Source: Schizophyllum amplum | Lineage: Eukaryota > Basidiomycota > Agaricomycetes > Agaricales > Schizophyllaceae | Reading direction: 5' to 3' | NCBI GenBank assembly: GCA_007026445.1 | Contig: VDMD01000005.1 | Coordinates: 1 to 64,000 of the forward strand | Length of the DNA: 64,000 nucleotides | Shown here: piece after piece, positions 1 to 64,000 of the stretch | How positions within the stretch are numbered: position 1 is the stretch's first letter | Layout of the letters: the number at the start of each line of letters is the position of its first letter | The notes under the pieces: generated by a model | The model's input: the letters and a program-made list of their open reading frames with translations, nothing else | Database searches by the model: none | Told to the model about the DNA's origin: nothing | Program-made: the position numbers and the translations under genes

Positions 1-193
1 CAGTTTGCAATCCCGGATACGTAAATTCACGGGGAGGTTTACAAACCTTGGTACAGCACAAGCTGCACGCCGCGCGTCGCCTCGCCCGCCGAATTCGCCG
101 CCGCGCGCCTTTGAGCGCATTTATCCGCGAGATGGGCAAAAGGGAGATGGGGGAGAGGATCCTGGACGGGATTTCGAAGGAGGGGAGAGTGTA

Positions 194-232
194 CAAGCAA
201 CCACGACCGCGCCGCGGTCGTGGTTGCTGGAA
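194..232. repeat. Perfect inverted repeat (hairpin)
   Basis: The arms are CAACCACGACCGCG and its complement CGCGGTCGTGGTTG, nearly back to back. It lies in the GC block of the degenerate element. A similar run is seen in the GC block of E-B near 23200. Confidence 0.6.
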
Positions 233-1596
233 GAGAGGCGTTAATGGCGGACGCTCGGCGCCTCGGACCGGAGTCCGAACATCGTCGTCGTCGCCTTCGA
301 CGGCCTAGGGCTCATGCCGACGAACCTTATTCAACAAAAGCTCTTGGACAACCTATACTATATACACTGTAGTATAGTCCTATGAAGTTTTGTATGTATC
401 TGAGCATGGGAAGGGGATGAACTTTACTCACTCACATTTCTAGGCCAAAGCTAGACGAGATTCAGTATTCCAGCACTCGTTCAAACCACTTTTTGAGGTT
501 TCTAGGTTGTAAACTTATGCTACAAGTTCAGTCAAAGTTGCTACGTGTAGGTAGAGACGTCCTCTAAATGCTAGTGTATTCAGTTTTTCTCAGATATGCT
601 CAAATATCATAGAAATGTTGGACGAGTGAGTTCTCAGAGTCTTCTTGAATTCCTTGCTCAGTTCAGGTATATTCTAGATGGCTGAGACCCATCCCGCGCC
701 CCGATCGCTCAATGGTAAGTTAGATTATCAACATCTACGCTTGTTTTAAGGCGGGGGACCCCGCGATGTTTTACAATCGCGTGAACGGCCTCCCGAACGC
801 GTCTAAATGACCGCGTTCGTGACGTTACCGTCACGTTGCTCCTTGTTCTCAACCACCTTGCCGGGCGCACAACGACGCGCCAAACGCGCCCCCGAACAGC
901 GCGGTTGAATATTCGGGCACGGAGGCCCTGCTAGGTGCGCCGCACCGCGCTTTTACTTGACTATTTAGCTAACACTACCCTCTGCTTTCACCGAAAGCGA
1001 GCGAGCGGGCAAGGACGTGCGTCGCCCGGAACGACGCAGCACAAACCTGCCACTGTCACCTCCGCCGTAGTGAGACTTGGAGGGTCTGTGCTGAATCGCT
1101 CCGGGCGACGCGCGCCCTTGCGCGCCTGCGAGTTCAGGCGCAACAACAGCAAACAAAGCGATCGGGCCTCGCCAGCCCTTCGCTCTTCCACCATGGCTGC
1201 CCCACTTCCCCCTCTCGCGCTCCCCCACGCGCCTCACCATCCGCCTCTTACGCTCACGATGAAGATGGCGGCTCTGCACCTCAAGAGCGGTGTTAGCACG
1301 CGTCGCGCGCCCGCGCGCGCCCCACCACAATCCCCGTCCACTGCCATCCGCGCGTCCCCGGCGCGTATGATGACGCTCTGCCGGTGCTATTGCATGGCGG
1401 GCGTCAACTATGCGCCGTGGGGACACATGAGCTGTCGACAACAGTGCCGGCGGGTTCGCGTCGCATCCGCGCGTGCGGCCGATCACCCGTCGTGCTACGC
1501 TCGTGCTCACTCGTGTGCTGTGCTGCGCCGACAGCGTGTGGGAGGCGTCGCCAGCGCAGTCGCCCCCTTCAACCTCGAGCACGGTACAGCCCGGGC

Positions 1597-1632
1597 GAGC
1601 AGCGTACGCGCACGCGCGTACGCTGCTCGCTT
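1597..1632. repeat. Perfect inverted repeat (hairpin)
   Basis: The arms read GAGCAGCGTACGCG and CGCGTACGCTGCTC around a short centre. It sits just before the AAATTTTCG subterminal motif of the degenerate element. Confidence 0.6.
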
Positions 1633-2071
1633 TGCCTTCTTTTACTTTAAATTTTCGATTATACTGGGCCCCCTACTGGGGCTAACGTATTGGGATTTTT
1701 TTATTTATTTGATGGATACAATGCTCGACGCCGCGTGCGGCGTCGAGCGCGCTCGCGCCAGTGCCAGCGACGGCGACGCGCCGGCCCGGCACGTGGCGGA
1801 GCCGGGCGAGGCGACTGAGTGGCGCTGCTCGCGCGTCTGATGCGAGCGCGCGCGAGCCCATGGGCGACCCGGAGGCCTGCCCGACTGCCCGGACCAGCCC
1901 GCGTGCCCCAAAGGCCAACCGAGCCGTCGGAAACATACCACGGAGTATTCCACCCAACAATGCAATTCGAGTATGGGAAATTTCCGGTCATTAATATATA
2001 TCACGGTACAGCATGAGCTGCTGAAGAGCGCTCCGCAAATGGATTTGGCGGGCGAGGCGACGCGCGGTGTG

Positions 2072-3244
2072 CCCCCGCTCAGGTGTGTCCCGTACTATGC
2101 ACAGTATGCGGCGAGCTAGCTAACACCTCTATCAGAAGGTCAGTATTGTGCGCTCGGAAGGGGCTCCGGCACCATGGCGGGCGCATTCGGGTGCGGAGTC
2201 ACGATGTCGGGCGCGCATTGTGCGGGCGACAAGCCCAGCTTCCTGCCGCCCACGCCTATCCTCCCCTACCCCTACTACCGCGTGCTGTCATGACCCGTCA
2301 CTTTCCATCCTGTCACACTCACCCATAGTCACCTACACTCACCTACTGGACCCACACCTCATGCTTGTCACATGCTTGCCTTGAGGCCTATGGTATATAG
2401 GTACAGCTTAGCCACTGATGTACCTTAGATTTAGTATTCTAGTTGCATGACCCAGTGATTCTGTCCAGCTCTCTGTTTCTTTCTGTCTCATCTCGCCTTT
2501 CTTGTCTCGCTTCTCTTTGCCGTCTGTCTCTGGTTCGACCACGTCCCGCCGAGTATAGCCCTCGCCGTCTCACGTGTCCGTGCCGTCGACGGTCATCGGA
2601 CCGCACCCCTGGCTGGGTCCTAACACGTGCCCACGCCTGCAGCTCGCCCGCACTTTGCGCGTGTCCGCCTTGTCACCCGCCGCCAGCGCATTTTGGCCCT
2701 GGCCGCATCGGCGCCCTCACGTGCCCTACGCCCCACCTGCCGCAATTCCCGGCCCTCGCATCCTGCACCTCGCGTCCCTCCTCCTGCACCCTTCTGCACC
2801 GCGTGCCCTGCCTCTCGTGGCTCCCATTCCCCGCCTGTCCTGCACCCCACCTCCTGCACCCTCTCGCGCCATGCCTCACATGCTTATCACTCTCGCGCTT
2901 CCCGCGCCGTGTTGCCTCCCACCTTCCGTACCCTTCCATACATCTAACGCCCCACCTGCCTCGCCCCGCACGCTGTCTTTCGCAATTCTCAACTGTGGCC
3001 TCCTGCGCACCGCCTCTCGGGGCTTTCAGGCCCTGCCCGACGTATATCCCTCGCCCTATGCACCACCTCTCGCGGCTCACAGGCCCCACCTTGCACGGCT
3101 CCTGCATCACCCCTCACACTGACACCTGCACCCTTGTATCGCCCTCGTACCACATACCCACATACCCACCCTCTCATTGCCCCCTTTGTGTCTTAATTAT
3201 TGTACCGACAATGCAAGTGCAATCCAGTAGTAGTATACTTCTGA
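2072..3244. other. Pyrimidine-rich non-coding stretch
   Basis: About 1.2 kb of C/T-rich sequence with many short frames in all phases, full of Pro, Ser, Arg and Cys from composition alone. No domain, start context or splice pattern supports a gene. A short inverted match (73-93 against 2047-2067) links its left edge to the window start. Confidence 0.5.
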
Positions 3245-3470
3245 ATGTTAGAGATTTCTAATACCTCTGAGTGACTAGAGATCTCTAGTGGCTAGGATCA
3301 ACTGGAGATCTCTAATCCTAGAGATCTCTAGATGACTATGGTACCTAGAGATCTCTAGACAGCCCAGGCTTCTAGAGATCTCTACATAGCTTGGGTATCT
3401 AGACATCTCTAGAAGACTGGTCTGTCTAGAGATGTCTAGCTCTAGAGATCTACAGTTTCTAGAAAACTTA
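3245..3470. repeat. Cluster of TAGAGATCTCTA palindromes
   Basis: About eight copies of the 12-bp self-complementary word TAGAGATCTCTA or one-base variants occur in about 200 bp, at roughly 3276, 3303, 3319, 3346, 3373, 3400, 3427 and 3443. The start-to-start distance is close to 27 bp for most. Spacers differ in sequence, so this is not a simple tandem repeat. Confidence 0.8.
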
Positions 3471-3528
3471 GGAAAATCCACTAACATATCCTTGAAAAGT
3501 TCCATGTAGGGCAAGATTTCCAGGTAGC

Positions 3529-4187
3529 CTAAGTAGGGCGTTCTGCTTGCCCTTGGCCTTCTTGTCTGCCGCGCTTGCCGCACCCCGGCTTCTTCTGCCC
3601 AGCATTGCCGTCGGAGTTCGACGAAGAACCGGAGTTCTTTTGCTGGTTAGAATACTTCGGGTCGTCGCGCTTGCGCTTGACGTGGGAGAACTTGTTGACC
3701 TGGCCTTGCAGATCCTGCTTGTGGGTGTAGTGCGTAAGCAGCGCTTCGCAAACCACACCAGGAGTAAGCTTGTCCTTCGGAAAGAACTGCAGGACATGCT
3801 CCACAATACTCGCAACAGGAATCATGTTCAACATGAGCATCGCCTTGAAAAAATCAGACAGGGTTTCCCCTTCCTGAGTCAAGCGAGCAAACATGTCATT
3901 GAGAGCGCTGATCTGAGGATCAGGATGCTTGTTCGCGTGAAACCGGAAATTGAAAGCGGTTTTGTACCAGCTAAAAATCTCGGCGGGCTGCGGCGAATCG
4001 AACTCGCTCTCGAGGTATTCCCAGAGCGCATGGGCGGAGGCCTTGCTAGCATCTGGGATACCGGTCATGATCTCAGGCGAGATACAACACTGGAGAGTGC
4101 CGTTGGCCTTCTGATCATTGCTCTTCCACTGTTGAATCTCATCGTCATTCGACGAAGAGTTCGCAGTAGCAGCGATCGGAGAGGGAC
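3529..4187 (-). pseudogene. Copia gag, C-terminal part, cut by LTR-1
   Basis: On the minus strand this encodes the middle and end of a Ty1/copia-type Gag (UBN2-like helical region). It is rich in Trp, Phe and Leu (WEYLESEF, FSWYKTAF, LSDFFKAMLML), followed by a basic Ser/Asn/Gln tail. No zinc knuckle or protease is left. The frame runs directly into the 5-bp duplication GGGAC (4183-4187), beyond which the LTR of LTR-1 begins. The N-terminus lies 37 kb away at 41499-41633. Counting the duplication once, the two parts share one open frame, so the gene was intact when LTR-1 entered. What follows gag on the 3' side is missing. Confidence 0.85.
4183..4187. other. Left TSD of LTR-1 (GGGAC)
   Basis: The five bases GGGAC precede TGCGGGG at the start of the left LTR. 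They recur at 41499-41503 directly after the right LTR. Confidence 0.95.
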
Positions 4188-4673
4188 TGCGGGGACCCCG
4201 TTAAGGTATACTCATCTCTTGCTCCGCCTACCTATTTTCTTTTTCCTTTACGTTGCCTCTTCTCTCCTGTCTCGCGGGTCACGCCGCCTGGATCGCTCCT
4301 CGCTTATACATCTACTCTCATGACATTACGCTCGTCTCTCTAGGACTGTCTCACCGCTCGCCACGCGAGCTTAGATTTCTTTACTCATCGGCATGTACGT
4401 AGCTCACGTGAGCGCGGCGCCCTCCGGGACGCCGCGCCGTAGACCGAATATCATCTTTGCCTTACACTCTCACTGCCTCAACCGTCGACGCTACGCGCTC
4501 GCCGGCTGGAGGATAGAGAGTCGCTGGAAAGGTCTCAGAGTCGCTCCGTGCTCGCTTCGACGCGGATAGGTCACGCGCGCTTCGAGACGATCACGCGTGC
4601 CCTCTTCTCATTCGAGAACCACTAAGCGCTGAACTCTACCGCTTACAGAGTCCCCGCGCGGCGGGTCGCCGCA
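4188..4673 (+). repeat. LTR-1 5' LTR (486 bp)
   Basis: It begins TGCGGGGACCCCG and ends GGTCGCCGCA (TG...CA). It is nearly identical to 41013-41498. The leader after it starts AAGTGGACACTG. A TGG at 4676 could open the primer site, but I cannot assign the tRNA. Confidence 0.95.
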
Positions 4674-4869
4674 AAGTGGACACTGTGGGATCCTGTAAGC
4701 AGGACTCTCCCCGTTCGCGCACTTACGTTATTCCAGCTTTGAGAGGAACGAGAACGCACTCAGATACCGGATCATCCACTCCCTTCACACCGTCAATCAC
4801 TCGCAAGACTCGCCCCGACACTCCTGCACCATCGTCACGTAGACACCCCTCCTACACATCCCCTGTCAC

Positions 4870-5010
4870 TGTTGGGATTGGTGTGCTTGGACCGGCCCAA
4901 TGGGGAAGTCCGCCGGATTAGGTAGTCATTGTTCCCATTGTACTGTCTCGTCCTGAACCATCACCATTTGTGTTTGTGTTTGTGTCTGTGCTCGCTTCCT
5001 TCACTCAATA
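4870..5010 (+). repeat. Left LTR of the gag-only copia element
   Basis: 141 bp, matching 6294-6434 base for base by eye. It contains a short TGTTTG repeat near its 3' end. Confidence 0.93.
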
Positions 5011-5022
5011 GGTTATGAGCCC
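5011..5022 (+). promoter_or_regulatory. Primer binding site for half initiator tRNA-Met
   Basis: GGTTATGAGCCC directly follows the LTR. It is complementary to the anticodon arm of initiator tRNA-Met, the known priming mode of copia-type elements that use a tRNA cut in the anticodon loop. The same site occurs on the minus strand at 41907-41918. Confidence 0.85.
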
Positions 5023-5135
5023 CGCGCTCTAGCTGATCTAAACCTCAAAAACAATCTCTCTGCTTGCTCTAAACCCTCAGAAAACCCCTACAAAAATTTC
5101 CTCTTATCTGATCACCCTCTATCGGCTCATCCACG

Positions 5136-6197
5136 ATGTCCCTCATCTCTGCTGTCCTCTCCAGGGGTCTGGAGCGTATCCCTGACCTTGCGGGAGAGTC
5201 CGATTGGCACTCCTTCAAGGAGCAGATGTCGCGCTTCTTCCGCGCTGCTCAGGCCGACTACGTCACCTCTGACCCTGCTGCTGCGGTGCCTGACCCCAAG
5301 AAGCCCCTCGATGCTGAGCTTGAGTGGCTGCTCTACACCAAGCTCAGTCCCGACGCCGCTGCGCTGGTCAAGGACTGCCAAGGGGCAAAGGCGATCTGGA
5401 AGGTGCTGAAGGAGAAGTACGAGAAGCCCACTCCCTGGAAGCGCATGCATGCTCGCAAGGCCTTCCAGCAGTGCCGCCATGACCCCGCTCACCCCATCGA
5501 GACGCACATCGCCAACGTCAAGGCGCAGAAGGCCATCCTCACCGGCCTGGGCGTCACTGTCTCTGATGACGAGGTCATGGACGTCATTCTCATCAACCTG
5601 GATGACTCCTTCGATCAGATACGTATCAACATCCTCTCCCAGACCGCCCTCACCCTCGACACCGCCATTAACATGCTCACCTCGAACTCTGGCGCGGCAT
5701 TCAGTGTAAAGCAGGAGGAGTTCATCCCTTCGCTTGCGGGGAATGCCGCTCGTGTTGGCCGCGGTCGCCAGGAGCAGGAGGGTCTGTCGGACGGGCGCCA
5801 GAATGACCCCAGCACATTCTGGCTGGACGACAAGGGGTATCGCTGGTGCAACGTCAACAGCAGGGACTGTCACCGCTGTGGGCGTTCCGGGCATATCGCT
5901 GCCTTCTGCATGTTCGCCATGCCCGAGGCGATCAGGCAGAAGATCTCGGACAAGGTGCATCTCAATGCGAACATGGTCGCCTCGCTCGCGGAGCTTGACG
6001 CGGAGGTCGAGCAGGACTACCAGGTGGATCAGGCTTATGGCGCGTATGTCGTTCCTGCTCGTCGGTCGTCCCCCTCCCCTCCTTCTTCACCGCGTCTCGC
6101 TTCCCCCGCCCCTTCGTCCTCGGCCACCGCTTCTGTCCGCCAGGGTCGTGCCCCTCGTTCCTCCAGGAATGCGCCGAAGATGATTCTCTTCTCGTGA
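5136..6197 (+). CDS. Gag of the non-autonomous copia element (353 aa)
   Basis: An intact capsid-type protein of a Ty1/copia retroelement that would form the particle and bind its RNA. The N-terminal part (about 1-200) is the helical UBN2-like region (DWHSFKEQMSRFF, ELEWLLYTKLSPDAA, AIWKVLKEKYE). A zinc knuckle CHRCGRSGHIAAFC (CX2CX4HX4C) lies near residue 245. The last 60 residues are a Ser/Pro-rich basic tail. The start at 5136 is the first ATG after the primer site. It ends 96 bp before the right LTR. No protease motif follows, so the protein is Gag alone. The intact frame suggests it is still selected or very young. Confidence 0.92.
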   Translation: MSLISAVLSRGLERIPDLAGESDWHSFKEQMSRFFRAAQADYVTSDPAAAVPDPKKPLDAELEWLLYTKLSPDAAALVKDCQGAKAIWKVLKEKYEKPTPWKRMHARKAFQQCRHDPAHPIETHIANVKAQKAILTGLGVTVSDDEVMDVILINLDDSFDQIRINILSQTALTLDTAINMLTSNSGAAFSVKQEEFIPSLAGNAARVGRGRQEQEGLSDGRQNDPSTFWLDDKGYRWCNVNSRDCHRCGRSGHIAAFCMFAMPEAIRQKISDKVHLNANMVASLAELDAEVEQDYQVDQAYGAYVVPARRSSPSPPSSPRLASPAPSSSATASVRQGRAPRSSRNAPKMILFS

Positions 6198-6293
6198 TGG
6201 ATATAGGAGGATGCACATTTGGTGGGAGTTGCAGGATTAGGTGGGAGCTTGATTAGGTGGGAGTTCTTTTGCGGTCCGGCGCACAGGTGGGAG

Positions 6294-6434
6294 TGTTGGG
6301 ATTGGTGTGCTTGGACCGGCCCAATGGGGAAGTCCGCCGGATTAGGTAGTCATTGTTCCCATTGTACTGTCTCGTCCTGAACCATCACCATTTGTGTTTG
6401 TGTTTGTGTCTGTGCTCGCTTCCTTCACTCAATA
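6294..6434 (+). repeat. Right LTR of the gag-only copia element
   Basis: The same 141 bp as the left LTR, followed by the TSD GTCAC (6435-6439). A purine tract (CAGGTGGGAG) precedes it. Confidence 0.93.
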
Positions 6435-6506
6435 GTCACTTCATTAAGTTCATCGGAAGCGGACAGGCTAGCACTAGGATCCACCACACCGCCTCAGCCC
6501 GCAGCA

Positions 6507-9500
6507 ATGTCGTCTCGAAAGGACAGCCGGGCTCCCTCCGGAAGTGGAAGAACCGCATCGCGGTCTCGAGACCCCTCTAGAGCAGTCTCGCAAGCCCGGA
6601 CAGAAGACGAGGAGGAGGTCGACCGCTTAACGCGAGAGGAAAACGAACCTGGGGACGAACGCGAAGTATCTCCTTCAGCGGGATTAGCCAAGGAAAGGCT
6701 CGCTATGATACAAGTCATGTACGAACACGAGATGGACATCGCGGATCCGCTTCTGCCAGATAATCTCAAGTCCCTGAAAGGTCGGGTCGACTTCTACGGA
6801 CATCGGCAGCCTTTGCAAGTTCACGAGGTGGTGGACTGCGGGCGGAAGGCCACGGACGAACCGCAGCGCTTCGCGGTGAAAGCCTCTTTGCGCAAGCCAA
6901 TTACTGGAAACCGTACGCAGGATGCAGTTGGTGATCGACTCGCTAGCCTCCCACATCCCAGCGCGGACGAAAATTTTCCAGGTGGACCCGAGCAGCACGT
7001 TCGCCGACATACTCACCACTGCGCACCCGCTCGCGGAGCTACAACTCGCCTGGCTCGGGCTGACGAACCGCCTTCTCTACGCTAAGGGAGTTTACGATCA
7101 ATACGGTAGAGAGGCCCAAGCCGGCATCGAGGGACGAGAGCTGGCGGCTCGCGCTTCTATGCAGAGCACACCTTCTACGACGTATCGCCAGCTAGAACGA
7201 GTGACGGATCAAGACGAGCGGCTCAAGAAAGCGCTGGGTCTGCTCCCTAGTTCGCGAGCGATCCCCTGGGAGAAGGACGTGCCAACTGAACCGGCGCAGT
7301 TCATGGGCAAGGACTGGGACGACTTGATTACGATCCCATCCGCTATGAAGGAGGCTTTCCCGCCGAGAGACGTGGAATCTAACCCGGATCTCGTCTTTTA
7401 TGACGAAGCGATGAAGAAACGGCGAGTCCCCCCTCGTACCACATGGGCAAACCCTCTCGACTTTTCGCCTGTAGGACAGACCACAGGAGGCGCGGTTCCA
7501 TTGGTCGGAGCAACCCGTAGCCTCTCCTCCAGTTCCTCGGAATCGTCGAGATCATCACGAGAGGAGCGACCGAAGAAGGACCGGCGTAAACCGCGCCCTT
7601 CTGCATTCCAGCTCATGGGCCTACAACCCGTGCCGGAGGGCGAGGACGGGGGCGACCCTGAAGACCCCACCGGACCTTCGCGCCAGTGGACGAGAGGAAA
7701 TGGGCGAAAAGGAGGCGGAGGAGGGTTAGGAGGATTCGGAGGCGCACCGCCGCCGGGGGGCGATCCCCCCCCAGGAGCGAACTCGTACGCTGCCTCGCCG
7801 GGAGGGCCGATAGCTAATGTCAACCCCGTGATCAAGCCTGAGGCGCTGCCCTCTTGGGACGGCAACCCGGAGAAAGCCATCCATTACTTTTGGCTCATAT
7901 TCGAGTATGCGGGGATCGGCGGTCGACTGCCGTCAGTCCTCGGCGACTGGCTATGGACTAGGTTGGTCCCCGGATCGTCCGTACAGAACTGGTACATGAT
8001 CCAGAGCGAGGAAAGGAAGGCTTACATGCGGGCCGACTATCGCCAGTATGTGAGCACTCTAAGAGATCACTTCCTAGGCCCAAACTGGGTATCCGACTTA
8101 GCCACCGAGTTCCACGTACAGCGATTTCGAGACGCGAAACATCCTCGGGAGTCACCAAGAGATTATATCTACCGCCGGGTGTCGGCGGCGAGATCATTGG
8201 GCTACGCGCCGGAAAACTCAAGGCAAGAGGCCAAGCTCGTCATGGAAACGGCCCCGAAGGGATGGAAGACCCTGATCACTTTCGCCACGGTAAAGACGAC
8301 CGACGAGTTGGAGGAGCGCATCAACGAGTCCTCGGCCGATCTGCTCGATTCCTACGTGAGAAACAAACGGATGGACGCGTTGGACGAGAAGCTGTCGACG
8401 AGGACCGGGTGGTCCGCAGGCGGAAGCGGCAAAGGAAAAGCGGCCGTCTACGACGTGGAGATAGAAGACGCTCCTGCTGCGAGCCCCGAACCGGCGCCCG
8501 CGAATGTCGACTTTCTGGCGGCGGCCTACTCAGTCGCCCAACGGCAAGCCGCTAACGCTCGGCCGACCACGTACCTCTTTCCCAAGGCCGACCACGTCAA
8601 ATCGCGCGGGAAGAAACCTCCCCCAGGGCTGTGCTTCGCTTGCGGCAGTTCTAATCATTGGAACAAGGACTGTCCGCACTGGGAGGAATTCGACCGCAAG
8701 CGCAAGGCTGAAGGCTTCGTAGTGGAAGGGTTTGACGGTGCTGCGGAAGTGGCGTACAACTCTGCATACGTCTTGATTGTCGAGCAGGATTTTGAGCGGG
8801 CGGCTCCAGCTTCCTCCGAGGAGGAATCAGAGCGTAAGACCCTGGACGAGCCCGAGGAGAGCGCCGAGGAAGTCTACCTGACCGAGACGCCGCCATTCTT
8901 CACTCGGGTGGAGGAGATTGACGATAATTACTGGCATCGAGGAGAATGTTTGCCTGTGGACTCGCTGTACGACATCGAATACATATATGCTACGGAAGCG
9001 GATAATGAGGGCCTCGTGGATCGAGGAGTGAAAGAGGAAGTTAATCGAGCGGAGCATGGCGCTCCCCTGGAAGAAGAGGAGGATCAAGCGAGAAGGGAAG
9101 ATTGGCCCGAGCCGTACACCCCCGCCAAGGTCAAACTGCGGCCACATCGTAACACGTCGCAGGGCTCCGTGGGGACCTCCGTACTGAGCGTCCGCGGGCA
9201 CTTGGGTTCGACTCAGAACCCGGAGATGGATCTGCGAATCGACTCCTGCGCCAGTATCTCGTTGCTAAGCGGGGAGACCTACGATCAGCTGGTTAGCCCC
9301 CCGAAGATTTGACAGGGCCCTCCGGTCCAGCTGTGGCAGCTGACGCAGAAGCACGCTCCTATACGCGGGGTCGTACGAATCCCTGTCCTGGTGCACGCCG
9401 ACGATGGAACCATCATCGAAGCGGAGGCGGAGACTCACGTCGTGGACGGCATGACCGTCCCCGTTCTGCTGGGCGAGGACTTCCAGAAGGCCTACGAGGT

Positions 9501-10968
9501 GTCAGTGAAGAGGTCCACGGAAATAGAAGGCACCGTCACCACCATCACCTTTGGGCGCGCCGAGGAGTACCCCATCACCGCGACAGGAGTGCGACGCTCT
9601 CAGGACTACGATAAAATCTCCAAATCCTATATCGGGGAAGCACTAGTACCCAAGAGAGCTCGAGGTTCGCAACGCACACGAGTGAAGCAGAAGAGACGAC
9701 AGCTCGAGAGGAAAGCCGCGCTGATGGACGAGTGTATCTTCGCGGCGCAGGACGTACGACTGACTCCGCATTCAGTGAGACGAGTGCCAGTAACAGGACC
9801 CTTCGAGCACGGTAACGACTGGGTTGTGGAGAAATTGCTGGTATCCTCGGATGACGACCGGTTCCTGGCAGTCCCAAACACCCTCATATCGTCGGACACC
9901 CCTTTCGTGCCGCTAGCAAATCCGTCAGATACCCCTCGCATCATCCGCAAAGGGGAGGTCTTAGGGCGTGTTACAGCGGCCGATGCCTTCTTCGACAAGG
10001 CGGGATCTGAGGAGAAGTTGGCCAAGATGAGGAAGCATGCGGCGATGGTATCGGAGCTCTGCCGAGCCAGAATGAACGCGGAGTCGGGACAGTCTGAGGA
10101 CAGCGTTCCTAGGGCGAAGACACGGTCACGCGAGCCACCTCCTACGAGGATGCCGGATGCCCCGCGTTACGCAGCCTGGGCAGCAGGACAGAAGCCAGCG
10201 AAGAGTCGTTTTCACATGCCGGACGCTAGCGCCTACCCGGTATGGTCCACCACCCAAAGAGATACCGGGAACGGCGAAGCAGCAGCCAGCGACGAGACTC
10301 TTGAGGAGGAGGAATACGGTCCTAAGACAGCAGCAATGCCGGAAGTTGAACCTATCCCTTCGACAGAGTTTAGGAAGCTACTGGATGTAGGGGCGCTACC
10401 ACCTGAACTGCACGAGCGGGCCTGGTCGATGTTGGAAAAACGGCAGAGGGCGTTCGGCTTGGACGGCCGATTGGGCCACTACCCAGCGAAAGCCACGATA
10501 CGCACGAAAGAGGACCAACGCCCAATAGCTGTACCGATGCACGGATCGTCGCCCGCCAAGAAGGAGGTGATCGACGCGCAGATCAACACCTGGTTTGCCC
10601 AAGGAGTAATTGAGCCATCTATCAGCCCATGGAGCGCCCCGGTAGTTATCGCGTACCGAAACGGGAAGCCGCGCTTCTGCGTCGACTACCGGCGCCTCAA
10701 CGCAGTCACGACGCCGGACGAGTTCCCCATACCACGTCAATCAGAGATTCTAGCTTCGCTTTCAGGAGCGCAGGTCCTGTCCTCACTCGACGCGTTATCA
10801 GGATTCACCCAGCTGGAGCTCGACCCCAAGGACGTAGAGAAGACGGCGTTTCGTACCCACCGGGGCCTGTACCAATTCAAACGCATGCCCTTCGGGTTGC
10901 GGAACGGGCCGTCGATATTCCAGAGGGTGATGCAGTCTGTATTAGCCCCGTACCTCTGGCTGTTCGCG
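6507..10968 (+). pseudogene. LTR-1 gag-pol, first part: Gag, protease, N-terminal reverse transcriptase
   Basis: Gag starts at 6507 (acidic, disordered N-terminus). It shifts frame at about 6880 in a run of three A. Downstream it carries the capsid region and a zinc knuckle CFACGSSNHWNKDC near 8630. The protease follows with DSC in place of the usual DSG (about 9241), then a TGA at 9310-9312 inside the protease. The frame stays open beyond it. Reverse transcriptase motifs run from about 10540 (IEPSISPWSAPVVIAYRNGK, FCVDYRRLNAVT, MPFGLRNGPSIFQRVM). The frame ends at FA (10968), where LTR-2 enters, just before the YIDD active site. The alignable gag-pol of LTR-2 shows which frame is genuine. 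Two in-gene breaks plus the insertion make it non-functional. Confidence 0.9.
10964..10968. other. Left TSD of LTR-2 (TCGCG)
   Basis: TCGCG directly precedes TGTGATGCGG. It recurs at 35049-35053 after ATACCACA. Confidence 0.95.
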
Positions 10969-11571
10969 TGTGATGCGGTCGTGCATCGAGTAAGGTAGCT
11001 CCAGCGAGATACTGTAGGAGAGATGGTGCGGCGACCGGCCAGGGCAGAAGGTAGTGGTCAGGTCGGTCGCAGATAGGGGTACCGGTCAGACAGGAGTGTC
11101 GGACAGGTGCCGCTTCGCCAGAGAAGGCGCTGAGATAATGGGCGGCAGGGCGCCCGGCTAATCGAGGCGCCGTGGCCGGCTAGGCCACCCGCTGCGTAGG
11201 CGCCGTACGCCCGTAGCAGCGGAGGCCTGGGGTCAGGGCGGGTCGCGACGCGGAGGCGCTGTCGGCGACCCGAGTAAGTATAGCGGTAGCCCGTCGTGGG
11301 TAAGCGCGTAGGCGCTACGCACGGCGGGCTACGCGAAGGCGTGAGAGGAGCCCTCGTCTGAGGCAGCGCAGGGGCGCCACACCGACGAGGGCTACGAGTA
11401 GACGATTCGGGACATATGAAGGCGTAAGTCAAGATGATATTGGTCACGGACGCGTGACGCGTAACAAGAGGGCGGCCCGGAGCTTCGGGCCGCTACAAGA
11501 TAATGAGTATCGCGTAAGTAAGTCACTGTAATGCTAAGTCCTGCGAGCGTGTCTCTACCACCCATACCACA
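10969..11571 (-). repeat. LTR-2 3' LTR (603 bp)
   Basis: Plus-strand ends are TGTGATGCGG and CCATACCACA. Adjacent on the inner side is the purine tract GTGGGGGGCCT (minus strand, 11572-11582), much like the AGTGGGGGGCTT before the 3' LTR of LTR-1. Confidence 0.95.
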
Positions 11572-11595
11572 AGGCCCCCCACACGCGAGCCGGGC

Positions 11596-14500
11596 TCAAG
11601 CGTGAAGTGCACTGCCTGCGCCCCCCGCTCCTCCAGCCCCTGGCGGTCCACCTGGTGGGAAGTAGGGATCGAAGTCCCCATCGCGCGCGCGGCCCTTCTT
11701 GATCCGGTTCCGAACGCGTTTACCGCCGCGGCGGCGGCGACGAGGGACCGGCGACGCAGCCCCATCGCTGTCGTCCTCGTCGTCGGAGACATCCGGGCTG
11801 GGTGGGTGGGGCGAACCTTGCGCGTCGGAGAGCCTGTCGATCAACGCTGGCGCCCCGGGTCCGTCGGTCAGACGCGAAGCCAGCGAGGCGGGGCCGATCC
11901 GTGCGAGAAGCGAAGGCGCTGTGCCGCCCGTGTTCGCGGTCGCTGTGGATGGTGTAGATGGCCCTGCCCCCGGAGTCTGCGGCAATAGTGGTACCGGCGC
12001 GCCGGGCGCGATCATAGGCACCGTCAGCGCCACTTGAGCCAGTTGCGTGTGGTCGGCAGCGGGCCAGGATGCGAGCATCCGACAGAAGACGCCGTAGTGG
12101 AAGTCGTGTGGCATACCGGCCAGCGGCCAGGCAGGCAACATGACCGGCGGGGGCGCGGGGACACCCGTGAGGGCCGACGCGGGGACGCTAGCGGGGGCGG
12201 AGCTGGCTGAAGTCGTCGAAGGTACTTCAGAGACTGTTGTTGGCGTAGGCACACTGAAGGACGACGACGCGTGCGACGGGCTCCGTGATTCTGACCGTCT
12301 CCGTGAGCGCGCTGGCGAAGAAGCTCCCCGACCGGTAGAGCTGCCGCCGCCCCACTGCGAAGAGGGCGTCATCCACCCGGGCGTGACGGACCGAGGCCTC
12401 CGGGACGCTGGCGATCGAGACGCGCTCAGCGTGCGCGATGACGGGCCCGCGACTGGAGACCGAGCTCGACGCGGCGGTGATCGGCTGCGCTCACGAGAGC
12501 GGGCATGGATGGACGACGCGTACCGCCTTGGACTTGGCGAGCGCGGGCGGTAGGAGTCCCGCGATCTTCTGCGTGGGCGTAAACGAGGCGAAGGAGACCG
12601 ACGACGGGGCGAACGCGAGCGTCTTCGAGGAGAGGGAGACCGCCGGCGTGGTGAGGCCGACCGGCGACGGGGGGAAGGGGATCGACGCCTAAGCGAAGGA
12701 GTTCGGCGTCTAGGTGATGGGGAGCGCCGCTTGGGTGACGGAGACCTGCGCCTGATGGGCGGCGACCGCGGCCTCAGCGCCGGCGAGTACGTTGGTCCTA
12801 GGTTACGGCGCGGGCGTCGCGGGTATCGCTCTTCCCAATACGACCGCGGCAGGGGTGGGCGCTGCCAATGCTCGCCGGGCACTCCCGTCGCCGCTAAAGC
12901 CGTATATGACGCCGCCGTGATGGAACTGGCGCGGATGGGCCTGCTTCCGAGGCCGCGTCGCTGCAGGAAGCTGGCTAAGGAGTCGGCCAGTTGCTGGTCG
13001 GGGACGATGATCCCGTACGCCGAATTGGGCCCGTCCATGGAATGTATGACAGCGTCAACCTCGACGTTCCGCAAGTGAGCGGCTTGTTCGAAGTGTCGCA
13101 GGAAATCCACGAACGACATGCGCCCCGTGAAGGTCGCTCGTACATAGTACGCAGAGCGCCCGCGGTCCTGGGGCGCCAGACGCGAGGGGCGAACGCGCGG
13201 TTCATGACTATGGCGCTCGGGAGGGAACGTCGCCTGCCAAGCCGTGAAGCGTCGCGTGATTTCCTCCAGGTACGCGGCTGTGCTTCTCGCCGAAGGGCTA
13301 TCGACCTCCATGTCGTCGCCGACGGTGGTCTCGCGAGGGGCATCCACAGGTGTGGGGGAGCGCATGCGTATGTCCGTAGCAGTAGGCTGGGCAGATTGGA
13401 CTGTGGCTGAGGCGCTCGTAGTCGCCGGATCAGCCACCGAAGGAACCCCACTCGCCGGCGTTGGCGCTGAGGGTGCTGCCGGGGTTGTGGAGCCTGCAGC
13501 CGCCGGAGCGATGGAGACGGGAGGGTGCACGGTCACTGGCGCGTTTGGTAGGCCCGCCCAGTCGTCCTCATCGTAGTCCACCTCTTCGTAGGGATCGGAG
13601 CGACGCGCCATCGCATCCGTCGGTATAGCCGGCGCAGGGGCGAGCGGGCGGATCTGGACTTGACCTGCGTTGCTCTGCCCCGGATTGGCGTCGAAGTAAC
13701 CCCAGCGCCCGCATGGTATGTGCTGGAAGTCCCTTTCATCATCGCTCATGACGTGCTGGGTATAGTAGTGTGGCCAGCGCGGAATGGGTAGACCGAACTT
13801 CTCCGCCTCCACGACGCCATGAAAAGTTGGTAAGGGCCGCTCTATCACGTACAAGCGACCGTTCTCCTCGTCGTACAGGCAGACGTGTTTTGGGATCTCC
13901 TTCTTGGCCTTCTTCTCGTTCATCCTCAGGAAGCAGTTGTCGCCGTTCCAGTTTGTCATCTGGCAGAAGCAGTCGCGGCTGCGGCTGGTCTTCGCGTTGG
14001 GGATAATCGGAGCGTGTACCCAGCCGTGAGGGAATCCCGGGACGTCGTAGACGTGGTGGTCCATGACAGGGTTCTCTCTCCATCCCAAGTTGCGCGCCGA
14101 ACTCCAGAAGGAGCCGCCGATGGTGAAGGGTCGAGGGTAGAGGCGAGCGGGGACGTGCTGCGCTCTGCGTACCGTGGCGCAATCCGCCCAAAGTGGAGGG
14201 ATGGCGCGGGGCGGCAGCGCTCGGACGAAGTCGTGGAACGCCGCCGTAGTATCGTCCTGCCGTGGTCCCGGGCTGACGATATAGACTGGCACGCGTCCAC
14301 GGATGAATAGCCATAGACCCTCGTGCTCGGGCGCTGTGTTGATCCAAACGCCCAAGTACTTCATGCTGGCGTCCAGAGGTCCGTACCGGCGTAACTCGTC
14401 TACCGACAGCCGCCCGTGATCCTGGTGGATCAGGCGCGCCATCTCGAGCCAAGCCAATTTCGCGCGGATTTGACGCTGCACGTGCGTGACGCGATCGATG

Positions 14501-15327
14501 TGAAGTGCGGGGGCCCGTAAGAGGAGTAGCCCTTGGATGGTATCGTACGCGGGCGCTTGCGGGCAGCAGCGGGCGAGTTCGGGCCATTCCTCGACGTGGG
14601 GAAGGAGCTCCCGCATCTCCTTGTCCAGCACCCCGTTCATGGCCTGTAAGGCGTTGACGAACGACTCGGTGGCGCCGTAGTCGCCTGTAGCACCGGCGCT
14701 CGTCAAGTCTCTGGCGCATAAGGGATTGCGGTACGCGACGTGATCAACGAGATCCGTGCAAGGTCGTAGGAGGAAGGCGAGGTAGGGTAGGTCGCGACGG
14801 AAGTACTGCGCATGTTCACAGGGGTCGCCAGGACCCAAGTGACCGTCGGAATAGCGTAGGGAAGCGTCCTCCACCGGTGCGAACGGGTCGCCAGGAACGG
14901 CGCTCAGGTCGGCAGCGGGAGGATCGGGATGAAGTAGTCCTGGAAAGAAAGGAATGGATGTAGTAGGCGAAGATGGAGTAGGAATAATGTTGGAAGACCA
15001 TAGGTGCGTGTTGGTTTCGGTGAAAGTAGTGCCGTGCGCGACCACGCAGGGCTGAGTGCGGCGCGTGCGGCGATAGTTGTAAGGGAGGATCCACGTCATG
15101 GTCATGTCGGCCGTGGGGGCCAGGTCGTAGTTGGCAGACGACAGTAGGCGAGGACGGTCAAAGACCGGGAGCGGCGGAAGCGCTAGAGACGCCCGTGCCG
15201 CTTCACCGGTCTGTGCTTCGCTGCCGCCTGACGAGCTAGACGCAGGCGCTGGTACGCCAGAAGCGCTAGTAGTCGAAGGACGGGCGGCAGACGAAGAGTC
15301 GTCCATGATGGGGGAAGGAAGGAACAA
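11596..15327 (-). CDS. LTR-2 ORF3: large protein of unknown function (1243 aa)
   Basis: An intact frame after pol, ending about 25 bp before the 3' LTR. Start at 15327 or the nearby Met at 15306. The N-terminal 450 residues look folded, with many Trp and Tyr, and include GLWLFIRGRVPVYIVSPG near 345-360. Residues about 600-700 are Pro/Ser/Thr-rich. A compact segment follows (about 720-830: SAYYVRATFTGRMSFVDFL, AYGIIVPDQQL). Then comes a long arginine/serine repeat (RRRSPSPRR type, about 870-980) like the RS domains of splicing factors. The C-terminus is acidic then basic (RRRRRGGKRVRNRIKK). There is no signal peptide or membrane segment, so an envelope is unlikely. A role in nuclear import or RNA binding is a guess from the RS tract. 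ORF3 of LTR-1 is a distant counterpart. Confidence 0.85.
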   Translation of the reverse strand: MFLPSPIMDDSSSAARPSTTSASGVPAPASSSSGGSEAQTGEAARASLALPPLPVFDRPRLLSSANYDLAPTADMTMTWILPYNYRRTRRTQPCVVAHGTTFTETNTHLWSSNIIPTPSSPTTSIPFFPGLLHPDPPAADLSAVPGDPFAPVEDASLRYSDGHLGPGDPCEHAQYFRRDLPYLAFLLRPCTDLVDHVAYRNPLCARDLTSAGATGDYGATESFVNALQAMNGVLDKEMRELLPHVEEWPELARCCPQAPAYDTIQGLLLLRAPALHIDRVTHVQRQIRAKLAWLEMARLIHQDHGRLSVDELRRYGPLDASMKYLGVWINTAPEHEGLWLFIRGRVPVYIVSPGPRQDDTTAAFHDFVRALPPRAIPPLWADCATVRRAQHVPARLYPRPFTIGGSFWSSARNLGWRENPVMDHHVYDVPGFPHGWVHAPIIPNAKTSRSRDCFCQMTNWNGDNCFLRMNEKKAKKEIPKHVCLYDEENGRLYVIERPLPTFHGVVEAEKFGLPIPRWPHYYTQHVMSDDERDFQHIPCGRWGYFDANPGQSNAGQVQIRPLAPAPAIPTDAMARRSDPYEEVDYDEDDWAGLPNAPVTVHPPVSIAPAAAGSTTPAAPSAPTPASGVPSVADPATTSASATVQSAQPTATDIRMRSPTPVDAPRETTVGDDMEVDSPSARSTAAYLEEITRRFTAWQATFPPERHSHEPRVRPSRLAPQDRGRSAYYVRATFTGRMSFVDFLRHFEQAAHLRNVEVDAVIHSMDGPNSAYGIIVPDQQLADSLASFLQRRGLGSRPIRASSITAASYTALAATGVPGEHWQRPPLPRSYWEERYPRRPRRNLGPTYSPALRPRSPPIRRRSPSPKRRSPSPRRRTPSLRRRSPSPRRRSASPRRRSPSPRRRSRSPRRRSPSPRLRPRRRSRDSYRPRSPSPRRYASSIHARSRERSRSPPRRARSPVAGPSSRTLSASRSPASRRPRSVTPGWMTPSSQWGGGSSTGRGASSPARSRRRSESRSPSHASSSFSVPTPTTVSEVPSTTSASSAPASVPASALTGVPAPPPVMLPAWPLAGMPHDFHYGVFCRMLASWPAADHTQLAQVALTVPMIAPGAPVPLLPQTPGAGPSTPSTATANTGGTAPSLLARIGPASLASRLTDGPGAPALIDRLSDAQGSPHPPSPDVSDDEDDSDGAASPVPRRRRRGGKRVRNRIKKGRARDGDFDPYFPPGGPPGAGGAGGAGSALHA

Positions 15328-15411
15328 TTTGATCGATTGAAGTTTTCATGGCTTATTAACGGCGAACTTTTGATAAGCTATCGGGCACGTGTTCGGGGAC
15401 CTATCACTACG

Positions 15412-15529
15412 TCATAGCTTCGGTTCCTGCCCCTGACGAGTCTGGCGAATCCTAAGTCCTCGGCCGAACGCCTTTAGGGGCGCTGTCCTTGAGGCGCCAA
15501 TACTCCTTCCGCAACAAGGGGAGTTCCGA
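15412..15529 (-). CDS. LTR-2 pol, C-terminal tail beyond E-A
   Basis: This piece continues the polyprotein after the E-A insertion. With the TSD TCGGAAC (minus strand) counted once, the frame passes from the chromodomain (TENALRN) into about 37 more codons and stops at 15412-15414. The tail itself is not conserved with LTR-1. A neighbouring frame (LLRKEYWRLK) resembles the LTR-1 tail better, so a one-base change here is possible. Confidence 0.6.
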
Positions 15530-15537
15530 CACCTTAT

Positions 15538-16120
15538 GCTGTACCCCTATTGTAATACATCCCGGCCACTATCGGGGGGCTTATTGCAACACTTACGGTA
15601 AGGTCATCGGGCCCGGCAAACTCCGGTCTGCCAGCGAGCGCGGGTGTTCAGGGCCTTCCGGATTAGGATACGGCTCGCGGAGGGCTGCCGGGCGAGCACC
15701 CACGTGCATCCCGTTTGGGCAGGAGCACGCGGGTCGCCCGCCGCGCGCTCCGAGCGCCTTCGCGCGCGTTGGGCGGGATTGATGGCGCGTCCCGATTGGG
15801 AAGGGCGGGTGATCGGCGGGCTCGAGAGCGCCGCGCGCGCACGCCGCCGCTGCCGCTGTCGCTCCTGGGCGCTCGTAGGCGGAAGAATTCGATAATATTA
15901 TGAACTATATACAGATAATGTAGGTATGCAGGGGGGGAAAGGGCGCATATACGGAAAAAGCGCTGAAAAGCGCGCACAAAAAATTTTCGCGATCGCGCAA
16001 CGCCCTCGCTGGCTGGGCGAGCACGCGTACGCGTCATTGGGAAGGGGAAGATGGTGAGGGGGGGGGGGGTGTTTGAAACAGCAAGCGAGCTTGCAAGGAG
16101 CTCACTGCGCGGCGCGCGCG
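15538..16120 (+). repeat. E-A left terminal inverted repeat
   Basis: The reverse complement recurs at about 18470-19039. It includes an AT-rich patch (about 15886-15930) and the subterminal word AAAAAATTTTCG near 15980. Confidence 0.9.
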
Positions 16121-17615
16121 GGATGGTGGGGTGGGGGCCGCAATTGCCGATTGCGGTTGGCGCGCGGGCGCGCGGGGGGCTGCGCCATTCGAGAATGGTG
16201 CAGGGGCGTTCAAAATCGGTGTAGGCGGAGACGAGCCCGCGATAGGGCTCGTCGCGCAGCATGGGGGCTGGGGGGTGCGCAGCAGGCGGGTGGCGCGGCT
16301 GTAGCAAATGGTCGACGGGCTGGGTCGCGCGACGGACGCTGCAGGACGTGTCCTAGCGCGCTGCCGTCGACGCCCCGTGCTCCGATGCCGAGTATGGTCA
16401 TCTTGAATAGCAGGGGCGCGGTGGAGGGCGAAGGCGATGTGGCGCGTACGCGCGCCACACGCCTGCTGCTCCACTACGCTGCGTTCGCAGTCGGCGCCGG
16501 CGCCGCGCGCCAGCAGCACGCTCATCCCGCTCCCTTGTAGAGCCCGCTGAGGTGCTCTGACCCCAAGTAAGGTCTGCACCGCGAGGTCCCAGTGCGGTGA
16601 GACCTCAAGCGGTGTTACCCTTGTTGGAGGGCGCCGGGGCGCTCAGCGGGCAATGTGGGGAGAGGGGAGGGAGGGGCGGAGGGCGGGAGCTCATGGCTGC
16701 TCAGCAGCGGTTGGACGCGCCGCGCGTAGCCTATGTCGCGCGGGGCGTGGTTGATCAGTGGTGGAGGAGCGAGCGCGGGCGCCGATCGCTCGCACGACCG
16801 CCGCGACGCGCTCACCGAGCAAATTATCGACATCTGTAACATATATAAGTCAGTAATGAAAGTAGCGCAGGGCGTAGTCACGCACCTGCGGCGCGTCCGT
16901 GCGCAGTCCCCTCCTGCATTGCCATCCGCGTCGTTGGGCTCGTCATGCATCGCACAGCCGGTGATATCTGAATTTCACGTTGATTGAGGTACGCGGGGGT
17001 CGAAGTGAGGGATGGGGAGGGGGAGGGGGCAGCCGCGGGGTCGGGATGGTGGTGGTCAGAGGTCGAGAGGTGGCGATCGCGCACCGGCGGCGAGCCGGGC
17101 CGGGCTGCCGACCCTCGCCGCCGACGCGTTGGGCGACGTCCTCGTCAGTCCGGAGGACTTCCGAGTCCAATTGAAGACCTTTAGTGTGATGGGGGATGTT
17201 GAACTTATAGATCCCTGAAGCGAAAAATGGATTGAACATGAACTCATACAGATATGAAGTGAAAATGTGTGTAGGCTCATGTGTAGATTTCTCTAGTTCA
17301 TAAGGGAGAGGTCAAGGGTTTCTGGGCCACCATCTGAGGCCTCAGATACAGTCAGTAGTGGAGCATATCTAGATAGCTCTTATGAAGTATATACAGACCT
17401 GTTTTATGTCTTTATTCTTTCAGACGAGACAAATGAAGCTGAATTACAAGTGAGGAGAGTGTCCTTTGAGTATCTTAGTGACATTCTGGTATATTCCCAG
17501 CCCATTAGCCTGACATAAACCACATGTACTAATAAACATGATATACCGATGTAGATCTACGCAGTCTGAGGGCGATCGGGGCCCTCGATGCCCGGGAATC
17601 GCGTTATGGCTCGCC

Positions 17616-17643
17616 ACGAACGCGCTCGAAATGAGCGCGTTCG
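17616..17643. repeat. E-A core palindrome
   Basis: Arms GAACGCGCTC and GAGCGCGTTC around a 5-bp loop (GAAAT), followed by GTGACGTGACATAACGCGAT. The same palindrome occurs in E-B (22615-22640) and E-C (33256-33282). Confidence 0.85.
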
Positions 17644-17819
17644 TGACGTGACATAACGCGATCGTCTCCCTTGCCACCGTCATCCGCGACGCACGCCGCG
17701 CTCAATAGCGCTTCGATGGACGCCATTCCTTCGGCGATGGGGCGCGGGGACTCAGGGGAGTCCCTTTCAGGTGCGTCTTTATTGACAGCATCGTTTAAAA
17801 AAGCTAAAAACAACGTAGA

Positions 17820-17862
17820 GCGAGTAGCTGCAGAGCGCCACAAGCGCTCTGCAGCTACTCTT
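17820..17862. repeat. E-A core hairpin 2
   Basis: Arms AGTAGCTGCAGAGCGC and GCGCTCTGCAGCTACT around a short loop. It is the counterpart of E-B 22399-22437 and E-C 33463-33502. Loop and inner stem bases vary while pairing is kept. Confidence 0.85.
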
Positions 17863-18469
17863 GCATTCAAACATCGTTCATAGGAGATGTACGACTACCC
17901 GGGCGTATTACAAGACCCATCCCCCCACCCACGAGCGCAATCGCAAGCGCGCCCGCGCGCACACCGTCGCCCACCCCATACCCGTCATGAAGGCGAGCAT
18001 TAGCTCGCCTTCTGACGCATATCTCGCCATCCGCCTTGTCCTTCGAGGACTGAGGCGGGTAGGGAAAGGTATGGGCCGGCTTGCAGCGTCGGCGGGTCCC
18101 TCTGCAAGCGAGGGCGGGCGTGGCGATCACCTACGTACTTGCCAGTACCCGCGCCACCCACCACGCCGCGCGCCTCAAGTCAATCAGCGGCATGACGAGG
18201 GCAGCGGGCGCATAGCTGCCGGCGCTTCATGCCGCTGCCCCGCCGCCATCGCTGTGCCCGCGCCTCCGCCGCGCTACACCCCACACCCCACACCCCGCTT
18301 GCTGCGCCCTTCCCCATCTCGCACAACGAGCTTTCTCCTGAGCTCGTACACCATCCATTACACGCCACTATGCATCGATCGCCCGCGCTCCCGTCCGCCG
18401 TCCGCCGTCCGCCGCCGCCCCGATCGCCGCCGCGCAAATGCTCCGCCGCGCCATCCGCGCGCGCGCGCC

Positions 18470-19039
18470 GCGCAGTGAGCTCCTTGCAAGCTCGCTTGCT
18501 GTTTCAAACACCCCCCCCCCTCACCATCTTCCCCTTCCCAATGACGCGTACGCGTGCTCGCCCAGCCAGCGAGGGCGTTGCGCGATCGCGAAAATTTTTT
18601 GTGCGCGCTTTTCAGCGCTTTTTCCGTATATGCGCCCTTTCCCCCCCTGCATACCTACATTATCTGTATATAGTTCATAATATTATCGAATTCTTCCGCC
18701 TACGAGCGCCCAGGAGCGACAGCGGCAGCGGCGGCGTGCGCGCGCGGCGCTCTCGAGCCCGCCGATCACCCGCCCTTCCCAATCGGGACGCGCCATCAAT
18801 CCCGCCCAACGCGCGCGAAGGCGCTCGGAGCGCGCGGCGGGCGACCCGCGTGCTCCTGCCCAAACGGGATGCACGTGGGTGCTCGCCCGGCAGCCCTCCG
18901 CGAGCCGTATCCTAATCCGGAAGGCCCTGAACACCCGCGCTCGCTGGCAGACCGGAGTTTGCCGGGCCCGATGACCTTACCGTAAGTGTTGCAATAAGCC
19001 CCCGATAGTGGCCGGGATGTATTACAATAGGGGTACGAC
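18470..19039 (-). repeat. E-A right terminal inverted repeat
   Basis: Reverse complement of the left repeat. The LTR-2 pol frame reads into it by chance to about 18796, giving a false fusion tail. Confidence 0.9.
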
Positions 19040-19047
19040 ATCAGCTG

Positions 19048-21382
19048 GTTCCGAAGGGCGTTCTCCGTGACCCAGAGATCGTCCTCGGGGCCGTAGTGCT
19101 TCCATCGTACGAGGTATTGTAGGCGATTACCGTCCTTCTTGTTCGTGTAACGGTGCCCTAGAATGGCTTCGACCTCGTACTCCTCTTGTTCAGGCAGCAT
19201 GTCGCGAGTGTCGGGCAGTGTCGTGCGGATTCCGAAACGCTCGGGAGAGGGGTGGTATTTCTTGAGATGAGCTAGGTTGAAGACGGTATGCATAGGGTAG
19301 TTCGCCGGGAGCCGTAGACGGTAGACGAGGGGGTTGATACGTTCGGTTACCTCGAAAGGTCCCAAAGACCGTTGCACGAGCTTGGCGCCGTTACCTTCCG
19401 ACTCAACGAGATCCAACGAATGAGGGTTCACCAAGGCCCAGTCGCCTACGTTGAACACGGTAGGAGGCTTCCGGCCCTTGTTGTAAGCGCGCGCTTGCCG
19501 TTCTTGCGCAAGAACCACCGACTCGCGCGCGACCGCTCGGTACAGCTCCAGCTCGTCTATGAATTGTTCTGCCAGACGGCTCGGCAGCTGTGGGCGAATT
19601 ACTTCCTTCGTCGAAGCCTTGAATAGCCCGCCGAAGCAGCTCGGACTGTATCCATAGAGCAGGAAATTCGGAGTGTATCGAGTGGACGCGTGCACGCTAG
19701 AATTGTACGAAGCCGCCAGCACGCTAAGCCATTTCGCCCATGATGAACGGTCGGGCGTTGCGTAGGCGCGCAGCATCTGCTCCAGCATCGCGTTCAACAC
19801 TTCAGTCTGCCCATCCGTTTGCGGGTGGTGAGAAGAGGATAGAGCCATCTTGCTGCCATAGAAGGAGACGACCGATTTCCAGAAGTCCGTCGCCCAGCGC
19901 GCATCGCGATCCGTGATAATGCGCTCGGGTAGGCCGTAGACGTGTACAACCCGTTCTACGAAGATCTTCGCGAACTCCTCCCTCTTCAGCTCATTGTACG
20001 TAGGAATGAAGAGGGCGAACTTGGACATCTTGTCGACAATTACCATAATGGCCGTGTATTTCTCCTCACCCGAGGGCGGAAGGCCGGTAATGAGATCCAA
20101 GGACACAGTCTCGAACGGACGACGCGGCACATGCGCGGGGCGTAGGCCACCGGGCTTGCCTGAGCGATCGTACTTGATTTTCTGACATACGTCGCAGGTG
20201 AGCGCGAACTGGTCGGCGTCCTTCATCATTGATGGCCAGAAAAAGATGTCGCGTAAGCGCGAAGCAAATCGTGTGGATCCTGCGTGGGCGCTCTCGAACG
20301 GGGAGTCGTGTATGAGCGTCAACACATAGTTAACTTCGCTGCGGGGCACGCACAAGCGGTACTGCCAGTCCGCGTTGATGAAGTATAACAATCCGTTGGG
20401 TCCCTTCTGGAATCGAGAGGCCGTTAACAACGTTTGTGAGGAAGTCTCCGATTCTACGACGTGCTTGTTGAAGAAGGTATCCAGCTGGTACCCTGCTACG
20501 AATCGATCGATGAGCTCTGGCGCTAGCTGCACTAGTAAGTGCGCGTTGGGTTCCTCAACGGGTTGGAAGTCCGGTACTCCTGGGGGATACGTCCAATGGT
20601 CTCCTTCCGGAAAGGGTAGTCCATCTTCGCTTTGCGCAGGGGCCTCCTCTTCTTCGTCGCCAGTGTCAGAGCTCGCGGACGAGGATGACGGCGCTGAAGC
20701 AAAGGGTAGCTCGGCAGCTTCCTCCTGTTGCCGTTGCCGGCGTGTCTGGATTGCGTAGGCCGCGAAGGGGGAATGGCCGTTGGACGTCTCTAGTAGCTCC
20801 TCCCAGAACAGGGCACCCACTAGGCGGTCTTCCGGTCCCAACGAGGCTCCAAAGGCAGCGTGCCGAGCAGGTTTGTCCTTGTCTGAGTCCTCCGCCACCT
20901 GTCGCCATTCTTGCTTTTCCTCGTCCACTGGTATATGAGCGGCGGTGTCGCGAGTCGGCGAGCTGTGCTGCGGGACCCGTGGTAAACGCGACAGCGGATC
21001 CACATTAGAGTGCACTCGTCCAGGGCGATGTATAATGCGAAGGTTCGGATACGCTGCGAACACCGCCCCCCACGCCGCCAGCCGCCGATTCGCGTTCTCG
21101 TAAACGCGCACCCACTGCAGTGCGGCGTGGTCCGTGATCAACAGGATGCTCTCGCCCTCGATGATAGGCTGGAATTTGACCAGGGCTTCCTTGGCGCCCA
21201 AAGCTTCCCGCTCCGTCGCGCTGTAGTTGCGCTCCGCCGGTTGTAGCGTCCGACTCCAGTACGCCAGGACGCGCTCCACATGTACGATGGAGTCGTCCAA
21301 GGTATCAGCCCAAACATCCGGCGCCTTTTGCTCGCCTGAATCTTTGTACGTGGTGTACATGGACGGAATAGGCTGGTTCTTA
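19048..21382 (-). CDS. LTR-2 pol, middle part: RNase H, integrase, chromodomain
   Basis: On the minus strand this segment continues the polyprotein after E-B. The RNase H end (YWSRTLQPAERNYSATEREA, ILLITDHAALQWVR, IIHRPGRVHSNVDPLSRLPR) is followed by an acidic linker. The integrase has the zinc-binding HDSPFESAH...CDVC and the catalytic core with Asp, Asp, Glu in SLDLITGLP, IITDRDARW and HHPQTDGQTEVLN. A chromodomain (EYEVEAILGHRY, YLVRWKHYGPEDDLW) lies at the end, which marks a chromovirus. The segment is uninterrupted. With the TSD GTTCTTA counted once, the frame from 24519 onward joins without a shift. Confidence 0.93.
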
Positions 21383-21710
21383 CACCTGTGGCGGTAGGCT
21401 CTTTGCAAAGACCTTGGACAGTTGTCCATCACGTAGTTGAAAAGTCCTCGGATCACTTACCTACACAGCCACAGCCCCCCGGCGGCCCTCCGGCAGGGGC
21501 TCCGGGCTCGGGGGACATCCCGAGCGCACCGCCCGTTTAGGCAGGGGCCCGCGGGCTGCTCGCCTGGCGTGCCCGGCTCGCTCCCGCGCTCGCCGCACGC
21601 CGCACGCGGCCTCGACCGCCTTCCCGTTTGGGCACGGCGGTCGATCGGCGTGCTCGGGGCGTCGCGCGCGTTCGCGCGCTGCCGCTGTCGCCGCCGCCGC
21701 CGCCGGTCGT
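21383..21710 (+). repeat. E-B left terminal inverted repeat
   Basis: Reverse complement at about 24190-24518. It ends near a run of CGC triplets. Confidence 0.9.
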
Positions 21711-22398
21711 CACTCATAGGGTATTGTGCATAGAATAAAAATTGTTTATTTCGAATATATAGAGTCAAAGAAGCGCGTGAACACGCTGCGAAAAATTTTC
21801 GCCGGGCATCGCGCGCTTGAGTTGTAGGGGACGCCACCGCGTGTGAGGGTAGATGGAGGGTTGTGGGACGTGGGGGGGAGGTGACAGAAGACGCTCTCGT
21901 GGGGGAGCTCATTGTGATGGAAGGGCTGCGCATGCGGGCGCGGCGCGAGAGGCGAGCGCGGCGGCACGGTGCGGGGGTTTGGCGCGGTGTGGTGTTGAGC
22001 GAGGCGAGGGGCACGCAGCGCGGTGAGCGGCGGCAGTGAGATCCTGTGCTGACGGGTGTGCATTGGGCGACGGAAGCGCAGGGAGGGTGAAGAGAGGTGG
22101 GGAGATGGGTGGAGGCTGGGTGCCCGATCGTGTTGCGTGCCCTCGCTTGTAGAGGGCCCCGGCGTATTTGCGGGCATCGAGTGGCCCCCCCTCCCCCCCC
22201 CACCCGCACAGATACTGTTGAAGCACAGCGCATGCGGCCGGGGACACGTCAGCAGGCGTGCTAACGCCCGCCTGCAGGACGAGGGAGGGGCAAGTATGCG
22301 CGGGTGCGCGGGAGCGCGGGAGCGCGAGCGGCGCGCACATGTTTTCGGGGTGTTCGTGTGTATCTGTCCCCTCGCGCGGGGACAGCGCAGACGCGGGA

Positions 22399-22437
22399 AC
22401 TAGCTGCAGGGCGCTCTAGAGCGCCCTGCAGCTACTA
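22399..22437. repeat. E-B core hairpin 2
   Basis: Arms TAGCTGCAGGGCGCTC and GAGCGCCCTGCAGCTA meet with almost no loop. It pairs with E-A 17820-17862 as a family motif. Confidence 0.85.
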
Positions 22438-22614
22438 TACCTATGTTGAAGTTACTATAATATATACTAGTTTGACGGCCACGCACCTGGGGGGCCTTGC
22501 CAAAGTCCCCTTTCCCTAGTTCTCCAAAAGACCCCGTTTATTGAACCGCTGTTGAGCGGCGAATGCGTCGCGGATGGTGGCGAGAGGAGGGGAAGGCGCG
22601 TTACGTCACGTCAC

Positions 22615-22640
22615 GAACGCGCTCATTTCGAGCGCGTTCG
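22615..22640. repeat. E-B core palindrome
   Basis: Arms GAACGCGCTC and GAGCGCGTTC around ATTTC, the complement of the E-A/E-C loop. This shows the core is inverted relative to those copies. Confidence 0.85.
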
Positions 22641-24189
22641 GGACGAGACACGGCGCGATTCTGTCGCATCCAGGCCTCAGATGGATGCGATTTTTCGTAG
22701 ATCTACCTTATTCCGTGTAATAAACCATGATATATCGTCACTATCAAGCCTTGAGGTCAGCAACATACTAGAATAGCAGCATATCATACAGAGATCACTT
22801 CCCTCATTCACTGTTCAGCTTAATCTATTTCATCTGAGAAGTTTGAGGCTCTGAATTTACCTGGAGAGTGTACAGTAAGACCGCCTAACCATGTCCCAAC
22901 TTTGACTGTAGCTGAGCTAGCAAAAGAGGGCTCAGAATGGCCAGGTCTATACCTTAAGAAACAGTGAAATCTGTAGAAACCTTGGGCAGAACTCTGAGTG
23001 AATAGAATGGCATATTGTAGCTCAATTCCTGTTTTCTCTTCAGAAATATAGATACTCAAGTGCTATCTACAGGCTACAGGCGCTGAAAGAGTGTCGGAAG
23101 CCGTTCAAAGCGCTGCCGCGGTCGTCGAGCGCGTCGGCGGCGGACCTCGGATGCCGGACCGGGACACCGAACCCGCGCGATCAAGCCCTTCTCATCCTCA
23201 ACCACGACCACCACGACCGCCCAGCCGCCCCCGGCCGCCCTCGCTTCTTCACGAAACGTACCAGAAGACCAAAAATACTCAAACACGATGTCTTACTCTA
23301 CAGCGGGCGAAAATACGCGCAGTGGAGGAAGGGTGCGGGAGGCGGGCTGCGCGCCTGCTCCCGCGCTGCAGGTACGTGTGGACAGCCCAGCGCGCGTGCC
23401 GTTCTCGCTGACGGATATTCAGTCCACAATCAACATACGCTTCACGGCTAGGAACAAGGACGTGCACGCAAGCGTCAGCATGAACGCCCGCCGACGCCCC
23501 GCCTCGCCTGCGCAGTCGGCGCGTCCCAAACACACGACGCACCTTGGGCATGTTCTCAACCACGCAAGAGCAAGAAACATGGCCAGATAAACCCCCAACC
23601 CCCCCTCCATTGCCCTCGCACGCACATACGCGCGTCGGGGGAAAGCCGCTCGAGTACTCATTGCACCGGGAATTCGTGGCTTTCCCCTCGGCCAGCATGC
23701 GTGCGAGAGGCACTGTACCGGCACTTGAACGCGCGACACAAGCCGCATCAGCAATCCGCGGGCTCTAGCAATCCCCACGACACATCCACCTCCTGCTACC
23801 CCCTCCCTTCCTCCCTCGCGCGCCGCTTCTCGCGCCGCCTCCAGCACACGAGCAAGCTTCTCTGTGTAGCCCGCAAGCACCCGGCGCGCTGTAAACGTGT
23901 CTTGCGTTGCGCGTGCGCAGGGGCGGGCGCAACGGCGCTGGGTATTTTGGGCGTGCGTGCGCGTACGCGCCCTGGAGCCACACCACAGCCCAACGACCTC
24001 CCCGGCTTGTAAATACAACCGTCCCACCGCCTCCATCTACCTACCATCCGCACGCACGCACACGCGTTCCAGCGCCTGCCTAGCGTACGCGCAGCGCGCT
24101 GGCGAAAAATTTTCGTCGCGCTCGCGTATAACCCCCAACCTTGCCATTATGTACATACATACAGTGCATATATCTTATTACATTGTTTT

Positions 24190-24518
24190 GACGACCGGCG
24201 GCGGCGGCGGCGACAGCGGCAGCGCGCGAACGCGCGCGACGCCCCGAGCACGCCGATCGACCGCCGTGCCCAAACGGGAAGGCGGTCGAGGCCGCGTGCG
24301 GCGTGCGGCGAGCGCGGGAGCGAGCCGGGCACGCCAGGCGAGCAGCCCGCGGGCCCCTGCCTAAACGGGCGGTGCGCTCGGGATGTCCCCCGAGCCCGGA
24401 GCCCCTGCCGGAGGGCCGCCGGGGGGCTGTGGCTGTGTAGGTAAGTGATCCGAGGACTTTTCAACTACGTGATGGACAACTGTCCAAGGTCTTTGCAAAT
24501 ACCTTACCGCCTCAGCTG
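24190..24518 (-). repeat. E-B right terminal inverted repeat
   Basis: Reverse complement of 21383-21710. The outermost 25 bp are less well matched than the rest. Confidence 0.9.
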
Positions 24519-27500
24519 GTTCTTATCCCATGCGGCTTCCAGACGTTGATATGCCGCTGTCCCGCGGAGGTCACCGACCTTGATAGGCTGGACCTGCTGA
24601 AGACAGGCGCCAAGCGCCACGTCGGACGCGTCGGTATACAGGCGGTACGGCTGGTGCATGATGGGGTGGCCGAGCACGGGCGCGTTCATAAGCGCATCCT
24701 TCGCCTGTTCGAACGCGATCTCGTGCTCCGCCTGCCAATCCCATCGCGCACCTTTCTTCAGGAGTCGGAAGAGAGGCGCGGCGATGTACGAGTAGAACGG
24801 AATGTACATAGAGAAGTACACCACCATGCCGAGGAAGCGCTGCAAGGTAGGAACGTTGTGTGGCCGCTCCAGCTCCTGGATCGCCTGCACCTTCTCCTCG
24901 TGCGTGGACAGGCCGAGGCGTGATACCTTCTGGCCCAGCAGAAGGATGGACGAGAAGCCGATATAGCATTTCTTGGGCGAGAGCGTAATGCCGGCCGCTG
25001 CAATCGCGCTAAGTACTTTGTCCAGGTGCACGAGATGGTTGTCCCAGGATTTCGAAAAGACGACAATGTCGTCAATGTACACCAATGCAAACAACCACAA
25101 GTAAGGGGAGAGGACGCTCTGCATAACGCGTTGGAAGATTGAAGGCCCGTTGCGCAAACCGAAAGGCATCCGCTTGAACTGAAAGAGCCCCATGTGGCTG
25201 CGGAAGGCGGTCTTGTCCTTGTCTTCGTTAGCCATGCGCAATTGCGTGAACCCCGCCAAAGCGTCGAACGAGCTGATGACCTGCGCTCCCGATAGCGCCT
25301 GAATAATCTCCGCTTGCCGAGGAATAGGGAATTGATCTTCCACCGTCATTGCATTGAGTCGCCTGTAATCAATGGCGCACCGAGCCTTCCCGTTCCGAAA
25401 GACCACGACGACAGGAAAACCCCATGGACTTGAGGATGCTTCGATGACTTCTTTCTCCAGCCATTCGTTGACCTGCTTCTCGATAACTTCGCGTTTGAGG
25501 GGTGAAGCGCCATAGCCCGGAAGGGAGACAGGTTGAGCTCCTTCTTTTAACGGTATAGTGACCTTGGTGTCCACTTCGCCCAGTCGCCCCCCAACGCCGA
25601 AGGCGCGGACATTCCGCTTTAGCACTTCCGCGAGGGGTCCCTTGTATTCGTCAGGAATGTCGGGGCCTAAGTTGACGAGCTCGTTAATCGGCAGGTCCGG
25701 TAGAGGCTCGTCCGGCAAAGCGGTTGTCTTCGGGCCCCATTGCTCCTCCTCCATCTTGTCCGCGGCGGGACAGGGACCTGCTCCATCAAACCGCTGCGGC
25801 GGGTCGAAGGCCGATGTCTGCAGGTCTTGCTGCCGAAGTGAACCTTGGATAATAGTGTGAATGGCCTCCAGCGAAGCGGCGTGATGTTGCCGCTCTTCTT
25901 CGTCCACTGGCTTGTCGATCCAGTCATCCGGGCTGTGGAGGTAGCCCACCACGTCCCCTTTGCGGATGTAGTGGGGGCGCGCGCTGGGGTTGGCCATCGG
26001 TACATACGGGTTATCCGACTTGATCCAGGTTAGCGGAGCCGCCATGACCGAGCCGTCCTCGGTGCTAATCGCAAGTCGATCTACCAGCCAGTCGTCCCGC
26101 CCGTCCATAGGCGCCTCAACCTTGATGTTGTGCACGCTTCCTTGTGTAACGATGTAGTCCTGCGCGGCGCAAACTGGAATCAAGTCCAGCTTCGCCCGTC
26201 TCGCAAGAGCCTTGGCGCGTTTGTGACCGCGCGCCCGTACGTAGGAAGGGCTGTCGTCCCTCTTAAAGACCGTGAAACCCACGTTGACCCGTCTGGAAGA
26301 GGAAGCAGGTATGATGCGTCCTGAGCGACCCACGCGTATTGAGGAGGTACCGTTCGCGTATCGCTGAACACTGAGCTCGTACGCGGTGTGGAAGTCCTCC
26401 CCCAGCAACAGGGGAACCTTCATGCCCTTTACCACGTAGGCCTCTACTTCGAAGCATACGCGCTCACCCGTGTCCGTGGTCGCAAACATCGGGAAGTGAG
26501 TATATCCCAACATGGAGGCCTCGCCAGTTAGGTGGTATAGCTTCATCCTCATGCCCTCTTTCGGACGAGGCAGATCCGCAATAGTATTGAAGTATTCCTC
26601 CGATATGAGCGTCAGGTCGGCGCCGGAATCCATGCGTCCATCGATGGGGACCGTGTCCAATGAGCCAACTTGCACCTTGCACTGCAGAGAACGAGAGTCC
26701 AGAGCGCCGTATCCAGCTGGATGAGAGGCTAACTTCGGCGCGTAGAAGATGGGGCTGTCGTTTGCCATCGCCTCGTAGTGCGGAACGTCGACGAGGCCAT
26801 GCTTATTGACGGAGTACGCGGCTGCGGAACCCGGCCGAGGCGACGCTCTACGCTCCTTACGTGAGATATCGGAGCCCTGCGCAGGGGATTTTCCTTTGTG
26901 CCGCAACTGCTTATCGTGCTCGATATGCGCGCGGCGTCTCTCATTGTGGTTGCTCGGAGGAGCAGGAGAGCGCGCGTGCTCGGCCCATGCGCCTGTCCAC
27001 ATCGCGTTTCTTACTTCAGGTGACGGGGAAGGCGCACCAGAAGGTGACGCGTCAGGCGCAGGCGCTGATACGCCAGAATAAGCAGAGGAGGTAGATTTGG
27101 TAGACACAACCATAGCAATGTACTCGCGATCCATGTTATCTAACTCTTCCTGATCCACCTCGATAAAATTGGCGCGTCGCAGCGCGTCCCACTTGCCGAA
27201 GTGAGGACAGTCGCGTGCAAAATGATTCGGGCTCGTACAGATGAAGCAGTCGCCCTTCGCCGGTGCCACCCTGCTCTTCACGTCGTCGCGACGGTCGAAC
27301 GCGTAGCCGTTGATGGTTCGTCCTTTTGGCCAGTCAGGCTTCGCAGTGGGGGGGCGCTTGTTACGCCGGGCCTCCACTGCAGCTACTTCCTTCGGGTCGC
27401 GTTCCTCGAGAAGGATGCCTTCTTCCCAAGGGATAGGATCAAGCTGGCGCCCTTCGTCGTCCGAGATCTCCTCCACTTCCACTGGCCGCGCTCCTTTCTT

Positions 27501-30326
27501 ATAGAAGTAGGTGCGCTGGGTGGTACCTGCCGGGGTCGAAGTGAGGGGTGTGCCGCGTGATCGCTGATGCAACTCCCACATGCTAAGGAGAGGAGTCTCG
27601 AAGTAGCTGGCTGCGTACTCGAGCTCGTAGACGTTCGTCTGGGCCTGCTCGTTGAGGGTAGCGCGCCATTCCGAGGGTATGTTTCGGAGGATTTCGTAAA
27701 CGAACAGGTGAGTGTCGCCCAGCTCGGGGTGAAGGAAGTAGGCGATGCGAATTCGACGCTGAATATACTCCAATGGCGTCTCTTCCTTGTAGCCCTTACG
27801 GAATTCCATGGCGCTGAATTCCGTGTTACGGTCGCGTATCCACTTATCGGTCATAAAGTGGTCGCGGATGGCGAGGAGGAAGTTATCCCACGAGCTGGCA
27901 ATCGTTGTACGCGCGTCGAAGGGCAAGGTCCTCCACCACGACAAGGCTTTACCGGTCCACAGCTTAGGTGCGTACTGTGCAAGGCCAATTTGAACGAGGG
28001 GTCCCAGACGCGCGAGTTCCTGCAGCTCGATAAGGTAGTCGATGAGGGTGGAGCCGCGCCCATTCCATTTCGGAACTTCATTGAGAGGCACCTTATGGTT
28101 GATCTGCCACTGTTCGCCGCCTTGGTGAGGTCCTTGGGGCGCTCCCGGCGGACCGCCGCCGCCACCCGGGGGGCCGCCGCCCGGAGGACCGCCACCGGGC
28201 GGACCGCCTCCTCTTCCTGGGAAGCCTGCGAAGTTGAAGGGGGGGCCGCCTCCCGGTGGGCCTCCACCGCCTGGCGGGCCTCCGCCGCCTCCACCTCCGC
28301 CACCTCCTCCTGGATAGTTGTTCCCTGGTGGCCCGTGGCCGCCACCAGGCGCTCCTCCGTGCGGGGGCCCTCCTCCTCCTTGATGAGGGGGGAATCCACC
28401 TCCCGGGTGGCCGTTAGACTTGTCCGAAGGGCCGCCTGGGTAGCCGGGGTTTACATGAGCTACTGGCGCTGCGGGAGCGTAAGGCGGGACCATTGTTCCT
28501 CCTCCAAAATGAGCGGGACGCGGCGCTTGCGTGCCTAGTGTAAGGACCGTCGCGATGGGGTTGTTGGACGCATACGGTTGTCCCATATGGGGAGGGACTT
28601 CTCGGAGGCCCCCCACAGCCGAGTTCGTAAATCGAGCCCTCCGGTTATCGCCTGTGGTAGGCGCTCCGCCGGCAAGAGGCGTATACGTAGTCGGTCCTAA
28701 AGGATTAGACGGCCGCTGAACCAATGGCCCCCCACTCCTCGGCCCCCCTTCGTCCGTAGGTAGCCTGGCGCCCATAAAGGAAGTGACATGATGCTTGCGT
28801 CTTCCCAGCGTCGACAGGGTGTCGCTAGAGGTCCGCCCCGCTGCTTGGGGCTGCATGATAGATGGTAGACGACCAAATGGTACCTCCTCCTGAGACAGCG
28901 GCTGACTGGCCGCAGTGTCTCCTCTCGCAATAGAAGGGTTGGAGCGAACCGTCCAGTCGTCCCGTATGTGAGAACGCGTCGTGCTACGGTCCTCCTCCAC
29001 GATCTTAGCGTCCCCGCGATAGAATGCCTTCGGGAGCTGAGGACCTTCCGCTTCCTTGTAGTAATTAACGAGACGGTCGGTAGCGATAGGATCAACGACG
29101 CGGAACTGCTCCTGGTAGTCGGGACGAATGGCGAGCTTAGCGAGCTCTAGCCTAGGAGTGCCCTGACCGAACCGGGAACGCGTTGACGATAGCGTGGAGC
29201 GTTGTGAGGCCAGGTCGCTGATGTCGAGTTCTTTGGAGAGGATGCGCGTAAGCGCCTCCAGACGCGCCTTGATATAAAGGTCCGCGACATGGAGGCGGCG
29301 CATGAGAGCCGTGAAGGCTAAGATGACCTCCTGGGGGTCCGGGTGACCTCCGACGACCTCCATTAGTTTGTATTCCGGATCCACGAGGAAGATACGCCTC
29401 GAGGGCTGCTGGAAGAAAGTACCGAGCGCCGAGACGATCTGGTTGGCTGCGACCACCGCATGTGCCACTACTTGCATCCAAAGAGGGAGCAGGCAGAATA
29501 CGAAGTTGGAGGATTCGGCCGGTTCCTCGGGGCGCGTGAACCGCCAGAGAGAGGTAGAGTCGAGAGGGACGTTTTGTATGGCAGCTACTCCTTCCGAAAA
29601 GCAATCCCAAATCAGGTTGCGATGAGCGCTCGTGTAACGCATGACGGCGCATCGTACGAGGTGGGAGTCGTCGAGGGATACGCCTGGTAGACAGCCGTCT
29701 ACGGCGCCGTAGACCGCGAGAGGGTCCTCCTCGTCGGTCTCCACCCAGTGACCACCGCATAAGCGCTCGACCGATTCGTCGAGGCTCTCGTCGAAGCAGC
29801 TAAACCCAGTGCCCCAGAGGCTAGGGACGGGCATCGGCTGGAAGACACTGTGGTCGCCGGCGGCGTTGGCTTGTAGGGCCACGGTGATACTCTCCACGTC
29901 CTGTACGCTGGAAGATATGGAGATTCCAGAGACGGCCGATAAGCCGGGAGTGGTGCGCGGCGCCTCAGAGAGTTTCGCCTGAGCCGTACTATCTGTAGTA
30001 GTCGAGTTACTCGACTGAGCTTCGGGGGCCGCAGAGACGGTCCGCGTAGAAGATGTGGAAGAATTATTCTTCGGAGAGGCTTCGGTCGTGGGCGCTTCAC
30101 TCGCAGAGTGATCGCCAGGCGCGACGGAGGGCGTGGAGCGGATGGGGGTCGCGGGCGCACCACTCACAGAGCGGTCGCCGGACGCGATGGAAGGGGCAGA
30201 AGGAGGGGTGGTGCGTCGGGATTCTTCTCGCTTTTTCGCTCGCACGATTCGATCCTCCGGCGTGGTGCGGGAGGAGTTAGACGCAGTTCGCGGAGCGGGA
30301 GTGTTACGCCGACCGTTATTGGACAT
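24519..30326 (-). CDS. LTR-2 gag-pol, N-terminal part: Gag, protease, reverse transcriptase
   Basis: Start chosen at 30326 (MSNNGRRNTPAP). The open frame extends to 30551, but that part has no conserved sequence. Gag has a disordered N-terminus, a helical region, a long Gly/Pro tract (about 28090-28440), a capsid region and a zinc knuckle CFICTSPNHFARDC (about 27220). The protease has the intact active site RMDSGADLTLIS (about 26630). Reverse transcriptase runs WGFPVVVVFRNGKARC, AIDYRRLNAMT, PFGLRNGPSIFQRVM and YIDDIVVF (about 25070), then the connection and start of RNase H (YRLYTDASDVALG). Joined with 19048-21375 and 15412-15522 it totals 8247 nt, exactly 2749 codons with stop. There are no internal stops, unlike LTR-1. 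Confidence 0.93.
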
Positions 30327-33255
30327 GTAAGGAAGGGAATGTTGGGAGTTAGTGATGATTCCCTCACTTCCTCCTGCCCGTATTTCTAGTATTACGGATA
30401 GGCTAGCCGGCCGATTGAGTCCGGGCGTCGTAGGCCAGCCTCCGCGTGTAATCTGAGACAATTGGAATTGACCCTTGGATACCCGCGGTGATGGCGATGT
30501 GTCGCTCTGGTGCCAGAGATGTATATCGCCGATGTGAAGTCGCTGTAGCAAAGCAGCTTCGGTTAGAGTGAACAGTATCTCGTCGAAGCTCCGCGGTCAT
30601 GCCACCATTGTGATGCGGTCGTGCATCGAGTAAGGTAGCTCCAGCGAGATACTGTAGGAGAGATGGTGTGGCGACCGGCCAGGGCAGAAGGTAGTGGTCA
30701 GGTCGGTCGCAGATAGGGGTACCGGTCAGACAGGAGTGTCGGACAGGTGCCGCTTCGCCAGAGAAGGCGCTGAGATAATGGGCGGCAGGGCGCCCGGCTA
30801 ATCGAGGCGCCGTGGCCGGCTAGGCCACCCGCTGCGTAGGCGCCGTACGCCCGTAGCAGCGGAGGCCTGGGGTCAGGGCGGGTCGCGACGCGGAGGCGCT
30901 GTCGGCGACCCGAGTAAGTATAGCGGTAGCCCGTCGTGGGTAAGCGCGTAGGCGCTACGCACGGCGGGCTACGCGAAGGCGTGAGAGGAGCCCTCGCACC
31001 TTATGCTGTAGGTCATTAACTTAATGGACTGGATATGTCCCACCAACGCTTTTATATGTTGGTGGGCGCTATCCCAGCCCGGCAATTGCCGATCCTCGCA
31101 GGCCGGGACAGGCCTATTTGGGGCCGGGCAACCGGCCTAAAGAGGTATTATATTAAAATGCAGCCCACGGAATGCCCTTTTTGGGGGTTTGTGGGCTTAT
31201 TTATTGAATTTGGGCATTTTGCGCCCAACGTGGCTGCCTTGCTCGCGTGCGCCGATCACGCAACCGCTGCGCTAGCCCTGGCACGTGGCGCTGCGCGCGC
31301 GCCACCGCAATCGCTCAGCGCGGCGCAGCGGCTCGTCGTTCTTGGAAAAGTAATGATAATTATATGTGTCTACAATATATAAGCCCCGCTCCCGCGAGCA
31401 CAGCGGGCAGGGGCATGGGGCTGGATGAGGGTATGCGCGTGCCCGCGTTCACGGCGGGGGGCAGGGGTGTGGGGGCTGGGTGAGGGTATGCGCGTGTGCC
31501 CACGTTCACAGCGGGCGACAGCGCGCGTGCGCACGGGCGACCGTGCACACCCTCCCTCGCGCAGAGGTGCACGTTGCGGCGCTGCCCCGCTAGCACGCCG
31601 TGCGAGCACCTTGAATATGGGCTGCTCCGATCGTGCGGGAGCGAGTGCATTGCGCACTACCCAGTCATTTGCGCAAGCGGAGGTGGATGCCGCGCCGTGT
31701 ATACACGGACGGCCCACCACAAGCGCGAGAGCACCGCCGCGACACGTTCGGCGCGCCAAGCGCCTGCGTGAGGACGGCCGCCGTGCATGGCAGCTGGGTG
31801 GTGCGTGCAAGACGAAGGGGAGAGGGGTATGCAGCCGATTGGTGGCGAGAGGAAGGGGGAGCGCGTGGCTCGGCACGCGGAAGGAGGTGGCGGCGACGTT
31901 GAGGGCGGGCGCCACGCCGCCGTCTCCGTGTCCCCAACGCGCGTCAGCGACCGTCTCATTCGCTCGCCCCACATGTCCCTATACCTCACTTGGCGAAGGT
32001 GGTAACGGGATGTTGGAGGTGGGCAAGCGAGGCGGGCGCTACTGCGCGGTGGGGGGGGGGGGGGGGGGTACAGAGGCGGCGGGCGTCGCTTTGGGTTGGT
32101 GTATGGTTGCTTGAAGGCTTCGGAGGGGCCGGGCACCGGGCGCGTTTGGTGACGGCAAGCTGAGGACAGGCGCCGCTGGCGAACGCATGCAACGCGGTAC
32201 GTGCGTGTGTGCGTTCGCGAGCGGTGCCGAAATTTTTCGTCAGTATCAAACACAACGGTAGAACCTTTGTGACGTACCTCGGAGGGCTCCTGTGAGCCCT
32301 CGCACCCCTTGTCCTCTCGTTCCGATGGTTTGTCGCGTCGCGGTGAGCGGTATGGGGAGGCGGGTGGCCTGGCGACGTGGTGGTGGGAGGCAAGGGCGAG
32401 CGCGTCGCGTCACGTCACACGGCGCGTCGCTTAACGCGCTTCGCGTCGATCTCCGCGTGTCGCGACGTGCAAGAGGGCAGTGCATATGGGCAATACATTG
32501 TACATTAGCATATAAGAGTTGCCAAACGGGCGCTGCGACCTGCTGCGCGTAGCGCGCGCGTCTGCCCTATCATCCCGCGCTCTTGACTGCGCTGTGACGC
32601 GTATATCGGTTAAGTATTTTCGTGACGACTCGAAGTCGTTTTCTGAGGAGCGAGGAGGGTGGGGGCCAGCCGCAGGGCTGGGGGAGTGGCGGTTGAATGC
32701 TGAGGAAGCGCCGATCGCGCACACACGGCGACTCGGACCGGTCTGCCGAACCTCGCCGCCAACGTCCTCGACGAGCACAGTAGCAATTCGGACGTCTTCC
32801 GACGCCGGATTGAGGCCTGTAGCATGTATAGTACATGGTAATGTCTTGATATCTGATGGAAGAACTGAAACTTCGATATAAACAAGTATTGTATACTACA
32901 AAAGTTCAGAGCAGATGAAGCTCAGATTTCATTGTTTCTTAAGGTGTAGAGCGGCACATTCTGGGCTCCCATCTGAAGGTCCAGCTACAGTTAAAGCTGG
33001 GACATCTTTATATACACTTACTTTACCATATACAGGTGATTTTTGGGCTTCAGTCCTGTCAGAGAAATCATAGTGGACTGAACAGTGCTTGAGGACAGTG
33101 AGATCTGGGTAATGTGGTAGAATTTCTCTATATTCCTGACCACATGGCTTTACAGAGACTGCATAGGGTAATGAAATATATAGAATACCGCACATCTACA
33201 GATAATTGAATCGATCGGAGGCCTCCGCGCGCCGTGATCGCGTTGCGTCTCGTCC

Positions 33256-33282
33256 CGAACGCGCTCGAAATGAGCGCGTTCG
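33256..33282. repeat. E-C core palindrome
   Basis: Arms CGAACGCGCTC and GAGCGCGTTCG around GAAAT, followed by TGACGTGACGTAACGCGAT. It is identical to E-A except for one base in the flank. Confidence 0.85.
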
Positions 33283-33462
33283 TGACGTGACGTAACGCGA
33301 TCACCTCTCCTCCCGCCACCGTCCGCGACTCGCCCGCCGCTCAACAGCGGCTCGATTGGCCGCGATTCTTGGGGATCGGGTAGCGGGGACTCAGAGGAGC
33401 CCCCAGCAGGTGCGTGACCATCACTGCCCGCAAGAAAAAACTGACATAAGCGTAGATACAGT

Positions 33463-33502
33463 TGCTGCAGAGCACGACTGGAATGTCGTGCTCTGCAGCC
33501 TT
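33463..33502. repeat. E-C core hairpin 2
   Basis: Arms GCTGCAGAGCACGAC and GTCGTGCTCTGCAGC around a short loop. The stem differs from E-A and E-B at several base pairs, yet both arms still pair. Confidence 0.85.
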
Positions 33503-35048
33503 TCTAGCCGGTACATATCCCCCGTCGCAAACCCAAACACACCCCCCGACACCCCACGCGACCACTGCGTTGTGCGCTAGCACAGCCGCCTGCCCGCCAT
33601 CGCCCGCCACACGCGCCCCATACGCGTGATGGAGGCGGTCCATCGCCGCCTCCCTGATGTGCCCCCCATCCTCTGCCACGTCCGGTCAGGACTGCAGTGG
33701 GTATGGGAGGGTACGCGCTGGCTATCGGCGACGGCGGGGCCCTCTGCAAGCGAGGGACTGCCTACGGATCGCGTGCGCGCCACTACGCGCGCCGCCCTCC
33801 ACCACGCCCCCGCCTCCGCCGCGTGCCCAGCGTGTGATCCTTGAACAACGCGGAAGGCGTCCCCCCACGCGTCAAGGTCATATGCGACTGTCCGTCGCCG
33901 CGTCGCCGCCACCGCGCCTGCATCCCCCCTCGCCGTTCTCCACCCCAAATCCAGCACGACGAGCCCTTTTCTAGGCTCGTCCGCTCACTCCCTCTCTCAC
34001 AACGCCCCACCCTCCTAGACGCAGAGGCGCGCCATCTGTTGCTGCTACAATCCCCATGCGCGCGCGTATTGCAACACGCCGCGCGTTCTGCCCCCCCCCC
34101 CCCCACCTCTCCCCCACCTCTCCCTGTGCATCTACGGCGCGCGCAGCGGTTTCGGCTGGCACGTCTCAGTGGAGATGTTGCTTACCAACCGCCGCTTACG
34201 CTTGCGATCGCGCAGGGGTCGGGAGCGCGACCGCTCACGCTGTCGATCGCGCGCCTCACGCATCACAGCGCCCCCCCTCTCCTGGTTCCCTCTCGGCCCC
34301 ACCCCCCTTCCCGGGAGCTCCTCAATTACATACCCTTATGTCCAGATCTGTATATAAGGCTCATCGCCCGCCGCGCGACGTGCACGCCGGCCGCGAAATT
34401 TTCGTGCATTCTGTACTCGCTTTTTATTCGTGTTCATTCATTTATTTTGAGAATCATATGTATATACAGCACAAACAGTATTACTACATCCCCTGTATGC
34501 AGAAGAGCACGGTGAATGGGCTGCAGGGGGAGCCTGCGCGCGGGTAGCGCCGCGCGCGTCGGGACGCGTGCGCACGTGGGCGGCAGGGCCCGAGTGCCAG
34601 CGCGTGGCCAGAATAATTACACGCGCTACGGTTAATTAGCCATCAATTTGTGATTTCCCATTAATGCTGAGCCCGGCAGCCTACCTGCCATTTACAGCCG
34701 GCCCCCGGAGGGCTCCCGGGCAGCCGGACTCGGAAATTTCCGGCTTAGGATAACGCCCACCAACATATAAAAGCATCGGTCGGACATATCCCAGTCTATT
34801 AAGTTAATGGCTTACAGCAGCAGCTGGCCCTCGTCTGAGGCAGCGCAGGGGCGCCACACCGACGAGGGCTACGAGTAGACGATTCGGGACATATGAAGGC
34901 GTAAGTCAAGATGATATTGGTCACGGACGCGTGACGCGTAACAAGAGGGCGGCCCGGAGCTTCGGGCCGCTACAAGATAATGAGTATCGCGTAAGTAAGT
35001 CACTGTAATGCTAAGTCCTGCGAGCGTGTCTCTACCACCCATACCACA

Positions 35049-37932
35049 TCGCGCTCGTCTACATAGACGACATCGTTGTCTACTTGTCTACTCGAAGACG
35101 TTTGACGAGCACATCGACCACCTTGACAAGGTATTGGAAGCGGTGGAGAAGGCGGGACTCACTCTATCCCCAGCAAAATGTCACCTCTTCTATGATTCCA
35201 TCATTCTGCTAGGCCACCGGGTATCACGGCTGGGGCTATCCACGCACGCCGAGAAAGTCAAGGCCGTGCTGGAGCTGGCGAGACCGACGAAGGTAGCAGA
35301 CCTGCGAGCCTTTCTAGGAATGACAGTCTACTTCAGCTCATTCATTCCCTATTACGCCGACATCTGCGCGCCATTACACAGACTGCTGAGGAAAGACGTC
35401 AAATGGGAATGGGGACCGGAAGAAGAGTACGCATTTGTACAGGCGAAAACCGCGTTACAACGCGCCCCAGTACTCGGCCACCCGCAGGAAGGCCAGCCGT
35501 ATCGCCTGTACACGGACGCATCTGACTACGCCCTCAGCTGTGCTTTACAACAAGTACAAGCCATCAAGATTCGCGACTTGAAAGGCACCAAGCTGTATGA
35601 CAGGCTTAAAGACGCGCATGAGCACGGCCGCCCGCCACCCCGCCTGGTCTCCAAACTGTCGGACAAGATTGACGACGCGCGTACGGCCGCGGCGTGGGCG
35701 CCACACTTTGACGATACCGAGGTGTTTGTAGAGCGGGTCATTGCGTATTGGTCGCGGTCCTTCAAGGGCGCGGAGGCGCGCTACAGCACGACTGAGCGAG
35801 AGGCGCTCGGAGCGAAGGAGGCGCTCGTGAAATTCCAGCCTTACATTGAAGGTTAACGCATTCTGCTCGTGACGGACCACAGCGCGCTGCAGTGGGCGCG
35901 CACCTACGAGAACAGCAACCGCCGTCTCGCATCCTGGGGGGCGGTCTTTTCCGCGTACGCGCCCGGGCTGGAGATCATACATCGCCCTGGCAGGATTCAC
36001 TCGAACGTCGACCCCCTGAGCCGCATCCCGCGAGCCCCGCCCGCCAGCTGCTCACCGGCTCGTGAGACGGGCCCCTCCTTGTCCACCGACGCAGCCACCG
36101 CGCAACTGCGCGAGGAAGCCGCCAGCCGAGCACCATCGTCTAAAGCCTTTGAGACCGTTCACCTGACGGAGTGCCTCGAGACGCTACCATCCGCCTATGC
36201 CGCCTTCACACGGGCGGCAGCTGCTCGCCTAGCGCGTGGGGGGGCGGAAGAAGGGACCGAAGCGAAGGGGGATAACGGAGGGTCACAGGCCGATGGACAG
36301 AACAACGCGCAAGACGAGCAGCGACAGGAAGCGGGAGACGACGACTCAGACGAGGAGAACGACGATTTCATTCCGGGCAAGGGCTACGAAGGAGTTTTCG
36401 AGCGTCCTCCCGCCATTCTGCTACATGTCACGGAGGAGGAAGCGAAACGCTTCGAAGCGGCCTATAAAGCGGAACCATACTGGCGAGCAAGATGGGAAGA
36501 GGCGGGGACTCATTCGGCGGGCTGGACACCAGGGAGGCGATACTTCAAGTCCGACGACGGTCTATTGTTCTTCTTGGACGCCGACTATTTACCTCGCCTG
36601 TGCGTGCCAGACCAGCTGATCGGAGAGATTCTGCAAACGGTGCACGAAGGGCCAATGGAGAGCGCTCACGGGGGACCGGCGAAACTCTGGTCCAAATTGC
36701 ATCCCAAGTTCTACTGGAAGCGGATGAGGCCCGTCATCGAGAAATTCTGCCGCTCCTGCGACGTCTGCCAGAAGATCAAGTTCGACAACTTCAGAAAGTA
36801 CGGGACCCTGATACCGAATCCCATTCCGCTATCACCCTACGACTCAATCTCCATGGACTTTATCGTGGGACTACCGGAATCGCACGGGTTCTCGTCGATT
36901 CTGGTAGTGGTGGATCGCCTAACGAAACACGCCGTCTTCATACCAGCCCCCGGGAAGCTGGACGCAGCCGCTACTGCCGAGTTGTTCGTGCGGCACGTAG
37001 CCTCCAAGCATGGCCTCCCGTCAAGCATTATAGCGGATCGCGACCCAAAATGGATTTCGGACTTCTGGACCGCGATGGCAAAGGAGATGAAGACCAAGAT
37101 GATGCTTTCGTCAGCGCACCACCCTCAGCACGATGGTCAGACAGAAGTCTTGAATCGACAGCTGGAGACGATGTTGAGGGCGTACGTGGCGAAGGACTTC
37201 AAAGAATGGGCCTCCCTTCTGCACCTTCTCGAGTTCGCGTACAACTCGGCCACTCATAAGTCGACAGGGCAAGCTCCTTTCATGCTGCTCACGGGACGCA
37301 TCCCCCGCTCGCCAATGGACCTTAACTACCACGTGCCTAGCCTAGACGAACCGAGGAGGGATCGCGACCTCGACTCCTTCTTAGAAAGGATGAAGGGAGC
37401 GCGGGAAGCAGCCAGGGACGCCCTGGCCGCAGCTCAGGAGGAGCAGGCTAAAGCGTACAACAAAGGTCGTCGAGCGGCCCCAATCTTCAAGGAAGGCGAA
37501 CACGTTCTGGTTAACCCCCACTCGTTGGAATGGGTGGAGGCTCGAGACAAGCCTAAGCTCAGGCAGCGGTGGATAGGGCCGTTCGAAGTTGCGCAGAGGA
37601 TTAGCCCGAACACGTACCGCCTGCACATGAGCGACAAGTACCCAGGATTCCCCGTCTTCAATATTCAGCACCTCAAAAGGTACCACGAGAGCTCGATAGG
37701 GGACGCCAGCGCCAGGGCTCAGTTGCCGGAAACACACGGGCAGCACATTGCGAGCGAGGAGTACGACGTAGAGAAGATCATTGACCATAAGTGGGATAAG
37801 AGGAAGAGACAGCGGGTTTTCAAGGTAAGGTGGAGGGGCTACGGGCCGTTCTACGATTCCTGGCAGACGGCGAAGGACTTGCGGAATGCCGACAAGTACC
37901 TCCGCAAGTACAAGCAGAACAATGGGCTCTGA
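35049..37932 (+). pseudogene. LTR-1 pol, second part: reverse transcriptase end, RNase H, integrase, chromodomain
   Basis: It resumes after LTR-2 with LVYIDDIVVY (35054-35083). An 8-bp tandem duplication TGTCTACT (35077-35084/35085-35092) shifts the frame. Past it comes YSKTFDEHIDHLDKV. An in-frame TAA at 35854-35856 lies in RNase H (before RILLVTDHSALQWAR). The integrase is whole: zinc-binding CRSCDVCQKIK, core Asp/Asp/Glu in SMDFIVGLP, IIADRDPKW and HHPQHDGQTEVLN. A chromodomain (EYDVEKIIDHKWDKR, FKVRWRGYGPFYDSW) ends at 37932. The breaks are too few for a long-dead copy, in line with the near-identical LTRs. Confidence 0.9.
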
Positions 37933-38165
37933 AGGTCGGACCGGAATCGCCGACAGCCGGGCTGATCGGCTATCTCCGGTCGGCTAGCGACCCCGAGTGC
38001 GGCGCGCTCGAGGCGCGTGTTCCACCTGCGTCCGTTCTTTCCTTCTGCCTCCATCTTTTCCCCTCCTTCTCTTCACTCGACGGTCGAGCTGTTCGATTCG
38101 ACTGCTCGCCTTGTCTGAGTCTCGCCCTCCGATCGCTTCGACCTAGGGCGAGTCCTTCCTGCATC

Positions 38166-40985
38166 ATGGTCTTCTACCTTCTCCACTCTTCTCCTTTTCG
38201 TATTCCCGAGCCGCGTGTTTTCTTCTTCCGCCCGCACGGCAAATGGGTGGCCATAGGCGGGACGTACAGAGAGCTGAGGGATGCCCCCCGTTGGGATAGG
38301 CTCACGGCCGCGTGTCTCCTCAAGGCAGGTCCGGGACCACGATGGATCTGCGCGCCGTGGATATGGCGCCCATACGGTCTCTCAACCGTGGAAGGTCCCG
38401 ACGATCCGCTCACTTCGATCATCGCTCGCATGGACCTGCAACGGCTGGTATACCACGACGGGACCAGTCGCCTTCCGTTCGATTTCGTAACGGAGATCAC
38501 GAGGCGGGCGCGCGACTTCGAAGAGATCGCAATCTCCCTCCGCGACTCGGCTCCTCCTCTCTTCTTCCTGCGAGATGGCGCCAAGGTGGCCTTTGCTCCC
38601 ATGGATCCATCCTCCCTCTCGCTCGACGGGCGTCCTGGCCAAGTCCTGAACCGCCTCGAGGAGTTCCAAACGGCCGCTATGGATCGAGTGGCGTTCACCG
38701 CCTGGTTCACCCTGAATTTCAAGGGATGGGAACGCTACTTGAACGACCGCCAGACAGAGCTCATCCGCTGCTGTTCCTTCGCTGATCGACCCAAGAAGGG
38801 ATGCCTTGTCAATCTGATCGTCGACGCCCCGTTGGTCAACTTCGAGACGTGGATCGACCATCGTGTGCCCGTGTACTACCCGTGGACGGAGGCGATGCAC
38901 TACATCGATCGGATGGCTCGGGCGGACCCCGCGAACGTGCGGGCGTACTGGGAAATGCGTCAGAAAGCGGCCAGTGAGGACGATCTCGCCGTCGAAGCTC
39001 TTCGCTGGTTCAAGGAGCACGACCCCCGCGTCTTCTCGCACGACAACTTCTTCCAGAGCCGGGACATGAGGAGCGTGCTCATCAATACGCCCGCCCAGCT
39101 CCGAGTGCCGTACCTCAAGTACTACGTCCAGGCATGCCAGAACTACCGCCCGTGTCTATCCCGCGATGTCGACATGACCAACCGCCTGCTCGAGGGTTAC
39201 GAAGCGCTCAGGGTTAGCTCTGATGACGGCTGTATCTTCATCGCCCGCTGGGCCGCGCGCGCCCCCGCTTGCCTGACGCAATACGACGAGGAATACACGG
39301 CGGAGCTGGGCCTGTGGGACGACGATCGAGACGACCGATTCCTCGGACGAGCCTACGACAAGGAGACGGGCTGGGTGACGAACGACTTCCTCGCCATGCG
39401 CGAGCTCCACAAGGTCGCCTTTGCGCCCTACCCGGGCGAGATCTACTGCCTGGACGGCAAGCGCTTGCACGACCGGTTCATCGGGGCCCGATGGCTACGG
39501 TCCTACGAGGAGGGGATCGTCAACGAGGCCATCCAAGACGGACAAGAACGGCCGGCCGACCTTCGCCAGCACTTCGAATGGGAAGGCGCCCGCGAGTCCG
39601 AGCTCCTGGACCGGATCGAGAAGGACGCGCGGGCTCTGCGCGGCATCGAAGACGCCCGCCCTCTCACGCCTCCAGCGAAGATCCCTTTGGCTGAGCGGCT
39701 CTCAGACGAGTTCGACGGCGAAGGTTCGAGCTCGGACAGCAACGCCCCGGACTCAGGCGACGACGACGACGGGGGCCGGCGAAGGAACCGGGCATACTAC
39801 ACCGCCCGTGCCCGCGCTTCGGTGGGTTCCTCAGCGCTGTCTTCAGGACCAGCGGGAAGGCGCGGAGCGGTGGGGAGCAGCGGCCGACGCAGCGCGTCTC
39901 CGGTGCCTCGAGTCGCTCTTGCCGAGCCCCGGCGAGTGGCCCCGCGCCCCGTCGAACCCGACGAGGAAGGATGGGAGGCGGCAGAAGATGCGCTCGGCGA
40001 CCAGCTGGAGCTGCTGGGGTCGATGCTCGTCGAACCGATGCCTCGCCTGCGAGGAGTCCCTGCTCCAGGCCGGCGCCCTCGGATCCTGTGGGAGCCCGAG
40101 TTCCTCGACGTAGGGCTTATCCGGGTAGTCAACGTCCGGGATCGCCTTCGTCTGTTCCTCTATACCCTGCTACATAGGTACATCCTGACGGCCGAGGAGT
40201 TCCTGGACTACCTAGTGGAGCGAGGTATCAAGTTTGTTCTTCTCGTCCCTCGAGACCCCATCCCTCAATCCGATCCCGACGACCCTACGCAGGGGCCGTC
40301 CTCGAAAACCTGCGCTTGCATCGTGGCCTCCGACCACTACGAGGCTTTCAACGCGTGGGAAGGGACTCTGCAGGGGCCCGTCTGGGCGAAGACTCACGTT
40401 GGCGCCTTTGTTCGTGAAGGATCGGTCGTGAACTTCGTGGCTAGGCACTACGCTATCGGGATGGTCATTAACCAGGTGGGCGCCGGCGTCTGCCCCGAGA
40501 CCCGCGTGCACGCGGGCAGCGCCACTCGTCTCCCAGGGCTAGGAGAGACTCACTTCGTTTTCGACGAGATGAGCGCGGAGGAGCGCGACGCGGTCGTCGG
40601 GCGGGTCTTTAACCCGCTGCGCCCCCAGAACACGTATTACCTTCTGCCCCCACCGGCGCTTTTTGAGTCGAAGGAATGGGACGTGGGCACGGGCGAATGG
40701 ACCGACCTCGAGGAGGAATACCTCGAGGAGATCCTCAACGTCTGGAAGTCCGGACGAGGGGAGATGCGCACCAAACGCGAGTGGGAGCGTCACGCTCGAG
40801 CGTACCTGCACGGCGTCAAGGCGCGGCCCTCGTTCGTGGCTCGCGACCCGCGCTTCCCGTCCAACGCCGACTGCGCGCAGTGGTGTAAGCGTCTCGAGGA
40901 CGCGTACGGCTTCTCGCTGGAGGTCCGCACGGTGCAGTCTCTCACGGAAGTTCCCTCCCCTGTCCGCATCAAGAAGTTCGTCTGA
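38166..40985 (+). CDS. LTR-1 ORF3: unknown protein between integrase and 3' LTR (939 aa)
   Basis: An uninterrupted frame in a phase different from pol. The frame is open from inside pol, but the first Met after the pol stop is at 38166 (MVFYLLHSSPF). The N-terminal 450 residues look globular, including CLVNLIVDAPLVNFETWIDH and HRVPVYYPWTEAMHYID near residues 215-250. A disordered Ser/Asp/Arg linker follows (about 520-620), then a second globular part (about 650-939, FLYTLLHRYILTAEEFLDYL, GMVINQVGAGVC, FNPLRPQNTYYLLPPP). It ends 27 bp before the 3' LTR. No signal peptide or membrane helix, so not envelope-like. The shared RVPVY segment and identical position suggest homology with the LTR-2 ORF3. 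It stayed open although gag-pol did not. Function unknown. Confidence 0.85.
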   Translation: MVFYLLHSSPFRIPEPRVFFFRPHGKWVAIGGTYRELRDAPRWDRLTAACLLKAGPGPRWICAPWIWRPYGLSTVEGPDDPLTSIIARMDLQRLVYHDGTSRLPFDFVTEITRRARDFEEIAISLRDSAPPLFFLRDGAKVAFAPMDPSSLSLDGRPGQVLNRLEEFQTAAMDRVAFTAWFTLNFKGWERYLNDRQTELIRCCSFADRPKKGCLVNLIVDAPLVNFETWIDHRVPVYYPWTEAMHYIDRMARADPANVRAYWEMRQKAASEDDLAVEALRWFKEHDPRVFSHDNFFQSRDMRSVLINTPAQLRVPYLKYYVQACQNYRPCLSRDVDMTNRLLEGYEALRVSSDDGCIFIARWAARAPACLTQYDEEYTAELGLWDDDRDDRFLGRAYDKETGWVTNDFLAMRELHKVAFAPYPGEIYCLDGKRLHDRFIGARWLRSYEEGIVNEAIQDGQERPADLRQHFEWEGARESELLDRIEKDARALRGIEDARPLTPPAKIPLAERLSDEFDGEGSSSDSNAPDSGDDDDGGRRRNRAYYTARARASVGSSALSSGPAGRRGAVGSSGRRSASPVPRVALAEPRRVAPRPVEPDEEGWEAAEDALGDQLELLGSMLVEPMPRLRGVPAPGRRPRILWEPEFLDVGLIRVVNVRDRLRLFLYTLLHRYILTAEEFLDYLVERGIKFVLLVPRDPIPQSDPDDPTQGPSSKTCACIVASDHYEAFNAWEGTLQGPVWAKTHVGAFVREGSVVNFVARHYAIGMVINQVGAGVCPETRVHAGSATRLPGLGETHFVFDEMSAEERDAVVGRVFNPLRPQNTYYLLPPPALFESKEWDVGTGEWTDLEEEYLEEILNVWKSGRGEMRTKREWERHARAYLHGVKARPSFVARDPRFPSNADCAQWCKRLEDAYGFSLEVRTVQSLTEVPSPVRIKKFV

Positions 40986-41012
40986 GGCGAGCAAGCGACG
41001 AGTGGGGGGCTT

Positions 41013-41498
41013 TGCGGGGACCCCGTTAAGGTATACTCATCTCTTGCTCCGCCTACCTATTTTCTTTTTCCTTTACGTTGCCTCTTCTCTCCTGTCTCGC
41101 GGGTCACGCCGCCTGGATCGCTCCTCGCTTATACATCTACTCTCATGACATTACGCTCGTCTCTCTAGGACTGTCTCACCGCTCGCCACGCGAGCTTAGA
41201 TTTCTTTACTCATCGGCATGTACGTAGCTCACGTGAGCGCGGCGCCCTCCGGGACGCCGCGCCGTAGACCGAATATCATCTTTGCCTTACACTCTCACTG
41301 CCTCAACCGTCGACGCTACGCGCTCGCCGGCTGGAGGATAGAGAGTCGCTGGAAAGGTCTCAGAGTCGCTCCGTGCTCGCTTCGACGCGGATAGGTCACG
41401 CGCGCTTCGAGACGATCACGCGTGCCCTCTTCTCATTCGAGAACCACTAAGCGCCGAACTTCACCGCTTACAGAGTCCCCGCGCGGCGGGTCGCCGCA
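41013..41498 (+). repeat. LTR-1 3' LTR (486 bp)
   Basis: Preceded by the purine tract AGTGGGGGGCTT (41001-41012) and followed by TSD GGGAC (41499-41503). Three differences from the left LTR, all within a few bases near 41455-41463. Confidence 0.95.
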
Positions 41499-41633
41499 GG
41501 GACGATTCTCTCGATCACCGCTTACAATGTCAAAGACGCCGTAGGACATGAGGTGGGCTGTGACAGCCTGAGCCCACTTGCGATAGTTGTGGCCATCGAG
41601 GAGAGGGACTTGAGAGAAGAGGGCGTTGGACAT
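41499..41633 (-). pseudogene. Copia gag, N-terminal part, cut by LTR-1
   Basis: The minus-strand frame starts at 41633 with MSNALFSQVPLLDGHNY and continues RKWAQAVTAHLMSYGVFDIV. This is the classic LxGxNYxxW start of copia Gag. It stops being gag at the TSD. The rest of the protein lies at 3529-4187. The 5' leader between here and the primer site (41634-41906) has no other feature, apart from a CTTTACAG ending five bases ahead of the ATG that could be a splice acceptor. Confidence 0.88.
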
Positions 41634-41906
41634 GATGATCTGTAAAGATCGTCAGCATCAGGTTCAAGATCGCAGCCAACGATGGGCGCCGATGAGCGAA
41701 CCGAGCTTGCGCCGATGACCAGCGTCTCCTTTGGAGATCAGTACATCCAGGATCAAGCGCGATGAGCGCGATCCGGCATGGTTTCACCAGCGCTTATAGC
41801 GGCTGAAGTGATAGCAGGCTGTGGAGGCACTAACTCCGTCATCGCTGCCAGTGACGGCGCTGATGACTTTGTGCTGCAGCCACCAGGGCGCTAACACAGC
41901 TCAACG

Positions 41907-41918
41907 GGGCTCATAACC
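41907..41918 (-). promoter_or_regulatory. Copia primer binding site (half initiator tRNA-Met)
   Basis: On the minus strand GGTTATGAGCCC directly follows the LTR end CAACA. It is the same site as in the gag-only element at 5011-5022. Confidence 0.85.
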
Positions 41919-42182
41919 TGTTGAGCATGCGGGGAAGCGCGCCTGCCTAGCCTACCTTAGTAGAGAGCTTAGCTGAAGGCTATGCGCAGGTAAGTCAAGT
42001 GGAAGACTTGGATTGAGGGGGTGGATGTGCCCTCCTTATATACTGCCCAGAGGGCATGACATCATAGGTAAGCTGAGTAATGCGAATGTCCGTGATGTAA
42101 TATGTAATGAGTCATGAGTGTCCATGAGTGTCCACCATGTGTCTGCCATGTGCACGACACGTGACATGCCAAAAGTCCAACA
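41919..42182 (-). repeat. 5' LTR of the host copia element (264 bp)
   Basis: On the minus strand it begins TGTTGGACTTTTGGC and ends TGCTCAACA, with 5-bp terminal inverted repeats. A TATA box (TATATAAGGAGG, minus strand, about 42031-42042) fits an LTR promoter. No matching 3' LTR was found. Confidence 0.85.
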
Positions 42183-42618
42183 GTAGCATTGTCCAACGAG
42201 CCTTGGCATTGAGCATGTGATAGACTTTGAGCCAGTAGACAAGGGCCCATAGCGGTAGGATGTCTTGTGGTCCAATGGCGTCACCGAGGGTGTGCTGTAC
42301 TGGGTAGGTGAAGGACACGATGTCCACTCCCGATGCGAGTGCGGCTTGAACGAGGGTTTGGAGGTCCTGCTGGGAAAGGAGTGGGAGATTCTGGATGATG
42401 GGCAGGTCTGCTCCGTTCTGAAAGAGTGTGCTTGGTGTGGTAGAGAGTGTGGGTTGTGCCCCAGCGATCAGGACAGGTGGTTTTTCAAAAGGTGGTGTCG
42501 GAAAAGCAATTAATTGATTTAGTGTAGCAGAATTGCTGAGAAGAAGGAGAGCGGAGAGGTTGGGAGGTATAGGTGCTCGAGCTTCCAGCTGCGGCTCGAG
42601 ACTCATGGTGGATGACAA
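42183..42618 (-). pseudogene. Interrupted unknown reading frame hit by the copia LTR
   Basis: From Met at 42618 the minus strand encodes about 145 residues: an N-terminal Pro/Leu-rich part, LSQQDLQTLVQAALASGVDI, and ILPLWALVYWLKVYHMLNAK ending at the copia LTR (42182). The Trp/Tyr/Leu-rich end looks like a real domain rather than composition. I do not recognise the family. It could be a fungal gene fragment or part of yet another mobile element. The frame is cut after the codons for ML, next to the pentamer GCTAC (minus strand). Confidence 0.5.
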
Positions 42619-43043
42619 GCCTCAATACGGGCACGCGCCCTCTCTGGGTTGCCCCGCGCGCGCGAGGCGGATGTCACGTGACGGTATCTTACCGACCCCC
42701 AGGACCCCCCGAGGCCCGCTCAGTATCTTACTGGTAACATGCCGGTATGTAATTGGTAAAATAGCTTTTCGAGAATCAAGGTAGGTATTTCACCCCACCC
42801 TAGTGCGAACCTCCTTCCATTCCGGAAACCCCTGGGAATGGCGGATTAGAGAGGCGAAAGGTGATTTTCTGTTTTCACCCCAAAACCCACTACCATAAAG
42901 GGTAGCGGGAATCACTTGTTTGCCATGGGAAGGATCAAACTGCCATCTACAAAAGTGAGCCATAGTATTCTAAACCCAGCACTCATACAACAGGCTCGAA
43001 TTCGGGTATGCGATCATCGTAAGTGTTACAGTCCAGTCAGCTC
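42619..43043. other. Intergenic stretch between the nest and gene space
   Basis: About 425 bp without a recognisable gene. It holds the 3' flank of the guanylate kinase gene and sequence upstream of the interrupted frame. Confidence 0.6.
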
Positions 43044-43810
43044 CTACTGGACATTGGTAGTGTCAAGATTGTAAGCGGGCATGGCGTCGGCGGCTACCTG
43101 CTCTCCAAGCGCGATTTGCTTGAATAGCTTGTAGGCTCGGTCGAGATCGTCGTTGACGAGGACGAGGTCGTGCGGGGTGGGTTTTGAACTGGCGTACTCG
43201 ATCTCCTTGAGCGCGGTGGCGAGCCTGTGTCGCGTGATGTAAGTGCGAAGAGAAAAGAAAGCGGGCGGACCTCTTTTGGACGGCCTCTGCGGTGTCTGTA
43301 CCGCGTCCGGCGAGGCGGGAGCGCAGATCGGTGAGAGATGGTGGTGCGATGAAGACGTAGACGGGTTTAGCGAGGGTGTTGGGGGTGTCGGGGGCGCCCT
43401 GGAAGACGGGGGAGAGTTTGAGTTGGCGGACGCCCTGGGCTTCGATGTCGAGGATGCAGCGGCGGCCGAGGGTCTGGACGGCGCGAATGGCGGCGTGGCT
43501 GGTGCCGTAGAGGTTGCCGGAGAACTCGGCGGATTCTACAAAGGCGCCGCGTTCGCGCATGTCGAGAAAGGTGTCGCGGGTGACGAAATGATAGTGTGTG
43601 CCGTCTTGCTCGCCAGGGCGGGGGGAGCGGGTGGTGTGCGATACGGAGAAGCCGAAGGCGTCGGGGAAGTCTGCGAAGAGACGGGTGAGGAGGGTGGACT
43701 TGCCGACGCCGGAGCTGGTGGGGGGTGGTGAGAGAGAGGTGAGAGGGGGAAGTTGCAAGCGCTTACGGGCCGGAGAGAACGAGCGGACGCCAGAAGTCGG
43801 GGCCAGGCAT
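43044..43810 (-). CDS. GUK1: Guanylate kinase (222 aa, 3 exons)
   Basis: Phosphorylates GMP to GDP with ATP in the cytosol, an essential step of guanine nucleotide supply. Exons (minus): 43810-43767, 43714-43271, 43224-43044. Introns are 52 and 46 bp. The first junction completes the P-loop LSGPSGVGKST (residues about 12-22). GMP-binding and family motifs follow: SVSHTTRSPRPGEQDGTHYHF, FSGNLYGTS, CILDIEAQGVRQLK, VYVFIAPPS. The second intron has a weaker donor GTCCGC but joins QKR to LATALKEIEYA in frame. The C-terminus carries LVNDDLDRAYKLFKQ, typical of the family. The length is a little above the usual 190-210. Start codons of this gene and the kinase gene are 72 bp apart. Confidence 0.95.
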
Positions 43811-43882
43811 GATGATGGGCGGAGGCAAGTGACGGACGGGGGTGTGACTGTGACATATATCCTTGCTTGTTTCCCTTCCGCG
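43811..43882. promoter_or_regulatory. 72-bp bidirectional promoter region
   Basis: This is all the sequence between the two divergent start codons of the guanylate kinase and STK32-like genes. The transcripts may overlap, or both promoters lie in this gap and the 5' UTRs are very short. A CATATATC is present (about 43854-43861). No clear TATA at a usual distance. Confidence 0.6.
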
Positions 43883-46347
43883 ATGGGGGCGGTGTGCTGC
43901 AGACCGACGCCTATCGACTTTGATGGCGACGTCAACCTCTTCCACTTTGTTCTTCTCCGCTGCGTCGGCAAAGGCGCCTTTGGCAAGGTCCGCGTCGTCC
44001 AGCACAAGCAGACCCGCGAACTCTACGCCCTCAAGTACATTAACAAGGTCCGTGCTCGACACCGGCGACGACGACGACGACGACACTACTCACAGCCCAA
44101 CAGGCGAAATGCGTCAAGATGAAGGCAGTCGCAAACGTTATTCAGGAGCGCAGGCTGCTCGAAGAGGTCGACCACGCGTACATCGTCAACCTCCGCTACG
44201 CCTTCCAAGACGACGAAAACTGCTTCTTCGTCATCGACCTCATGCTCGGCGGCGACCTCCGCTTCCACCTCGAGCGCCTCGGCGCGCTCCCCGAAGACGC
44301 AGTCCGCTTCTACGTCGCACAAATATCCTCCGCCCTCGACTACCTCCACAACATGTCTATCATGCACCGCGACATCAAGCCCGACAACATCCTCCTCGAC
44401 GACAAGGGCAACGCCCATCTCACAGACTTCAACATCGCAGTCCACTACGGCGAGCGCAAGCTCACCGGCGTCGCCGGTTCTATGGCATACATGGCCCCCG
44501 AGTGCGTGACCCCGGACCTAGCCCCTGACCGCCCGCTGACCACTCCCCAGAATCCTCGTCAAGCGCGGATACTCCTACCAAATTGACTGGTGGTCGCTCG
44601 GCGTCTGCGCATACGAGCTCCTATTCGGCCGCCGGCCCTTCCGCGGTCGTACGAACATCGACCTTACCCACTCCATCACCAAGGACTCGCTCAAGTGGCC
44701 GGAAGACGCGGAAAAGAAGTGCTCTCGGCCGGGTTTGCAGGTCGTCAAGGGCCTTCTTGATCGCGATATCACCCGGAGACTTGGCGTCAAGCCTTCGAAG
44801 GACGACGATCGAGATGGCATGGCGGAGGTGCGTTAGCCCGCAGCCTTCGCACGCCCCTATTGACCATCTCTACAGCTGCGCCGACACGCTTGGTTCCGTG
44901 GTACCGTCGACTGGGATACGCTTGAGAGCAAAGAGACTCCCTCACCATTCGTTCCTGATGTACGCCACCCGTTCCCTTTTCACCGATCGTCCGCCCCAGC
45001 CATATTCGCTCCCGGCACATTATCTTCATATGTACCGACCTTCTTCGCCCCTACTGACCGTCTCTACAGGCAAAGAAAGCCAACTTTGACGCCTCACACG
45101 AACTGGAGGAGCTCTTGCTCGAGGACAACCCGCTCAAGGTACGTCCACGTGCTGCTCAAGAAAACAAGAAAAAAGACTGACGCCCACGCAGGCAAAACAG
45201 CGCAAGGCAGCGTTCCAGGAGAACCTCAGCGCCGAACTACGTCAAATGGAGGATCAGTGCGTATCTACTCTTGACTTTTATTCGCTGCTATTCGTGCCCA
45301 ATATTTGCATGTACAATACTGGCTTTGCCTTGTTTATATTCGTACGACCCATCCCATCCTCCATCCTTTCCTTCGACCTCCCTATGGCTCCTGACCTACA
45401 ACCTTCAACGTCCCTCTCTAACCTGTCCACCCCCAGATTCACATCTTACGACTTCAAGCGCATGCACCGGCGGTCCTACTACCCCAACAACACGCAATTG
45501 ATCTCGCAAGCCACAGCAGCGACGAGCTCAAGTGGTACGTGCTGTTCCTCAACATGATTTTGCACGGGGAGGGTACGACGTATGAAAATTGACGCTGACC
45601 TCTCACAGGACTCGCCTCCTCGAGACCCACAACACCTGCGGACGGCCTCAGAGGTGATCCTATGATTGCTGTCAACGGTGCGTTATATGAGTTGACTGCC
45701 CGCGTGCCGGCGCGCTGGATGAGGCGTCGCATTGACATCTTTGCTTACGCACATCTGCAGGCGATCGTGACATGGTCAAGGACCTCGACGGGCACGGCGA
45801 GTACGTGGCTGATGCACACGACTTGCATGCGACGAAGGAGTATGCTGGTGAGTGCGCGTTGGCGAACAACTTCAAATGGGGTCGCGTCTTTTAGCCGCGT
45901 CGTGTCCGTTCTGCCGTACCAAGTGCCCTTATGACTTATGCTCCGCATCAACTCATCCTTCTGAGCTCACTCGCATATCCGAAACTAACTCGACTCTCCA
46001 GAAACCGACGCAGCGTACGGCGGGGTCGCGATCACGACGGATGATGACCGAGAAATCGATCTCAGTACGATGGGCGATGTGCGGGGGAGCGTCGAGACAG
46101 GTAAGCGTTCGGTTCTCCCATCCGTCGACCGCATACGCATCAACCTTCCTTGCATGTTAGTGCAACTGGCTGACACCTCCCGTCCGCAGGCCTACGACCA
46201 AGCGGTGAAGCGCGGAACATGCGCGGGTCGGGCGAATCCCGGTTACGACCCTCCGGCGAGTCACGGTTACGGCCCAGCACAGAGGGCCGCAGTCCCAGTG
46301 CAGAGGGGCGTCATACAAGCGGGGAGTTGAACGAAAAGCAACCCTAG
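43883..46347 (+). CDS. Serine/threonine kinase of the STK32/YANK family (522 aa, 11 exons)
   Basis: An AGC-type protein kinase, probably membrane-tethered: the N-terminus MGAVCC offers a myristoylated Gly2 and palmitoylatable cysteines. Exons: 43883-44047, 44104-44501, 44551-44827, 44876-44959, 45070-45138, 45192-45256, 45437-45534, 45609-45677, 45761-45847, 46002-46100, 46190-46347, summing to 523 codons. Kinase motifs: glycine loop GKGAFGKV, catalytic Lys in YALKYINK, HRDIKPDNILL, and LTDFNIAV. The DFN in place of DFG is characteristic of the YANK group. Then MAPEI and IDWWSLGVCAYELLFG. The C-terminal half has DNPLKAKQRKAAFQENLS and a disordered Ser/Arg-rich tail with a repeated RLRPSGES motif. 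Splice sites are canonical. Substrate unknown. Confidence 0.92.
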
Positions 46348-47980
46348 TGGCGTCGTTCTCATTGGTCACGCGTCCATGTGTCGGTCGCACTTAACCTTCA
46401 CAAGTCGCGCCTGGCCTTCACGAATTGCGCTCGATCTTCACAGGCTGCGTTCGACCTTCACATGACGGTCCTGGCCTCCCTGCCCACGTCTTTTCACGAC
46501 CCGGATGATGTTACGACACCTTCGCCCGCGCGTCCCGGGATGTTCGCCTTTGTCCCTGGACGGTCGCACCCTAGCACCCATGCCGCAGGATCCATGCTCA
46601 TGCAGTCGCCCGTTCATTTCGCCCCTATACCTATCCGTCTCGCCGTCGCCGCCTTTTTTTTGTTCCCTCGGATTCATGCCACTGCCCCATCACCACAACG
46701 CTCGCTACGCTTCCGTGCTCTACCTAGTCCACCGCCGCTAATGATCTGTCTGTACGTGTGAGTGGCATAGCCGCAGGCGCTGCAGTTGTCTTGTTCTTTA
46801 TCGTCGCTATAGTATTTTTCTCTGCATCTACCGTCTGTCATCTTCCCCGTCTTTATATACTTCACATCCTCCTCCCCCCCTCGCCTCATTACCTATGTCT
46901 ATAGTATACTGTTACACACGCGGCTCGTGCGAGGCGGTTCAGGCGTTCTTACCGCGCTGTGATCGTTAGGCGTCCCACCTATCTTCATTTACCCTTTCTA
47001 ACTGTTGCGGCACACGTCCTGATCGTGTGTGCGTGCATGCCTGCCGCGTCATGGCATTGGTACAGTTTGTGCTCGTGGTTGATTATGTGTTACCTTTTAG
47101 GATGGTATAGGCAACCTGTATTACTGGAACGAACGCTGGATTGCTGTTCGATAAAGCCGAGTATAACACAAGCTCGTCTACAGAGTACGCAGTGTTCAGG
47201 CCTTCAGCGCTTCAGCGCTTCAGCCTCAGGCCTTAGGATAATTTCTCGTGCCCGACCCGCCGAGGCCCGAGGGGCGTGAGCAGATTGATACGTGGTTGGA
47301 GAGGGGGATCGCGGCGCCGCCGCGGCCTGCTTTCCGGGATCCGTCGCCGTTCGGCGGCGGCGGCGCGCGCTTACGCTGCCTCTTCAAAGTCTGTTCCGTT
47401 GGACTTGCATCAGCCCCAGCTACAAGGTATACCTTTACATTGTGCCCTGTACATCGCTCACGCGGCGCGTCGTGCAACACGCTTTTCCCAGTGAGCACCC
47501 CGCGGGCAAGCCTCCTGTAGCTTGAACCTTGCCCAAAATGGCTTACACATCAGTAATGTACCGAGCCTCCTACGCAGCGGCCATTGTTGCGCTTTTGGCA
47601 ATGCGATATGGACTTACCCCATCTGAGTAATGGGTAGGCCTACTACGTAGACGGTAGGTACTTATGTCATGCTCATAGCATCACTGAGGTACCTAATAGT
47701 AATACATTCCCCTGCCAAGCGTACGCGTCTACCGTTCAAAGCCGCCGACCCCGCATCTGTCTTGCGACTTCTCTTGCGCACGAATCTAGGACCCCCGGAT
47801 ATATCGGTAGCGGTCTCTTGCGCACAATCTTCGGCGTCCGGCGATATGCATGTGGCCTAAGAATGCGCTTTCTTATCAACTATCATATCTCGCACGGCGA
47901 AATACTGCTGCCAGTGCTAGATAAAAGGAGAAAAAGATCCTGAATGCTACTCGTCTTCTCCCAGCGAAGATTCCTCGAGC
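46348..47980. other. Intergenic region, 1.6 kb
   Basis: 3' flank of the kinase gene and 5' flank of the amidase gene. A CTTCAGCG triplet repeat lies near 47203-47225. Short frames (for instance 47248-47520) lack domain or splice support. A GATAAAAGG near 47921, about 60 bp before the amidase start, could be a TATA-like box. Confidence 0.55.
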
Positions 47981-50738
47981 ATGACCATCATGAAGTTTGC
48001 CTCTTGGGGCCTCTTGCTAGGGTCTGCCGCCGCGCGGGCCACCTTCCAGCCCTACAACGGTGTCGACGACCTGGGCGCACGCGCCCTCCTCCCGCGCAAC
48101 GCGTCCTTCTGGGGCGACATCGTGGCAACGAAGGTGGCCGCGCGCGACGCACTCATCCCGGCCGAATACCTCGTCCCCCAGGACATGCTCCCTGATCCGA
48201 GCGTAGACGACATCTCTGCCTTCCCCTTCACGTCCGGCCTCTTTACCGACCTCGAGCTCGAGATCACGGAGAGCACGGCGAGTGAAGTAGTCAAACGGGT
48301 TGCGTGCGGCGACTGGACGGCGGAGGAGGTCCTAGAGGCGACTATCAAGCGTGCAGTGGTCGCGCAGCAGCTGTTCAATCCGTACGTTCATCTCGTTCAC
48401 ATGCTATGAATTGACGATAGATTATGCGCAGCTTGTCCGAGATCCTGTTCGAGCGAGGACGGGCGCAAGCGAAGAAGCTGGACGCGTACTTTGCGGAAAC
48501 GGGCAAGACAATGGGACCGCTGCACGGGTTGCCTATGTGTGTTACTCCTTTTTTGCAAAAAACCTAGCTTGCCTGACGCGTCACCAGCTCGCTCAAAGAC
48601 CAGTTCCGGTTTAAAGGCGTGGATGCGACCATTGGCTACGTCAGCTGGGCCAGTAAGTGTTTCTGCTTCCCTGTCTTTACGCGAAGGTATTGGAACTAAT
48701 CTGCCGTCAGATCGTCCCGCAGAGAAGGACTCGCTGACGGTGACTGCGCTTGAGGAGCTCGGGGCGGTGCTGTGGGTCAAGACGAATATTCCTACGTCGT
48801 TGATGGTACGTCAGGCTCGCGAAACAACACCGTTTTCTTTCGAGCGTGCTGCATCGTGGCCGAGAATAGCGCTGATTCTGGTTTTACAGTCTGGTGAGAC
48901 CATCAACAACATCTTCAACGAGACGAAGAACCCTTTCAACCGCAGGCTTACGCCCGGTGAGTATGCGAAGCTCAGCCGTTTTGTATCAAACTCAAACTCT
49001 GCTAGGTGGTTCGTCTGGTGGAGAGAGCTCTCTGGGTAGGTTATGAGCATTTTGTTCCTGCAATTGATCATGCTCAGTCTTCTGCAGTCGGCTTCCATGG
49101 TTCGTTCATTGGATTTGGAACCGAGTGCGTACTCTCCATTTGTTCAAGGTCTTGTCAGGCGAGCTGACCGACCCACAGCATTGCTGGTTCGATCCGTATT
49201 CCTTGCACGAACACTGGTCTTTGGTGTGTCCGTCCCAGCAGTGAGAGCAATCCTTGGCTGCGATATCTTGCTTTACTGACCAACGCTCAGTCGGCCGCTG
49301 TAGCTACGAGAACTTGGCAAACAGCTTGCGCGGCGAGGAGGCTAGTAAGTTTGTGCTCTATCGCTCGCACCCTTTCTCCTGACTCCTTGCCAGTCACATC
49401 CACCTGCGGCCCCATGGGCCGAAGCCCGGACGATCTCAAACTCGTCTTCTCCTCCCTCGTTAACAAGGGCCTCTGGGAGGACGACCCGAACACGATTCCG
49501 ATGCCCTGGCGCGAGGACAAGGAGCAGCTTCCCGAGAAGCTCGTCTTCGGTTGGGCGAACGGCGACGGGCACGTGCAGCCGTGGCCGCCGGTACAGCGCG
49601 GGATGCTGGAGACCAAGGCGAAGCTGGAGGCGGCGGGGCATGAGGTTGTGGAATGGCTCCCGCCGAGCTGGTACGAGCACAACACGCAGATGCAGTACGT
49701 GAATTTTGCTGCGATCCTTATGTTTTTTTTGCTCAATGATCAATGATCTACAGGAATCTATTCTCCGTCGATGGCCACCTGGATAGTGAGTGAAATCTGC
49801 TCGGGAGTTTTCTATCACTGACCTGCCGCTTAGTCCAGACGGACTTTAACGCGTCCGGCGAGCCGTTCCTGCCGACAATTGCGTCCTACCTGGCTTGGGT
49901 AGCACCTGAAGACCGTCCGACGGTATATGAGTCCTGGCAGCTCGTACAGGTCCTGCAGAACTACACCCAGTCCTTCCGTGACGCGTGGCAGGGGTGCGTG
50001 TGGATGCTGCATTCCGCGCATACGTATACTAATTATGCAATGATAGTTCGGCAAACATCACGTCGACGGGCCGCCCGATTGACGCGCTCATCATGCCCGC
50101 GACGTCGAATGTGGCCAAGGAGCGAGGTATCGCCTACCCCTACGGCTATGGCAACCTGAGTGCGTCCTCATTCGTTGTCCACGACGAGCAGACACTGATC
50201 GCAACTTTATGACTCAGGCCCCATGCTGGACTTGGCAAGTTCTCTCTCAGGCGAGAATATCCGACAATAGCGAGCTAACTGTGCGCTCATAGACGACGGG
50301 CGTCTTCCCCGTAACTCGGACCAACTCGTCCATTGACGTCGTCAATGCGACCTTCGTGCCGCTCAACGACGCCGACGCGAAAAACCAGGCTTTGTGTGCG
50401 TGGACTCTCCATGTTTGCGATGGGTCGTCGCTGCCTTCGTTCTCCGCTGCCTTTGTGCTTGGCCGTTGCAACGGCGTTACCTGCGCTACCGCCATACTAC
50501 CAGGTTGCTGACTGCCGTTTTCAGACGACGATCCCACGACGTGGGAGCACGCGCCAGTTGGCTTGCAACTCATTGGTCGGCGCCTGGAAGAGTGCGTTAC
50601 TCTATCCTCCTTTTCATCCCTTCCACCGCCCCCTCTCCTTTCTTTCCTTTCTATCTCATTTCCGGTATCTCATACCATATTCGCAGGGAGAAGATCGTGG
50701 CGATGCTCAAGGTGATAGAGCTGGCGTTGAAGGCGTGA
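47981..50738 (+). CDS. Secreted amidase, amidase-signature family (17 exons)
   Basis: Hydrolyses amide bonds, substrate unknown. It starts at 47981 or Met 47990 and has a signal peptide (MKFASWGLLLGSAAARA), so probably secreted. Exons: 47981-48381, 48432-48536, 48588-48652, 48711-48805, 48890-48956, 49006-49035, 49088-49124, 49179-49223, 49291-49344, 49394-49694, 49754-49785, 49834-49992, 50047-50159, 50218-50234, 50293-50394, 50525-50591, 50687-50738. The Ser-Ser-Lys triad is visible: Lys in SLKDQF, cis-Ser in GGSSGGE, nucleophile in GTDIAGSIR. The intron at 50235-50292 is GC-AG. The junction at 49221-49291 is uncertain: the obvious donor leads to a stop, while a donor two bases on keeps the frame (GRCSYENLANSLRGEE). 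The gene may therefore be slightly damaged there. Confidence 0.88.
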
Positions 50739-51426
50739 AAGAGTGGGTGAAGGACCGGCTGCGCTGCATATCTTTACGAAGGTGCCAAACGCTTGGGGGA
50801 GTGCGCGCTTGACTCGGCGAAGGAAGGTCAAGTTTTCGCTTCGGATATATTCAAGCGCGACAACATTCTCGCACGGGTGCGCAGTACATTGAGAATGTGA
50901 TAGTGAGTTGCACAGTCCGTAAGTAGAACAAGTACATGGTCGTGGAATGACAGACGTGGCACGGTGGAGAGAAATACGTTTGTGGGTCAAGCGACATGGC
51001 AAGGATGCAAACGACGTCTGGTATGCGAGTCAGGCGGCATAAGTATATATACGGGTCAAGGGATATCTGCGAGTCACAGAGTCAAGCAGATTAACGAGAG
51101 GCTAGGCCGCGCCGGCATTGAATACGTGCGTGCATGCCCCGTCGACGGAGTATGGCGATGAGATCGGGTATGATTGGCAGTGAGCATCGGATACCACTAC
51201 ATAGTAGTGTGCACCGGACATGCTGGGAGAGATGGCACGATACGGCTGGGCCAGGGTTCAAGGCTAGTCGAGGGGAAGGAAGGGCTACTAAGTAATTGAG
51301 AGCATGCCTGCATCAGTCGAGGAAGCGTCAGCGCTAGTAAAAGGAAGGTCACAGGCGCCTACTTACGGCAAGCCATATTCGGTTCAGCTGCGGTGGCATA
51401 TAGCTTCTCGTCGACCGCTATTAGTA
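50739..51426. other. Intergenic region between convergent genes
   Basis: About 690 bp of 3' flanks for the amidase (+) and the small gene (-). I see no gene, repeat or RNA. Confidence 0.55.
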
Positions 51427-51810
51427 TCACGACACCGGAGCCTGCTTCGACGAAGATGGCTTCGTCTCAGGACGTTTTGTCTCCGGATATGGTTTCGTCG
51501 CCGTTGGACGCGGCGGTGTTCGTGGCGGCTGCCCGGATGTGGACGTGAACGGATAGGCTGGCGTGAATGGCTGCTGACTGGGTGGCGACTTGCTCCTGCC
51601 GCCCGTCGCGTACGAGCTGCTGTATGGACTAGGCAGCGGGTCACCGCGGGAGCTGCCCCCCGACCCCGCGCCTGTTGTATCCGAGCCACTCCCCGTCGTC
51701 TCTGAGCGCGGCCTCGGGGAGGCGTAGCAGGTGAAGGGGTGCACCGCGAACGGATCAAACTTGTCGGGGAGCGGGGAGCTGGGCGAGACTGGGATGGTGC
51801 GCGAGGACAT
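51427..51810 (-). CDS. Small Pro/Ser/Thr-rich protein, unknown (127 aa)
   Basis: A single-exon minus-strand frame starting MSSRTIPVSPSSPLPDKFDPF. The whole protein is low complexity and probably disordered (SPPSQQPFTPAYPFTSTSG, PPRPTATKPYPETKRPETKP). No domain, signal peptide or membrane helix. Support comes from a good TATA box (TATATAAGG, minus strand, about 51931-51939) some 120 bp upstream and a clean frame. Basidiomycetes have many such small proteins. Function unknown, and it could still be a chance frame. Confidence 0.5.
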   Translation of the reverse strand: MSSRTIPVSPSSPLPDKFDPFAVHPFTCYASPRPRSETTGSGSDTTGAGSGGSSRGDPLPSPYSSSYATGGRSKSPPSQQPFTPAYPFTSTSGQPPRTPPRPTATKPYPETKRPETKPSSSKQAPVS

Positions 51811-51929
51811 GGCAGATTGAGATGCACAGCTGGACGGGAGGAGAACTGACAGGCGGGGATTCGTGTAGCCAGAGTTCGGCCACGGACAGAAGGCTTAGGT
51901 CGAAAGGAAAAGTTCCTCGGTGTTGGCGC

Positions 51930-51940
51930 CTTATATACAC
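51930..51940 (-). promoter_or_regulatory. TATA box of the small gene
   Basis: On the minus strand GTATATAAGGC lies about 120 bp before the start codon at 51810. A second TATATATCGCG lies near 51950-51960. Confidence 0.6.
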
Positions 51941-53021
51941 TGTAAAAGACCGCGATATATACATACGTGCGAGTGAAAGGCCGCATATCACGGCAGCAGT
52001 GTATCCTTCTATGCAGCGGCTCCGGCTCTTAGTATGCGGGACGTCCTCAGCTGACGCGGAGGCAGGGGTAGAAGCAGGATGGACAAGGGCGAACACAAGG
52101 CCAGATACTCGCGGAGGAAGGTGTACTCGGATAGGCCAGGGCAGCTACCGCTAGATAGGGCAAAGTATCGCGTTGAGCGCGAGTCATGTTCAAGGGGAGT
52201 ACGAGATCAGGTCGGAGATGAGATCACGAGTTAGGTGGGCGGGGTACGAGCAGCGATGAGGCCATCCGCGTTCAGGGACGTAAGGGGCGGAAGCGACGAG
52301 AGTTATTCGAGGCCGGCTGGTGGAATCGAGGTGCACACTAGAGCGCGGAATGGCGGAATATCCTCGCGGGTGCGAAGTTGAACCCAAGTCACGCAATGGT
52401 CCCGTGAAATAGCGGCCGATGGAGTGAGAGGCGCGTCAGGCAGCGCGGCAGCGGGCGCATTGACATTGACATGCACGCGAAAGGGAAGTTGTTTGGAAGC
52501 ACCTGATCAAAGATAGAAGAAATACTTGTGCGTGCAGCCTATCCAGATTACATTCGACTCATGGCGGTCCCGGCTGAAATGGGTCCATGGCGGCGTGCGC
52601 GTGACGGCGGAAACGTGGCACGTGGCGTTATTATTTTATCGGGGGCCGCATTTGAGCGCCATCAAATTTAGTGATCCCAGCTTGCCTCTTCCCAAACCGC
52701 CAAACTCTTCGCGAGTTTCTGTCATTCTGTGGCCCGCTCGCCGCAGAATACGCGCCTTTTGACCCCCCACACTGGATTCTGTCCCCCCATGTACACTTGC
52801 CCCATACCAGACGTGAGTCCCAGCCTTTACCGCTTCCCTCCCGCTCCTCCCCCTCGCTCGCGCGAAATCCGCCGTTTGACGCGCCCCCAGGCGTGGCAGG
52901 ACACTTGCCTCTTGGAGTTGTGCCACCCAACCATGCCCCCTACCATCGATCGACCCCAAACACACGTTGCCATCCAAGACTGCTTGCTGATTGTCATCGG
53001 ATAGAGGCAGAAAAGCAACAG
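51941..53021. other. Intergenic region upstream of the AT-hook gene
   Basis: About 1.1 kb. The downstream frame is open from 52671, but 52671-53021 reads as Pro/His-rich text of no family, so I treat it as 5' UTR. No repeat or RNA seen. Confidence 0.5.
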
Positions 53022-55864
53022 ATGTCTCCTATGTCGCCTCCTCATCCCTATACCGCAAAAAGCGTCGCCGTAGCCAACTACAGTCCCCCTGCGGACGACG
53101 AGGACAACGACATCTGTCCCGTATGCGACGGGGAGTGCACATGCAACAACGCAAGATCCCCACCCCCACCACGCGTCTTCCTCGCACCCACCAAAGACAT
53201 CAACGACGGCCGTGTTGCCCATGCCTCACCCGCGCCGGACACTTCGACATCTCCCCATTCCACCAAGCTGCCCTCTCTCAAAATCAAGTTGACCGTCCCT
53301 CCCAGCCTCCTCGGCAAGCGACGGGCCCAGCCGAGCCACAAGTCAAAGCACCTCCACGAGAGCGCGTCCGCGTTTCCCATCGCCGAAAGCAATGTCGGCG
53401 CGTCCACCTCATCCCAGCCATCGATCCTCGACCTCGCTTCGATGCCCAAACGCCGAGGTCGTCCGACCAAGGCCGTTGTCGCTGCCCGCCTCGCTGCGGC
53501 GGCGCAGGCCGGTCTAACGCCATCGCAGACCGTCTCGCGCCTGCGCAAACCAAAGCCCAAATCCATGCACACTCCCTCCATCCCGCGACCCAACGGGTTC
53601 AAGGCCAGAGGCACGACCGACAAGAAGGGCAAGAAGAAGCAAGTTTTTATCCCCAAGAAACGTCGGCGAGTCGTCTCGTCCTCGTCCGACTCGTCCTCCG
53701 ACGATGAGCGGCACGACGTCCCCTCGGATGTCTTTCCTACATTTGTATCCGCATCAGCGATGTCCTCGTCCTCCTCATCATCGTCCTCTGAGAGCGACGA
53801 CGACTCGTCACCTCTGTCCGAGTTTGATTCGGACGACTCCATGGCAGCAGAAGAAGAAAACTTCATCGTCTCGGAGGAGGCAAGAACGCGCGAGAAGGCG
53901 CGCGTGAAGCGCGAGCTGCTTGGTGACGAAAATCCCCAGAGACGCAGAGACCATCGGAATGGGTGGATCATCAGAACGCGCATGAAGAGTGAAGGTCCGA
54001 GCGACGAGGAGATGGCAGTCGACAGCGATGCGACGGAGGACGATGAAGAGCAGGGCATGGAGGCGGACGAGGAGGAAGACGAAGAAGACGACGAAGACGA
54101 GGACGGCTCCCGGGTCGGCGAGGGGTACGTCGGCCTCGCCACCGGGTGGTCGGACGAGGAGGAGGAGTCAAGCTTCGATGCGGACCTGTTCTTCGCCAGC
54201 CTCGAGGCCTCCGACGACGACAAGGACGGCTCGTCGGACTCGCGCGGTGCGGGCGATCAGTCGGATCTCGACATGTCCGTGGACGATGACGACGCAGCCA
54301 TCGTCGACAACATGCCCTTCGAGCTCACGGAGGGCTGGAACGGCGAGCTGCTCTTCACAAACGGCATCATCCCCGCCGACATGTTCCATCTCGACTTTGA
54401 CCACACCGACGCATCCGCGGCGCCGACCAGCCCGAGCCCCAGCCAGAGCGACGACGCGGGGATGTCGACGACCGAGGTGGAGGAAGGGTACGAGCAGGAC
54501 GTGGACGCCGAGGAGGGCGAAGGTGACGGGGACACGACCGACGAGGAGCTCGTCGGCGAGGACGACCTCCCCAATGAGCGCGCCATGCAGATCTTCTCCT
54601 TCCCGCCCAGCGTCTCCGCCATTAACCCGCTTTCGACCATGAGCCCCGTCATTTCCCGCATCCGGCCGCGTCTCGAAAGCGTTGGCATGGACTCGCCCCG
54701 CCCCGCGGACATCCTCGCCGGCCGTACGCTCTTCCACAACGAGGATTCGGACGAGTTTGACGAGCCGGACGTGCGCAGTCCATCGCACACCCGCAGCGCA
54801 TCCTCATCCGTCGACGGCCCTCGCGCGGGCGCGTTCGACATCGTCGTCGGGGTCAAGCACGTTGTTATCGATGACTCCAAGACCAACATCCCCTCGCCGC
54901 ATCCGCGCGCCGTACGCGGCCGTGGCCGCGGTATCTCCATGTCGAGCCTTTCCGGATTGGGCCCATCCGAAGGGGTATGTCGTCGCCGTTTGTGCGCTGC
55001 AGATCTAACCATGATACTGACCATGCGCTTCAGATGGAGGCCTTTCTGCGGCAGCTACCCAATTTGCGGCCATCGTCTGTGCCGGCACCCGACCGCACGC
55101 AGCCGGCGGTGTTCTCCGGGTCCGAGAACGAGGTCGCATCCCCTGAGCCCTTCCGCCCGCTCCAGGGTCCCATCGAACTCGACGACGTGCTCGACGCGTC
55201 CTCCTTCATGGACGCCGAGCCCTCGTCCGCGGACTCGGCTCTCGACGGCGACGCGCGGCGGCACATCAAGAGCCTGCGGCGGTGGGACCTCATCTCCGTC
55301 GGCGCGTTCCGGCAGACGCACGAGTCGGGGATGGTCAGCGACGCGGCGGCAGGGTGGACGTCGGACACGCCGGGAGACCTGTCGAGCATGATCCGCTCGA
55401 GCCCGATGCGGCATCATCTGCTATGGGAGGATCCAAGGCCGCGGGAGCGGCACCATCCGCGCGTGCGCGATCTGGTTGACCGAGACGGCGACCGCACGCC
55501 CACGCAAGCTTTGGACCTCAACAACGGCCACGGTCCCAGCCATGACACCGCTATCCACAACACCGGTACCTATCATTCGTCCCACAACCACACCTCCGCC
55601 AGCGCCCCAATCCCCATCGACGACTCCACCGATCTCAGCCCGGGCAAGACGCGCAAGCAGCTGCGGCAGGAGCGCAAGCTAAAGGGGAAGGCGATGGCCG
55701 CCCAGCAGACGCAGTTCTCGCGTGGGCACCGGCACCATCTGGGGCACCCGGCGCATCAGCACCAGCGGCAGCACCATCCGAATATGAAGGCGCGTTCGAT
55801 GGGTGGAGTGCAGCGCAGCAAGGGATTCGGGTCGAGCTCCCCCGTGCCCTCGTCCAGCCTGTAG
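53022..55864 (+). CDS. Large acidic nuclear protein with AT-hook and Cys motif (927 aa, 2 exons)
   Basis: Probably a chromatin or transcription protein. Family not recognised. Exons 53022-54974 and 55034-55864 (59-bp intron, GTATGT...TTCAG). The start is the first of two nearby Met (MSPMSPPHPYTAKS). The open frame continues upstream to 52671 but with no conserved sequence. Features in order: a Cys cluster ICPVCDGECTC (about 28-38), an AT-hook PKRRGRPTK (about 140), a basic stretch KKGKKKQVFIPKKRRR, then long Asp/Glu/Ser runs (about 225-420). A segment with hydrophobic anchors follows (DADLFFASLEASDD, MPFELTEGWNGELLFTNGII). The C-terminus is His/Gln-rich and basic. The acidic blocks suit an activator or histone-binding factor. 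An Ifh1/Crf1-like role is possible but unproven. Confidence 0.8.
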
Positions 55865-56529
55865 AACGTCATCCCCGTCTGTAGGCGGCGCGGGGAGACT
55901 ACATTTACTTTCATTCGTCAATCATGCCCCATCTTTCTCTTCACACGATGTCTCGTTCTTTGACACCCCTTTCGCTATTTTCTTTCATTATTCAGGCCTA
56001 TTTAATAGCCACCAACGGTTGGCGATACTTTGTTTGGTCCTTTTATGTTTTTCCTTGCTACCTACCTCTGTTGCATTACTTATACTCGCGCCACCTCATT
56101 TTACGATCCCGCCATTCTTACCGCTCTCACTCACCGCTCCAGTTCATTCGATCCCCGCCATTGACCGACGTATTCCTGCTACCGTCCGATTTCCTGCGAC
56201 CAGCCATATCTCTCACCATTGACTGTGTTTATCCACCTCATGCACATCTCTCGACTCATATCATCTGCATCTTCATGCCCCTGTCCATGCTCGCGCCATG
56301 TTGTATCACCTTCTCCCCATTGTCTCTTCCTTCGCCCATTATTTAGGACCGTCGCGGTGGTAGTAGTGCGCCCGTCGTAGCATAGTTCTGATGCTCTGTC
56401 CGTCTGACTCCCAATGAATGTTGTTCTTGATTAGCAGCGTTCGGGTTTGATTCGGGCTCGGGCTTGATCGGTCTCGCTCGCGGTTCACAATCAGCTCATC
56501 TTCAGGCAGCAGTGAAAAGTTGAATAGTA
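55865..56529. other. Intergenic, 3' flank of the AT-hook gene
   Basis: T/C-rich stretch without a supported gene. It ends at the first MITE. Confidence 0.55.
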
Positions 56530-56918
56530 GGGACGTTCAGAATTCAAACCGGCGACGCCGGTTTCGGTTTCGACCGCAGGTTCGCGCGCGACGTGACTCA
56601 TCGACGTCCCCCGCGCCTCCCCAGACGACGCCGCCCTCTCTTCGCATTACCGTCAAGTCCCGAACGACGAGCAGAGGGCCAGGCCACTGTACCGTAGACA
56701 TCACATTATTCAGTAGGATACCTTACATGTGCATGTACGAGCAGTAGAAGCCAGCAAATGTCTGAGAATGGGACGGCGGCGCCGTCGGCGCGTCGGGGGC
56801 GCGCAAGGTCCCCCGCAGGCCTCGCCGCTGTGCGCGAGGTCTTTCGGGACTTGCCGACAAACCGTAGCCTGCGGTCGAAACCGAAACCGGTGCCGCCGGT
56901 TCTAATTCTGAACGTCCC
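56530..56918. mobile_element. MITE-1: 389-bp TIR element, TSD TAGTA
   Basis: Inverted repeats of about 55 bp (GGGACGTTCAGAATTC... against its complement near 56865-56918) with a few mismatches. Flanked by TAGTA at 56525-56529 and 56919-56923. The repeats contain a smaller palindrome AACCGGCGACGCCGGTTT. No coding capacity. The frame at 56758 that runs through it and MITE-2 is not a gene. Confidence 0.82.
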
Positions 56919-56927
56919 TAGTAACTA

Positions 56928-57469
56928 CAGCGTTTTCCGAAAACCTTGTCCAAAGCAACTTTTTTCTTCTGCATCGTCCAAAATTAGTAAAAGGGACGAA
57001 CCCAAGAATACTGCTGACTTGTTGCTTCGCGCGCGCCCGCCAAGCCCTTCGGGACGGGGCGCACGCAGCCCCGCGGCGGCCCCCGCCCACCCACCATGGA
57101 CTGTCGCACAGCGACGCGCCGACGCTCAGAGGGGGCACGTCTACTACCAGCCTGGCCAGTCATACAGCATGCTCGATAGAACCATATGTTCTGAGTTTCG
57201 AGCAGCAGAAAATTCAGCACCTCAAAGGCCCTATACCAGCACTGGTGCGACCAGCACGTTGGATGTACTTACACGGGAACACTCGCACAACGAAGAGCAG
57301 CGATCCGCCACCCCGACGCGCAGAGTTCCGCCCCGCCGACGCTTGGCAGGCGCGCGCGAACTAACAAGTGAACAGTATTCTTGGTCCGTCCAGGGTCCGT
57401 CCCTTTTACTAATTTTGGACGATGCAGAAGAAAAAAAGTTGCTTTGGACAAGGTTTTCGGAAAACGCTG
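56928..57469. mobile_element. MITE-2: 542-bp long-TIR element, TA target site
   Basis: Left end CAGCGTTTTCCGAAAACC, right end its complement, flanked by TA on both sides (56926-56927, 57470-57471). The first 70 bp of the repeats are almost identical, and weaker pairing continues to about 190 bp. Ends and TA target fit a Tc1/mariner-type MITE. It sits two bases from the TSD of MITE-1. Confidence 0.85.
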
Positions 57470-57675
57470 TAAAGTGAGTCGTGAGACGACGCACCAACTG
57501 GTAATACTAACCGATGCGAGCGTGTTCAAGATGAATGCGATATATTACGTGAGCCAAAATGCAGTGTGGAAAGGTTGAAGCATCACGCCTGGATGGATGG
57601 TGAGCCAGGTGAGAAGAAAGATAAGTGGAGACGAGAAGGGAAGGGGACAGAGAAGGTGAACCGTAGTAAATATAA

Positions 57676-58104
57676 TCACACACCTTTCCTCTCCAACGCC
57701 TCCTTCGCATTGATGTCGAGATCCGACTCGGACAACCGCAGCGACGAATTCCAGAAATCCTCATGCTTCCCGAGCTGCTCGTCGATTTGAGCCTTCGGAA
57801 AGTATTCCCAACGGTGAGGGGTCGTAGCCACAAGCCATGACACTTTTTTGCCCTCCGGATCGTTGGGGTTCGTAACCGGAAAACAGTCGAGATCGTTGTA
57901 CTGCCCGAGCACGACGTCCACGAGGTGAGCCATCATGGCCAAATCATCTTCATCTTGTGGACGGTCCCTGCCCGTTGCGTCCGCAATGGTTGTCGCCCAT
58001 CGAAAGACCTCGGCGTGAGTGATAGGGTAGCCGCCGCGAATGCAGCGCTGGACGTAGGGGCCAGGGACCTTGGCGGACTGAGCGGTGGATTGAAGGGTAT
58101 TCAT
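57676..58104 (-). CDS. Unknown protein (142 aa)
   Basis: Minus-strand frame from MNTLQSTAQSAKVPGPYVQ to 57676. Composition is protein-like (ITHAEVFRWATTIADATG, DDLAMMAHLVDVVLGQYND, KKVSWLVATTPHRWEYFPKA, FWNSSLRLSESDLDINAKEA). I do not recognise the family. No signal peptide or membrane segment. An upstream frame on the same strand (to 58402, MMPVSIKTVGVEVEPTRE) ends in a good donor GTGAGT, and CGACAG lies just before 58104. They could be one gene, but joining them directly gives a stop, so I leave the second exon alone. The last codons border GGTGTGTGA, a possible donor, so the 3' end is uncertain. Confidence 0.6.
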   Translation of the reverse strand: MNTLQSTAQSAKVPGPYVQRCIRGGYPITHAEVFRWATTIADATGRDRPQDEDDLAMMAHLVDVVLGQYNDLDCFPVTNPNDPEGKKVSWLVATTPHRWEYFPKAQIDEQLGKHEDFWNSSLRLSESDLDINAKEALERKGV

Positions 58105-58524
58105 TCTGTCGGTGCGTCGGCGCGACTCGCGAGGGATCTTGGGGAAGGCAAGTTAGATACTCACCCGCGTTCACACTGAATGGTGGCCGGTTGGTGGCGG
58201 GAGCAAACGCGAGTAGAAATTGTGATGGGTGTCGCACTGCAGAATACAACACCGCATGTACATAAGTAGCAGACGGATTCAGTGCTGCCGACGAGTCGAG
58301 GTTAGTTACATCATAACTTGGCGGAACTTCATTCGGCAAATGCCGAATCTCACGTGTAGGTTCGACTTCGACGCCCACGGTCTTAATACTGACCGGCATC
58401 ATGTGCCGTCCGCTGCTTAGCGCACGCTTTCATCTGCGTCGACTGCTTACTGGAATTGACTGCTCATCCAGCTGCAGGGCTAAGATCGCCGCAAGGATTG
58501 GAGGGCCCAGATCGCGCAGGGACT

Positions 58525-58599
58525 GGAGGAACGAGCTTTCTCAACGAGCGGAGGGACGAGCTTTCTCAACGGGCGGAGGGACGAGCTTTCTCAAAGAGC
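58525..58599. repeat. 25-bp tandem repeat, three units
   Basis: Units at 58525, 58550 and 58575 share GACGAGCTTTCTCAACG with few changes. No coding role seen. Confidence 0.85.
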
Positions 58600-58689
58600 A
58601 AGCGCGCGGGAGATCCGTCGTAGCCTCATCGCGGTTGCAATTTGGTTGTCTTCGCCTGTGTGGGCTTGCAGTGGACGCAGGACTCCAAA

Positions 58690-59581
58690 ATGGCAAACAA
58701 TTGGACTTTGAAGGTGCGTCCTATCGGTATTCTTCTTCGGGTGGAGTAGACTCTTGTAGCGGCGGATGACAGTAGCGGACTGCAGTGGCGGATGACAGTA
58801 GCGGACTGCAGTGGCGGATGACAGTAGCGGACTGCAGTGGCGGATGGTAGCCATGACTGAATCAACTCTTCCTCCAGCGCGGGTGCGCCCTTCTCAAAGT
58901 GGCTGTCAAGGAGGACGTCCAGGACCATCATATGGAAGCGTTCCTGTTGTATGAGTGTGCGCTGCACTTCTTTCGTTGTCGTAAGTCATGAAGACGAGCG
59001 CGTTACCCACGCTGCTCAGAATCCTGATATTCACACAAGCTGGGCCAATCAACCAGCCGGCGTCACCGCTGGCGCGCATGTATCCCAAGATCGTGGAATG
59101 TGCGGAGTTGAAGAAGGAGGTCCTGAGACGGCGGAATGAATGGCAACCAGTGGCGCACTTTGTGCAGAAGGCAAAGTCTGTGGCGGGGAGGGCTATGTAT
59201 TATGAGGACGCGCACCAGTATGAGGCGGCGATCACCTTGTACGAGACTGCTGGGTTTTGGCTGACGTTGGCGCGGAGATGTACGTTGTGTCCGATGTGCG
59301 GGTTCGGATTACTGATGTGTCTTGCAGATGCGAAGGATGACGAGAGCAGAGAGCTCGTCCGGAGGAAGTCATTGGAGTACATCGAGCGAGTGGCGATGAT
59401 CAAGGAGCAGCAGAAACTCACGGAGGAGACGAGGCAACGCGAGGTGGAAGGCAATGGGTTGAAGTGCACGACGTACTGGGTGGCTGCGTGGGTTATCGTG
59501 TTGCGGAGCGTGGTGGTGGTTGATGTTCTCCGGCGCAAGATGCCTGGGCTTTGGATGTCTTTGTATGACACGCGTTCTTAG
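58690..59581 (+). CDS. MIT-domain protein next to VPS4 (partial model)
   Basis: A protein with microtubule-interacting-and-transport helices, the module that binds ESCRT-III tails. Likely exons: 58690-58713 (MANNWTLK), about 58880-58972 (LLKVAVKEDVQDHHMEAFLL, CALHFF), about 59040-59280, 59330-59581. The third and fourth give a full MIT domain: FVQKAKSVAGRAMYYEDAHQ, YEAAITLYETAGFWLTLARR, then ESRELVRRKSLEYIERVAMI. The second exon looks like the first half of another MIT domain. The intron at 59281-59329 is clear (GTACGT...TTGCAG). The one from 58973 ends at ACACAAG or a nearby site. The last 40 residues are not MIT-like and may be intron. The first exon is tentative. Position directly upstream of VPS4 suggests a shared origin of the MIT domains. 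Confidence 0.6.
58761..58850. repeat. 26-bp minisatellite, about 3.4 units
   Basis: Exact units GGCGGATGACAGTAGCGG plus ACTGCAGT start at 58761, 58787 and 58813, and a partial unit at 58839. It lies in the presumed first intron of the MIT gene. Confidence 0.9.
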
Positions 59582-59887
59582 ACATGTTGTACTGTTTGGT
59601 GGCTGGAACTTGACCGGTGACCTCTCGGCAGACTGTAAGGCGAATATCTCAACGGTTGCTTCTGAAAGTCGAACATTGCGAGGCACACGCGGCCGACGGC
59701 GAATGTGCGCGGACCGAATATCCGGTGCTTGCGGTCGACGACCATCACGTCTTTCTGGCTCCCCCCTTTGTTCACGTCTGGCGTGTCGATTGGGCGCGTT
59801 GATAACATCATATATACCCTCGAGCGACGACGAGGACGAGGAGGAGGACGAAGGAGAGATAGGATCAGCCATCGCCACATCGCCGAG
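59582..59887. other. Short intergenic gap before VPS4
   Basis: 306 bp between the MIT gene and VPS4. It contains CATATATACCCTCG (about 59809-59822), a possible TATA element some 70 bp before the VPS4 start. Confidence 0.55.
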
Positions 59888-63978
<4,091 letters not shown>

Positions 63979-64000
63979 GGAGAGCATGCAGGGAGAGGGC

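Follow-up and report, generated by a model that had tools for sequence, protein, structure and literature searches.

Three nested elements with 7-bp target duplications in Schizophyllum amplum: probable non-autonomous, Kyakuja-like members of the KDZ superfamily

A single retrotransposon of the basidiomycete Schizophyllum amplum harbours three insertions with matching termini and 7-bp flanking duplications, and the question arises to which kind of DNA transposon they belong and by which enzyme they are moved. The window analysed is the stretch of 64,000 nucleotides at positions 1 to 64,000 of contig VDMD01000005.1. An earlier note on this DNA had proposed an undescribed family, with Mutator-like, Dada-like or KDZ-type elements as the nearest guesses; KDZ elements are little studied.

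The three elements and their host retrotransposon

The features of the locus are as follows:

1..65: terminal 65 bp of another element, C1:2150501 type (88% identical), truncated by the start of the contig
10969..35048, minus strand: host Ty3/gypsy retrotransposon containing E1, E2 and E3, 5-bp duplication TCGCG
11350..11356: E3 empty site, GCCCTCG present once in the uninterrupted partner LTR (10969-11571)
15523..15529: left 7-bp duplication of E1, GTTCCGA
15530..19047, plus strand: E1, non-autonomous element of 3518 bp, inverted repeats 15530-16134 / 18443-19047
19048..19054: right 7-bp duplication of E1, GTTCCGA
21376..21382: left 7-bp duplication of E2, GTTCTTA
21383..24518, plus strand: E2, non-autonomous element of 3136 bp, inverted repeats 21383-21712 / 24189-24518
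24519..24525: right 7-bp duplication of E2, GTTCTTA
30990..30996: left 7-bp duplication of E3, GCCCTCG
30997..34826, plus strand: E3, non-autonomous element of 3830 bp, inverted repeats ~31004-31108 / 34714-34819
34827..34833: right 7-bp duplication of E3, GCCCTCG

The window was scanned for ends of the form CA[CG]CT...AG[CG]TG situated at most 9 kb apart and flanked by duplications of 6-11 bp, which yielded four candidates, namely E1, E2, E3 and a 6-bp match elsewhere that looks like a chance occurrence. The coordinates, the ends (CACCT...AGCTG in all three alike) and the perfect 7-bp duplications given in the earlier note were thus recovered exactly. The inverted repeats, previously put at about 580, 325 and 80 bp, are long and unequal as claimed, but measure 605-608 bp in E1 (97.9% identity), 330 bp in E2 (98.5%) and around 106 bp in E3, where the identity is 82% and the repeat begins 8 bp inside the element. 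A Pfam scan of 10 of the 11 open reading frames of at least 200 aa situated wholly within E1-E3 (left out: 16034-16642, minus strand) gave no match.

All three elements lie, as had been proposed, in one retrotransposon, the minus-strand Ty3/gypsy element at 10969-35048, which itself sits within another gypsy element (4188-41498). Its LTRs (10969-11571 and 30609-35048, the second interrupted by E3) exhibit 1 difference per 603 positions. The intact partner LTR contains the 7 bp flanking E3 only once, and this empty site, with 7 bp and no different duplication length, is decisive. The open host frame restored by excision of E1 and E2, formerly taken to confirm the boundaries, supports them weakly in comparison: over 90 bp on each side of the junctions, one stop-free minus-strand frame exists for E1 and two for E2. 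A copy of E1 at C257:42183-45691 is 99.63% identical end to end and has a different duplication; judged from this copy and from the near-identity of the host LTRs, E1-E3 look recently active or recently inserted.

Relatives, end code and conserved core

In the 49.7 Mb of genome searched, many relatives of E1-E3 are found, dispersed and nested, with near-identical copies at different sites. Eighteen elements were read at both ends, comprising 14 from the paired-end listing, those at C245:9861, C90:493582 and C157:78058, and the large element on C279 described below. This sample leaves out pairings of ends from different elements or from none, elements known only by match coordinates, and three palindromic configurations bearing the same end twice with inverted flanks (C157:71894-76050, C157:72283-75678 and C13:549221-554757), which are read as inverted duplications. 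A perfect 7-bp duplication flanks 17 of the 18, all 17 being different, and an 8-bp duplication flanks none; the sole miss, C13:542964-555323, has no duplication. One CACCT end and one CAGCT end, and CA..TG ends generally, are present in 18/18 elements, the ends having been sought with the pattern CA[CG]CT. Together with the E3 empty site, the 17 duplications bear out the proposal of a real DNA-transposon family with a 7-bp duplication.

All 12 small elements measured have inverted repeats, 106 to 651 aligned bp long, and E1-E3 belong to several subfamilies of non-autonomous elements. Concerning the other small elements, no KDZ, MULE or hAT row of the genome search lies inside them (only these rows were compared), and larger spans between matching ends (on C13, C57, C1, C245 and C257) contain a nested member and no transposase gene.

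The elements share a non-coding core, situated in the window at:

17116..17776, plus strand: conserved non-coding core of E1
22473..23142, minus strand: conserved non-coding core of E2, orientation relative to the ends opposite to E1 and E3
32754..33415, plus strand: conserved non-coding core of E3

This core is as real as had been stated, yet its length is 653-671 bp in 16 copies (excised by similarity to the E3 core) instead of about 850 bp; further short blocks beyond it are also common to the elements. Across the subfamilies it contains few indels and a near-invariant hairpin, and it may have been exchanged between elements. Two copies leave some doubt whether the core always accompanies these ends, a lack of which the earlier note had named as a refuting result: the copy at C57:134501 has no recognised ends within the 9.9 kb read, and that at C157:73742 sits in a palindrome bearing the same end twice.

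As a protein-coding sequence the core was rejected, several stops being found in each of the six frames in 16/16 copies. A search against Rfam returned nothing at the gathering score, one weak match below it (E 0.49) that was judged to be chance, and no tRNA. Of 69 predicted pairs, 12 exhibit at least one pair-preserving double change, and the covariation term of the folding amounts to only -1.63 versus a folding term of -64.31; one structured RNA is unsupported for the core as a whole, local hairpins only being indicated.

The subterminal AAATTTTCG word of the earlier note was likewise substantiated. Seven of 12 elements contain its symmetric form, CG-A(2-5)-T(2-5)-CG, at a total of 10 sites, compared to a mean of 0.83 and a maximum of 4 in 200 single-base shuffles, and nine of these sites are situated 407-441 bp from an element end; E1 possesses a near-match around 450 bp from both ends.

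Larger elements with KDZ genes

A larger element with a transposase gene, such as the earlier note had suggested looking for, is C279:32599-46483, an element of 13.9 kb with the duplication GACCATT and a KDZ gene inside matching ends (CACCTTATGCTG.../CAGCTGATGTTG...; inverted repeat of 286 bp, 93%). It is the only 7-bp KDZ-bearing element seen at both ends; its right end was afterwards read where an exact 12-base pattern derived from the left duplication had placed it (of four genome matches, one falls on C279, on the strand expected). This element shows 75% identity to E1 over the initial 133 bp, and its outer 109-136 bp exhibit 72-78% identity to the ends of the E1-type elements compared. 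Pieces of its gene match PF18758 KDZ (E 1.1e-33) and CxC2 (E 7.5e-35). Similarity to other KDZ proteins comes within around 150-190 bp of the left inverted repeat and the open frame within around 40 bp, leaving little space on that side in which a separate, nested element could end. Stops appear in the KDZ region when it is read, reflecting either introns or decay. Neither the core with its hairpin nor the subterminal palindrome was found in the parts of this element that were read (all except C279:37501-45799), and the genome searches with the core gave no match on C279, so that the small elements are no simple deletion derivatives of it.

A second KDZ-bearing element was seen at one end only. 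Its CACCT end at C257:10685 shares 571 bp (98.9%) with a 3.1-kb element (C257:88247-91390), and behind it, on the same strand, lies a KDZ gene that resembles its C279 counterpart throughout (piecewise 28-42%), the distance between end and gene being 2.5-2.9 kb versus 2.0-2.8 kb in C279. Protein pieces of C279, C257 and C266 match one another along the protein; those of C77 do so in one piece only. The KDZ element on C77 possesses a 337-bp inverted repeat, CACCTG at both ends, an 8-bp duplication (one copy) and a weak CxC1 match below the curated cut-off.

Altogether, the genome contains 77 KDZ match rows, which are exon pieces and not genes. Ends were not found for the KDZ genes on C266, C280, C101, C79 and C46. 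Stretches of 16-22.5 kb on C266, C280, C101 and C79 were scanned for CA..TG ends flanked by duplications of 7-9 bp; the candidates numbered 54, 45, 36 and 23, respectively (counts without a chance level), none of them standing out. Comparison of the C46 and C101 copies (95-98% over long pieces) led to a right border without a recognisable end, and a 29-bp repeat around the C79 gene led to no element ends. Concerning TET/JBP cargo, the genome search gave only two weak rows, one of them under the cut-off.

The mobilising enzyme and comparison with known systems

In our view E1-E3 are very probably non-autonomous cut-and-paste elements of the KDZ superfamily, Kyakuja-like, and moved by the CxC2-type KDZ transposase of larger elements with the same ends. 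Their ends and 7-bp footprint are shared with a larger KDZ-bearing element, so that they appear to be borrowers inside an established superfamily. Among the guesses of the earlier note, KDZ is favoured over the Mutator-like and Dada-like types, since both ends and the 7 bp recur in one KDZ-bearing element, and the one end read recurs in a second (C257:10685). The larger elements would make a KDZ transposase whose N-terminus carries a CxC2 zinc cluster. This enzyme would bind one end with 5'-CACCT and another, unlike it, with CAGCT, presumably excise the element and insert it where the target is cut with a stagger of 7 bp; acting in trans, it could do the same for E1-E3, and the subterminal palindrome and the core may serve transposition or persistence.

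That the elements are moved instead by a hAT7-type hAT transposase, the KDZ genes in the two larger elements being passengers, seems improbable to us. Such elements with 7-bp duplications are published from rust fungi (PMC12730594), and the hAT dimerisation domain is found in 17 genome rows, one of them around 0.8 kb outside the C279 element. However, at C279 the KDZ gene lies within the ends and the hAT row beyond them, a similar layout is found behind the second end (C257:10685), and no row of the one hAT domain searched falls between the paired ends listed, a list that is a lower bound, unpaired ends and unread interiors remaining. Movement by a transposase of some other established class (Mutator-like or Dada-like) that escaped recognition is very improbable. 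Dada elements have 6-7-bp duplications and insert in multicopy small-RNA genes, and both the 17 different duplications and the lack of a tRNA or Rfam gene in the window argue against one fixed target of this type. Mutator-like elements typically have long inverted repeats (PMC3310237) and the genome contains six MULE rows, but none of the six lies between the paired ends listed (again a lower bound, with one domain searched), and a KDZ gene does lie inside ends of this kind. It is extremely improbable that the elements are self-sufficient and that their core gives an unrecognised product or RNA driving movement: its preservation across subfamilies with few indels, the near-invariant hairpin and the pair-keeping double changes fit such a role, whereas the stops in all frames of every copy, the Rfam and tRNA results and the small covariation term speak against it.

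Beyond the KDZ assignment, a distinct 7-bp KDZ lineage, marked by long inverted repeats and by ends that must pair as left and right, might support a community of non-autonomous satellites sharing end signals, the palindrome at a fixed distance and a swapped, functional non-coding cassette of constant length (around 660 bp) that has not been seen in the helper and could be, e.g., a structured DNA/RNA module recruiting transposase or protecting the element; we regard this as possible and rather doubtful. As a 7-bp CxC2 KDZ element and an 8-bp weak-CxC1 KDZ element occur in one genome, the determinants of stagger length become comparable inside one host, and since the CACCT/CAGCT pairing is kept despite near-identical repeats just inside, end recognition by KDZ transposases becomes directly testable. 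Gene-less elements that are far diverged and yet keep their size and a non-coding core also pose the question of the target of selection in what may be a parasite of a parasite.

Concerning known systems, hAT7 of rust fungi is similar in its 7-bp duplication and fungal host but has a hAT transposase. Zisupton and Dileera belong to the same KDZ transposase superfamily, Zisupton with inverted repeats, but have 8-bp duplications (PMC12730594), which are found in 0/18 elements here. For Cryptococcus, PMC12810828 describes KDZ1, KDZ2 and KDZ3 as mobile elements of 9-11 kb with inverted repeats of 139-241 bp, a CxC1 domain and duplications of 8 bp (KDZ1) or 4-8 bp (KDZ2/KDZ3), and implies that shortened non-autonomous insertions were apparently not seen. 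On these data they resemble the C77 element better than the E1-E3 family, and given the 4-8 bp of KDZ2/KDZ3, the length of the duplication may distinguish lineages imperfectly.

Judged by duplication and ends, E1-E3 and the larger KDZ-bearing elements are most like published Kyakuja. According to Kojima 2025 (PMC12730594), Kyakuja are DNA transposons of Agaricomycetes (Kyakuja-1_LB and -2_LB are from Laccaria bicolor) with 7-bp duplications, CA..TG ends and no inverted repeats, which encode their own transposase and were gathered for carrying TET/JBP genes. The earlier remark that a 7-bp duplication matches no one of the commonest superfamilies exactly therefore needs an update for KDZ. Common to both are the KDZ transposase, the 7-bp target duplication and 5'-CA..TG-3' ends on both sides, whereas here long inverted repeats and one CACCT plus one CAGCT end are found, the elements of 3.1-3.8 kb have no recognised gene, and TET/JBP is limited to the two weak genome rows; the inverted repeats (~106-651 bp) count against the KDZ/Kyakuja reading, as do the missing core and palindrome in what was read of C279, the stops in its gene and the finding of just one 7-bp KDZ-bearing element with both ends beside 77 KDZ rows. 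The open-access literature searched holds no description of a non-autonomous Kyakuja-like family, so that "undescribed" stands at the family level within this literature and does not extend to a new superfamily. With their paired unlike ends, their size and an indel-poor non-coding core, E1-E3 constitute an unusual and apparently undescribed sort inside the known KDZ superfamily.

Elements E1 to E3, their nested hosts and the empty site of E3

On re-reading of the window sequence, the three elements reported in the earlier note (E1 to E3, without recognised gene) were recovered exactly at the positions, with the ends and with the 7-bp target site duplications claimed there. The features concerned are the following:

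1-65: truncated CAGCT end of another C1:2150501-type element (contig:position in the same assembly); the contig begins within this element
775-828: partial copy of the core hairpin described below, 90% over 39 bp, with no recognisable element around it
4188-41498, plus strand: outer gypsy element holding the inner one, LTRs at 4188-4673 and 41013-41498, duplication GGGAC
10969-35048, minus strand: inner Ty3/gypsy retrotransposon holding E1 to E3, LTR of 603 bp, 5-bp duplication TCGCG
15530-19047: E1
21383-24518: E2
30997-34826: E3

E1 and E2 lie in the body of the inner retrotransposon and E3 in its right LTR, the partner left LTR being uninterrupted and thus representing the empty site of E3: GCCCTCG occurs once there (11350-11356) and in two copies flanking E3, which fixes both the boundary and the 7-bp length of the duplication. 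The inner LTRs differ at 1 of 603 positions and the outer pair is 99.4% identical over 486 bp, such that the two gypsy elements of opposite orientation form a three-level nest of recent insertions; the insertions of E1, E2 and E3 are young. The hairpin copy at 775-828 is perhaps a remnant. Contig C278 likewise has an element end near its start (256-576), and the long inverted repeats may cause assembly breaks.

Copies, end polarity and the conserved core

DNA searches of the genome (49,653,570 bases, 309 contigs, the window lying on C255) with cores and ends yielded 9, 11, at least 46, at least 42, 30 and 23 matches, the third and fourth being lower bounds because scoring covered 40 of 77 and 40 of 104 candidates. 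Both ends, sought by the pattern CA[CG]CT, were read in 18 elements, i.e., E1 to E3, 14 elsewhere, and one on C279 that bears a transposase match of the KDZ superfamily (Kyakuja, Dileera, Zisupton). A perfect 7-bp duplication, different in sequence each time, flanks 17 of the 18, a count that is not free of ascertainment, part of the elements having been located by duplication scans. The sole miss (C13:542964-555323) has no duplication, and an 8-bp duplication was found in none of the 18. Around the core copy at C57:134501, no ends were recognised. Nesting of elements within one another is frequent (C257, C245, C13, C57, C1), and the 12 small elements that are uninterrupted and were taken in full length measure 3134-3830 bp. 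E1 and C257:42183 are 99.63% identical with different duplications, which demonstrates recent movement.

All 18 elements carry CACCT at one end and CAGCT at the other, the search pattern permitting any combination; this count sets aside three palindromic configurations (C157:71894-76050, C157:72283-75678, C13:549221-554757) with the same end on both sides and inverted, not direct, flanks. These look like inverted duplications, possibly originating from aberrant transposition. E1 has inverted repeats with 97.9% identity over 608 bp but unlike outermost 12 bp (CACCTTATGCTG vs. CAGCTGATGTCG). With elements oriented by the CACCT end, the whole of C245:9861 aligns with E1 in reverse (93.6%), and E2 carries its core in the orientation opposite to that in E1 and E3. 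The simplest reading would be that recombination between the inverted repeats flips the interior and that selection retains one CACCT and one CAGCT end.

The core, a conserved non-coding block (17116-17776 in E1), measures 653-671 bp in 16 copies, which are 54-99% identical and contain stops in all frames; 115 of 675 alignment columns are invariant. A near-invariant hairpin, GAACGCGCTCGAAATGAGCGCGTTC, is present (at most 4 mismatches) in the window and at 19 loci holding these elements, whereas at the same threshold it was not found in the KDZ loci examined, a contrast rather than a survey because most element loci were fetched via core or end matches. In six full-element pairs, over 519-663 aligned bases of the core, gap columns number 13, 0, 2, 3, 3 and 0, and over 1823-2230 bases of the arms (the remainder of the element), in the same order, 86, 104, 117, 132, 71 and 97. 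Relative to length, indels are thus rarer in the core in every pair, the first being the least clear case. Few indels are also found in the outer 300 bp, which are more alike (1, 5, 4, 5, 10 and 13 gap columns in around 600 bases of both ends). Core identity is below arm identity in three of the six pairs, in one by less than 0.01; between E1 and the C90 copy, with arms 85% alike, crossing the border into the core lowers the identity sharply, from 0.93 to 0.53. This alignment pattern suggests that the core may be a cassette of constant length, swapped between elements. A subterminal palindrome, CGAAA(A)TTTTCG, occurs at 10 sites in 7 of the 12 elements, nine of them 407-441 bp from an end, with a near-match at around 450 bp in E1; neither end of the C279 element, as far as read, contains it.

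KDZ genes and the proposed helper

Profile matches in the genome comprise 77 rows for KDZ transposase, 17 for the hAT dimer domain, 6 for MULE and 2 weak ones for TET/JBP, rows being exon pieces and not genes. At C279:32599, GACCATT lies directly to the left of a weak match to the E1 end. AGCTG with GACCATT next to it on the right is present at four genome sites, of which one, at 46479, is on C279 and in the expected orientation; the right end there reads CAGCTGATGTTGTACC. Together with an inverted repeat of 286 bp (93%), this delimits C279:32599-46483 as an element of 13,885 bp that has a 7-bp duplication and ends of the E1 kind, the identity to E1-type ends being 72-78% over the outer 109-136 bp. 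Pieces of a minus-strand gene within it match KDZ (E 1.1e-33) and the KDZ-associated domain CxC2 (E 7.5e-35); the stretch resembling the C-terminal part of other KDZ proteins comes to within 150-190 bp, and the open frame to within around 40 bp, of the left inverted repeat. Read in frame, the gene region contains stops, which may represent introns or decay, and the gene may be inactive. Named relatives of one gene piece belong to Lentinula, Mycena and Marasmius (36 hits, the best nine unnamed or "hypothetical"), which makes an agaric fungus the probable host. On C257, the CACCT end at 10685, read at this left end alone, is 98.9% identical over 571 bp to C257:88247-91390, and 2.5-2.9 kb inside it lies a KDZ gene that resembles the C279 gene and has the same strand.

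The anatomy of the elements, the 7-bp duplication, the E3 empty site and a helper-like element sharing these ends are established. Most likely, a CxC2-KDZ helper transposase mobilises the elements via their paired ends: helper elements would make the transposase, which would recognise the left and right end in trans, and the element would be excised and then inserted at a 7-bp staggered cut.

The genome also holds a separate KDZ kind:

C77, 19789-31003: KDZ element of 11.2 kb; inverted repeats of 337 bp, 99.4% identical; both ends CACCTG

Its duplication is 8 bp long (TATGATCG), and its matches to CxC1 and CxC3 are weak and below curated cut-offs. C278 holds another copy of it, 99.9% identical across 7.5 kb of compared sequence. 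A 29-bp repeat lies close to KDZ genes of a different group (C79:3529-3557, C79:13092-13120, C46:165662-165697), inverted around the C79 gene.

Comparison with published KDZ elements

Among the open-access papers listed in searches, no description of non-autonomous KDZ or Kyakuja families was found, and a passage of a Cryptococcus study implies that no shortened non-autonomous insertions were seen there (PMC12810828). For giant elements of Ectocarpus, including KDZ, with a transposase predicted to be broken, one study infers mobilisation in trans (PMC12477816), and in Pleurotus, CxC2 is described as preceding intact KDZ genes (PMC7641404). Cryptococcus KDZ1, with CxC1 and an 8-bp duplication, resembles the C77 element with its weak CxC1 match, and KDZ2 and KDZ3 have duplications of 4-8 bp, such that duplication length may not separate lineages cleanly (PMC12810828). 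Duplications of 8 bp are reported for Zisupton and Dileera, and of 7 bp for hAT7 in rusts (PMC12730594). Kyakuja elements are described as having CA..TG ends, duplications of 7 bp and no inverted repeats (Kojima 2025, PMC12730594). The family of E1 to E3 is like Kyakuja in duplication length and ends, whereas it differs in its long inverted repeats; we therefore file it under KDZ and call it Kyakuja-like.
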